Below are positions 1-64,000 of a stretch of 64,000 nucleotides of DNA, piece by piece; the stretch's first letter is position 1, and each line of letters opens with the position of its first letter. The notes beneath the pieces are model-generated. The model had not been told where the DNA came from, made no database searches, and saw only the letters and a program-made list of their open reading frames with translations. The position numbers and the translations under genes were made by a program. The DNA is from Cymodocea nodosa (lineage: Eukaryota; Streptophyta; Magnoliopsida; Alismatales; Cymodoceaceae), in assembly GCA_036874045.1 (NCBI GenBank), contig CM072343.1, positions 11,490,001 to 11,554,000 of the forward strand. The letters run 5' to 3'.

Positions 1-715
1 CTTATATAAGATTCTAAATACAACATTCAAGTAGTTATAGTTCTTAAAAATTTTACAATTTCAATTATCGGGTAGTTACAGGAAATTTTGGTTAATTATA
101 GCAAATTCATAAAAAAAGAAATTTCAATTTCTATAGAAATTTGCAACACAATCCTAGTTCCTCTAATTAACAAAATTACTTGGATTTTAATCTAATTACC
201 TCCCCCCCATACCTACATTTTGCATTGTCCTCAATGTAAAAGATTTTATAGTAAATACAATAAATGTTAGGAGGCATGATTATTGTTACGTTGACTTAGC
301 ACCTAACTCAACGAACTTAATTTGTTGAGATAATGAATAACTCCATAAATTGAGTTTGAATGTAAATTCAGGATAAGTAATCAATTACATACCTTGTTCT
401 TTTGTATCTCTTTCAACATCTTTCAACTTTTGATTCTAAAAAGCTTTTCATTCACAAATAAAAGTAGAATATATAACAAAATAACATTTAACAACAAAAC
501 ATAAATTGTTAAATCAATGTCTTGTGTGGAATCCAAGATCCTATACCTTTGGTGTCTCACAAGCAAGTCAATTGGTTTCCCAGAACAAATACCAACAAAC
601 TGGATTGATATTTTGTTTTTCTTTTCCTTATAAATAAAATAAAACATAACTAAAGTTTTTTTTAAAAAAAAATTAAATGTAGCATATACACAACATAAAA
701 GTACAAAATCACAGT
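1..715 (-). other. 3' non-coding region of element A with a possible 180-bp intron
   Basis: No convincing gene. It lies between the F-box stop and the off-window 3' LTR. Positions 213-392, read on the minus strand, begin GTATGT after AACAAG and end ATGTAG before GTATGGGG. Exactly this block is absent from element B at 36080/36081. The block contains a pair of TAACTCAACG-type motifs. Positions of about 520-610 hold a segment strongly conserved with B 35868-35965. Confidence 0.6.
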
Positions 716-1854
716 TTAAGAACATGGTTGAAAAGTAGTGACAAATGGAATAAATGTGTTAGTCCAAGCAAACTTTTTAGGCATAATTCTTCTTGTTATT
801 AATTCTATTTTAATGTAGTCTGCTTTGCTTTTTAACTTGTAAACTTGCAGTATGTTATCAATACTAAATATAAGGGTATTACCATTAATGAATTGAAATG
901 CAAAAATGGATCCTTTTATATACCAAGATAATGTAGTTGTTTCTATTTCTATATATATTTTAATATATTCCTCTTCCCACTTCCATTCTTTTAGGTCTTT
1001 CATAATCCATATTTGAAATTTCATTAGTTCATCCCACCATCTTATCAGACATAAAGTAGGATCATCATATTATTATACCACACTCCTAATTGAATTTTAT
1101 CATGTTTTGTAGATGGTGGTTTAGCTATATCATTAGGTATATACAATATTTCTATAAAGTCATCATCATAACTGTCTATGCTTACTATGTATAAATCAGA
1201 TCTAAATGCAACTGATATATCCGTGACTAAATATATATATCCATCAAGTATGACATGTATATTGTTAATTAATGCTTTCTATCCTAGATATATCATAGTA
1301 TTTTCAGTCCAAGATCTATTTAGAAAATTATACACACTTAAGCATAGATCCTCATCCCAATTTCCAATTGGTCTCTAGTAATACAATTTTTTAAGAATGG
1401 TCGAATTTTTATCGAAAAATGTTAAAGCTGACCCAAAATTTTTAGTTGGTACTTCAAATCTATTAGGCTTTCCTATATTCCATTACTCTCTAGTGATAGA
1501 ATTTCTAATCAAAATATCGGGTAACAGAATTGCATACCTTGGTTTGATTCTGTAAATAAGCAATCCTTCATCTATCCCCATAATATGATCTATTCCTTCT
1601 AATGTATTAGGTGAAATTCCAGCATTTTCTTCCATATTCAGATATTCATAATTGATTGAAATATGATTAAATGACTTCCATAAAAATTCATCTCTAATAT
1701 TAGTCATGTTTGCAGCTTGTAGTCCATGAAAATATTTTTCTCTAACACATTCTTTAATTTCTTTTGACACACAACACAATCTGCACAGATCTTTAGTTGA
1801 TAAGTTACTTAGTACTTCCCTTAGTACATCTAGTGGTAATTTCTTCAATTCCAT
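716..1854 (-). pseudogene. F-box protein gene carried by element A (decayed)
   Basis: The reading starts MELKKLPLDVLREVL and shows an N-terminal F-box: a LPLDVLREVLSNL core followed by CRLCCVSKEIKECV. The C-terminal half ends FIPFVTTFQSC-like, as in element B. F-box proteins normally link a substrate to SKP1 of an SCF ubiquitin ligase; the rest of the protein should be the substrate-recognition part, but I do not recognise a specific class such as kelch or LRR. The middle has stops and shifts, so it is a pseudogene. At the codon where B has its first stop, A reads TGG, showing that B lost a tryptophan. It follows gag by about 220 bp on the same strand. Confidence 0.75.
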
Positions 1855-2073
1855 CTATTGTGATTCTATATAACATAAACAAAATTTAGCAAAAATAAAA
1901 TTAACATAGCTACTTGCATACCCTTGTGGAGTTAGGTCATAACTCAACGGACTTAGTTCATTGAGTTAAGTAATAACTCTACAATACTACTTACTACAAT
2001 TAAACTTTCATTTTTTTTCTTTTTATATTTTTCTACTTACTATATTATACATAGTTACTTCAGTTATACTGCT
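1855..2073 (-). other. Spacer between gag and F-box in element A
   Basis: Non-coding. On the minus strand it runs from GTATAATATAG shortly after the gag stop to an AG (TTATATAG) just before the F-box start, as in the candidate intron of B at 34440-34597. It contains two CGTTGAGTTA / TAACTCAACG-type motifs at about 1925-1990. Confidence 0.4.
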
Positions 2074-3422
2074 TCATTTAGTTTCCCTCCCAAAGGAAGT
2101 ATTAATTTCATTAGTAGTTCTATTGATAGGGTTAGGCATTGCTTGCATTGGTAATCCTCTAGTAGGTCTAACTTCTATTGATTCCTTTTGTCTAAGGGGC
2201 ATATTTCTATTCATATTCTAAGTCTGAATGGCAGCATTTCCAAATACATGGTTTAGATAATTGTTTAATTGTTGAATTATCTTTTCTAACTTCTATACTC
2301 TAGATCCTTGTTTAATTAATGCTTCATAACTTATATTTTTGTCATTTATATTTTCTCCTCCCTGGAAATTGTTATTTCTCTAAGATAGGTTCAGGTGATT
2401 TCTCCAATTAGGGTTATAAGAATTTTCAAAGTTATCTTTTTGGTTTCTAACATAAATAATATCTAAGTCATTAATGTTTGCATTCTTTTCTACTAGTTTT
2501 TTATTTAATGATAACTCCTCAATTCTCTTTGTTAACTCTGTTAATTTAACTTCAACCATAGTGCTTGAATCTATTTCATGCATTCCCCTTGGCAATACTC
2601 TTTTATCTGTAATAGCTGCAGCTAAGTTTTCCTACTATGTAGTTCTTTTTGCAAAGTTTTCTAAGTATGCCCATGCTTCTTCACTACACAGTTTTAAAAA
2701 TCCATTCTGACAAGTAGATTCTAATAAAGATTTAGTTCAAACATCTATGCCTTCATAAATTATACCTATTAATTATGCTTTACTCATTACATGATGTGGA
2801 CATTGAGTCAATAAATCTTTAAATCGTTCAAAATATTTCTAAAATGATTCTCCCTGCTTTTGGCTACACATTAATATTTCCTTTTTCTTTTTAATTGTTT
2901 GATGTGTTAGATAATATTTTTCTAGGAAAATAGAGCAAAATTCAGTCCAAGCAAAATTTAATTAGGTGACAGAGTATATAACCATCTCTTAATTGTGTCT
3001 TTTAAAGCAAAAGGAATATATCTATGTTTAATAGCATCAATACTCATGTTCGGCATTTTCATCATTTGACAAACTTCATTAAATTCTCTAAGGAAATAAT
3101 AGGCAAATTCTCTTTCTAATCCATGAAAGTGTGGCAATTGACTAATATAATTAGATTTCAGTTTAAACCTATCTCCCTCAAAGTTTGGCAATCGAATACA
3201 TGAAGGTTCATTAACTAGTTCAGGATACAGAATTTTCCCTAATGGTTTTTCTACTAGAGTAGTCATATCTTCGTTCTCTTTTAAAGAAAGGTTAGCTACA
3301 CCCCTAAGGATTTTGTTAAAATCCTCTTTAGAAAATTTTTCAATATGCTTCTGTGTTAAATAATCCCGTTTAGGTGTTCTTACTTATTGTTTAGTGCTAG
3401 GAGAATAAGTCCATGTGCTCAT
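2074..3422 (-). pseudogene. gag: Capsid-type gag of element A, located downstream of integrase
   Basis: Homologous to the B gene at 33071-34414. It begins MSTWTYSPSTK and includes the capsid-like segment RYIPFALKDTIKRWL and, near the C-terminus, YNPNWRNH, a hallmark of Athila-type Gag. Gag forms the virus-like particle that encloses the RNA. I see no CCHC zinc knuckle here. Stops occur at several places, for example after the capsid segment. The start is set by an ATG shared with B, about 50 codons before the more obvious internal ATG. The normal place for gag is upstream of protease; here it follows integrase and the accessory ORF, as in B. Confidence 0.8.
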
Positions 3423-4396
3423 AAACTCTTAACATAAAGTAAAATTGCAAAAGATTAATTACATACCAGTTTGAAGCTTTGTTTTTAATAAATGGTTGTT
3501 GACGGATGAAGTTGAATCAACTACTTCTCCTTCCAATTCCCCAACAAATTTTCTTTTCTTTCCTCAATTGCTGGTAACTAGTAAATAACATTTTGTTCTA
3601 TATTTATAATGCACGTCCATAAGGCAAATGAATCTCGTTGTAAGAACATGTCTTGTAACGTGTAGTATGGTTCCTATTTTTAGGGATACGTATTCCACTT
3701 CTAATTTCAAATTTTAGTAACCACTAAACCCACGAAGTTTCATTCGTGGATAAAAGAATAATCGTTACACTAATTCCATGAACTAACCTCATTGAGTTAT
3801 AGATAACTCAATGGACTAGCCTCGGCTACTATTTGCTAACTCTACGGATTAACTTCGTTGAGTTACAAATAACTCAATGGAGTGACCTTATATTTTAATA
3901 TTGACCTCGTGGAGTTAAGGTTAACTCAACGAACTAACTTCATTGAGTTAACACTTAGCAAATTTTTCTAAAACTTACTCCTCGTATTGACTTCTATATT
4001 TTTTTCTGCATTTTATCAACTTAAATAAAGTTAAATACATTTCATTAATCTAGTGTTCTAATTTAAACTCATTTAAATCTGAACATTATATGCATATTTA
4101 ACTTACAATTCATTTCCTGTTATGTAGAATTTACATTTTGCTTTTCAATATGCAGATATAATCAGACATTAATAAATCATCATGCATTTATCCACATCAT
4201 TAATAAAATTGTAAAACTTTTAAAACAGTCCTACAAATCTTTAAACAATTATATAATATTCAATTCAATTCAGCTTTAAATCATTCATTCACAAACATTA
4301 ATTCAACAACATCTTGTTTCAAACATTCATATAAATAAATAGTTTATATTTTCATACAATCAGATATTTTTCAGTACAAGTAGACGAACTATAGTT
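3423..4396 (-). other. Spacer between accessory ORF and gag in element A
   Basis: Mostly non-coding. A cluster of TAACTCAACG-type motifs in both orientations lies at about 3780-3960. A TATAAATA box on the minus strand lies at 3601-3608, about 180 bp before the gag ATG. The stretch at about 3460-3700 keeps a reading frame shared with B 32801-33043 and ends at ACTGGTATGTAAT, a splice-donor-like sequence conserved in both copies. Confidence 0.45.
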
Positions 4397-6358
4397 TTAG
4401 TCTTTCTTCTTAAGTTCATCTACTTCCTTTTGGAGCTTTTCTAATTGTTGTTCTAATTGGTTTATACATTCTACAACTCCTGTAAAGTCTCTAGAAGGTC
4501 CAACAATAAATGTTCCAACAGCAACAATCAAATAATTCCTCTATTCCTTCACCGAGATGGCCGTAGATTTCATCTTTTTAGATGTCCATCTAGTGAAGTC
4601 AATACTGTCCACTATCAACAATAGAATTAGATCTCCATAGAATAATTGTTTCTGTGTTACCCTCAACTTGGAGATAAAAACTATAGACCAGTTTACTTGA
4701 ATTTTGTTCACAATTACATATGTGACCCATTTAACAAACTAACTTAATTCTATATCATGGCCTTGTCGTTGGTAAACATTTTTAATCAAAATGTTAGCTA
4801 CCATGTGCTTTACCATTTAAGTACTTCAATCTATTTAATAATGACACACTAGGATTGATAGCTAAATAGTCTTTTATTTCTTATTCTGTCCACTCGACTG
4901 CAATTGTGCTCTCAAGAATTTCTTTTCCTTCATTTTTGAATCCAAAAATATTGTGGAGAAGCTTTGGTGTTATTAGTACATCAGCTTGCTCCACATTGGA
5001 AAAGAATCCTCTTTTCTTATCTCTTAAATTTGCATAAAAATAGGACACTAGATTTTCATACACTACATGTCCTTTCTATTGAGAAACAAATTGTAGTAGA
5101 CCTTTGAACTCAAATAATTCTTTAATGTCCTCCATGTCGTCCTAGTTTACTGGTCTACTATATATAATATCAAAGCCCTTTATCTCTTCATATTTATTCA
5201 TTGCTTCTTGGCTCCAAAAACATATGTCATTCAAAACTTGCTGTTGGGAAGGGTTAGGAATCTGAAATTGTTCCTCTACTAGGGTTTGTTTTTCTACTAC
5301 TTCCTCAAAGTGCTGAACTAGTGTTTATTGGAAATGATCTGGAGATTCTTATAGTTCAGTTCCTACTTCTGTCTATGGTGGAGAGCTAACAGAACTCTCC
5401 AGTCTTTTTCAACCTATTTTTCTTCTCTACTTTGCTTTTTCTATTGCTGCTCCTGCTCCTCAGATTCGGATAACAGATTAACAAAAATGGGCTCTTTAGG
5501 CCCTATTGATAATATAGGCTCAAGTTTAACTATTTCCTCAGCCTTAGGCACTTTTTCTTTTTCTCTTCTTATTAGTTGTGCCTGTTCTTCCTCTTCTTCC
5601 TCTAAGACTAAGTCAACCAAACTAGGCTCTCCAAGCCCTCGAGCCACAGGTATTGGCTCTTCCTACTTAACATTTACTAGTCTAGAAGGACTAGCTTCAG
5701 TTTCTCTTACAGCTAGTGATCTAGCTACTTCAGAATGTTGTTCTAATTTAATTTTATACTAGGTCTTTAACTTATCTTTGACCCTCTTCTTGCATAGTGC
5801 ATCAGAAAGTAAATGAGTCTTTGCCACAACCATATATTTAGAATTTCCTTGGCTCTTGGCAACTTTCACAAACTCTGCAAATTCTCTCCATTCCTTTGGC
5901 ATCGATGCCCATAAAAATGCTTCTTTTCCTAACGGCCTAGGTGGTGGAATTGATGGTCTTGGGTGTTGTTCCTCTGTAGTAGGTTTTTCAACAATAGGCT
6001 CTTCAATTGCTTTCTTTTGTTGCTCCTTGATGTCCCACCGGGTGTGTCTAGCAATATATCTTACAAACCACAGTCGTAACTTGTGCTAGATCAACTCTAG
6101 GGCAACGTCATTATTCGGTCTTATCCTCCTTTCTCTATTCATAGCCATCTCTATTGCTACTTTGATTCTAGTTTCTACTATCTGAGGTATTCTAATATTT
6201 AAATCAACCAAAACTCTTGTCTAGTAGAAAATATTAGATTCTACCTTTTTTAATTCTTTTTCTCATGTCGTGTTCCTGATCTTCTATCGTGTATGTCATT
6301 CCTCTGACTCCTTGAGAAATCTTGTAGTGTCAATTGCTTCCCAGAATTCTAACATCAT
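4397..6358 (-). pseudogene. Accessory ORF of element A (plant transposon protein-like)
   Basis: Homologous to B 29933-32141 and to the accessory ORFs of G, C and E. The frame starts MMLEFWEAIDT. It has a helical N-terminal segment with a VETRIKVAIEMAMNRE block, then a long acidic Glu/Gln-rich linker, then a globular domain with YENLVSYFYANLRD and LLHNIFGFKNEG, then a C-terminal coiled coil ending about KEVDELKKKD. The globular part resembles the 'putative plant transposon protein' family (PF20167-like); this is from memory of the pattern, not a search. Function unknown. No signal peptide or membrane helix is visible, so it is not an obvious envelope protein. Many TAG/TGA stops. A TATA-like box lies 96 bp upstream of the ATG. 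Confidence 0.7.
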
Positions 6359-7076
6359 CTTGTATCCTCGTGGTGTTACGGAATGGTTTCGATCTCTACT
6401 GTTCTAAGTTCTAAATGATTTCTATGGATAATGCCCCCAAATCTTAAGTTTTAGTATAAATAAACCCTAAGTTTTTGGCAGGTAATTAGGTCATTTCCCA
6501 CTCAAACTTTCACTCTCTCACTCACTTCTCCGTGGACTTACCATTAACTCTATAGACTAAGTTCGTGGACTTAACTACAGTACTTTGTTGAGTTATAGTT
6601 AACTCAACGAAGAAAGTTTGTTGAGTTATGCTTAACTCAACGGACTTCCCATATAGTTATACTAATAAAACAATGCAAATAAAATACTAAAACTTTAGTC
6701 TATATCGAAAAAAAAATTTTCGGTTTAATCGATTCTTGATTTTACTTTTCTTACTTCGTTTAAGCCATTATATTTTCTCAATTGAATCAAAATTAAATAC
6801 ATTTTATTTATTTATTTATTTATTTTTAGTTTAGTTTTATATTCGGTTGAACCGATACCTTGTTTCAATCAAACCGACACTTTTACTTAATATAATATAT
6901 ATTTTTTCCTTTTTTTTTTAGTTGCAGTCAAATCAATGGATCCTTTCGCTATGACTGTAACAAAGTTTTTTTCTTTTAATATATGTTTTGGTAAAATCGA
7001 TAATTTCTTTCGATTGAACCATTACTATATTTAAAATAAGTTTTTTTTTCTTTTTAAATAGTAAACATATGTATAT
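6359..7076 (-). promoter_or_regulatory. Candidate internal promoter between integrase and accessory ORF (element A)
   Basis: On the minus strand a TATTTATAC box lies at 6454-6462, 96 bp before the accessory ATG, within a block conserved with B (29829) and G (18482). Upstream are TAACTCAACG-type inverted pairs (6530-6660) and, further up, several CGGTTNAACCG-like palindromes (6720-7020). Promoter function is inferred from position and conservation only. Confidence 0.45.
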
Positions 7077-9696
7077 TTACTTAATAAAGCTCGAGTAATC
7101 CTTTACTCTTATTTCTTCTATAATTCCAAAGGTACTTTTTGGAATTTTCAAAATAAGTCTAAGTCTTTGTCCATTTACTTTAAATATATGTTGATATTTA
7201 GGATTTTCAATTTCAACGGCTCCATAAGAAAAAATATTTTGAATTATGTAAGGTCCTACTCATCTACATCTTAATTTTTCTAGATGGTTATGAAGTCTAC
7301 TCATGTAAAGATATACTTCTTGTCCTATTTCAAAAGTTTTTGAAATAATTTTCTTATCATACCAAAGCTTCATTTTCTCTTTTTCTTTTACAATTTTCAA
7401 ATAAGTTTCATTCCTAAATTCTTCTAACTCAATTAATTTCATTTTTCTATTTTCAGCACCTTAATTTAAATTAGTGTTCAAAGTTTTTAATGCCCAATAA
7501 GCTTTAAGTTCAATTTCAACTAGTAAATGGCAACTCTTTCCATATACTATTCTAAAAGGTGACATACCTAATCTTTTCTTATAAGCAATTCTATAAGCCC
7601 AAAGTGCATCTATTAATCTATTAGCCCAATCTTTTCTAGTAGGATTTACTATTTTTTCTAAAATTAACATAATTTGTTTGTTTTTACTTTCTACTTGTCC
7701 ACTTGTTTGTAGATGATATGATGTTGCAATTTTGTGATTTACTTCATATTTCTTCATTAAGGCTTCAAAACTTCTATTACAAAAATGAGTTCCTCTATCA
7801 CTAATAATAGCTTTAGGTATTCCAAATCTAGCAATTATATTAGTTTTTATAAAATGTATTACCACTTTGTTGTCATTAGTTTTTGTAGGAATAGCTTCTA
7901 TCCATTTAGATACATAATCCACTCGTAACAATATATAATTAAATTGATTAGACATAGGAAATGGACCCATAAAATCTATTCCCCACACATCAAAGATTTC
8001 AATCTCAATAATAGGGTTCAGAGGCATCATATTCCTCTTTGATATTCTTCCTATTTGTTGACATCTTAAACAACTTAAATAGTATTTATGAGCATCTTTG
8101 AATAGTGTTGGCTAATAAAATCCACATTGCAGAATTTTGGCAGTAGTTTTCCCTGAACCAAAATGTCCTCCACATGCTTGGTTATGGCAAAAAGATAATA
8201 TGCTCTGATATTCAGTTTTTGGAACACACCTCCTTAATACCAGATCAAGACATTTCTTAAATAAGTATGAGTCTTCCCAATAGTAATATTTTACTCTTGA
8301 AAAGAATAATTTCTTATCCTATCTATTCCAATTCTTAGGTGCTAATCTTGTAACTAAGTAATTAACTATGTTTGCATACCAAGGCATTGTATTTATGGTC
8401 ATTAATTGTTCATCAGGAAAATTATCCTTAATTTCAATGTTTCATTTTTCTATTTGTAATTTTGATAAATGATCTGCTACTACATTCTCAAAACCTTTTT
8501 TATCTTTAATTTCTAGATCAAATTCTTGTAATAACAATATCCACTAAATCAATCTAGGTTTAGTCTCTTTCTTTGCTATTAGGTGTTTTAAAGCTGAATG
8601 ATCCGTATATACTATCACTTTAGCTCCAATCAGATATGATCTAAACTTTTCTAAGGCAAACACAATAGCTAACAGTTCTTTTTCAGTAGTTGTATAGTTA
8701 ACTTGAGAATCATTTAAAGTTTTGCTTGCATAATGAATCACTCTAGGAGATTTTTCTATCTTTTGTCCCAACACTACTCTTACAGTAAAATTAGATGCAT
8801 CGTACATTAATTCAAATGGATGGCTCCAATTAGGTGCTTGTATTATAAGGGTTGAAATTAAGCTAGTTTTAAGCTTGAAAAATGCTTCTTTACAATTTTT
8901 ATCAAAGTTGAATGGGATATCTTTTAATAGATTAGTTAAAGGTCTAGTTATTTTTCTAAAATCTTTAATAAATATTTTATAAAATCCAGCATGTCCTACA
9001 AATAATCTAACATCTTTTACTGATTTAGGTTCTAGTAGATTAGAAATTACTTCTATCTTAGCTTTGTCAACTTCTAGCCTTTTCATTGAAGCAACATATC
9101 CCAAGACTATTCCTTGTTTAACCATGAAGTGACTTTTTCCCAATTTAGAACCAGATTGTTTTCCACACAACGTTTTAATACTTGGTCTAAATTGTTTAAA
9201 CATAGTTCATATGAAGTTCCATATACAGTAAAATCATCTATAAATATTTTTAAAAAATCTTCGATCATTCTAGTGAACATGCCCTACAAACACCTTTGAA
9301 AGGTAGCTAGTGTATTGCATAATCCAAATGGCATCCTCTTAAAAGCATAAGTTCCATTAGGACATGTGAAAGTTGTTTTCTCTTGATCCTCTAATACTAC
9401 TGGAACTTGGTTATATCCTAAATACCCATCTAGGAAATAAAAATATTCTTGCCCTGCTAACTTCTCTAGCATTTAGTCTATAAAAAGTAAGGGAAAATGA
9501 TCTTTCCTAGTCACACCATTCGGCTTCCTATAGTCAATACACGCACTCCAGTTTGATTCAATTTTAGTAGGTATCAAGTCCTGACTTTCATTCCTAATAA
9601 CTATTAATCCTGATTTCTTGAGAACTACATGGATTGGACTAACCCATGAGCTATTAGAAATTGGATAAATTATGTCATTATCTAACCATTTCACCA
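7077..9696 (-). pseudogene. pol: Element A polymerase: RT (3' part), RNase H and integrase
   Basis: Minus-strand segments read in order as RT, RNase H and integrase of Ty3/gypsy type. The RT motif is FIDDF in place of the FMDDF of copy B, near 9225-9255. RNase H shows ELMYDASNF and YTDHSALK. Integrase shows HNQACGGHF with CLRCQ, then GIDFMGP, ISDRGTHF and GQVESKNK, so the three acidic catalytic positions are still visible. It ends at a TAA at 7077-7079. Stops break the frame into pieces of about 60-220 codons. The 5' part of RT lies beyond solo LTR I, from 11402 on. Confidence 0.9.
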
Positions 9697-9701
9697 TTTC
9701 C

Positions 9702-11396
9702 TAATGGGATCGAATGGCACACTAGAGGGGGGTGAATAGTGTCCTAATCAAATTTATGTTACTTTTAATTTTTCGGAAGCTGTTGATACTAATGAACCCT
9801 AATTAATTGATTAATTAAAATGCAAAGTAGAAAGTAAATGACACAAAAGATTTTATAGTGGTTCCCAAACTAGGTAGTCCACTCCTCAAGGTCACAACCT
9901 CGAGAATTCCACTAAGTGCTTTTAAGGTTAAGCACAAACCTTAAACAAGTTACTTTTGCAGACTAAGCAACAACCTTATAGATGTGTTTATAGGCTAAAC
10001 AAAAACCTCATACATAGCACAAACTTTGTGTACTCAAGACCCCAATCTTGAGTAAGTGAAGAATCACACTTCACTCTTTTCACCAAGGCCCCAACCTTGT
10101 GAAGGTATAATCACAACACCCTTGTGAGTTAGGGTTTTCAAGCAAATGAGAAAATAGTTTAAACTCAGTCGTCACTGACTCAAAATGAATAAGACACACA
10201 ACACAAGATCAACTCCTATGAAGAGTTGATTTATGAAGCTTTGAGGAGAAATCTTGATTGATTTGTAGCCTTTAATCTTCTGAACCTTGTTGGAAACGAA
10301 TCTTTAGAATGTTTGTAGGATTGCTAAAAATCCAATTTCTCCTTTCGTGTGTTGAAAAATCTGTGTATATGTTTTTAGTTTTCTGCAAATCCTTTTTGTT
10401 CTTCCTTCGAGATTTGCATAGATGGAAAGAATTCTGAAATGGTTAGATGCCTTATGTAGTAATTCATTTCCAACAACATTCAATCATAATTAATTTGAGA
10501 TTTGCAATCAAAAGATATCTTACTAAAATAGTTAGTCAATTAATAACAGTTGTAGATTCTATAGAAATAAAATCTTCGAAGACTTTTAGAAAATCAGAGA
10601 CTTAGACGGCTAACCATCTGAAACTTAAGAACATTTTGGATAGTTAAAGCTAACATTCCAAAAGGTCACTTAAGTCATGCATTTAAATCAAAACACATGT
10701 CCTTTTGACACAATCGCATAAAACATTAAAAATAAACTATCCAATTAAGAAAATATGTTTCAGATACTTACAAAAAATAACTCTCTGAACCTTAAGGCAT
10801 TTCGAATAGTTACACACGTAACCTTTTGAAAAGTCACTTAAGTCAGAAATATTAAAAAATTAATTATCCAAAGCTTAAAACCAATTACGGATGCTTACTA
10901 AAGGTAACTCTCCAATTCTTAAGAGTCTTTAGATAGTTACATCATAACCTTTCAAAAAACCACTTAAGTCAAGTGATGAGAGCATGACATGTGTCCTTCA
11001 GAAGAAAGTAACCAAAAATACATTAAATCAGAAAACAACTATCTATCCGAAACTAAAGGGATTTCAGACACTTAGCATTAAAACCATCTGAATAGGGAAA
11101 GCATAACTCACCAAAGAGAAATTCTTTTCAGATAGTTACAAATATAACTGTCTGATCAACCAAGAGAGAAGGTTAACCATTCGATTTACCTATTTTGTTC
11201 AATGACTTGTATAGTAACTCTCCGATCAACCATTGAACAAGAATAACAACTTGTTGAAATCTAGTTTAAAAAATTCTAAATACATAGTAGTTAGACAATT
11301 GTAATTTCAGTAAAGTGACTGCTAAAATTATTGCAGAAATATTTAAAACACATGTTTTTCATCATCAAAATTAATTGATAAAATAATGAACTAACA
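9702..11396 (-). repeat. Solo LTR I (Ty1/copia, Sirevirus-like) inserted in A
   Basis: Flanked by a perfect 5-bp target duplication TTTCC (9697-9701 and 11397-11401) that interrupts the RT of A. The left end shares the AGAGGGGGGTGAAT block found at the same end of the C and E LTRs, so it lies in the same minus orientation. The left terminus is TA rather than TG, which fits a single G-to-A change. The other end is canonical (minus-strand TGTTAG). No internal coding sequence remains, so it is a solo LTR of 1695 bp. Confidence 0.85.
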
Positions 11397-11401
11397 TTTC
11401 C

Positions 11402-12672
11402 TTCCTAACTACTTCTTTAAGGTTTGGATTTAATCTCCTCTCAAGAATTCTAACTAGTTTAACATTCTCTTCTAAATATATATGGTGACAGCATATACTT
11501 GCACTTAACCCTTTTATATCAGCCATAGTCCATCCTATTGCCTCTTTATAAGTTTTTACTATAGCTTTTCATTTAGAAATTTGATCCTCTTTTAAATCTA
11601 AAGCAATAATGATTGGACATATTCGTTTTTCTTCCAGAAATATATAGGTTAATTCAAGAGGTAAAGGTTTTAAATCTAAATGTTGACCATTAGAAGCTAA
11701 AGCTCTTAATTTAACATTTTCATCTTCAATATTAATCTTTTCTTGATCTCCTTCTACATCTATGCTTTCACTTACTTCTAAAGCTTCAGAATCTAATTGC
11801 CTATTTAATTCTTCTTGAATCACATCATCTAGCATATCTCCTTCATCCCCTAGAAAGTCTATAGTATGTAAGGACATTTTTAATTTCTTAAACTTTTCTA
11901 GTTTGAAAATGTTTAATTGAATATCCTCATTACCTTATGCTAACTTCATCACTCTAATTTTACAATTTATAACAACCCCTAATGTTTCTAAAAATGGCCT
12001 TCCCAAAATTAAAGATGTATCATGATTCTAATGCTTAATTTGTTGGGAATCCAACAATAACACAATATCGATATGATATATGAAGTTTTTGATTTTTATT
12101 AGGACATCTTCTATTTTTCCTCTAGGGTATCTTATACTTCTATCAACTAATTGAATGACAGTCCTAGTAGGGATTAAGCCTTCTAATCCTAAGGATGCAA
12201 ATATATCACTAGGTATAACATTTATACCTGCACTTAGGTCTATTAAGGTTCTTTCTAAAATGGTATTTCCTATGGGCATGATATAATAGGGATTTTAGGA
12301 TCAGATAACTTTTTAGGAATTTGTGGCAGAAACAGGGAACTACTTTGCTCAGCTAAAAAGACTTTTCTTAAAACTTTTCGCTCTCTTTTCTTAATACACC
12401 AATCCTTAAGAAATTTAGCACAAGGTGGCATTTTTTGTAATAAGTCTAACAAAGGAATGTTAACTTGTACTTTTCAAAACTTTCTCTAATTTTTTCTTGT
12501 TTTTTAGGAAATGTTTGTTGTAATCTTTTAGGATAGGGTGCTAATGATTGTGATTTACAAGATTCTTTTTCTTTCATTTCATTCATTTGATCACTTTTAA
12601 TCTCATTTTCAGATTCAAATTTTTCTTCATTAATTTCTAAGTTTTTAGATATTACATTTTCATTATCAATTT
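11402..12672 (-). pseudogene. pol: Element A protease and start of RT
   Basis: Aspartic protease of Athila type. The usual catalytic DLGA reads DLSA here (LIDLSAGINVIPSD), a change expected to impair activity. Downstream signatures are VIQLVDRS, SIRYPRGKIEDVL and an acidic linker before RT. It is broken at several points. It retains EEKRICP, with a CGA arginine codon where B has TGA. The N-terminal linker (DNENVIS) is fused directly to LTR sequence at about 12672, marking a deletion of the 5' leader. Confidence 0.85.
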
Positions 12673-14062
12673 CAGTAAACAATAAAACTATTTTCTATTT
12701 TCTAAATCAAACAAATATGAAACAATCACAATACTAACAATGATAACATTAATCATAATACAAAATAAACAATACAACACTTTAATACTAAATGTAAATA
12801 CAGATAATGATTTGTCCTTGTATTTTTTCTTTGTTTTGATATGTTCCTGAAGATGAGCGAAAGGTGAAATGTAAAAATCTCTATCGACAATAAAAACTTC
12901 CGTCATTACATGCGACACAATTACACCATTGAAAACTTAATCACTTACAATCTTGCCTCCTCTCCCTATTGAATTGCAAATCAAGAATTGTAAGTTGATT
13001 TCCTCTTCAGTATACTAGCATCAACCTGAAACCAAAGCTAGAAGTTTTACGATCTCCTAAGATATGAGTCGATGCTTGGTGAAAATGGCTTCCCTTACTG
13101 CGACGCAATCACTCTTCACAATGGTTGTCAATCACTATATTTGGCTTAAAATCGACCTGACATCTAAAAAGTATCCTCACAAACCTTCAATGGTTGGTGA
13201 TTTTGGTGGTGTTGTGGAGCTTCAAGGAACTTCCGATGCTTCCTACAATTAGTGCGGTTCTCCACCTCTCTCCCCACACTTTGTTCGTCTTTCTCCTCTT
13301 TTTTTATATTTCTTTTAGTAATAACTATTTCTACTTAAATGATCAGTTGGATTTCTTTCATTCATATCAATGACGGTGATTTCTTCTTCATTCCACGAGT
13401 TAATTCTTGCGTGATACATGAAATCGTGGTTTTCTTTTGAATTTCCTATTTCTGCAACTATTATAGTGACATGTTAGAAAATAAATGGTCTATGGAGTTA
13501 GTGTAACTCAACAAACTTATTTCGTTAATTTAACTATAAAACACGTGCAATAAAGAAATAACTTATAAGCTTATAACACTAACAAAATGTGTTACCTTAG
13601 TGTATATTCAAATAACTCAACATGTATAGTTATGCTAACTTAACGAGTTTAGATATTTCAAATACTTACAAACCTAACTATCCAATGCTCAAACACATTT
13701 TGGATAGTTAGTAGATAACTTACCAAACATTCACTTAAGTCTTGTATTAAGGTTACAACACGCGTACTCTAGGAAATAATAAAATATTCTTTAAGCATTT
13801 AAAACATTAACTGTTTGGTACAAGAAATGTAACACTCCGAAATAATAAAAAATTCAGATGCTTAAGAATTAAAAAGCATGTAATTCACTAACAGTTCAGA
13901 AATATACTTAATTAATGCTAATTCCTTGAGTTATGTAGATTCTTTCATTAAAGCATATAATAGTGCAATTATAACATAATGGCTTAATTCCCATATGATA
14001 AGCTAAATATTATGCAATTAACCATCATTTAACCATTAATATTATGCACTTTTTCATTCTAA
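12673..14062 (-). repeat. Partial 5' LTR of element A
   Basis: Homologous in reverse complement to B 22561 to about 24030. The outer end reads CATTCTAAA near 14060, matching the TGTTTAGAATG start of the B LTR with its last bases altered. The inner end stops within the LTR and is joined to the protease linker, so about 550 bp of LTR, the primer site and the 5' ORF were lost. Confidence 0.85.
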
Positions 14063-14133
14063 AAAATTGTCATACAAATTCAACAACATTTTGCTTCAAA
14101 CATTCATATATATATATATTGAAATGTTTTATA

Positions 14134-17100
14134 TTACAACAAACAAATATTATAGTATAAGTAGAAGGTTGATACATTTAATCTTTTTCTTAATTCATCT
14201 ACTTCCTTTTGGAACTTTTCTAATTGTTGTTCTAATTGGTTTATACATTCTACAACTCCTGTAAAGTTTTCAGAAGGTCCAATAATAAATGTTCCAACAA
14301 CAGCAATCAAATAATTCTTATATTCCTTCACCGAGATGGCCCTAGATTTCATCTTTTTGGATGTCCATCTAGTGAAGTCAATATTGTCCACCATCAGTAG
14401 TGGAATCAGATCTCCATAGAATAATTTTTCTATGTTGCCCTCAACTTGGAGATAAAAACTGTAGACTAGTTTACTTGAATTTTGTTCACAACTACATATG
14501 TGGCCCATTTAACAAACTGACTTAATTCTATATCTTGGCCTTGTCGTTGGAAGACATCTTTAATCAAAATGTTAGCTATCATGTGTGCTTTACCATTTAA
14601 GTACTTCAATCTGTTTATTAATGGCACACTAGGATTGATAGCTAAATAGTTTTTTATTTCCTATTTTGTCCACTCGACTATAGTCATGGTCTCAAGAATT
14701 TCTTTTCCTTCATTTCTGAGTCCAAAAATATTGTGGAGAAGCTTTGGTGTTATCAGTACATCAGCTTGCTCCACGTTGGAAATTAATCCTCTTTCCTCAT
14801 CTCTTAAATTTGCATAAAAATAGGGCACTAGATTTTTATACACTACATGCCCTTTCTGTTGAGAAATAAATTATAGTAGACCTTAGAACTCAAATAATTC
14901 TTTAATGTTCTCCATGTCGTCCTAGTTTACTAGTCTACTATATATAACATCAAACCCCTTTATCTCTTCATATTTATTCATTGCTTCCTAACTCCAAAAA
15001 CATATGTCATTCAGAACTTGCTGTTGGGAAGGGTCAGAAATCTGAAATTGTTCCTCTACTAGGGTTTGTTTTTCTACTACTTCCTCAAGGTGCTAAACTG
15101 GTGTTTGTTGGAAATGATCCAAAGATTCCTGCAATTCAGTTCCTACTTCTGTCTATGGTGGAGAGCCGGTAGAACTCTCCACTCTTTTTCCTTGTACTTT
15201 CTTAATAAATTGTTGAAGAGTCTCTCCCTCTTTAGTGGAATCTATCGAGTCATTTCCTCTTTGTTCAATATGTTCTTGTTCAACTTCTTCTATTTTTTCT
15301 TCCTCCTCACAACCAATCTCTAATGTCACTATTTTTTCTAAATTATTAGTAGATTGGGATGGAGTCCCAAGCAAATCGGCTTTTGCCCTAATTATTTCTT
15401 TTATTTGTGTAGGCTAATTTTAGCCTATTTTTCTTCCCTTTTTTGCTTTTTCTGTTGCTGCTCCTGCTCCTTAGATTTGGATAACATATTAAAAAAAATG
15501 GGCTCTTTAGGCCCTACTGATAATATAGGCCTAAATTTAACTATTTCCTTAACCTCAAACACTTTTTCTTTTTCTTTTCTTCTTCTTATTAGTTGTGCCT
15601 GTTCTTCCTTTAAGACTAAGTCAACAAAATTAGTCTCTCCTAGCCCTTGGGCTATAGGTACTGGCTCTTCCTACTTAACATTTACTGGTCTAGAAGGACC
15701 AGCTTTACTTTCTCTTGGAGCTAGTGATCTAGTTTCTTTAGAATGTTGTTCTAATTTAATTTTATATTGGGCCTTCAACTTATCTTCGACCCTCTTCTTG
15801 CATAGTGTATCATAAAGTAAATGAGTCTTTGCCACAACCATATCTTCAAAATTTCCTTGGCTCTTGGCAACTTTCATGAGCTTTGCAAATTCTCTCCATT
15901 CCTCTAGTGTCATTGGCCCCAAAAATGCTTCTCTTCCTAATGGCCTAGGCGATGGAATTGATGGTCTTGGCTGCTATTCCACTGTAGTAGTTTTTTCAAC
16001 AATAGGCTCTTCAGTCGCTTTCTTTTGTTACTCCTTAATGTCCCATCAAGCATGTCCAACAATATATCTTACAAACCACAATCATGACTTGCACCAAATC
16101 AACTCTAGGGCAACCTCATTATTTGGTCTTATTTTTGTTTAGAATGAAAAAGTGCATATTATTAATGGTTAAATGATGGTTAATTGCATAATATTTAGTT
16201 TATCATATGAGAATTAAGCTATTTTGTTATAAGTGCACTATTATATGCTTTAATGAAGGAATCTACTTAATTTCGAGGAATTAATGTTAATTTAGTGCAT
16301 TTCTGAACTATCGGTAAATTGCAGGCTGTGAAATTCTTAAGTATCCAAATTTTCTGTTATTTCAGATAGTTATGTTTAACGTACTGAACATGTACCGAAG
16401 AGTTATGTTTAAATTACCGAACAGTTATGTTTTTAAAGAATATTTTATTATTTCCTGAAGTACACGTGTCGTGATCTAAAAGATTGACTTAAAGTTATAT
16501 ATTGGTGAGTTATCTGTAACTATTCGAAATGCATCTAAGCATCGGATAGTTAAGTCATCGGATGGTTAAGTTTGTAAGTATCCGAAATGCACTTGAGCAT
16601 CGGATAATTAAGTCATCGGATGGTTAAGTTTGTAAATATCCGAAATGCACCTGAGCATCGGATAGTTAAATTTATGCACGTGTTTTATAGTTAAATCAAC
16701 GAAGCAAGTCCGTTGAGTTATCTGTAACTCCACGGACCATTTATTTTCTAATATGCCACTATAGCAGTTGCAAGAACAGAATAATTGAAAGAAAAAAAAC
16801 CATGATCGCACATATCATGTAGGAATTTACTCGTCGAAAGAAGAAGAAATCATCATCATTGATATGAATGAAGGAAATCCAACCGATCATTCAAGCAGAA
16901 GCAGTTACCATTGAAGAAATATAAAAGAAAAGAAGAAAAAAAGCAGAAGGGTGGTGGCCGATGGGTGTGGCTAGTGTGTGTAGAGGAGGATCACCGAGCT
17001 TTCTACAGGTAGTGTCGGCAATTCTCTGAAGTACCACACCAACCAACTCCACCACCACCATAATCACCAACCATTGGAGGTCTATGAGGATACTTTCCTG

Positions 17101-18380
17101 ATGTCGGGTCGATTCCAAGCCAAACATAGTGCTTGACAACCATTGAGAGGAGTGATTGCGTCACAGGAAGGGAAGCTATTTTCACCAAGCACCAACTCAT
17201 ATCTCAAGAGATCGTAAAGCTTCTAGCCTTGGCTTCGGGTTGATGCCTGTATGTTGAAGAGGAGATCATCTTGCAATTCTGGACTCGCGATTCTATAGGG
17301 AGAGGAGACAGAATTGTAAGTGGTTTAATTTTCAGTGGTGTAATCGCATCGCATGAAGTGACGGAAGTATTTACTGTCGACTGAGATTACTTTACATTTC
17401 ACCTTTCACCCATTTTCATGCTCATATCAAAACAAAAATACCAAAAACAACTTATTTGTGTTTGTATTTTGTATTTGGGTATTGTATTGTTTGTTTTGTA
17501 TCGTGATTAATGTTATCTTTGCCAATGTTGTGATTGCTTTAGTTTTACAATTTACTGAAATTGATTCGTTCAATAGATTTAAAGATTTTATGGTTACTGT
17601 TTGAATTATCTGAATGTTAGTATTGCCTAATGATAAATCCAGTATTTACTAACATTAAAGAGCTTAATTGATGTTATTTACAATTTGTGGAACCGCCCAA
17701 TGGTTGGCCAAATTCCTTTGTAAATAGTAGTATTAAATAGGAAAGACAGGCTTGTGGAGTTAACTTAAGTCCACAAAGTTAGTCTGTTGAGTTAGCCATA
17801 ACTCAATGAACTTAGTCCATTGAGTTAACTATAACTCAACGGAGAGCTTATTGAATATATAAATTTGATTGTTAAAAACAGAACAGTTCGCAATTCTTAA
17901 GCAATTCCCTATGGGATCGACCTGTACTTGCACACTAATACAATAGACATTGTGCACTTGCAGTTAAAATACAAATTGGAATTAATATCTAATTTGTGTG
18001 AAAGGTTGTTTGTTTACTTCTAAAAAGTAATAGGCATAAAGATAAATTAACTAAGTAAAAACAGAAGTTAACAAATCCAAGTTTTTCTGGTGCATTGCTA
18101 GGTAACCAATCAAGTTTTCTAGTGCCGTGCTGGAGATCCAAACAATTCTCCTTTCTCTATTCATAGCCATCTCTATTGCTACTTTGATTCTATTTTCTAC
18201 TATCTGAGGTATTCTAATATTTAAATCAACCAAAACTCTTGTCTAATAGAAAATATAAAATTCTACCTTTTCTAATTCCTTTTCTCATGTCGTGTTCCTG
18301 ATCTTCTATCGTATATGTCATTCCTTTGACTCCTTGAGAAATCTTGTAGTGTCAACTACTTCCCAGAATTCTAGTGTCAT
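14134..18380 (-). pseudogene. Accessory ORF of element G, split by solo LTR H
   Basis: The coding parts are 18145-18380 (N-terminal, starting at an ATG shared with A and B) and 14134-16135. N-terminal helical segment with VENRIKVAIEMAMNRE; acidic linker; globular domain with YENLV-like start, ANLRDEE and LLHNIFGLRNEG; then KLFYGDLIPLLM; then SRAISVKEYKNYL and a coiled coil (QLEQQLEKFQKEVDEL). The segment SRAISVKEYKN aligns with RAFSVKDLQKF in the copia element C, one of the clearest links between the two superfamilies. Several in-frame TAG codons. Function unknown; related to the plant transposon protein family by pattern. Confidence 0.72.
16136..18144 (+). repeat. Solo LTR H (gypsy, same family as B) inserted in G
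   Basis: Starts TGTTTAGAATG and ends CCAAACA, 2009 bp, plus orientation. Flanks ATTTT (16131-16135) and ATTCT (18145-18149) are a target duplication with one or two changes; removing the LTR restores continuity with the matching sequence in A. It contains three copies of a unit of about 60 bp with GAGCATCGGATA at 16514-16673, and a TATAAAAG box at 16920-16927. No internal sequence remains. Confidence 0.88.
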
Positions 18381-19089
18381 CTTATATCCTCGTGGTGTTA
18401 CGGAATAGAATGGAATGGTTTTTGGTGCTCTAAGTGCTAAATGGTTCTGCAGATAATGCCCCCAATTCCTAAGTTTTAGCTTAAATAAACCCAAAGTTTT
18501 TGGTAGGTAATTGGGTCATTTTCTTGCTCAAACTATCATTACTTACATATACTACTCCATGGAGTTATCGTTAACTCCACGGACTAAGTCTATGGACTTA
18601 ACTACAATACTTTATTGAGTTATAGTTAACTCAATGGAGAAAGTTCGTTAGGTTATGCTTAACTCAACGGACTTCCCGTATAGTTATACTAATAAAACAA
18701 TGCAAATACAATACTAAAACTTTAGTCTATATCGAAAAAATTTCTAACTTGACCGATTCTTGATTTTACTTTTGTTACTTTCGATCAAGCCATTATATTT
18801 TCTTAGTTGGACTGAAATTGAATACATTTATTATTATTATTATTAGTTTAGTTTTATATTCGGTTGAACTAATACCTTGTTTCAGTCAAATCGATACTTT
18901 TACTTAATATAATATATATATATTCCTTTTTTTTTAGTTGCGGTTAGATCGATGGATCCTTTCGCTATGACCATAACAAAGTTTTTTTCTTTTAATATAT
19001 GTTTCGGTAAAATCGATAATTTCTTTCTGTTGAACCGTTACTATATTTAAAATAAGTTTTTTTTTTTTTGCTAGTAAACATATGTATAT
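18381..19089 (-). promoter_or_regulatory. Candidate internal promoter between integrase and accessory ORF (element G)
   Basis: Equivalent to A 6359-7076. A TATTTAAG-like box on the minus strand near 18482-18488 is about 100 bp before the accessory ATG. TAACTCAACG-type motifs lie at 18550-18680 and CGGTTNAACCG-like elements at 18740-19040. Confidence 0.42.
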
Positions 19090-20714
19090 TTACTTAATAA
19101 AGCTTGAGTAGTTCTCTACTCTTACTTCTTCTATAATTCCAAAGGAACTTTTTGGAATTTTCAGAATAGATCTAAGTCTTTATCCATTTACTTTAAATAT
19201 ATTCTGATTTTTAGGATTTTCAATTTCAATTGCTCCATAGGAATAAATATTTCAAACTATGTAAGGTCCTGCCCATCTAGATCTTAATTTTCTTGGATGG
19301 TTATGAAGTCTAGTCAAGTAAAGATATATTTCTTGTCCTATTTCAAAAGTTTTTAGAATAATTTTCTTGTCATGCCAAAGCTTCATTTTCTCTTTTTCTT
19401 TTACAGTTTTTGAGTAAGCTTCATTCCTAAATTCTTCTAATTTAATCAATTGCATTTTTCTGTTTTCAGTAGCTCGATTTAAATTAGTGTTTAGAGTTTT
19501 TAATACTTAATAAGCTTTATGCTCAATTTCAGCTAGTAAATGGTAACTTTTTCCATATACTATCCTAAAAGGTGACATACCTAAGCTTGTCTTATAAGTA
19601 GTTCTGTAAACCCAAAGTACATCTATTAATCTAATAGCCCAATCTGTTCTAGTAGGATTTACTACTTTTTCTAAGATTAACTTAATTTGTTTGTTTGCAC
19701 TTTCTACTTGTCCACTTATTTGTGGATGATATACTGTTGATATTTTGGGATTTACTCTATATTTCTTCATTAAGACTTCAAAACTTCTATTACATAAATG
19801 AGTTTCTCTATCACTAATAATAGCTTTAGGTATTCCAAATCTAGTAATTATATTAGTTCTCATAAAATGTATTACCACTTTGTTGTCATTAGTTTTTGTA
19901 GGAATAACTTCTATCCATTTAGATACATAATCCACCCCCAACAATATATAATTAAATTGATTAGACATAGGAAATTGACCCATAAAATCTATTCGCCACA
20001 CATCAAATATTTCAATTTCAACAATAGGATTCAGAGGCATCATATTCTTCTTTGATATTTTTCCTATTTATTGACATCTTAAACAATTTAAACAATATTT
20101 ATGAGCATCTTTGAATAGTGTTGGCCAATAAAATCCACATTACAAAATTTTGGCAGTTGTTTTCCATAAACCAAAATGTCCTCCACATGCTTGGTCATGA
20201 TAGAAAGACAATATGCTTTGAAATTTAGTTTCTGAAACACACCTCTTTAAAACTAGATCAAGACATTTCTTAAATAAGTATGGGTCTTCCCAATAATAAT
20301 ATTTTACTCTTGAAAAGAACAATTTCTTATCTTGTTTATTCTAATCCTTAAGTATTAAACCAATAACTAAGTAATTAACTATGTTTGCATACCAAGGCAT
20401 TGTGTTTATGGACATTAATTGTTCATTAGGAAAATTATCTTTAATTTCAATGTTTAATTTTTCTATTTGTAATCTTGATAATCTACTTCTACATTCTCAC
20501 AACCTTTTTTATCTTTAATTTCTAGATCAAATTCTTACAATAACAATATCTACCAAATCAATCTAGGTTTATTCTCTTTCTTTGCTATTAGGTGTTTTAA
20601 AGTTGAATGATCTGTGTATACTATCACTTTAGCTCCAATTAGATATGATCTAAACTTTTCTAAGGTAAACACCATAGCTAATAGTTCTTTTTCAATAGTT
20701 GTATAATTAACTTG
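19090..20714 (-). pseudogene. pol: Element G integrase and end of RNase H
   Basis: Minus-strand integrase with [10 protein letters not shown] and CLRCQ (zinc part), [22 protein letters not shown] and GQVESANKQ (catalytic core), and a C-terminal segment with WAGPYIV. The 5' end is the RNase H region up to TTAACTTG at 20714, where homology to B stops abruptly. In-frame stops divide it, for example after EIEHKAY. The catalytic-core residues are present, but GTHL has become ETHL next to the second Asp. Confidence 0.88.
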
Positions 20715-20734
20715 TGTTAGTTCAATTATTTATC
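20715..20734 (+). repeat. Possible 20-bp remnant of a plus-strand I-type LTR
   Basis: TGTTAGTTCAATTATTTATC nearly matches the sense start of solo LTR I (TGTTAGTTCATTATTTTATC). It fills the gap between broken G and the start of the E LTR, suggesting that E inserted into an earlier I-family insertion. Very short, so weak. Confidence 0.3.
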
Positions 20735-21937
20735 TGTAGGATCATTTGTATCACAAGAAGGGGGGTGAATTGTGTCTTTAGTAATTAAATACTAGCGGAT
20801 AAAACAAGAGCACAAAACACTCGTAAATGAAATTCTATTCTTTTATTTCAAGATAGAATTTACAATATCTTTTCAACTTAATTCCCTTCTTGACGGTTTT
20901 GATATAGTAATGTTCGATATACAATTCAAATAAGAAAACAAAGCTCTTATTCAAAACTAATTTTGAATTGTATATAACCTGATCTTTATGCACACAGCTT
21001 CTTTCTTTCCCTTTGCTCAGCTTCTATATCTCTTCTTCTCTAGTTGTCGAATTTCCAGACTTCTTACGTTTGCAGCTCCTTTTCTGAAATTGTTTAGAAT
21101 TTCGAACTTCTTCTGATGTTGGAGAATTTTTCAGAATATGAATACTCAAACTTAACTTTTCAGTTAGGGATCCGGATTGAATATTCAGACTTAGTTTTTG
21201 AGATTGGGATCCTCTATTGTAATGTAGCTCGTACTCTCTATTAGTAGTTGAACTCTGTTATCTTTCACCTTCAGTATGTTCATCCACTTGATCCACAATC
21301 CACAATCCATGTACTAATTTTCTCTTTAATCCAAATTACTTTCTATTTTAATTTCCACTTTCTCTACTAACATTTTAAATTTCCACGATCTCCACTTCGT
21401 AGATTCACTGAAATTTTATCTTCCTGGAGTCTTGTAGAATATCTTCTAAGTCTTCGATTTAGTCAAACATTTATCCTTTAAGTCCTGTAAAAACTCGAAC
21501 ACTTAACTTTTAACTCTTCGAGTTTTTACACCTGCAAAACACATGACTAAACAAAGAAACTTATCTATTCGTTAGTCCTTTTATAAAACCCAAACAGTTA
21601 TCTATCCATGTGTATAAAAACTCGAATAGTTATCTAACTATTTGATTTTTCATTACCGAACACACATGGAAAACACGTGACAACTTAAAACATTAAAAAC
21701 TCACGTGCAGATAACCTTAACTATACGAGTTTTTAACATAAAGTATTCGACAAAAATGAAACATTAACTATCTGAAAGTTTAACTATTGCAAATCTAACT
21801 CTTTAGAAATCTTTAATTTATCCAACATAAAAATAAAACTTTCCGATAATCTATTAACTATTATACTTAGAGAATATTATGTAGACTTATTTAAATACGA
21901 TAATAAAGCATATATCATCAAAATTAAATACCTAACA
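20735..21937 (-). repeat. 3' LTR of element E
   Basis: Left terminus TGTAGGATC and right terminus TAACA before the polypurine tract; 1203 bp. Closely matches 63663-64000 at its left end. Shares the GGGGGGTGAATTGTGT block with the LTRs of C and I. Contains several TAACT-type motifs around 21500-21870. Confidence 0.9.
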
Positions 21938-22000
21938 ATCTCCCCCTTTTTGATGATGTCAAAATCTAATAAGTCACATAATTTATATCTCCCCCTTTTT
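21938..22000 (-). other. Duplicated polypurine tracts of element E
   Basis: On the minus strand AAAAAGGGGGAGAT occurs next to the 3' LTR (21938-21951) and again at 21987-22000. Several polypurine tracts are a known Sirevirus trait. They prime plus-strand DNA synthesis. Confidence 0.75.
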
Positions 22001-22263
22001 GGCATTATAAAAAAGTAAATAAACTATTTTCTCCTCCTTTAGGAAGTTAAGCAAGTTAAATGTAAGGAAGGAAATCTTACTAAGTATATATTAATCAAAA
22101 CGATAGTTTCAAACATACATAGGATTTATGGATTAAGCACAAACTGTTTAATATCATAAACTATGAAAAATAATCTCGTAACATTAAAATCAGTAAATAG
22201 TTTACATAATAGTTTTGGTTACAAATTACAAAAAATAAATCATGTAATACATAATTTGTATAA

Positions 22264-22560
22264 TCACAAGCCTCTTTGTCTTCGAAAAATATCAATCAGA
22301 GTATTTGAAATTTTCTTTGCAATTTCTGTACTAACTCTGTTTATCTGATCAAGTAATGCTTGATCTAAATCATCTTGAGAACCTTATGATGGTTGCTGTA
22401 AGAATTCAATATGTATGTCTGTATCTATACTTGTATGTATTTTTGTATGTATACCTTGTATATCTGTACGTTGCTATGTTTCTGTAAATTGTGAGGATTG
22501 TTGCTATTGTGGCTGTGACTGTGTTTGCCGATCCTGTTGTTGTTGTTGTCGGAGGACAGG
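22264..22560 (-). pseudogene. C-terminal end of the element E accessory ORF
   Basis: Continues the accessory ORF from the far side of element B (39463). It reads as a Gln-rich tract (RQQQQQDRQTQ) followed by a helical end finishing IDIFRRQRGL and TGA at 22264-22266. Element C ends the same way: Gln-rich, then ISDILRRGR. Three in-frame stops (two TAG and one TAA). The Gln tract is encoded by CAA repeats. Confidence 0.65.
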
Positions 22561-24583
22561 TGTTTAGAATGAAAAAGTGCATATTATTAATGGTTAAATG
22601 ATGGTTAATTGCATAATATTTAGCTTATCATATAAGAATTAAGCTATTAAGTTATAATTGCACTGTTATATGTTTTAATTGAAGAATCTGCTTAATTTGG
22701 GGGAATTAATGTTAATTTAGTACATTTATGAACTGTCAGTAAGTTGCAGGTTGTGAAATTCTTAAGTATCCAAATTTTCTGATATTTTCGGACAGTTATG
22801 TTTAACATACCGAACATATTCGGACAGTTATGTTTAACATACCGAACATATTCGGACAGTTATGTTTAACAGACCAAACATGTATCAGATAGTTATGTTT
22901 AAAGTGCCGAACAGTTATGTTTTGAGAGAATATTTTATTATTTCCTGAAGTACATGTGTAGAAACCATAATGAATAGACTTAAGTGGATTTTCGGTGAGT
23001 TAGCTGTAACTATCCGAAATGCAACTAAGCATCGGATAGTTAAGTCTGTAAGTATCTGAAATGCACCTGAGCATCGGATAGTTAAATTTATGCACGTGTT
23101 GAATTTAAATGCTTTAGAATATCAGGTGAGATGCACATGTTTAACTCGTTAAGTTAGCATAACTGCACGCGTTGAGTTACATGAATATTACACTAAGGTA
23201 ACGCGTTATGTTAGTAGCTTATTTCTTTATATTTTCTAATATGCTACTGTAGCGGTTGCAGAAACAGACAGTTGGAAGAGAAAAACCACGTTTGCTCATA
23301 TCACGTAGGAATTCAATCGCGCAGGGAGAAGAAAGCATCGCCGTTGATATGAATGAAGAAAATCCAACCGACCATTCAAGCAGAAGTAGTTACTACTGAA
23401 GAAATATAAAAGAAAAGAAGAAGTGTGTGATCGATGGGCGGACAGTGTGTGTAGAGGAGGATCGACGATGCAATTCTCTGAAGTACCACACCATCATCAT
23501 CCCCATCACCACACCATAATCACCAACCATCGAAGGTTTGTGAGGATACTTGTCTAATGTCGGGTCGATTCCGAGCGAAACACAGTGCCTGACAACCACT
23601 ATGAGGAGTGATCGCGTCGCGGGAAGGGAAGCCATTTTCACCAAGCGCCAACTCATATTTCAGGAGATCGTAAAGCTTTTAGCCTTAGCTTCAGGTTGAT
23701 GCCTGTATGCTGAAGAGGAGATCATCTTGCAATTCTAGACTCACGATTCTATAGGGAGAGGAGACAGGATTGTAAGTGGTTTAATTTTCAGTGGTGTAAT
23801 CGCATTGCAAGTAGTGTTGGAAGTATTTACTGTCAAGTGAGATTACTTTACATTTCACCTGTCGCCCATTTCCATGTTCATATTAAAACAAAAATACCAA
23901 AAACAATTTATCTATGTTTGTAAGTTGTATTTGAGTGTTGTATTGTTTGTTTTGTATCGTGATTATGTTATCTTTGTTAGTGTTGTGATTGTTTTATGTT
24001 TATTTTAGTTTTACAGTTTACTAAAATTGGTTAGTTCAAAAGACGTAAAGAATTTAATGGTTACTGTTTGAATTATCTGAATGTTAGTATTACTCAATGA
24101 TAAATCCAATGTTAACTAACATTAAAGAGCTTAATTGATGTTATTTACAATTTGTGGAATCGCCCAATGGTTGGCCGAATTCCTTTGTAAATAGCAGTAT
24201 TAAAAAGAAAAGTCAGGCTCATGGAGTTAACATAAGTCTACGAGGTTAGTCCGTTGAGTTAGCCATAACTCAACGAACATAGTCCGTTGAGTTAACTGTA
24301 ATTCAATGGAGAGCTTATTGAATATATAAATTTGATTTTTAACAAACGAACAGTTCTCAAGTTCGTCAGCAATTCCCTGTGGGATCGACCTGTACTTGCA
24401 CACTGATACAATAGATACTATGCACTTGTAGTTAAAGTACAAATTGAAATTAATATCTAAATTGTATTAAAGGTTGTTTGTTTACTTCTAAAAGAAAGAA
24501 TAGGCATAAAGATAAATTAACTAAGTAAAAACAGAAGTAACAAATCCAAGTTTTTCTAGTGTAGTACTGGGAAAACTCAAACA
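22561..24583 (+). repeat. 5' LTR of element B
   Basis: TGTTTAGAATG to CTCAAACA, 2023 bp. Carries three 32-bp units of CGGACAGTTATGTTTAACAT type (22789 onward; the 3' LTR has two), two GAGCATCGGATAGTT-type units near 23000-23090, CACGTG-type sites, a TATAAAAG box, and an inverted-repeat cluster of CGTTGAGTTA / TAACTCAACG near 24245-24312. Confidence 0.93.
23405..23412 (+). promoter_or_regulatory. TATA box in the gypsy 5' LTR
   Basis: TATAAAAG in sense orientation, conserved at 38388-38395 (3' LTR of B) and 16920-16927 (solo H). Its place in the LTR fits the U3/R boundary. Transcription start is inferred to be about 30 bp downstream. Confidence 0.55.
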
Positions 24584-24590
24584 AGTTTTA

Positions 24591-24608
24591 TGGCGCCGTT
24601 GCTGGGGA
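24591..24608 (+). other. Primer binding site of element B (tRNA-Asp type)
   Basis: TGGCGCCGTTGCTGGGGA lies 7 bp after the 5' LTR. It matches the 3' end of plant tRNA-Asp with one change (T for C), the primer used by Athila-type elements. Confidence 0.88.
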
Positions 24609-24687
24609 ATTGAATTGAATTAAGCAACTGTTAGAGCTGTTTCGTTTTAATAGCCAGAGTTGTGTGTTTTCTTTTGTAATTGAGAAT

Positions 24688-25457
24688 ATGGCATATGCTT
24701 ATGCTCAAAGATTTCAGAAACTTGTAATTAGCATATGTGAATTCTGCAATTCTGAAGGACACGACATTTCTGACTTTTTAAAATTGAGACATTTATAGAT
24801 GGTTAGATCCCATGAACAACAAATGAATTATCCTCAATATAATAGAGTCGAGTATGAGAATCCTATAGTTTACCCAACTGATGGTCAGTATAGAATGTGT
24901 AATATGATGAGAGACACTGAAGTTTGGGAGAGCTATGACAGATTGGAGCATAGTATCGAGCAAAATCTGGACAAACTGGAATATTTTGTGTGTCAACAAC
25001 AAGAAGTCAACCAATTAAACTATAAGGAGGCATATTCAGAACCTAAAAAGGATATAATTTATGAAACTGAAAAAATCATAAAGAAAATTGATCAACAAGT
25101 GAATGCAATGAAATTAGATGATCTGAAAAAAAATTAAAAGCATTAGACGAAAATGCAATGAAAATACAAGTTATGCAACAGGACAATGAAAATTATAATG
25201 TTATAAACCTGCATAATTTGCAAAATATACAGCAAATAGAAAGTACTAATGTAAGAGAATTTAAAGAATGCACTTTAAAACTAAAAGCAATTGAAGATCA
25301 TAATCATGAAAATGATATACAAAAACATCATGAAAGTAATGAAAATCTAAAAGATGTATGTGTAACATTAAGATCTGGAACTGATATACCACCAAGAACT
25401 CAAAATGAAAATGCTATGAAGGTAAGAGTAAAAATAAAAATGATAATGAAAATGTAA
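24688..25457 (+). pseudogene. gag: 5' ORF of element B: zinc-knuckle and TLRSG part of gag
   Basis: Starts at ATG 24688 (MAYAYAQRFQKL), not at the later in-frame ATG 24799. Residues about 17-30 read CEFCNSEGHDISDF, a CX2CX4HX4 zinc-knuckle pattern whose last Cys is Phe. A TAG follows shortly after. The rest is charged and probably coiled (LDKLEYFVCQQQ, IIKKIDQQVNAM), then a frame change and CVTLRSGTDIP near 25350-25390. The (T)LRSG motif normally sits at the Gag/protease boundary of Athila-type elements. What is missing is the capsid domain: it is found instead at 33071-34414. The protease frame follows after another shift near 25420-25450. Alternatively this is simply a decayed gag remnant. 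Confidence 0.6.
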
Positions 25458-25498
25458 TAGCTGAAAATCTAGAAATCATTGAAGAACAATCTGAATCT

Positions 25499-26485
25499 AT
25501 GAATGAAGCTAAAAATGATCAAACAAATCAACTGAAAGAAAAAGAGTCTTTGAAATCAAAATCTTTAGCAACCTATCCTGAAAGATTACAACAAACAATT
25601 CCTGAAAAACAAGAAAAAATCAGAGAAATTTTTGAAAAAGTACAAGTTAACATTCCTTTGTTAGATCTATTGCAGAAAATGCCACCTTGTGCTAAATTTC
25701 TTAAGGATTGGTGTATTAAGAAAAGAGAGCGAAAAGTTCTTAGAAAGGTCTTTTTAGCTAAACAAAGTAGTTCCCTATTTCTGCCACAAATTCCTAAAAA
25801 GTTATCTAATCTTGGAATCCCTGTTATATCATGCACCATAGGAAATACCATTCTAGAAAGAACTTTAATAGACTTAGGTGCAGGTATAAATGTTATGCCA
25901 AGTGATATATTTGCATCCTTAGGATTAGAAGGCTTAACTCCTAGTAGTACGGTTATTCAATTAGTTGATAGAAGTATAAGATACCCTAGAGGAAAAATAG
26001 AGGATGTCTTAATTAAAATCAAGAATTTTATATATCCTATTGATATTGTAATTTTGGATTCCCAACAAATTAAGCATAAAAATAGTGATACATCTTTAAT
26101 TTTGGGAAGGCCATTTTTAGCAACATCAGGGGCTGTTATAAATTGTAAAACTGGAGTAATGAAGTTAGCATATGGTATTGAGGATACTCAATTAAATATT
26201 TTTAAACCAGAAAGGTTTGAGGAGTTAGAAATATCCTTACATACCATAGACTTTTTAGAGGATGAAGGAGATATGTTAGATGATGTGATTCAAGAAGAAT
26301 TAAATAGGCAAATCAATTCTGAAACTTTAGAAGAAAGTGAAAGCATAAATATAGAAGGAGATCGGGAAGAAATTAATTTAGAAAATGATGATGTTCAATT
26401 AGGAACTCTAGCTTCTGGTGAGCAGCATTTAGAATTAAAACCTTTACCTCCAGAATTAATCTATATATTTCTGGAAGATAAATGA
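25499..26485 (+). CDS. pol: Aspartic protease region of element B
   Basis: An N-terminal charged linker precedes a retropepsin-type domain. The active site DLGA is at residues 125-128 (LIDLGAGINVMPSD), followed by VIQLVDRS, SIRYPRGKIEDVL and the flap/ILGRPFLAT segment typical of Athila protease. It cleaves the Gag-Pol polyprotein in the particle. The frame stays open upstream of the ATG for about 25 codons, so the true start is probably through Gag. It ends at a TGA at 26483-26485 that lies in frame with RT; copy A has CGA there, so this is a single mutated codon and not the natural end. Confidence 0.88.
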   Translation: MNEAKNDQTNQLKEKESLKSKSLATYPERLQQTIPEKQEKIREIFEKVQVNIPLLDLLQKMPPCAKFLKDWCIKKRERKVLRKVFLAKQSSSLFLPQIPKKLSNLGIPVISCTIGNTILERTLIDLGAGINVMPSDIFASLGLEGLTPSSTVIQLVDRSIRYPRGKIEDVLIKIKNFIYPIDIVILDSQQIKHKNSDTSLILGRPFLATSGAVINCKTGVMKLAYGIEDTQLNIFKPERFEELEISLHTIDFLEDEGDMLDDVIQEELNRQINSETLEESESINIEGDREEINLENDDVQLGTLASGEQHLELKPLPPELIYIFLEDK

Positions 26486-29328
26486 ACTTGTCCAATCATT
26501 ATTGCTTCAGATTTAAAAGAGTATCAAATAGCTAAATTAAAAGATATAGTAAAAAGTTATAAAGAAGCAATAGGATGGACTATGACTGATATTAAAGGGT
26601 TAAGTTCAACTTTATGCTGTCACCACATATATTTAGAAGAGAATGCTAAACTTGTTAGAAGTCCTGAGAGGAGATTAAATCCAAACCTTAAAGAAGTAGT
26701 CAGGAAGGAAATAGTTAAATGGTTAGATAATGATATAATTTATCCGATTTCTGATAGCTCGTGGGTTAGTCCAATCCATGTAGTTCCCAAGAAATCAGGA
26801 GTAACAGTTATTAGGAATGAAAGTCAAGACTTGATACCTACTAGAATTCAATCAGGCTGGAGAGTATGTATAGACTATAGAAAGCTAAATGCTGTGACTA
26901 GGAAAGATCATTTTCCCTTACCTTTTATAGATCAAATGCTGGAAAGATTAGCAGGGCAAGAATATTTTTGTTTCCTAGACGGGTATTCAGGGTATAATCA
27001 AATTCCAGTAGCATTAGAGGATCAAGAGAAATCAACTTTCACCTGTCCTAATGGAACTTATGCTTTTAAAAGAATGTCATTCGGATTATGCAATGCACTA
27101 GCTACCTTTCAAAGGTGTATGCAGGGCATATTTACTAGAATGACAGATGAATTTTTAGAAATATTTATGGATGATTTTACTGTATATGGCAACTCATATG
27201 AAGTGTGTTTAAGCAATTTAGACCAAATATTAAAATGCTGTGTGGAAAAAAATCTGGTTTTAAATTGGGAAAAGTGTCACTTCATGGTTAAACAAGGAAT
27301 AGTCTTAGGGCATGTTGTTTCTAAAAAAGGGTTGGAAGTAGATAAAGCTAAAATAGAAGTAATATCTAATCTACCAGAACCTAAATCAGTAAAAGATATT
27401 AGATCATTTCTAGGACATGCTGGTTTTTATAGAAGATTTATTAAAGACTTTAGTAAGATAGCTAGACCTTTAACTAATCTATTAAAAGATGTTCCATTTA
27501 ACTTTGATAAAAATTGTAAGGAAGCATTTTTCAGACATAAGACTAGCTTAATTTTGACCCCTATAATTCAAGCACCTGATTGGAAATATTCATTTGAATT
27601 AATGTCCGATGCTTCTGATTTTGCTGTAGGAGCAGTGTTAGGACAGAAGATAGAAAAATCTCCTAGAGTGATTCATTATGCAAGCAAAACCTTAAATGAT
27701 GCTCAAGTTAATTACACAACTACTGAAAAAGAATTATTAGCTGTTGTGTTTGCTTTAGAAAAGTTTAGATCATATCTGATTGGAGCTAAAGTAATAGTAT
27801 ACTCAGATCATTCAACTCTAAAACATCTAATAAAGAAAAAAGAAACTAAACCTAGATTGATCCGATGGATATTATTATTACAAGAATTTGATCTAGAAAT
27901 TAAAGATAAAAAAGGTTGTGAGAATGTAGTAGCAGATCATTTATCAAGATTACAAGTAGAAAAATCAAATATTGAAATTAAGGATAATTTTCCTAATGAA
28001 CAGTTAATGATCATTAACACAATGCCTTGGTATGCAGACATAGTTAATTACTTAGTTACTGGTTTAACACCTAAGGATTGGAATAGACAGAATAAGAAAT
28101 TGTTTTTCTCAAGAGTAAAATATTACTATTGGGAAGACCCATACTTATTTAAGAAATGTCCTGATCTGGTTTTAAGGAGGTGTGTTCCAGAAACTGAATA
28201 TCCGAGCATATTGTCTTTCTATCATGACCAAGCTTGTGGAGGGCATTTTGGTTCAGGGAAAACTGCTATAAAAATTCTGAAATGTGGGTTTTATTGGCCA
28301 ACACTATTCAAAGATGCTCATAAATATTGCTTAAGTTGTTTAAGATGTCAACAAATAGGAAGAATATCAAAGAGGAATATGATGCCTCTTAATCCTATTG
28401 TTGATGTTGAAATCTTTGATGTGTGGGGAATAGATTTTATGGGTCCATTTCCTATGTCTAATCAATTTAATTACATATTGTTGGGGGTGGATTATGTATC
28501 AAAATGGATAGAAGCTATTCCTACAAAAACTAATGACAACAAAGTGGTAATTCAATTTATAAGAACAAATATATTTGCCAGATTTGGAATACTTGAAGCT
28601 ATTATCAGTGATAGAGGAACTCATTTATGTAATAGAAGTTTTAAAGCCTTAATGAAGAAATATGGAGTAAACCACAAAATTGCAACATCATATCATCTGC
28701 AAACAAGTGGACAAGTAGAAAGTGCAAACAAACAAATTAAATTAATCTTGGAAAAAGTAGTAAATCCTACTAGAACAGATTGGGATAATAGATTGATAGA
28801 TGCACTTTGGGCTTATAGAACTACTTGTAAAACGAGCTTAGGTATGTCACCTTTTAGGCTAGTATATGGAAAGAGTTGTCATTTACCTGCTGAAATAGAA
28901 CATAAAGCTTATTGGGCATTAAAAACTCTGAACACTAATTTAAATCAAGTTGCTGAAAATAGAAAAATGCAATTAATTGAATTAGAAGAATTTAGAAATG
29001 AAGCTTATTTGAATATTGTAAGAGAAAAAGAAAAAATTAAATTTTGGCATGATAGAAAAATTATTCCAAAAAGCTTTGAAATAGGACAAGAAGTATATCT
29101 TATATGGCTAGACTCCATAACCATCTAGGAAAATTGAAATCTAGATGGGCAGGACCTTACATAGTTCGAAATGTTTATCCTTATAGAGCTATTGAAATTG
29201 AAAATCCTAAAAATCAGAATATATTTAAAGTAAATGGACAAAGACTTAAACCTATTCTGAAAACACCAAAAAGCTCCTTTGGAATTATAGAAGAAGTTAG
29301 AGTAGAGGACTACTCGAGCTTTACTTAG
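26486..29328 (+). CDS. pol: Reverse transcriptase, RNase H and integrase of element B
   Basis: Same frame as protease after the TGA; the long uninterrupted part runs 26582-29128. [14 protein letters not shown], the [11 protein letters not shown] motif and catalytic FMDDF at residues 195-199 (counted from 26582). RNase H: SDASDF with Asp 343, [19 protein letters not shown]. Integrase: zinc site His548, His555 and Cys583/586/589, then D618 (GIDFMGP), D677 (ISDRGTH) and E713 (GQVESANK), a DD35E spacing. The C-terminus with WAGPYIV follows in the next frame (29104-29328): one T appears lost near 29100. Apart from those two defects I see no damage, making this the best-preserved polymerase in the window. 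Confidence 0.93.
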
Positions 29329-29932
29329 TAAGAAATTAGTTTTGATGTTTATATCTTAAAAAAACAAAAAAAACATTAAAAATATATATAAAACATAAAA
29401 ATCGTTGCGATTCAACTGACTGGATCCATCGGTATGACTAGAACATAAAAAAATATGAATATTAATTTTCAGAAATTTTTTTGGTTTTACCGAAACATAG
29501 TATCGATTCAACCGAAAGAGAAAAAAAAAATAAAAAATATATAAAAAGATATATATTTAGGTTTGACCAAAACATAGTATCGGTTAAATCGGTAAAAAAG
29601 ACAGAAAAACTATTCTTTGTAATATTTTTATTATTATATTTGCTTGTACGGGGAGTCCGTTAAGTTACGCTTAACTCAACGAGCTTACTCCGTTGAGTTT
29701 TGAGTTAGTCAACGAGCTTATTCCGTTGAGTTAACTGTAACTCAACAGAGTACTGTAGCTAAGACCGCAGATTAAATAGTAATAGTTGGTTCGGAAAATG
29801 ACCCGATTACTCGCCTAAACTTAGGGCTTATTTAAACTAAAACCTAGGGTTTTGGGGGCATTATCCGGTAAATCATTTAGAATCTAGAATAGTAGAAATC
29901 AGAGCGATTTCTTGCTATTGTGTAACTCCACG
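29329..29932 (+). promoter_or_regulatory. Spacer with candidate internal promoter (element B)
   Basis: No gene. TATTTAAA at 29829-29836 lies about 100 bp before the accessory ATG, next to a telo-box-like AACCTAGGGTTTT. Just upstream (29655-29755) are several CCGTTGAGTTA / TAACTCAACG pairs. The first half holds repeats of AACCGAAACATAGTATCG and CGGTTNAACCG type. All three blocks are also present in A and G. Confidence 0.5.
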
Positions 29933-32141
29933 ATGAGGAAGATGATGCCTGAATTCTGGGAAGAGGCAGTTGACACCGCACAGTTTCTGAAGGAATCTAA
30001 AGAATGGCACACGCGCTAGAAGATTAGAAATACAACGAGAGAAAAAGAGTTACAGAAGGTAGAATATGAACTTTTTAGATTAAGAAAAATATTAGTAGAT
30101 TGTGGTATACAAATACCTCAGATAATGGAGACACGAATCAGAGTAGCAACAGAAATTGCAGTTAGCAAAGAAAGAAAAATCCGGCCAAACAATGAAGTAG
30201 CCCTAGAGCTAATTCAACGTAAAACTAGATTGTGGTTTAAGAAATGCATTGCTGGTCAAGGAAGTTGGGAAATATGGCGGTAGGAACAACAAGAGGCAAC
30301 TGAAGGACAAGAGGAGCCGACTACTGAAAGACCTGTTCCTGAGGAGCAGCAGCTTGGACCTTCAATTCCACCATTTAAGCCATTAGCACGAGTAGAAATG
30401 ATGGGGCCTTCGACTAAAGAAGAAAAAAGAGAATTTGCAGAATTGGTTCAAGTTGAGAAGAACCAAGGAGAATCAAAAGATTTGGTAGTGGCCAAAGCAC
30501 ACCTAGTGTTTGATGCAATTTACAAAAAGAGGGCTGCAGAAAAGTTGAAAGCCCAATATAAAATCAAATTAGAACAGCATCACGAAGCTACTGCCAGAAC
30601 TACTGCCAAACCTACTGCAAAAGGAGATGAAGCTAGTCCTTCGAGATTAGTAATTATAGGAAAAGTTAAACAGGAAGAGCCAGTACCTGTGGCTCGAAGG
30701 CCTATAGAGCCTATTTTTGTAGATTTAATTTCAGAAGATGAAGAGGAAGAACAGGCACAATTAATAAGAAAAAAGAAAGGAAAAGAAAAAGTGCCTGAAT
30801 ATGAGGAAATTAAATCTGAAGTACCAACTTTTACAGGGCCTGTGGAGCAGATTTTTATTAACCTGCTATCCGAATCTGAGGAGCAAGAGGAGCAAAGAAA
30901 AGAAAAAAATCAGGCTGAAATTAATCTACAGCTTGTACAAGAAGAAACAAAAATTAGGGCAGAAACTGAATTGCCCGTGACTCCATCCCAATATGTTATA
31001 GAATCAAAAAGAACAATAACAGAACAGATTGGTAGTTAGGAGGAAAAAGAAAGCGAAGAAAATGAAGAGGCTAAAAGAAGCTATTTGGACAAAATAATTT
31101 CATAGATTCCACTAAAGAACAAGAAACTCTTCAGCAATTTATGGAGAGAATTCAAGACAGAGTGGAGAGTTCTGCCGGCTCACCACCACAAACAGAAACA
31201 GAAATTCAGGAATCTGTGGAAAATATTCAAATGCAGCCTATAGAAGAGGAAGAGCAATAGCAAACCCCTCAGGAGCAACAAAGTCACCTTCCTGACCTGA
31301 CTGAAACAACAATTTTGAATGAAGTACATTTTTATAGTTAGGAAGCTTATACCAAATACCAAGAAATAAGGGGTTATGACATTATTTACAGTAGACCAGT
31401 AAATTGGGATGGAATGCAAGAAATCAAAGAATTATTTGAATTCCAAGGTCTACTGCAATTTATATCTCAAGAAAGAGGGCATGTAGTATATGAGAATTTA
31501 GTGCCCTATTTTTATGCTAATTTGAGAGAAAGAGAAGGAGCACTAATTTCAAACGTGGAGGAAGCTGATGTAAAGATAACACCAGAGCTTCTCCACAATA
31601 TTTTTGGTTTAAAGAATGAAAGAACAAAAATTTTGGAAGATACAACTACAGTTGAATGGACTGAACAGCAAATTAAGGATTGTTTAGCTATCGATCCTGG
31701 TGTGCCATTATTAAACAGATTGAAGCATTTAAATGGTAAAGCACACATGGTAGCTAACATTCTGATTAAGAATGTTTATCAACGACAGGGCCATGACATA
31801 GAATTAAGTCAATTTGTCAAATGGGCCACATATGCAGTTGTAAATAAGATCCAAATAAATTGGTCTGCAGTTTTTATCTCCAAGATGAAAACAGTGAAGA
31901 AGAAATTATTTTATGGAGATTTGATTCCACTGCTGATGGGGACTGTATCAATTTCACTAAATGGACATAAAAAATGATTAGATCAAGAACCATTTTAGTG
32001 AAAGAATACAGAAATTTTGTAGGTGTAGAACTAGCTGTACCTTCTAGAGGAATTATGGGAGTTGTAGAGAGGATTAATCAATTAGAGTTTCAATTAGAAA
32101 AACTCCAGAAGGAAGTAGATGAACTTAGGCATAGAGATTAA
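29933..32141 (+). pseudogene. Accessory ORF of element B (plant transposon protein-like)
   Basis: Starts MRKMMPEFWEEAVDTAQF. A helical N-terminal part (about residues 30-100: METRIRVATEIAVSKE, LIQRKTRLWFKKC) is followed by a long Glu/Gln-rich acidic linker, a globular domain at about 31390-31977 (SRPVNWDGMQEIKELFEFQG, ENLVPYFYANL, LLHNIFGLKNE, WATYAVVNKIQINW, KLFYGDLIPLLM) and a C-terminal coiled coil ending ELRHRD. The globular domain resembles PF20167-type plant transposon proteins and aligns with the accessory ORFs of copia elements C and E. Frameshifts occur near 31085 and 31970; most stops are TAG where relatives have Trp or Gln. No signal peptide or membrane helix. Role unknown. Confidence 0.75.
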
Positions 32142-33070
32142 ATTGTATTGTTCGTCTACTTATGTAAAATTGTATGATGTACTTATATTGTAATTGATTC
32201 ATATTAATGAATGTAAATTTTTCAGATGCAATTTTCATACGTGTTTTAGATGTGAAATGAATGGAATTTATTGAATATTATGTTATTGTGAAACTTTATG
32301 AATGAATATGTAACAGATTTACAATTTGCTAAATGACAGGATAACTACTTAAAAATTTCTGCATGTTATAAGGTAAAATGTAAATTCTGCATAACATAAA
32401 ATGACCTGCAAGTTAAATCTTTATATAATGCTCAGATTTAAACGTATTTTAATTAGAATGATGCATTAATGACATAGATTTAACTTTATTACAATTAGCA
32501 GAATGAAAAAAAAAGAACAGAGAGGAACTTATGAGAGTAAAACTTAGTTGTTGCCAAGTGTTAACTCAATGAAGTAAGTTCGTTGAGTTAACCGTAACTC
32601 CACTAGGTCAGTAATATAATATAAAGTCACTCCGTTGAGTTATTTGTAACTCAACGAAGTTAGTCCGTGGAGTTAGCAACAGTAACTGACTGTATTCTGT
32701 TGAGTTTTCTGTAACTCAACGAGGTTAGTTCGTGGATTAAGCAGAACAGTTATTCTTTTAACCATGAACGAAGCTTTGTCGGTTTAGTAGTTATCAAAAA
32801 TTGAAATTAGTAGTGGTACACGTACCCATAAAAATAGGAACCATGATGCACGTTGCAAGACACATTCTTGCAACGAGATTTATTCACTTTATGGATGCAC
32901 AATATATATACAAAATAGAATGTTATTTACGAGTTACCAGCACTTTTAAAAGAAAGGAGAAGGCGTTGGAGGAATTGGAAGGAGAAGCAGCTGATTCAAC
33001 TTCATCCGACAAATATTTATTGAATGGAAAGCTTTAGACTGGTATGTAATTAATCTTCTACTATTTATTT
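32142..33070 (+). other. Spacer between accessory ORF and gag in element B
   Basis: A cluster of TAACTCAACG-type inverted pairs lies at about 32570-32740. A TATATATA box at 32903-32910 aligns with TATAAATA in A, 160-180 bp before the gag ATG. Positions 32801-33043 keep a frame shared with A (KIGTMMHVARH, ELEGEAADSTSS) and end in ACTG followed by GTATGTAATTAAT, a splice-donor-like sequence. It could be a small coding exon or just a conserved leader. Confidence 0.4.
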
Positions 33071-34414
33071 ATGAGCACATGGACTCGTTCTCTAAGCACT
33101 AAACGATTAGTAAGAACACCTACCTAGGAATTTTCATTATAAAGAAGTACTGAAAAAATTTCTGAACTGAACTTTAATGAAATTCTTTGGGGTGTAGCTA
33201 ACCTTTCTTTAAAAGAGAACGTAGAGATGGCTACACCAGTAGAAAAACCATTAGGAGAGATTCTATATCCTAAATTAATTGATGAACCTTCATGTATTCG
33301 ATTGCCAAACTTTGAGGGAGATAGGTTTGAACTGAAATCTAATTATATTAGTCAATTACCACATTTTCATAGATTAGAACGAGAGGATGCCTATTATTTC
33401 CTTAGAGAATTTAACGAAGTTTGTCAAATGATAAAAATGCCGAACATGAGTATAGATGCTATTAAACTTAGATATATCCCTTTTTCTTTAAAAGACACAG
33501 CTAAGAGATGGTTATATAATCTGTCGCTTGATTCAATTTCTACATGGACTGAATTTTACTCTATTTTTCTGGAAAAATATTATCCAACACATCAAACGAT
33601 TAAAAAGAAGAAAGAAATATTAGTGTGTAGCCAAAAACAGGGTGAATCATTCTGGAAATATTTTGAAAGATTTAAAGATTTACTGACTCAATGTCTGCAT
33701 CATGCAATGAATAAAGTACAATTAATAGGTATAATTTATGAAGGCATAGATGTTTCAACGAAATCTTTATTAGAATCTACTTGTCAAAATGGATTTTTAA
33801 AATTATGTAGTGAAGAAGCATGGGCATATTTAGAAAATTTTGCAAAAAGAACTGTATAGTGGGAAAATTCGGTTGAAGCTATTGTAGATAAAAGAATATT
33901 GCCAAGAGGAATGAATGAAATAGATTCCAATACTATGCTTGACGTGAAATTAAATGAATTAACAAAGAAAATAGAAGAGTTATCATTAAATCAAAAGCTA
34001 GCAGAAAAGAATGCAAACATAAATGACTTAAATATTATTTATGCTAGAAACCAGAGAGATAACTTGGGAAATTCTTATCATCCTAATTGGAGAAATCACT
34101 CGAATTCATCTTAGAGAAACAATAATTTCCAGGGAGGAGAAAATATAAATGAGAAGAACATAAGTTATGAAGTATTAATTGAACAAGGAGCTAGAATAGA
34201 GAAATTAGAAAATATAATCCAACAAGTAAACAATCGTTTAGAATTTATATTTGGAAATGCTACAATTCAAAATCAGAATAGAAATATATCACTTAGACAG
34301 AAGGAACCAATGGAAGTTAGACCTACTAGAGGATTGCCAATACAAGCTATACCTAATCCTGTCAATAGAACGGTTAATGAAATTGATACCTCTTCTGGGA
34401 GGGCAGTTGAATGA
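33071..34414 (+). pseudogene. gag: Capsid-type gag of element B, downstream of integrase
   Basis: 448 codons starting MSTWTRSLSTKRL, a start shared with copy A. Capsid signature around residues 135-215: RYIPFSLKDTAKRWLYNL, TWTEFYSIFLEKYYP, GESFWKYFERFKDLLTQC, the pattern of Retrotrans_gag in Athila elements. It is followed by a coiled segment (LNELTKKIEELSL) and YHPNWRNHSN near residue 335, another Athila Gag hallmark. No CCHC zinc knuckle and no TLRSG; those lie in the ORF at 24688-25457. In-frame stops: TAG at 33857 (a Gln in relatives) and at 34112 (a Trp in the WRNH..SW pattern), plus others in the first 50 codons. Position 3' of pol is seen in A as well, so it is a family trait and not a local rearrangement. 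Confidence 0.85.
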
Positions 34415-34439
34415 AGCAGCATATCTGAAGCAACTATCT

Positions 34440-34597
34440 GTATGTATATATGTTTTATTTATTTTTAGTTAATAGTATCGTAGAGTTAATTTTTAACTCA
34501 ACGAACTTAGTCCGTTGAGTTATGCCTTAACTCCACGAGGGTGTGCAGTAGTTATGTTAATTTTTGTCTCTACTAAATTTTTGTTTGTGTTTTACAG
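34440..34597 (+). other. Candidate intron between gag and F-box gene
   Basis: Begins GTATGTATAT and ends with a pyrimidine-rich tract and TTTTACAG, 9 bp before the F-box ATG. AT-rich, 158 bp, containing a CGTTGAGTTA / TAACTCAACG cluster (34483-34540). The acceptor AG is kept in copy A. Splicing is inferred only. Confidence 0.4.
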
Positions 34598-34606
34598 AAT
34601 CGACAA

Positions 34607-35746
34607 ATGGAATTGATGCAATTACCAATGGATGCAATAAGGGAAGTACTAAGTAACTTGTCAGCTAAAGATCTGTGTAGGCTATGTTGTGTATCAAAGG
34701 AAATTAAAGATTGTATTAAAGAAAAATATTTTCAGGGACTACAAGCCACAAAAATGACTAAGATTAGAGATGGATTCATATGGAGGTCATTTAATCGTAG
34801 TTCAAATACCCATGAATATCTGACTATGGAAGAAACTACTGGAATTCCACCCAATGCATTAGAAGGAATAAATCATATTATGGGGATAGATGAAGGATTA
34901 ATCATATACAAGACGAGACCAAGGTATGCAAGTTTATTATTACTTGATATTTTGATAAGAAATCCTATAACAGGAGAAGAATGGAACATAGGAAGACTTA
35001 ATAGATTTGAAGCACCAACTGTAAATTGTGGGTCAGCTTTGATATTTTCTGATAAATATTCTGCAATTCTTGAAAATTTATATTATTGGAGACCTACAGG
35101 AAATTGGGGTGAAGATTTACGCTTAAGTGTGTATGATTTTCTAAATAGATCTTAGAATGAAAATATTATGATATATCTAGGACAGAAATCATTAATTAAA
35201 CAAACACATGTCATACTTGATGGATATATATATCTAGTCACGTAGATATCATTAGCATATGGATCTGATTTATACATAGTGAGCATAGACAGTTATGATA
35301 AATATATAGAAATTTTATCTGTACCGAGTGAAATAGCTAAACCACCATCTACAGAATTTAATGAAATTCAAATAGGAATGTGGTATAATGAAGAAGATGA
35401 TCCTACTTTATGTCTGATAAGATGGTGGGATGAACTGATGAAATTTCAAATATGGATTATGGAAGACATAAATGAATGGAAGTGGGAAGAGAAGTATATT
35501 GAAATAGATGTAGAAATAGAAACTGCTACATTACCTTGGAACCAAAAAGGATCCCTTTCTGTAGTACATATCATTAATGGTAATACACTCGTATTTGGAA
35601 TTTATAATATATTGCATGTTTACAAATTAAGAAGGAACAAGAACTGCATTAAAACAGAATTAATAGTAAGAAGAACTATGCCTAAAAAGTTTGCTTGGAC
35701 TAATACATTTATTCCATTTGTTTCTACTTTTCAATCATGTTCTTAA
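34607..35746 (+). pseudogene. F-box protein gene carried by element B
   Basis: One frame of 380 codons including the stop. F-box at residues about 6-50 (LPMDAIREVLSNLSAKDLCR, VSKEIKDCIKEKYF). The rest is Trp-rich with repeated short beta-like blocks (RNPITGEEWNIG, MWYNEEDDPTLCLIRWWDEL, VHIINGNTLVFGIYNILHVY), reminiscent of F-box-associated domains, though I do not assign a family. F-box proteins recruit targets to SCF ubiquitin ligases in cytosol or nucleus. Two in-frame TAGs, at 35153 and 35243; copy A has TGG at the first. It lies inside LTR-bounded DNA and recurs in A, so it is element cargo, not a neighbouring host gene. Target unknown. Confidence 0.8.
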
Positions 35747-37429
35747 GCTGTGATTTTGTGTGTTTAATGTTGTGTGTATTCTGCATTTATTGTTAAAAAA
35801 AAAAAAAACAAAGAAATTTTTTTTTTATAGTTTTCATTTTTATTTTATAAAAGAAAAAAAAAAACAAAATATCAATCCAGTTTGTTGGTATCTGTTTTGG
35901 GAAACCAACTGGCTTGCTTGTGAGCCACCAAAGGCATAAGAGCTTGGGTTCCACACAAGACACAGATTTATTAATATTTGTTAAATGTTATTTTGTTTTA
36001 TATTTTGCTTTTATCTGTGAATGAAAAAGTTTTTTAGAATCAAAAATCGGAATATGCAGAATGAGATACAAATGAAACAAGGTATATGGGGGAGGTAAAT
36101 GAAGTAACAGCCATGTAAGTTTGTTAATTAAAGAAATTAAAATAGTACTGCAAAGTTTTGAGGAAATTGAAAATTTTATGGACTTGCTGTAACTATCCGA
36201 TAAATGAGACTGTAAAATTTTTATAAACTGCTTGACTGTTATATTTAGAATGCTATATAAGATGCTATTGAATTTATTATTTATGCAAATCTAGATATAG
36301 TATCTTATGTTTTTTTGAATTTCATGAGTTTAACAGTTTCACGATTTTAAAATGAAATCAAAATACTTAATGAAAAAAATCAGTAAATTATCTGAAGTCC
36401 TAAAAGAGCTGAGATGTGAATTCTAGATTAAATGAAACACATGATTAAAGATACATTTAATTTGACTGATTGAACTTGTAGAATGATTTATGTGTAGATC
36501 TTATTAAACTACAGAAAAAGTATGAGCTTATTGTTATGGATTTATATTTTCATTAACTGATAGAAGCAGGACTATATGAGATTGGTGATTACAGCATCTG
36601 TATTAAAGAAATACATACATATATAGTATGTGATTAATGTTTTGTTTTGTGTATGTAGTATTGAAAACAAAAAAACAAAAAACAAAAAACAAAAAACAAA
36701 AAACAAAAAACAAAAAAAAAGGGAAAAGTTGAGAGTTTATTGACTTATTTGATCACGAGCCTTTTGTACTTAAGCAGATAGGTATGTAAGGATTGTTGAC
36801 CTGAAAAAGGACTCTTAAAATCTAGCAACCTAAGATCCTGATCAGATCTGGGATTGTTGACTGAAAGCTCGTTACATGGGTACATTAGAAAGCTCTTGTA
36901 TGATTCAAGCTTGTCAAATTAACTTTTAAAATACGAAAAAAAAAAAGAGAAAAAAATATACATATACTGTTCTGAAAAGATACAAGTGTTTTGTGAAATA
37001 CAGATATCTTATGAATCGAGTATATTTTCTGTTATCTAGAATTGCTGAAATATGAATCTGGAATTGACTTTTGAAGTTGTTTAATGGAGGTACAATTCTT
37101 TATTCTACTTGTCTTAATCAGATTGAATTGGATTGTACTCTGATTCGTATGTTGTTGAAATTTCTTCTAGAAATCTTATTGGAAAATTCAGGATGACAGA
37201 TGATGAAAAGAAGAACAAACGATAATATAATTAACACATATATGATGATGATATACTTGGTATGTAATTTACATATATTCTAAGTATATTTGAAGGTTGA
37301 TTACTGAAACATATAGAATATATTTTTATGCTAGACAGAAGAAAAACAAAAGGGGAAGAATTAATTCTAGCACTTTTAAAGACCAATTAATTAGATCTTA
37401 GTTTGCCAAGGGACTAGCAAAATTTAGGT
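35747..37429 (+). other. 3' non-coding region of element B, partly shared with copia element C
   Basis: No gene. It begins with a block (35868-35965) well conserved with A 520-610. From about 36240 to 37330 the sequence aligns collinearly and in sense with C 51330 to 50230 (minus strand), for example around TTTGATCACGAGCCTTTTGT and GGGATTGTTGACTGAAAGCT. The region therefore exists in both gypsy and copia elements. Confidence 0.65.
36668..36719 (+). repeat. AAAAAAC simple repeat
   Basis: About six to seven units of AAAAAAC in tandem, inside the non-coding region of B. Likely slippage expansion; no equivalent in the homologous part of C. Confidence 0.85.
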
Positions 37430-37439
37430 ATGGGGGAAG
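37430..37439 (+). other. Polypurine tract of element B
   Basis: ATGGGGGAAG immediately before the 3' LTR; the expected plus-strand primer site. Confidence 0.8.
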
Positions 37440-39457
37440 TGTTTAGAATGAAAAAGTGCATATTATTAACAGTTAAATGATGGTTAATTGCATAATATTT
37501 AGCTTATCATATAAGAATTAAGCCATTAAGTTATAATTGCACTGTTATATGCTTTAATTGAAGAATCTGCTTAATTTGGGGGAATTAATGTTAATTTAGT
37601 ACATTTATGAACTGTCGCTAAGTTGCAGGCTGTGAAATTCTTAAGTATCCGAATTTTCTGATATTTTCAAACAGTTATGTTTAACATACTGAACATATTC
37701 GGACAGTTATGTTTAACAAACCGAACATGTATCGGATTGTTATGTTTAAAGTGCCGAATAGTTATGTTTTGAGAGAATATTTTATTATTTCCTGAAGTAC
37801 ATGTGTCGAAACCATAATGAATTGACTTAAGTGGATTTTCGGTGAGTTAGCTGTAACTATCCAAAATGCATCTGAGTATTGGATAGTTAGACTTGGAACT
37901 CTCCGAAATGTTATTTTATGATTAAACTACTATTGACACGTGTCGAGATCTAGTAGATTTACTTAAGTTATATATCGGTGAGTTATTAGTAACTATCTGA
38001 AATGCATCTGAGCATCGGATAGTTAAGTCTGTAAGTATCCGAAATGCACCTGAGCATCAGATAGTTAAATTTATGCACGTGTTGAATTTAAATGCTTTAG
38101 AATATCACGTGAGATGCACATGTTTAACTCGTTAAGTTAGTATAACTGCATGCGTTGAGTTACATGAATATTACACTAAGGAAACGTGTTATGTTAGCAG
38201 CTTATTTCTTTATATTTTCTAATATGCCACTATAGCAGTTGCAGAAACAGATAGTTGGAAGAGAAAAACCACGTTTGCACGTATCATGCAGGAATTCAAT
38301 CGCGTAGGGAGAAGAAAGCATCGCCGTTGATATGAATGAAGAAAATCCAACCGACCATTCAAGCAGAAGCAGTTACTACTGAAGAAATATAAAAGAAAAG
38401 AAGAAAAAAAGAAGAAGTGTGTGATCGATGGGCGAACAGTGTGTGTAGAGGAGGATCGGTGACGCAATTTTCTGAAGTACCACACCAACCATCATCATCA
38501 CCATCACCACACCATAATCACCAACCATCAGAGGTCTGTGAGGATACTTGTCTGATGTCGGGTCGATTCCGAGCCAAACATAGTGCCTGACAACCATTGT
38601 AAGGGGTGATCGCATCACGGGAAGGGAAGCCATTTTCACCAAGCGCCGACTCATATTTCAGGAGATCGTAAAGCTTTTAGCCTTGGCTTCGGGTTGATGC
38701 CTGTATGTTGAAGAGAAGATCATCTTGCAATTCTGGACTCGCGATTCTATAGGGAGAGGAGACAGGATTGTAAGTGGTTTAATTTTCAGTGGTGTAATCG
38801 CGTTGCAAGTAGTGTCGGAAGTATTTACTGTCAAGTAAGATTACTTTACATTTTACCTATCGCCCATTTCCATGTTCATATTAAAACAAAAATACCAAAA
38901 ACAATTTATCTATGTTTGTATGTTGTATTTGAGTGTTGTATTGTTTGTGTTGTATCGTGATTATGTTATCTTTGTTAGTGTTGTGATTGTTTTATGTTTA
39001 TTTTAGTTTTATAGTTTACTAAAATTGGTTAGTTCAAAAGACGTAAAGAATTTAATGGTTACTGTTTGAATTATCTGAATGTTAGTATTGCTCAATGATA
39101 AATCCAATGTTAACTAACATTAAAGAGCTTAATTGATGTTATTTACAATCTGTGGAATCACCCAATGGTTGGCCGAATTCCTCTGAAAATAGCAGTATTA
39201 AAAAGAAAAGTTAGGCTCGTGGAGTTAACATAAGTCCACGAGGTTAGTCCCTGTGGGATCGACCTGTACTTGCATACTGATACAATTGATACTGTGCACT
39301 TGCAGTTAAAGTACAAATTGGAATTAATATCTAAATTGTATTAAAGGTTATTTGTTTACTTCGAAAAGAAAGAATAGGCATAAAGATAAATTAACTAAGT
39401 AAAAACAGAAGTAACAAATCCAAGTTTTTCTAGTGTAGTGCTGGGAAAACCCAAACA
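37440..39457 (+). repeat. 3' LTR of element B
   Basis: TGTTTAGAATG to CCCAAACA, 2018 bp. Nearly the same length as the 5' LTR but differing in structure: one fewer 32-bp unit, an extra segment of about 120 bp near 37890-38000, and a loss of about 125 bp corresponding to 24254-24376. TATAAAAG at 38388-38395. Confidence 0.93.
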
Positions 39458-39462
39458 ACAGG

Positions 39463-41748
39463 TGTATTTGCTTCCTAGTATTTTTAGAGTTCCTTTGCAG
39501 AGAAAGATCTTGACTTTAATCTTTTCTATGGCAATATCTGTTTGACTTGCCATAATTCTCAAAATTGTATCACCATAAAATAATTTACTCTGCAAATGTA
39601 AGATATGAGAAACAAAAATATCGTACTAGTTCACCTGTATATGGTTTATTAATGCGTATGTAGCATATAGACAACATCTGCCAACTTCTGCCCCATGACC
39701 AAACCTCTGAAACAATGTAGCATGCAATATTTTTGTAATAAAACATGCTTGGCCATTTAAGTCATTTAGTAATCTCAATGGTTTCTTGGCAGTTGGATCT
39801 TTGGCTAAACTTGTAATGTCCCATCCCAATCGATAAACCTATTTTCTTTCTGACAATTTAACTCCTTCATTTTTGAGACCAAGTACCTGATAAAATAAAT
39901 CTGGAGTTAAATATATGTCATTGTCTTGTATAGTAGAAACGGGAATACCTTCTTCCACTATTAAGTTTGAGTAAAAACAACTGATAAGTTCGGGTATAGC
40001 AATATGGCCTGGCTGTTGTAGAAGTAGAGTCAACAAGCCTTGAAATTCAAATAGTTCTCGTATGTGTGCCATCCCTTCAAACTTTACTGGTCTTGAATAT
40101 AAAACTATAAAAGTTTTATATGTTTGAAATTTGTTATAACAGGAATTATTTCTAAACCATAATAGTGTATTTTCATCTAAACTCTGTTCAGGATTAGGTA
40201 TTTTCCTATCATGATGTTCTGATCTGGGACTTGTTTCAATATTATCAACAACATCTATATTTTCAGATCTTTCAGAACTGGTGGAATTGCCATCAAAACT
40301 AGTATAAATGTCTGAAATATCTGTTATTGTCGTATCAATAATCTGCTGAATTTCTTCTGTTTGTTCTTCTGGGAACATTTTAGTAACAATAGTCTTTGTA
40401 GCAATCTGTATATCAGCAACATGTATATCTATATTTGATCTATTTAAATGTCTCTATTTGAAAGAATGTTCTATATCTATTTTTGGAATAGAATCATCTT
40501 GTATTTCTGAAATTTGTATATGTGAGACATTGGTAGTATCATATTCTATTTGTAACTGTGTATGTTGTTGATTATATACATTTATCAACAAGTATACTAT
40601 ATACTGTAACAGACATAACCATATATATAAAATGTAATATAAGCAACTATACCAAAATTTAAAAGTCTCTATTCAAGATACAGTAAGAAGAAGAATATCT
40701 GTACATTCCTCTTCAGATGAAATATCTTCAAAATTCATAGACTCAGTGTCTATGTCATCAAAAATATCATCAAATTTTATATCATCTGTATATGTATCAT
40801 CAAAATTTCCTACATGCTCTCTTTTCGTAGGAAAAGAATGTGTGCTTGCAGCATTATGTGAAAAACTGTCCATTGTATGAAAAGATACATTATGCACTAA
40901 TGTGACACAATACCTTAGAGTATATACTTGTAAGCCAATATTTGTCACATCTACTGGGATTCCTGACAAAAATGTCTGTCTAGCTTCTACAATGGAGCAT
41001 AGTTTTCCATTTTTCACTGATTCTTCTTTTTGCTGCAATATTCCTTGTGCACCTGTAGTTAGTCCAAAATATTCAATTGTCTTTGCCTTTTTCTGACTAT
41101 ATGTCTGTAGTGTTTCAGGTTGTTTAGGAGGTTCTAAAATTGTCTTAATTTCTCTTGTTAAAGGCACATGGGGTCTTGATGGTCCTTCACATGATGCCTA
41201 GGTGGTAATAATGGAATATAGAGTTTTAAGCTCTCCACCTCTGCCATTTTGAGTTGATAAACTCTTTGTCCTTCACTTCGAAGGCCCATTTTGCTAATGA
41301 CAATTTTTTGTTCATCTATATACAGTTTAATATCATCTAAAACAATTGGGGGAAAATAATGTTGGGAATACAAGGATTGTAATTCCCTATTTGCATTTTC
41401 GATCATTGGTCTCCACTTCTTTCCATATTAAGTGATAGACTGTACCGATGTCTCTAGTACATGTCCAGAACTTACAACCGTAGGGTTAGGTTGTAAATTT
41501 CTTTTCCATAAATGCAATGCGGAAAGTTCAGTCTGTTTTAGTCTAAAATGCGTTTCAACATAATTTTGAATAAATTTCCAACAGAAATTTTTCTCATCTT
41601 GAACAGTTTTTCTTATTTCATGCAGTATTTCATTTGAAAAAGTGTACCTTGAATAGATATCGTTGATTTCATTCTGCATTTTCTGAAGTTCCAACTCTCT
41701 TTTCTACACTTTTGTCATTCTAGCACGTCCTCTTCCACGTCCTGACAT
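39463..41748 (-). pseudogene. Accessory ORF of element E (plant transposon protein-like), main part
   Basis: Starts MSGRGRGRARMTKV, an Arg/Gly-rich basic N-terminus. Two tandem copies of a ~70-residue helical domain follow (about 41700-41480 and 41406-41200), each with a tyrosine-containing start, an ILxxI-type core and an Ala/Ser-Glu-Leu end. Then comes a Pro-rich and acidic region, and a globular domain at about 40150-39500 (YSRPVKFEGMAHIRELFEFQ, LISCFYSNLIVEEG, YQVLGLKNEGV, NGQACFITKILHATLFQRFG, CLYATYALINHIQVNW, KLFYGDTILRIMASQ). It aligns with the gypsy accessory ORFs. Frameshifts near 41170 and 39540 and several TAGs; the C-terminus is at 22264-22560 beyond element B. A TTATAAAT box lies about 100 bp upstream. 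Confidence 0.72.
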
Positions 41749-43469
41749 TATTGATTAATCTTTGCTTTGCACTATAGAACTTAGTGAAAGTAAAGATTGT
41801 GAAGCTAGGGTTTTACCAAGGTAGAAACACGAAAGGTTGTTAGTAAAACATTTATAACTCTTCGAGTTTATAAATGGATAAACAGATTCAATCATTGAAA
41901 TCATAAATATAAGATCCGTTACCGATAAATAATTCGTGTGCTTGCAATAACTGTACAAGTTTTACAACCAACAATTGCACAATACTTAGCGTAATTGTTC
42001 ATATAAAGAAAATAACTTCTGGCTAAGTGAAAAGTGAGAAAACTCAAAGACTTATGATAACTGTTCGAGTTTCTCAAAGGAATAGGTGTGAAAAGTCAAA
42101 GAGTTAAACATAACTGCTCGAGTTTCAACTAAGACATATAAAGCAGTGAAATTCAACACGTGCATAATTTAAGCTTAAGGTGTTCAAAAAGTTTCGGAGA
42201 CTTATAAACTTAACTATCTGATGCTCAAGTGCATTTGAGAGAGTTATAGATAACCTTCCGAAAGATAACTTCAGTCAATCTTCCAGATCACGACACATGT
42301 ACTTAAGTAGTTTTATAATAAAGAGATGTTTCAGACAGTTACAAATCTAACTTTTCGATGTCCAGACGCATTTCAGAGAGTTATAAATAACTTACCGAAA
42401 ATTCACTTAAGTCATTCATTGTGGTTTCGACACGTGTACTTCAAGAAATAATAAAATAGTCTATTGAACGTTTTAAAACACAACTGTCCGATACTTGCAA
42501 TATAACTTGCTGAAACAATAAACAATTCGGATACTTAAGAATTAAAAAAACCTGCAAGTCACCGATAGTTCAGAAATGTACTTAATTAAAGTGTATTTCC
42601 TGAAATTATGCAGATTCTTTCATGAAAACATATAATAGTTCATAAGAAATGAATTATTATACGAGAAATTGCTCCCCTTACATAAATGTAGTTTAAAGAA
42701 TCTATGGCGTACTTAATGTGGGTTGCCAAGCCCTAAGTAGATTTGGCTTTAAAAGGTCAAATAGCTTACTTAAAGAGGATGTTAAGCCTTAAATAGATTT
42801 GAGTCTCTCTTTTTCTTTTTCTTTTTAATTTAATTTGAATTAAATACAGAAATAAGTAGTAGAGTTAACAATTTAGACTTTCTGACTTTTATCTTATTTA
42901 GTTTACAAAAGATAATTCATAAAGATATACCTGCAGAAACTTAAAAAGAATTCAATAATGAGTACACAAACTTAAGACAATAAATATCGTATATTATGTG
43001 TAAAGAGTAGATAATAACAAAGAAAATAGCAAGGATTATATGCACAGATTATGGTAGGATTATTGTAACACTTTGAAAGATAAATTAAACTTGAGTACAT
43101 TGCCCCCTTCTTCTTTTTTATTCATATATATATTTTATGTATTACCTCCCACAATATTATCTTTTTACGTGATCACAATCCCTTGCTTAGGGGAAAGATA
43201 ACCAGTTACTCAATGACAAGGGGGAATAGGTAATAATTTTTTCTTTTTTTAAATATAATCTGAATTACTTGCAAAATGAGTTTTCAGTTAGCACATCCCA
43301 AACTAGTTGGTTTAAGTGACTAGGGTTTAAGATCCCCCAACGGACTTAATTACTCAAGTAATTACAGACAAAAACAAACAAAAAAAAATAAAACAATACA
43401 ATAAATTAAATTAGAGGCAATCACGAGACTTAATTTTTCTAACAGAATGTTAATAACTTTCCTTTAATA
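41749..43469 (-). other. Non-coding region before the E accessory ORF, with gypsy-LTR-like U3 sequence
   Basis: No gene. On the minus strand, 42690 down to about 42150 aligns with U3 of the gypsy LTR (B 22670-23100): AAGAATCTGCATAATTT, GAACTATCGGTGACTTGCAG, TTCTTAAGTATCCGAAT, GAAGTACACGTGTCGAAACC and the TAACTCTCTGAAATGC-type units follow in the same order. Just before it a purine run GTAAGGGGAGCA resembles the gypsy polypurine tract/LTR junction. Upstream, around 43350-43250, is a diverged version of the B/C shared non-coding module. Confidence 0.55.
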
Positions 43470-43474
43470 AAAAG

Positions 43475-45204
43475 TGTAGGATTGTATGGCTACACAAGAG
43501 GGGGGTGAATTGTGTATTTTTAATATTTTCTGAAATATAATTGAAACTTTAAAACTCAAAAACAAGTCAAGACAGTGTTTTCATAAAATCATTTTTATTC
43601 AAGGTTTCAATTACAATATACAATTCAATTCTCCTTAGAAATTGAAGATGCAATTATATTTTGATACCATGTTTCATCTATACAATTTCATAACTACAAA
43701 TAGAGAAAACTAATTTACGGAATTTAAAACATTTCTCCCTGTTTGAGATCTTTCTTCTTCTTCAGCAATTCTTCAGTGACGAATATCTTGTCTTTCTCTA
43801 CTTCACCGAATTTGCTTTCTTCTGATACTTCAAATCTTCAGCGACATAAATCTAACCTTTTCTGCTTCACTAAATTTTCTTCCACTTGAGAGATTTTCCC
43901 CGAAGAGGTGTTTTTGATCCCTAAAAAAGATTTTTCTTTTGGTGTGCAGGGATGGTTTGATCCTTGAAAAGATTTTTCTTTTTGTGTGCAAGGATGGTTT
44001 GATCAACGAGAACTCTATGCCTTTTATACTGTATCTTCATTTCATACATATCCTCCATGTTTAATCACTACCAGTTTTCCACTTCTCCACGTCTTTTCTT
44101 TTAAACACATACGTTCCAACCCACGTTTATATTTTGAATTTCCTTTAATCATCAGTCTTGGATCTCTGAAAAATTTCCTACAAAATAAACTTTCTTGTCC
44201 AAAAAATTTTTCATCAGTGTAATAAGAAGTTGTTACTTTAATGTTAACTAAACGAGTAACACAAGTATATATATATAACTTAATGTTTCTAACTTAACGA
44301 GTTCACCATGTGTCATTTCACGTGACAAGTACTATAGCTAACTCAATGAACTAAGTCTGTGGTGTTATGCTAACTCAATGAACTAGCTTAACCTTTCTTT
44401 CGGAAGGTTAAATGATAACTCACCGAAAACAATTTAAGTTTCGGATAGTTACAGATGTAAGTCACCGAAAAACTCTTTATATTATAAAACTAGTGAGACA
44501 CATGTCAAAACTTGAAAACATGACTTAAGTTACCTTTCGGATAGTTACAACTATAAGTCTCCAAAAAACTTTAACTCACCGATTCAATCATAAACAAATG
44601 TTTTTATAATAAGAATTTTACTACGTGCAAAAATAACAACTTAAGTTTATAATGCTAACCTAATGCATTGCCTTAGTATTCAATATAGCAACTCAACACG
44701 TTTAGTTATGTTAACTTAACGAGTTAAACATGTGCACCTCACGTGATACAATACAACATTTGTAACTTATAATTTCACCACGTGTATAACACTAACTTAA
44801 TGAGTTCGTCTCTTCTTTTACTCGCTAACTTAATGAGTTATCACGTGACCTATTTTAACCTTTAAGCCTCTAACTTAATGAGTTCTCACATGACCTCTAT
44901 ACAAACAAAACTCTAACTTAACGAGTTGTCTAAGCGTGTACTGTTCATGATACAGAAGATATAACTTTAAAACATACCATGCTTTTCAATAAAAATACAC
45001 ATTAACTTAACGTTTAGCTAAATGAGAAATTAATGCAAGGAAACGACTAGTTATTAACTTTAGATCCAATATAGACTAGTATTTATATTAGTAAGCTTTT
45101 TCTGTATTAATTGATGATTTTAATTTCTTTTCACAAGCAATAGTAATTGAGCAAATATGATTATTTTCATTCAGCACACATCATCAAAACAAAAATACTC
45201 AACA
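43475..45204 (-). repeat. 3' LTR of element C
   Basis: TGTAGGATTG at the left end, CTCAACA at the right; 1730 bp. A TATAAAAG box on the minus strand is at 44031-44038. The segment around 44620-44730 is nearly the same as part of gypsy LTR J. Many CG sites of the other LTR read TG or CA here. Confidence 0.92.
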
Positions 45205-45524
45205 ATCTCCCCCTTTTTGATGATGACAAAACCATATTAAATCAATTATGAAATATGTTTAACTCAACAAAGCACCTTCGTTGGGTTAACTTTTAATTCA
45301 ACAAACTTGTTTGTTGACTTAAGTTCACTTAAGCTTATTTCTATTGTTTGTGTAAATTTTACCTCTTAGAACTAAAACTCTCAGATGTCAATAATTATAT
45401 AAGTATCAGTTTTCTAATTATCATCTGTCAGATTACAATAACCATTTAAATAGCATCTCCTTTTATAATATATATATGCAATTAAGATCATAATCATCTT
45501 TTTATAATATTTCTCCCCCTTTTT
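45205..45524 (-). other. Duplicated polypurine tracts of element C
   Basis: Minus-strand AAAAAGGGGGAGAT next to the LTR (45205-45218) and AAAAAGGGGGAGAA at 45511-45524. Repeated tracts of this kind are typical of Sireviruses. The stretch between them holds no gene. Confidence 0.72.
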
Positions 45525-45700
45525 GTCATTAATCAAAAAGATAATTACAGAGAATATATATACATATATAAGAGAATTACAACAACGATTTCTGTAAACA
45601 AGAATAATAATTGAACACATTTACATAAAAATATATTGTTCAATGAATCAAACAAGTAATACAAACATTACATTTTGTATTCAGAAACAAACAAAAACAG

Positions 45701-48700
45701 TTATCGACCCCTCCTAAGTATATCACTTATAGCATTACATATTTTATCTCCTAGATGCCTAATATCATTTCTGATGTCGTTAAGCACTGCATCTAAGTTA
45801 AGAGGTAGCTGGGTTTGCTGTTCTACTTGAACTGAATAACTTTGTTGTTGTTGTTGTATATGGTCTATATCAGGTTGTTGTTGTTGTCGTTGAGGTTTAT
45901 GCATGGCCTAGAATTTTTGCAAATCTTTGACACTAAATGCTCTCATGCCTTTAGTTTCAGAGGGCCAGTCGAATAAAGTCAATTGACTTGCAAGGATTCT
46001 ACATACAACATCACCATAAAATAACTTTGAACTCATATGCTGTAGTTGAGACATAAAAACATCAAACCAATTTATTTGAATTCTATTCAGTAGGCTATAA
46101 GTTGCATATAAACAGCTTTTGCTGACTTCCAAATTGTGTCCAACTCTCTGAAATAAATTTACATGCAATATATTTGCAATAAATCTTGCCTCTACATTCA
46201 GATTTTCCATTAATCTCATTTCAGAATATACATCTGGAATTTTTGATAAAGACTGAATGTTCCATTCTAGTTGTCTTATCATGTCAAATCTGTTGGTAAG
46301 AACAACACCTTCATTATTTAATCCTAAAACTTTAAAAATTAACTCATGAGACAATATAAACTTCTGTCCATTTATTTGAGTTTTAAGAAAATTTCCATTC
46401 TTGACCAGATTGCTATAAAAAGCTGCAATAAGCTCTATATATTGCTTCCATTTCATTCCTACTGGCAAGAATTTAATGAGGCCTTGAAACTCAAACAGAT
46501 CTCTTATTTCCATCAAATTTCTAAATTTTATTGGACGAGCATTGTTCGTGTTTTCCCAGCACTACACTAGAAAAACTTGGATTTGTTACTTCTATTTTTT
46601 ACTTAGTTAATTTATCTTTATGCCTATTCTTTCTTTTAGAAGTAAACAAACAACCTTTAATACAATTTAGATATTCATTCCAATTTGTACTTTAACTGCA
46701 AGTGCACAGTGTCTATCGTATCAGTGTGCAAGTACAGGTCGATCCCACAGGGAATTGCTGACGAATTTAAGAAATGTTTGATTGTGAACAATTCAAATTT
46801 ATATTCAATAAGCACTCTATTGAGTTACAGTTAACTCAACGGACTAAGTTCGTTGAGTTATGGCTAACTCAACGGACTATCCTTATGGACTTAAGTTAAC
46901 TCCACGAGCCTGCCTCTTCTTTATAATATTGTTATTTACAGAGGAATTCGGCCAACCATTGGGCGATTCCACAGATTGTAAATAACATCAATTAAGCTTT
47001 TTAATACTAGTTAACATTGGATTTATCATTATGCAATACTAACATTCAGATGATTCAAACAGTAACCATTAAAATCTTTAAGTTGTTTTGTACGAACCAA
47101 TTTCAGTAAACTGTAAAATTAAATCTAACATAAAACAATCATAAAACTGATACACATAACATTAATCACGATACAACACAAACAATACAACACTCAAATA
47201 CAACATACAAACAAAGATAAATTGTTTTTGGTATTTTTGTTTTGATGTGAACATGGAAATGGGCGAAAGGTGAAATGTAAAGTAATTTCACTTGACAATA
47301 AATACTTCCGACACTACTTGCAACACGATTACACCATTGAAAATTGAACCACTTACAATTCTGTCTCCTCTCCCTATAGAATCACGAGTCTAGAATTGCA
47401 AGATGATCTCCTCTTCAGCATACAGGCATCAACTCGAAGCCAAGGCTAAAAGCTTTACAATCTCCTGAAATATGAGTCGGCGCTTGGTGAAAATGGCTAC
47501 CCTTCCCGCGACGCAATCACTCCTCACACTAGTTGTCAGGCACTGTGTTTGGCTCGGAATCGACCCGACATCAGGCAAGTATCCTCACAGACCTCCGGAT
47601 TGGTGATTATGGTGGTGATAACGATGGTTGGTGTGATACTTCGGAGAATCGCCGATACTGTCTGCAGAAAGCTCGGTGCTCCTCCTCTATATACACTAGC
47701 CGTCCATCGATCACACTCTTTCTTTTTTTCTTCTTTTCTTTTATATTTCTTCAATGGTAACTACTTCTGCTTGAATGATCGGTTGGATTTCCTTCCTTTA
47801 GATCAACGGCGATGATTTCTTTCTCCCTGCGTGATACGTGCGAACGTGGTTTTTCCTTCCAACTGTTTATTCCTACAACCGCTACAGTGGCATATTAGAA
47901 AATATATAGTCCGTGGAGTTACAGATAACTCAACGGACTTCCTTCCTTGATTTAACTACAAAACACGTGCAAAAATAACAACTTAAGTTTATAACGCTAA
48001 CCTAACGTTGCCTTAGTGTATTTTCATGTAACTCAACGCGTGCAGTTATACTAACTTAACGAGTTATAACGTAAGTAAATCTACCAGCTCTCAACACATG
48101 TCAGCAGTTGTTTAAACATAAAATAACATTTCGGAGAGTTACAGGTATAACTATCCGATGCTAAGATGCATTTTCGGATACTTAAGAATTTCACAGCCTG
48201 CAATTTACCGACAGTTCATAAATGTACTAAATTAACATCAATTCCCCAAAATTAAGCAGATTCTTCAATTAAAGCATATAATAGTGCAATTATAACATAA
48301 TGGCTTAATTCTCATATGATAAGCTAAATATTATGTAATTAACCATCATTTAACCGTTAATAATATGCACTTTTTCATTCTAAACAAGCATGAAGAATCT
48401 GACATGTAATCAGATTATTGTATTTCTACAATGCTTCTTCAGATCTAAAATGAATTGCATTACCTTGAATTTTTAATATTGTACACAAAGAAGGTGATAC
48501 CTGAAGTCGTGATTCAGAGTTTAATTCATCTTCAGGAACCTCTTCTTCAAAATGAATGTCATGTTGTTCCTCTTCCAAAATATTATCTTGAAGCTGCTCA
48601 GGTAAGCTTGATTCTTCAGCTTCAACAGTGTTAGGAACATTGTCAATATGCTCAACATTCATCTGTTCAGTCTCTATAGAATGTTTAGAGTTCAATTTTT

Positions 48701-49811
48701 CCACAAATTATGCAGCCGGTGTATCTGTCTATAATTGTTCATTTTGTTCAATAGATAATTCCATTGATTCATGTTGTGAATTCTCAGACTCTGCTTCTAT
48801 AGATTCCGAAGAAGGCTGGTTAACTTTTAGTTCTTCTAGAGTCTTAACATTTTCAATATCTGTTACTCTAGACAATTCAGCCTGTGAACTACTTACTACT
48901 TCAACATTGTCAATTATATCTGCAATAACTTGTTCAATGTCAAGTGCCTGATGCTTTGATTTGTTAATTTCTGCATCATCAGGACTTGTACTAATAGAAA
49001 AACTTGAGCTTATATTTGACTTGTATTTCTTCTCAAGCTTTCTAGCAAGGGAAAATAAAGTCTCATTATCTTCATCAGTTTTAGTGTGTTCGGAATTGAT
49101 GAGTTTATTAGATGCACAATAAGGTACAATGTCTAGACATACATTGTCCTTTAGAAATAAATTTTCATCTGATTTTCCTTTTTCAATAGACTTTGTTTCC
49201 TTAGACATAATTTTTCTGACTTTCCTTCTTCTATAACATTTTTGTTTTTCCTTTTCATGTATTGCTGTTTTCTTTTCAAATTGCTCTATAAAAGTTTTCT
49301 ACTTTAATTCTTCTAAGGCACTTTCTATTGCAACGACCTTTCGAAGACTGTCAACTTTTGTTTTGTCTACAACAATATCTAATTCTACTTGTTTTGAATA
49401 TAGAGTAGGGATAGCTGATTCATGCTCTTCCTCAAATACATGTAGTCTTGTACCGTTTATAGGAGTTTGAGGAGTTCTATTTGATGAACCTACACCTTTT
49501 TCCAAATATTTTGCATACTATTCCAAAAATGCAATCTCAGCACATTTCATTCTATATTCTCTATCAAATTTACTACAAATACCCATGTATGTAATATTTG
49601 CATCAGTATGCTGAAGTTCTTGTCTAACTTCATCTAATATATCCTAAGGAAAGAAGTAATCTCTATAAAGTTCTGCTAACCTTTTGTCCACTCGAAATAT
49701 TTTCTTGAACTAAGTATGTGGAACTTCATCATTCTCTATTTCTTTTCCTTTTGCATCTCTTCTGCTTTTGCCTTTTCCTCTACCATGACCTTTGTAGAAC
49801 TTGGATACCAT
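45701..49811 (-). pseudogene. Accessory ORF of element C, split by solo LTR J
   Basis: Coding parts are 48387-49811 and 45701-46542. It starts MVSKFYKGHGRGKGKSRR (basic), then one copy of the helical domain found twice in E (KRLAELYRDYFFP, ILDEVRQELQ, AEIAFLE), a long acidic region rich in Glu and Ser, then the globular domain: ARPIKFRNLMEIRDLFEFQG, LIAAFYSNLV, FKVLGLNNEGV, RVGHNLEVSKSCLYATYSLL, KLFYGDVVCRILASQ, and RAFSVKDLQKF. A Gln-rich tail ends ISDILRRGR. The domain order matches the gypsy accessory ORFs. J inserted just before the globular domain. Stops are mostly TAG. A TATTTAAA box (49894-49901) is about 85 bp before the ATG. Function unknown. Confidence 0.75.
46543..48386 (-). repeat. 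Solo LTR J (gypsy family of B) inserted in the C accessory ORF
   Basis: Minus-strand LTR of 1844 bp ending TAAACA at 48386 (the reverse of TGTTTAGAATG) with a perfect target duplication AGCAT (46538-46542, 48387-48391). Removing it restores the reading frame of the C accessory ORF. Its segment 47961-48066 is nearly identical to part of the copia C LTR. Confidence 0.92.
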
Positions 49812-51394
49812 CGTCGTAGGTTGTAACAGCAACAAGTGGGAAAGATTTTCTTGACAAAGTTTACAAATAATCTAAGTGCCCGTGTAATAAGTGTTTAAAT
49901 AGGGTTTTTAGGCGTATAACTCAATGTGAAGAGAAGTCGGGTTTAGAAATAAAATAAATATTGAATAAAGTTTATTCAATCAAAGTACCCGAAATATTCA
50001 AGTATAACTCGTTGAGTTAACTAACTTAACGAGTAAAACGTTGTCTAGAGGCAGTTTTACATGTTACCTTATCTAACACAACGTCTAGTTAGTACACGAA
50101 ACAATTTTCAGATGCTTCCAACGAAAACGTTCCGAAAACAACACACATGTTAAACTTAACATTATCTTGAGAACATTGTAAACTATTTGAACATTTTGTC
50201 GTTTGAATCTAAAATAGTTTGTCTTTTTAAATTATTTCATCAAGATTTTAAGAGGACATTAATTCAGATTAACTAAGATTTGAATTCTAAATTATATTAA
50301 TCTATTTTCGACATTGTTAATCCTCCCCCTACAAATATACTTCAAATATATTCAATCAACATACAAAATATACTTGTAGTGACAATAGATGTTAAGTATA
50401 ACTATACTTTTAAATTTTCTTTTCAGAGTCTTCCGTTATCCTGACATCATCAAAAATGATTTCCAGAATCAATTCCTACTGTATATGAATCAAAACACAA
50501 CTTTGAACCCACTGTGATTAATTCAAGGAGAATAAAAGAATGTATCTCAAATAAACGTTTTCAAAAGTACTAATGTTGATTCAATAAATCAGTAGTCATA
50601 TTGGTAGAAACTATATGCGATTCAAAGATATCTGTAATTAATGAAACAACTTTTTCTTTTCAAAATAGTAAATATTGATAATTTTCTTTAAAAGTTAGTT
50701 TGAAAAGTTTGAATCATATAAGAGCTTTCTAATGTACCCGTGTAATGAGCTTTCAGTCAACAATCCCAAATCTAATCAGGACCTTAGGTTGCCAGAATTA
50801 AAGAATCCTTTTTCAGGACAACAATCCTTACATACCTATCTGCTCAAGTACAAAAGGCTCGTGATCAAACTGATCAATAAACTCTCAAAGATTTTCACTT
50901 TGTAAGCACTTTTCATTTTAAGCACAGTATATATGTATTCCATTAATACAGATGCAATAAAACACAAATCTCATACAATTTTTACTTCTATGATTGTACT
51001 GAGAATATGAATCAGTTTCAATAAGCTTATACTTTTGATTAACAGTTTAAGATGAGTTACATATAACTTATTCTACAAGTTTAATCAATTAAGTCAAATT
51101 TATGCATGATCATATGCATTTTCCTTAATTCAAAGAAAACATTTAATCAAAATTTCAGAATGTCAGAAGTATTTAATGTTTTTCATTTACACTTCCACTT
51201 AAAATCATAAAAAACCATTAAAATTGATAAACTACTTAAAATCAATAAGATACTACTATGATTTTACAATAAATTCATAGTATCTTAAGTAGCAGTTTAG
51301 ATATTACTTTAGATATTTACAATAAGTATATAATATCTATGAGGTGAACAACATCATCAATAATATTTATCTTTTTATGTGGAGTTTAAGGATT
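49812..51394 (-). other. Non-coding region between RNase H and accessory ORF in C, shared with gypsy element B
   Basis: No gene. Positions 51330 down to about 50230 align in sense with B 36240-37330. The last 400 bp before the accessory ATG contain AACGAGTTA-type motifs (49970-50060) and a TATTTAAA box at 49894-49901. Confidence 0.65.
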
Positions 51395-53890
51395 TTACAC
51401 ATCACATAGCCTACAAATACCTAAATTTAATCTAATGTTGCAGAATGTATTTTCGTCTAGAGGTTTTGTAAATATATCAGCTAATTGATTTTTACTAGAC
51501 ACAAATTCTAATTTAATTTTTCCTTTAATTACGTTATCTCTTAGAAAATGATGTCTAACCTCTATATGCTTTGCTCTTGAATGTAATACAGGATATTTGG
51601 AAAGATTTATTGTGTCATAAGATAATCCAAAATCTTCTAAAGTTTGCCTTATCCACAAAATCTGAGTGCAACACAGTGCAGCAGCAACATATTCAGCTTC
51701 TGTAGTAGAAAGTGCTACACAGTTTTGCTTTTTACTAAACCATGACACCAAATTATTTCCCAATAATTGACATGTGCCACTCGTACTCTTTCTATCAGAT
51801 TTAGATCCTACATAATCAACATCAGTATATCCTATAAGATCTATTGAACTATCCTTAGAATAATATAGTCCAAAATTTTTAGTTCCTTGTATATATCTAA
51901 ATATTCTTTTAACTGCTATTAAGTGTGATTCCTTAGGATTAGATTGAAATCTAACACAAACACACACAACAAACATAATATCAAGTCTACTAGTAGTCAA
52001 ATAAAGTAAAGAACCAATCATACTTCTGTATTTTCTTTGATCTATAGATTTTCCTATGTCATCAATATCTAACTTTAAAGTAGTACTCATAGGAGTTCCT
52101 CGAATCCTTGTATCATTAAAATTAAATTTCTTAAGCATTTCATCTACATATTTTTCCTGATTTAAAAATATACCTTTATCCATTTGCTTAATTTGAAGTC
52201 ATAGAAATATGAAAGTTCTCCTATCATACTCATTTCAAACTGATTAGTCATCTCTTCAGAGAATATTTCTATCAACTTATCAGAGGTTGCCCCAAAGATT
52301 ATATCATCCACGTATATTTGAACAACAATCTGATCTTTACCATCTCTCTTAATAAATAGAGTATGATCCACTTTTCCCATGATATAGCCTTTTTCTATTA
52401 AAAAAGTAGACAATCTTTCATACCATGATCTAGGTACTTGCTTCAAACCATATAAAGCTTTCTTCAATTTATACACAAAGTCAGGATTTTTAATATCTTC
52501 AAATCCAGTTGGTTATTTTACATAGACTTCTTCATTAATTAAACCATTTAGAAATGCACTCTTTACATCCATTTGATATAATTTAAAATCCATATAACAA
52601 GCATAGGCCAATAATATTCTAATACTTTCTAACCTAGCCACAGGAGCAAATGTTTCATCATAATCTAATCCTTCTTCCTGTGTATACCCTTGTGCAACTA
52701 ATCTAGCTTTATTCCTTATAATTTGACCAGTTTCGTTAGTTTTATTTCTAAAGATCCACTTTGTACCTATTATGGACTGATTTTCTGGTGGAGAGACTAA
52801 TTCCCATACATCATTTCTGATGAATTGATTTAGTTCTTCTTGCATTGCCACTATCTAATTTTCATCAGATAATGCTTCTTGTATATTCCTTGGTTCCACC
52901 ATAGAAAAAAACATACACATACTATTTAAATTTACTGAAGCTCTAGTTTTAACTCCCTCATTAATATCACCAATGACTTGAGTAATGGGATGTGATGAAG
53001 AATAACGCCAATTTCTCTGATTTTCCTCAATATTCTCATCAACATCTGAAAGTCCATCACTTTCATCATTAGTTTGATCATTTAAGTTCATATTTTTGAT
53101 TTTCTTAGATAAATGATCAATCTCTCTATTGATCTCTAACTCATTTGGAAAATTGATCATATCATCACTATCAGCTTTAGATTGAGATTCTCTAAGAGAA
53201 TTTTCATTGAAGCTTACATGGAGGGTTTCTTCAATAGTCCTAGAAGTCTTGTTATATACTCTATAGGCTTTACTTCTAGTAGAGTAACCTACAAAAATTC
53301 CTTCATCCGATTTGGCTTGAAATTTATCCCTTTTATCCTTAGTATTAAGAATAAAACACTTGCAGCCAAATGGTTTCATATAGGAAATTTTTGGAACCCT
53401 ATTAAACATAATTTCAAAAGGAGTTTTATTAACATGAGGTCTTAAATGACTTCTGTTAATAACATAACAAGCTGTATTTACTACTTCATCTCAAAGATTT
53501 TGAGGTAACTTATGTTCATTCAACATAGTTCTGGCCATTTCTTGAAGTGATCTATTCTTTCTCTCAATAACACCATTTTGACATGGTGCTCTTGGAAAAT
53601 AAAACCTATGATCAATGCCTTGCTCATTACAATAGTTATCCATTTGATCATTATCAAATTCAGTTCCATGATCACTCCTAAGTTTTTGAATAGAGACACT
53701 CTACTCATTTTGAACAAAATTGCAAAACATTTTAAATTTTTCAAAAACTTCTGTCTTAGATGCTAGAAAATATACCCAAGTGTATCTAGAGAAGTCATCT
53801 ACTAAAACAAATACATACCGTTTACCACCAAGACTCATGATTCTTGTTGGTCCAAATAGATATGCATAGATATGCATCACTAGTTTCAGC
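51395..53890 (-). pseudogene. pol: Element C integrase core, reverse transcriptase and RNase H
   Basis: Ty1/copia order on the minus strand. Integrase: RSDHGTEFDNDQM (second Asp) and GVIERKNRSL (Glu) are present, but the protease, HHCC zinc part and first catalytic Asp are gone: a deletion joins a Gag-side segment to HIYLFGP near 53860. RT (52851-52162): [29 protein letters not shown] and the catalytic YVDDIIFG. A frameshift near 52190 separates RT from RNase H. RNase H (52183-51395): STSGTCQLLG, SKKQNCVALSTTEAEYVA and the TKPLDENTF end; the CDN-type catalytic Asp segment appears deleted. Not functional. Confidence 0.9.
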
Positions 53891-53947
53891 TAGCAAACAT
53901 GAATTTAAATCAACTGTACCAAAAGGTACCCAATGTTTCATATTTCT

Positions 53948-56227
53948 TCTTTAAACTGCTCTAGAAAGTCCTTTGAGTATTTTTCTTGGTACCCAATGTT
54001 GTTGAGGACCAAGTTCATTAAATGCATATTTCTTCTTTTTGTTTAAAAATAGTTTAACATTATTATTTATATTCTTATTAGTTGTAAGTACTATTGATTT
54101 ATCATTAGCTTCAGACTCACATATAGCATTATTGCTTTTACAATCATTCTTTTTGTTTTTAGATGTAGTATAATCAAGACCAAACCGATTTTTATCAGAT
54201 GTTAATTTATTTCGGTCATGCTCATACATTTCAGTAAGTTCATACCAAGATTTTGTACTTGTATTAACATTTTCCGTACATACAAAATCTTTTTCTGCAC
54301 AAGAATTTTTAGTTTTATCACATGCAGAATAAGTAATTGGTCTAATACCAGTGTATTGAATTACATGCTCAGGTTTCTAAATTTTCAGTTTACTACAATT
54401 GTCTAAAATTTTAGAAACATTGGAAACTGAATTTCCAGAACAAGAAACAAGATTTTTAAAAACATTTATAGTCATGTTAGAAGTACAATTTGAAAAATCA
54501 CATTGATTTATATTATTACTGCATAATTCATCCCTTGACGTACCTACTTCTACATATTTATTACCTTGCTTCATAATAAAAGGAATTTTAGTCTTAGATT
54601 TACTTGAACGGCAACTAATAAATCCTTTATTGGCTTGAGATTCAGGATATTCAAGATAATCAAATCCTAAGCCAAATTTATAAGACACCGCAGGGGTACT
54701 AGTTAGTTTGTCTAACTTAGTTTGACTTAAATTCCATTTATCAATGGTAGAATTTAAATCTTGCTCTCTTAGTTTTAATTTATCTATCTCTAATTCAAGT
54801 TCATTTATATTGTTTCTCAACATTTCATTTTCAGATTCTATCTTTAATTTTTCAGCATTTATATTCTGTATTTGTTCATGAAAGATACATTCACTAAATC
54901 TAAATTTTTGCAAATCTCTAGCATGATTTTCATTATCACATTTAAACTTTTCTAAAGTAGTAGACAGAAAACAATTTTCTTCTTCCATAATGGAGGAAGA
55001 TTTTCTAATATTCTTATTTTCCAGTTTACATACTTTAAGTTTTTGTAATAATGCATGATAAGCACATAATAATTCATCAAAGTTGAAATCTGAATGACTT
55101 TCAGGATCAGATATTACCTCAGACTCATCTGCCATGAAGCACACATGAGCAACCTCTTCTAACTCTTGTTCTCCTTCTGAATGTGAAGATTTTGATGTTG
55201 ATTCCTTAGATTTAGACTCTTTAGATGTGTCATCCCAAGTGACCTTCAAAGCCTTTTTCTTGTAAAACTTTTTCTGAGTTTTCTAAGCCGTTTTCTTTTG
55301 ATTTGTACTACTATGCTTTTCATTTTTCCTCATAGGACAGTATGGAGAAAGATGTCCAGGTTTCTTACAGTTGTAACATACATACTTTCTAGATGAAGAA
55401 TTCTTGTCATTCAATGATTTTGACGTTGAGGGTTTATCATTTTTGTTCCTTTGCTATTTCCTAGCTTTCCATGCTTTTTTGAATTTCCTAGTCAGCAAAA
55501 TCAAATCCTCGTTAGAATCAGGAGATATATTAGAATCTGAATTAATTTCAAAGGCTATTTTTTTCTTCATTTTTAGTTTATTGTGACTCAATGATTCATT
55601 TAATTGAACTTCATAAGCTATTAAATTTCCTATAAGTTCATTCATATTATAAACATTTAAATCTCATGATTCCTCAATTGATGTTACTTTCTGAGACCAT
55701 TTAGAACTTAGGGATCTGAGAATTTTCCTCACCAAATCCTTCTGTTCAAAATTCTTTCCTAGACATTTTAAAGAGTTTATGATATCAAGAAATCTGGAAA
55801 ACATCTCAGAAACATTTTCGTCTTCATGCATCTTAAAGAGTTCATATTTATGAATCAACATGTTTATTTTAGTCTCTTTAACTTGAGAAGTACCTTCATG
55901 TGAAACTTCTAATGCATGCCACACCTCATAAGCATATTTATATGCCTACCCTTTACTGAACTGTTCATAACTCAATGCACAAAATAAAATATTTAAGCCC
56001 TTAGCATTCAGAGTTTCATTTTCTTTTTTAGTAATTGTCCAAGTATTATAAGGAGTAGTTAATGGAGTATATGGTTTAGAAATCATGAACCACAACTTAT
56101 GATCTATACTTTGAAGAAAAGCAGTCATCCTATATTTCCAATATTCAAAATGTATTCCATCAAATAAAGGAGGACGATTAAGATTTTGGCCTTCATATAA
56201 AGAAAAATTACCATGTCCAGTAGCCAT
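53948..56227 (-). pseudogene. gag: Gag of element C
   Basis: Starts MATGHGNFSLYEGQNLNRPP. UBN2/copia-type capsid: YWKYRMTAFLQSIDHKLW, GLNILFCALSYEQF, KINMLIHKYELFKM, LVRKILRSL. A CCHC zinc knuckle CYNCKKPGHLSPYC lies at about 55340-55378. Then follows a long coiled coil (about 55000-54700: ENEMLRNNINELELEIDKLK), characteristic of Sirevirus Gag, and a segment ending GPQQHWVPRK that normally leads into protease. All parts lie in one frame with TAG stops at about 55943, 55661 and 55451 and a few more. Gag would build the cytoplasmic particle. Confidence 0.88.
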
Positions 56228-56414
56228 CTTACCTTAGATTTTTCAACCTATTTGATTTTAAACAGTCTAAAAGCTTTAAAACAACTTGAGCCTTAAATCA
56301 AGAAAGTTAAACGTATGCTCAGATATTAATTTTTGTTTAAAAACAAGGAAGGTAGAATAAGCAATGATATTAAATAAGTTGGTATCGATTTTATATCAAA
56401 GATTATTAATTCAA

Positions 56415-56426
56415 GCTCTGATACCA
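56415..56426 (-). other. Primer binding site of element C (initiator Met tRNA)
   Basis: TGGTATCAGAGC on the minus strand, 2 bp from the 5' LTR; an exact match to the usual copia primer site for initiator tRNA-Met. Confidence 0.92.
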
Positions 56427-56428
56427 CT

Positions 56429-58149
56429 TGTAGGATCGTATGGCTACACAAGAGGGGGGTGAATTGTGTATTTTTAATATTTTTTGAAATATAATTGAAA
56501 CTTTAAAACTCAAAAACAAGTCGAGACAGTGTTTTCATAAAATCATTTTTATTCAAGGTTTCAATTACAATATACAATTCAATTCTCTTTAGAAATTGTA
56601 GATGCAATTATATTTCGATACCATGTTTCATCTATACAATTTCATAACTACAAACAGAGAAAACTAATTTGCAGAATTTAAAACATTTCTCCCTATTTCA
56701 GATCTTTCTTCTTCTTCTTTTTCTTCTTCAGCAATTCTTCAGTGACGAATATCTTGTCTTTCTCTACTTCACCGAATTTGCTTTCTTTTGATACTTCAAA
56801 TCTTCAGCGACGTAAATCTAACCTTTTCTGCTTCACTAAATTTTCCCTGAAGTGGCGTTTTTGATCCCTAAAAAAGATTTTTCTTTTGGTGTGTAGGGAT
56901 GGTTTGATCCTTGAAAAGATTTTTCTTTTGTGTGCAAGGATGGTTTGATCAATGAGAACTCTATACCTTTTATACTGTATCTTCATTTCATGCATATCCT
57001 CCACGCTTAATCACTACCAGTTTTCCACTTCTCCACGTCTTTTCTTTTAAACACACACGTTCCAACCCACGTTTATATTTCGAATTTCCTGTAATCATCA
57101 GTCTTGGATCTCTGAAAAATTTCCTGCAAAATAAACTTTCTTGTCCAAAAAATTTTTCATCATTGTAATAAAAAGTCGTTACTTTAATGTTAACTAAACG
57201 AGTAACACAAGTATATATATATAACTTAACGTTTCTAACTTAACGAGTTCACCATGTGCCATTTCACGTGACAAGTACTGTAGCTAACTCAACGAACTAA
57301 GTCTGTGGTGTTATGATAACTCAACGAACCAGCTTAACCTTTCTTTCGGAAGGTTAAACGATAACTCACCAAAATAGTTTAAGTTTTAGATAGTTACGGA
57401 TGTAAGTCACCGAAAAACTCTTTATATTATAAAACTAGTGAGACACGTGTCAAGACCTGAAAACATGACTTAAGTTACCTTTTGGATAGTTACGACTGTA
57501 AGTCTCCAAAAAACTTTAACTCACCGATTCAGTAATAAACAAATGTTTTTATAATAAGAATTTTACCACGTGCAAAAATAACAACTTAAGTTTATAATGC
57601 TAACCTAACGTGTTGCCTTAGTGTTCAATATAGAAACTCAACGCATTTAGTTATGTTAACTTAACGAGTTAAACATGTGCACCTCACGTGATACAATATA
57701 ACATTCATAACTTATAATTTCACCACATGTATAACACTAACTTAACGAGTTCGTCTCTTCTTTTACTCACTAACTTAACGAGTTATCACATGACCTATTT
57801 TAACCTTTAAGCCTCTAACTTAACGAGTTCTCACGTGACCTCTATATAAACAAAACTCTAACTTAACGAGTTGTCTAAACGTGCATTGTTCATGATACAG
57901 AAGATATAACTTTAAAATATATCATGCTTTTCAATAAAAATACACGTTAACTTAATGTTTAGCTAAATGAGAAATTAATTCAACGAAACGACTAGTTATT
58001 AACTTCAGATCCAATACAGACAAGTATTTATATCAATAAGCTTTTTCTGTATTAATTGATGATTTTAATTTCTTTTCACAAGCAATAGTAATTGAGCAAA
58101 TATGATTATTTTCATTCAGCACACATCATCAAAACAAAAATACTCAACA
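56429..58149 (-). repeat. 5' LTR of element C
   Basis: 1721 bp, highly similar to 43475-45204. TATAAAAG on the minus strand at 56967-56974. The U3 portion at 57566-57690 shares about 100 bp in sense with gypsy LTRs B and J. Dense in TAACTTAACG motifs (57180-57860). Confidence 0.93.
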
Positions 58150-58154
58150 AAAAG

Positions 58155-58450
58155 TACATACTTTCTATGTATTTTCCTGTTAAAATCTCTATAATAGCAT
58201 AGACATAAGTAACAAAAATATAGTTGGCACTCATATTGAATCAATTTAACTATCCTTAAGTAATCTTTTTTGAATTTTTCTTAAATAAATTGACTTCAAT
58301 AAAAATCAGAATTTCATAAATTTTTAACTACTAGAAAACTGAAATTCGAAAATAGATATTTTGTTTTGTTTAGTTTTTTTGTTTTTAATGATAAAGACAT
58401 TAAATTCTAAAACTACCTTATAACAAGCCAAAATACATTGAACAAGACCA
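58155..58450 (-). other. Non-coding region of element E after RNase H
   Basis: AT-rich stretch between the RNase H stop and the insertion site of C. No gene seen. It continues at 43469 on the other side of C. Confidence 0.6.
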
Positions 58451-61400
58451 TTAAATATCAGATAACCTACAGATACCAAGTTCTAATTGTAATTTTGAGA
58501 AAGTATTTTCATCTAAGGGTTTTGTAAATAGATCTACTAATTGTTCTATGGTAGGAACAAAATTTAATACTATTTTTCCTTTTATAACATTATCCCTTAG
58601 AAAATGATGTCGAACTTCTATATGTTTTGCTCGTGAATGTAACATAGGATTTTTAGATAAACTTATTGCAGAACTACTATCACAGAAAATCTTAGTTGGT
58701 TCATAGTCTAAATTAAAATCTTTTAAGGTTTGTCTGATCCACAGGATTTGAGCATAGCAAAGTGCAGCAGCTATATATTCAGCTTTAGTTGTAGATAATG
58801 CTACACAATTTTACTTTTTGCTAAACCATGATACTAAAGAATTACCTAACAATTAATAAGTGCCATTGGTGTTTTTTCTTTCAGACTTACATCCTACGAA
58901 ATCAGTATCACTATAACCTACTAAGTTTAAAGAACTGTGTTTAAAGTAAAACAGTCCGAAATTGATGGTTCCTAATAGATATTTAAAAATTCATTTAACA
59001 GCAAGTAGGTATGATTCCTTAGGATTAGATTGATATCTAGCATAAGTACACACACTAAACATAATATCTGGTCGGCTAGTTGTTAAATAGAGTAATGAAC
59101 CAATCATACTTCTATATTGTTTTACATCTACAGTTTTTCCAGAGTCATCTTTATCCAACTTGGTGATAGTACTCATTGGTGTATTCTTTGTTTTAGTGTT
59201 GTCTAAACCAAACCTCTTTAATAAATCTTGAGTATATTTTTCTTGTGAAATAAAAGTACCCTGATCTAATTTCTTAATTTGTAAACCTAGGAAAAATGAT
59301 AGTTCACCCATCATACTCATTTCAAATTGATTAGTCATGTCTTTCGAAAAGGACTCAACTAATTTATCATTTGTTGCTCCAAATATGTCATCTACATAGA
59401 TTTGAACTACTAATATATCTTTTTTGATCTTCTTGATAAAAAGTGTGTGATCTGCCTTTCCCATAGAATACCCTTTTTCCATAAGAAATTTAGATAATCT
59501 TTCATACCAAGACCTAGGAGCTTGTTTAAGGCCATATAGTGCCTTCTTAAGCCTGTAAACATATTCAGGATGTTTTGAATCTTCAAAACCTGGAGGTTGT
59601 TTTACATACACTTCTTCTTTTATATATCCATTTAAAAAAGCAGTCTTAACATCCATTTGATATAATTTGAAATCCATATAACAAGCATAAGCTAACAATA
59701 TTCGTATTGATTCTAGTCTAGCAATAGGAGCAAAAGTTTCATCATAGTCAATTCCTTCCTCTTGCTTGTAACCTTGAGCAACTAATCTAGCTTTATTTTT
59801 AACTATATGCCCATCTTGATCTACTTTGTTTCTAAATGCCCACCTTGTTCCTATTATGGACTGATTTTCAGGTGGTGGAACTAGATCCCATACCTCATTT
59901 CTTATAAATTGATTTAGCTCATCTTGCATAGCTAAATACCAAAATTCATCTTCTAAGGCATCTTCAATTTTCTTAGGTTCTAGCAAAGAAACAAATGAAT
60001 AAGCACCACAGATGTTGACTACCGATGACCGAGTCCTAACTCCTTGATTAGGATCGCCTATTATCTGATCAATAAGATGAGATGAAGCATAACGTCAATT
60101 TCTATGTTGTTCCACATTTTCTATAAGTATGGCATTATTTTCTTCTAAATTTTCATCATTCAAACTTAGATTTCTTATTCCGTTAGATAATCTATCAATT
60201 TCTCTGTCAACATCATTTGATACTATTCTTGGGAGAATTTCTGAATCGAAGTTTTCAACATGTCTTAAATCCAAATGAGAATTTTCATGAAATTTTACAT
60301 GTAGGGTTTCCTCAATGGTTTTTGTTGATTTATTATAAACTCCAGATGATTTACTTCTAATGGAATAACCAACAAAAATACCTTCATCTGATTTGGCTTT
60401 AAATTTGTCTCTTCGTTCCTTAGTGTTTAAAATAAAACAATTACAGCCAAAGGGTTTTAAATAACTTATTTTGGGAACCCTATTATACCATATCTCATAA
60501 GGAGTTTTATCTAAAATTGGTCTTAGATGTACTCTATTTATAACATAGCATGCTGTATGAACTGCTTCTGCCCAAAGAAATGGGGGTAACTTATTCTCAT
60601 TTAACATGGTTCTGGACATTTCCTGAAGTGATCTGTTTTTACGTTCTACTATCCTATTTTGTGAAGGAGCTCTTGGAAATGAGTACCTATGATCTATGCC
60701 TAATTCTTCACAAAAGGTGTCCATTTGATCATTATCAAATTCTGTACCATGATCACTCCTAAATTTTTGAATTTTAACATTTTGCTCATTCTGAAATTTA
60801 TTATAGAATATCTTAAATATTTCAAAAACTTCAATTTTATTAGCTAGAAAATAGACCCAAGTGAATCTAGAATAGTCATCAACTAGTACAAAAGCATAAT
60901 GTTTACCTCCTAGACTAGTTGTTCTAGTAGGTCCAAATAAATCCATATGCACTAGTTCTAATACTCTTTTGCTTGTTATTTCATTTAAGCTTTTAAATGA
61001 TGTTTTATGTAATTTACCTAGTTGGCATGCATCACACATAAACTCTTTCGAGTACTTAATACTAGGTAAACCTCTAACTAGATTCTTTTTAGACAGCTTT
61101 TGTAATAATTTTAAGTTTGAGTGTCCTAGCCTTCTATGCCATAAAATGACTTCATCCGATTTTGCAATTAAGCAAACATTGTCTTTAATAATATTAGAAG
61201 GCAAATTTAGAATACAAATAGATCCTTTCTTGTATGTAGTGAATAAAATTTCATTTGTAGACATGTCCATAATTTTACAAGAATCTTTTTCAAAAATTAC
61301 TCTATAAATCTTCATTAAAACAGGAACACTCAATAAATTAAAACCTAAGTTTTCCACTAATAAGACATCATTTATAAAGCATTTCTCAGTTACCTAAACC

Positions 61401-61545
61401 ATGCCAGACCTAAGGATATTTGTTTTGCTTTTATTTCCAAAGGTAACTTGTCCATTCTTGGTCTTTGTTATTTTTGTAAGTAATCGTATATCTCTAGTCA
61501 TGTGGCTAGATGCTCCACTGTCCATTATCCATTTTGATTTGTGTA
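58451..61545 (-). pseudogene. pol: Element E protease, integrase, RT and RNase H
   Basis: Single frame on the minus strand with a few stops. Protease: KWIMDSGASSHMT with DSGA at 61522-61511. Integrase (61357-60095): LWHRRLGHSN and CDACQLGK (HHCC), HMDLFGP, RSDHGTEF and IVERKNRSL, so all catalytic positions are visible. RT (59986-58991): [29 protein letters not shown], where one Ile codon of the usual YVDDIIFG is missing. RNase H: SKK.NCVALSTT, CDSSSAI and TKPLDENTF, with stops. The stop after integrase is a TGA where C has a Trp. Better preserved than C but still broken. Confidence 0.92.
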
Positions 61546-61557
61546 CCTACAAAATAG

Positions 61558-63562
61558 TCAAAAAGAGATATTATCTCTTGGAACCCATTCTTGAGTGGGT
61601 CCAAGAATTTTAGAGAGAGTTATATCAAAATAATCCATATTTTTAAACTTCAACTTATCTATTTTCTGATAATTATTCTTGTGTTCCTTTCTCTTAGTGC
61701 TATAATTATCAGAACATTTGTCTCTATGTAAACCAGAGTTGAAATTTTCATTTCTAACATTACTTGATTTCCAATATCCGATATTCTTTAAATATGAAGA
61801 AAATTGATCAAGAATATTAAAATTCTCAAATGTCTTAGATTGATTCTTCTGAAGATTTCTTTTGAAATTCTTGCATCGTGTGCTATCATTTATATGTTGC
61901 ATTTTATCAACTTGCACATATTTTTCTCCCTTTTTAATCACACATGGAATAGTTTTTCTCTTACTATTCTTAGTACTGTAAATAAAAAAATTATTTTTAG
62001 TAGTGCCATCATGCAATATATAATTTTCAGAAGATGCATCATGTAAACCAATACCATGTTTTTCTACATTTGATATTTTACTACTAAGTTCATTTGTTGT
62101 AATTTGACTATTATTCCATTTACTTAATATAGCCTTTTAATCGCAGACTTTAATCTTTAACACATCAATTTCTGAATTTAAATCAGTAATAGTCAGTTCT
62201 AGTTTTCAATTTCACAGATCATTTTCTTCTTATCAGCAATTAAATTTTCACAATCATCATGCAATTTTCTTTCTATAGTAGTGAACTTTAAAATTTCCTA
62301 AGCATACCTTTGATTTTCTTCTATAAATTTATTCAACGTAGAGTTCAGAAAATCAATCTTATTTTCAGATTCATCTAGCATTTTCCTAGTGTCCTTTCTT
62401 TTTGTTTTGACTTTCTTATATTTTCTGGCCAGTCTATTGTATTTAACAAGTAATCCATCAAAACTATCAAAATTTGCATTTTGATCAGAGGATACCTCAC
62501 TGGATTTTGCCATAAAGCATACATTTGCCAGATTTTCTTCTGAATCTGATGTTGATGAGGATTCGTTGTCTGATGTTGAATCCTTTGTTTCTTCACTTTG
62601 TGAAGCTGAAGAGTCATCTCATGTCACTTTAAGCGCCCTTCTCTTTCTGAATTTCTTATTCCTGAAATTCCTCCTTGAATTCTTCTTATCTTTGTTGAGA
62701 GGACAATCAGTTTGAAAGTGACTCGGCCTGTTGCACTTGTAGCATATACTTTTGTCTTTTGTGAATGACTTCTTCTCCATATCTCCAGATGTCTTTGCTG
62801 ACCTGAAGTTCCTACGTTTCTTTAACAGATTTCTAAATTTTCTAGTCAACAACAGTAAATCATCGTTAGAATCACTAGTGACTTCTGAGACTTTATCAGC
62901 CTTAAAAGCCAGATCCCTTCTAGGATTTTTCCCTTTTTGATATAAATGTTGTACTTCATAGGCTATCAGATTTCCTATGAGATCATCAAGAGTATATGTA
63001 TTTAAGTCTTTAGACTCTTCAATAGATGTTGTCTTTTGAGCCCAAATTTTAGTTAAAGATCTAAGGATCTTTCTTACCAAGTCTTTTTCCTCAAATTTCT
63101 TGCCTAAAGATTTTAATGAATTTACAATCTCAAGAAAACGAGAAAACATGTTAGAGATACATTCAATTTCATGCATTTTAAAAAGCTCATATTTATGTAC
63201 TAACATATTGATCTTAGATTCCTTGACCTGATTAGTACCTTTGTTGGCAACTTCTAAAGCATGTCATATCTCATATGCAGTTTGATATGCAGAAACTTTA
63301 TTAAATTGATCATGAGATAAAGCACAAAACAAGATGTTTAGACCTTTAGCATTCAATGTCATTCGCTCCTTTTCATCAAAAGTCCAAGTATCATAGGGAG
63401 TCGTAACTAACACTATAGGATTGCTAATTATATGCCATAATTTGAAATCAATTGACTGAAAGAATACTTTCATCTATAGTAGCCATAATTGCTACCTTCG
63501 AACATAGGAGGATGATTAGTGATCTATCCTTCAATCATAACTAAGATTTCAGAATTATCCAT
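61558..63562 (-). pseudogene. gag: Gag of element E
   Basis: Starts MDNSEILVMIEG at 63562. Copia-type capsid: MKVFFQSIDFKLWHII, KGLNILFCALSHDQF, KINMLVHKYELFKM, LVRKILRSL. Zinc knuckle CYKCNRPSHFQTDC at about 62705-62750. A Ser/acidic region and coiled coil follow (KMLDESENKIDFLNSTLNK), then a Lys/Asn-rich segment ending GPTQEWVPRD before protease. Same architecture as C but clearly diverged. Frameshift near 63480 and several stops. Confidence 0.87.
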
Positions 63563-63649
63563 TTCAAACAGATGATCCGAAGTAAATAACAGGAAAAATC
63601 GATTCCTAAATAGAGAAATGAAGGCTTTTAATTACGATAATAATGAATT

Positions 63650-63661
63650 CTCTGATACTAG
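63650..63661 (-). other. Primer binding site of element E
   Basis: TAGTATCAGAGA-like minus-strand sequence next to the 5' LTR; it matches the initiator tRNA-Met site (TGGTATCAGAGC) at ten of twelve positions. Confidence 0.75.
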
Positions 63662-63662
63662 T

Positions 63663-64000
63663 TGTAGGATCGTCTGTATCACAAGAGAGGGGGTGAATTG
63701 TGTCTTTAGTAATTAAATACTAGCGAATAAAACAAGAGCACAAAACACTCGTAAATGAAATTCTATTCTTTTATTTCAAGATAGAATTTACAATATCTTT
63801 TCAACTTAATTCCCTTCTTGACAGTTTTGATATAGTAATATTCGATATACAATTCAAATAGGAAAACAAATCTCTTATTCAAAACTAATTTTGAATTGTA
63901 TATAACCTGATCTTTATGCACACAGCTTCTTTCTTTCTCTTTGCTCAGCTTCTGTATCTCTTCTTCTCTAGTTGTCGAATTTCCAGACTTCTTATGTTTG
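63663..64000 (-). repeat. 5' LTR of element E, cut by the window end
   Basis: TGTAGGATCGTCTG start; about 96% similar by eye to 20735-21072. The outer end and target duplication lie outside the window. Confidence 0.92.

Follow-up and report, generated by a model that had tools for sequence, protein, structure and literature searches.

The genome of Cymodocea nodosa contains LTR retrotransposons in which the capsid gene lies behind the integrase. We read them, with a probability of roughly 0.78, as a plant Athila-like lineage of Ty3/gypsy elements with the order primer binding site (PBS), then knuckle, TLRSG motif, protease (PR), reverse transcriptase (RT), RNase H (RH) and integrase (INT), then capsid gene and LTR, whose Gag and Pol would be made separately; the name Athila-like refers to shared features and not to an RT tree. 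Element B, at 22561-39457 on the + strand of the window (the whole stretch of 64,000 nucleotides that was analysed), is a single insertion with the target-site duplication ACAGG at both ends. Its order is PBS, knuckle ORF, PR, RT, RH, INT, a Transposase_32-like ORF (T32), capsid gag, an F-box gene and LTR (Table 1).

Table 1. Features of element B and the interior of copy A, in window coordinates.
Feature	Position	Strand	Basis or remark
Target-site duplication ACAGG, 5' copy	22556..22560	+	Direct reading of sequence
5' LTR of element B, starts TG and ends CA	22561..24583	+	
Primer binding site TGGCGCCGTTGCTGGGGA	24591..24608	+	
5' ORF of element B: degenerate CCHC knuckle and TLRSG, capsid lacking; reading frame interrupted in B	24688..25454	+	
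Protease region of element B	25409..26482	+	Asp_protease_2, E 0.0015, below Pfam cut-off
RT, RNase H and integrase of element B; frame changes near 29100	26486..29325	+	
Acidic ORF of element B, function not assigned	30284..31036	+	
Transposase_32-like ORF of element B	31342..31974	+	PF20167, E 3.6e-8, below curated cut-off
Displaced gag of element B, stops inside	33143..34411	+	Capsid to 33856, ATG at 33227; C-terminal part without zinc knuckle, ends after PNP
F-box gene of element B	34577..35743	+	PF00646; C-terminal part with very weak FBA_3 match, E 0.8
3' LTR of element B	37440..39457	+	
Target-site duplication ACAGG, 3' copy	39458..39462	+	
Interior of copy A, INT, T32, capsid and F-box as in B; insertion about 9703-11391; 5' ORF deleted	389..12672	-	

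A domain profile search places RT, RH and INT of element B in the order typical of Ty3/gypsy elements (Metaviridae), and the protease region matches proteins from named plants in a protein database search. Matches to RT_RNaseH, RT_RNaseH_2 and, weakly, RVT_3 overlap within one stretch, and ten scanned frames, covering part of the element, contain neither a chromodomain nor a separate second RNase H. GAG ahead of PROT, the Ty3/gypsy (Metaviridae) arrangement, is seen neither in B nor in the relatives sampled. The sole capsid domain found in the element (PF03732, E 1.8e-17) occupies 33143-33856 and begins about 3.8-4.1 kb past the ends of the integrase frames at 29125 and 29325; the first-pass annotation, which had put the capsid of B downstream of integrase, is thereby borne out.

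The same annotation had described the ORF beside the primer site, a PBS which we take to be of tRNA-Asp type, as bearing a degenerate knuckle and TLRSG but no capsid, and both direct reading and profile search agree. In this 5' ORF (24688-25454) the knuckle reads CEFCNSEGH, its final Cys missing, and VCVTLRSG is also present. Complete CX2CX4HX4C knuckles occur in the 5' region of the locus L020 and of four copies of a second family (L010, L012, L019 and L028); the motif is intact in five of the nine 5' regions and carries a single substitution in the other four (B, L022, L025 and L026). Pooled pN/pS of the 5' ORF among B-type copies is 0.42 and 0.26. A six-frame profile search at maximum sensitivity, covering B's interior, the copies A and C of the window and the loci L009-L029, gave no capsid match between primer site and protease, by which a hidden capsid 5' of the protease was ruled out; the leader of the second family, about 1.1 kb long, likewise yielded none.

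The DNA tells the same story. When the stretch of B from PBS to PR served as a query, with the best 40 of 4798 candidates scored, 39 of the 41 long rows began at one of bases 1-24, reached the end of the query and matched at 87-100% identity without a capsid-sized gap, two started at 331 and 450, and no such gap was seen among the long rows. Eighteen of the 39 begin at base 24, the primer-site piece lying 12-147 bases farther out for eleven and being unlisted for seven. A capsid between PBS and PR, which the first-pass annotation had named as counter-evidence to its proposal, is absent from the sampled copies, part of the copies having been scored.

How far this order extends was read from the 374.6-Mb genome in which the window lies. 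The 23 loci read are top matches to the capsid profile (best 150 of 4640 candidates scored) and not a random sample; the genome searches scored the best candidates only, and conventional copies could be missed. The best eight matches were examined together with 1.5 kb of flanking DNA to either side, and in all eight the end of integrase is upstream of the capsid on the same strand. Readings of 20 kb at ten loci, five of them shared with the best eight, give INT and then capsid on one strand in every case; PR is in view at eight, at none of which the capsid is ahead of it, and LTR-like direct repeats surround the genes in seven of the ten. Stretches of 4.5 kb around the ten last rows of the match list comprise six with INT and capsid, three with T32, capsid and F-box (INT lying outside) and one with the capsid alone; a protease stands behind the capsid in none. 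Altogether, 19 of the 23 distinct capsid loci have INT upstream, three follow the B-type order with no INT in view, one (L039) is uninformative and none is conventional, no protease being found downstream of the capsid at any of the 23. An extra second-family copy in L027, outside this count, has INT upstream too.

Two families make up the ten 20-kb loci. Four belong to B's family, mostly at 85-94% amino-acid identity, with T32 in three and the F-box gene in four. The other six form the second family, which has the same order as B, integrases 54-61% and capsids 40-59% identical to those of B over the matched pieces, LTRs of about 1.9-2.6 kb where measured, and no F-box match in these six loci. 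Among the best eight matches the identities of this family to B are 53-62% for integrase and 45-50% for capsid.

Linkage between integrase and capsid was followed with DNA queries. That of B, with the best 27 of 8161 candidates scored, connects both genes at 20 of 27 loci, a figure that includes rows ending inside the capsid, starting inside the integrase or falling in two adjacent pieces; the other seven are partial, and 13 rows, the window's own included, have near-complete coverage. For the second family, 20 of the best 40 of 1146 candidates are linked (18 full-length and two diverged) and the rest are partial. Joining the match tables, with 149 of the 150 rows of one table entered, gives 16 INT-capsid pairs with the capsid 3.2-5.8 kb downstream versus one with it 11.8 kb upstream. 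Capsid and F-box form 21 pairs at a distance of 1.1-1.4 kb and one at 8.9 kb, and on opposite strands there are four INT-capsid pairs (within 15 kb) and three capsid-F-box pairs. The upstream pair, the four INT-capsid pairs on opposite strands and the pair 8.9 kb apart are provisionally taken for neighbouring copies.

Two second-family copies are bounded as clearly as B: the LTRs of L028/L029 are 95.3% alike with CTACA on both sides, and those of L018/L019 are 97.2% alike with AGATT on both sides; no clear target-site duplication was seen at L010/L011. Since LTR pairs and matching duplications enclose B, L028/L029 and L018/L019, the order lies inside complete insertion units. An artefact of assembly or annotation, in which tandem or collapsed repeats mimic a changed order, would have to reproduce these three bounded copies and an INT-to-capsid spacing that is alike across loci on many contigs. 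Repeats are admittedly difficult to assemble, and a large survey classed 8453 Ty3/gypsy elements as GAG-PROT-RT-RH-INT, 159 of them with no GAG identified, and set aside those of unexpected order as likely mispredictions (PMC6317226); even so, we regard such an artefact as very improbable.

The window itself holds further copies. Copy A, on the minus strand, aligns with B between 36085 and 25437, with capsid and F-box in the corresponding place, as had been noted for its capsid gag. A deletion that spans B 25437 to about B 24005, a point inside the LTR, has removed the 5' end of copy A, which is therefore uninformative on the 5' ORF. The proposal that the arrangement was amplified as a unit, for which copy A alone would be no proof, holds on the evidence of B's family, of the second family and of the three copies bounded by LTRs and duplications. 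Stops and frameshifts are present in both B and A. In the 3' LTR of copy A a unit of about 839 bases is apparently repeated three times in tandem (L009 4263-6868), and its LTR abuts copy C at about 14088. Copy C (window 14077-20714, minus strand) is 85-89% like A and is split by a + strand LTR at 16135-18136. Large direct repeats at 43475-45205 and 56429-58150 of the window (93%), and between L009 1-3343 and window 60636-64000 (89%), are probably other elements.

Is the displaced capsid gene a working part of these elements? We estimated omega codon by codon against copy A, skipping codons with gaps or stops. The capsid gives 0.15-0.21, the rest of gag, its less constrained C-terminal part, 0.28-0.42, PR 0.40-0.49, RT-RH 0.23-0.27, INT 0.22-0.30, T32 0.15-0.21, the F-box gene 0.31-0.34 and the stretch after it 0.65-0.85. 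The values of the capsid resemble those of RT-RH and INT. Between B and four close copies omega is higher than against A (0.32-0.61 for the capsid), which is expected from decay after insertion. Judging from these codon comparisons, the displaced capsid has evolved under purifying selection, and the value against A therefore indicates that it has been kept functional at its present position.

These values bear on a rival idea, in which the gag behind integrase stems from another element by nesting or capture and hitch-hikes in some copies, while functional Gag is supplied in trans by conventional elements. Stops inside the gag of B would fit it, as would the precedent of Arabidopsis Athila families without pol and hence non-autonomous (PMC2410132). 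Hitch-hiking does not readily account, however, for a gag at the identical place in two diverged families, for a capsid constrained at that place or for the lack of any conventional copy at the 23 loci read, and we consider it unlikely. The case of a nested insertion private to a few copies, raised by the first-pass annotation as a way in which its proposal could fail, was examined with the same outcome: gag occupies the same place in both families.

In a protein tree the two families' capsids from this genome form one group (87/81), separate from capsids of other sources. An order peculiar to a single amplified family, whose master copy lost its 5' capsid after gaining a second gag, would suit the size and similarity of B's family (best 150 of 6515 capsid candidates scored, all at 91% or more), but it is contradicted by the diverged second family with its common order, by the clustering of the two capsid groups and by the second family's capsid-free leader; it seems to us less likely still than hitch-hiking. 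A single origin of the capsid-last order is the simplest reading of these sequences, though not proof. The predicted structure of the capsid is all-helical, at low confidence (pLDDT 65.9). Among the 50 PDB rows listed for this model none is significant (best E 0.14), the top ones being HIV-1 CA, Arc and PNMA2; the capsid sequence, searched against the PDB, retrieved only HIV-1 CA (E 0.078 and 0.086).

Three findings go beyond the first-pass annotation: the F-box gene behind gag, the T32 ORF ahead of gag, and the spread of the arrangement through the genome. In B the F-box match (PF00646, E 2.2e-10) reaches 40.5 bits against a curated cut-off of 20.5. Its genomic copies, of which the best 150 of 5412 candidates were scored, are all at least 88% identical among those listed, with a recurring open frame of 389 aa, and among 68 candidates in the protein database none reached E 0.001. 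A complete knuckle is present in the downstream gag of L013 and one with a substitution in that of L029; the remaining second-family group has none, and neither has B's family, so that the motif is absent from the downstream gag of two of the three groups.

A palindromic motif, CCGTTGAGTTA / TAACTCAACGG, recurs in B, both within the LTR and at the borders of genes (window 24251-24284, 29657-29738, 32580-32712 and 34494-34512). It has 43 matches in the window at up to one mismatch, versus about one expected by hand arithmetic. In B's family these palindromes are present downstream of integrase, some 0.5-0.65 kb ahead of gag and in the interval that separates gag from F-box; similar boundaries carry them in L020-L027. 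They are rare in second-family loci (0-2 matches in L010-L012, L028 and L029), and five matches occur in L013, a locus also containing a B-type copy. We propose them as candidate control elements.

Elsewhere, in the proteins P0036, P0037 and P0042, the gag tail (...WRNHPN...PSQ..PNP), TLRSG and protease share one frame; the search that yielded them also lists proteins of named plants. In the capsid-last elements the downstream gag stops at PNP or shortly past it, and TLR(S/L)G and protease are found at the 5' end behind the knuckle, a comparison which locates the break, as far as sequence can tell, near the PNP/TLRSG junction. Traces of circular permutation between INT and gag were looked for in L028 and in B and none was convincing: no remnant of a moved LTR or leader was made out in L028, and B has only short palindromes shared with its LTR. 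The 5' ORF and the gag tail have no significant similarity (best E 0.28) that might be the trace of a duplication. The lineage as a whole may have arisen by duplication followed by complementary loss.

Several known systems offer points of comparison. In foamy viruses (Spumaretrovirinae), gag precedes pol, Pol is made apart from Gag and Gag has no Cys-His boxes. The likeness, should separate synthesis hold here, would consist in a Pol apart from Gag and in the lack of Gag Cys-His boxes in two of three groups; the present elements differ in that pol precedes gag and bears the knuckle, and they are not members of that group. Gmr1-type Ty3/gypsy elements have integrase before RT with gag still first, and thus share with the capsid-last elements an altered domain order, altered differently. 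A PBS that we take to be of tRNA-Asp type, a feature of the Athila lineage, was found in the copies checked. Further likenesses to Athila (OTA superclade; PMC6317226) are the PR-RT-RH-INT order, long LTRs, the lack of a chromodomain match in the frames scanned, extra forward ORFs before the 3' LTR and a gag of CA-...WRNHPN-...PNP type. The differences lie in a capsid placed behind integrase, a break of the gag frame near PNP/TLRSG, a knuckle that opens the pol-side frame and, in one family, an F-box gene. Some plant LTR elements have additional sense ORFs on the 3' side, env-like ones among them (PMC7264820). They too have a forward gene between pol and 3' LTR, but there the gene is added to a normal gag-pol, whereas here it is the sole capsid gene. 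The word F-box is absent from the main text of that review and of an orchid screen for extra domains (PMC9289625). Titles and the beginnings of abstracts in the open-licence literature gave no description of a capsid gene after integrase or of an LTR element with an F-box gene. Neither viral contigs with integrase or capsid nor bacterial and archaeal contigs with capsid contained relatives with DNA context.

LTR elements and retroviruses usually encode Gag ahead of Pol and make Pol, in smaller amounts, as a fusion to Gag. With the capsid behind the integrase, Pol could not arise from Gag by readthrough or frameshifting. For the working of such elements we propose, at even odds, a pol-first lineage with a nucleocapsid motif at the N-terminus of Pol and a separate downstream capsid gene, in which stoichiometry and Pol packaging would be achieved without a Gag-Pol fusion, one branch carrying in addition an F-box protein. 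Two translation units would be the simplest scheme: Pol would not be produced as a Gag fusion, Gag would be translated from its own downstream gene via a spliced or internally started RNA, and the Gag:Pol ratio would be set by the relative expression of the two genes. The knuckle at the N-terminus of Pol could bind genomic RNA and so draw Pol into particles, and the F-box protein of one branch could redirect host ubiquitin ligases. That a Pol made apart from Gag, and a Gag without Cys-His boxes, can work is known from foamy viruses. Elements of this kind would be lost from any survey in which domain order serves as a filter. A high-copy lineage that breaks the rule, with its capsid kept under selection, would be a natural test of particle assembly without a Gag-Pol fusion.
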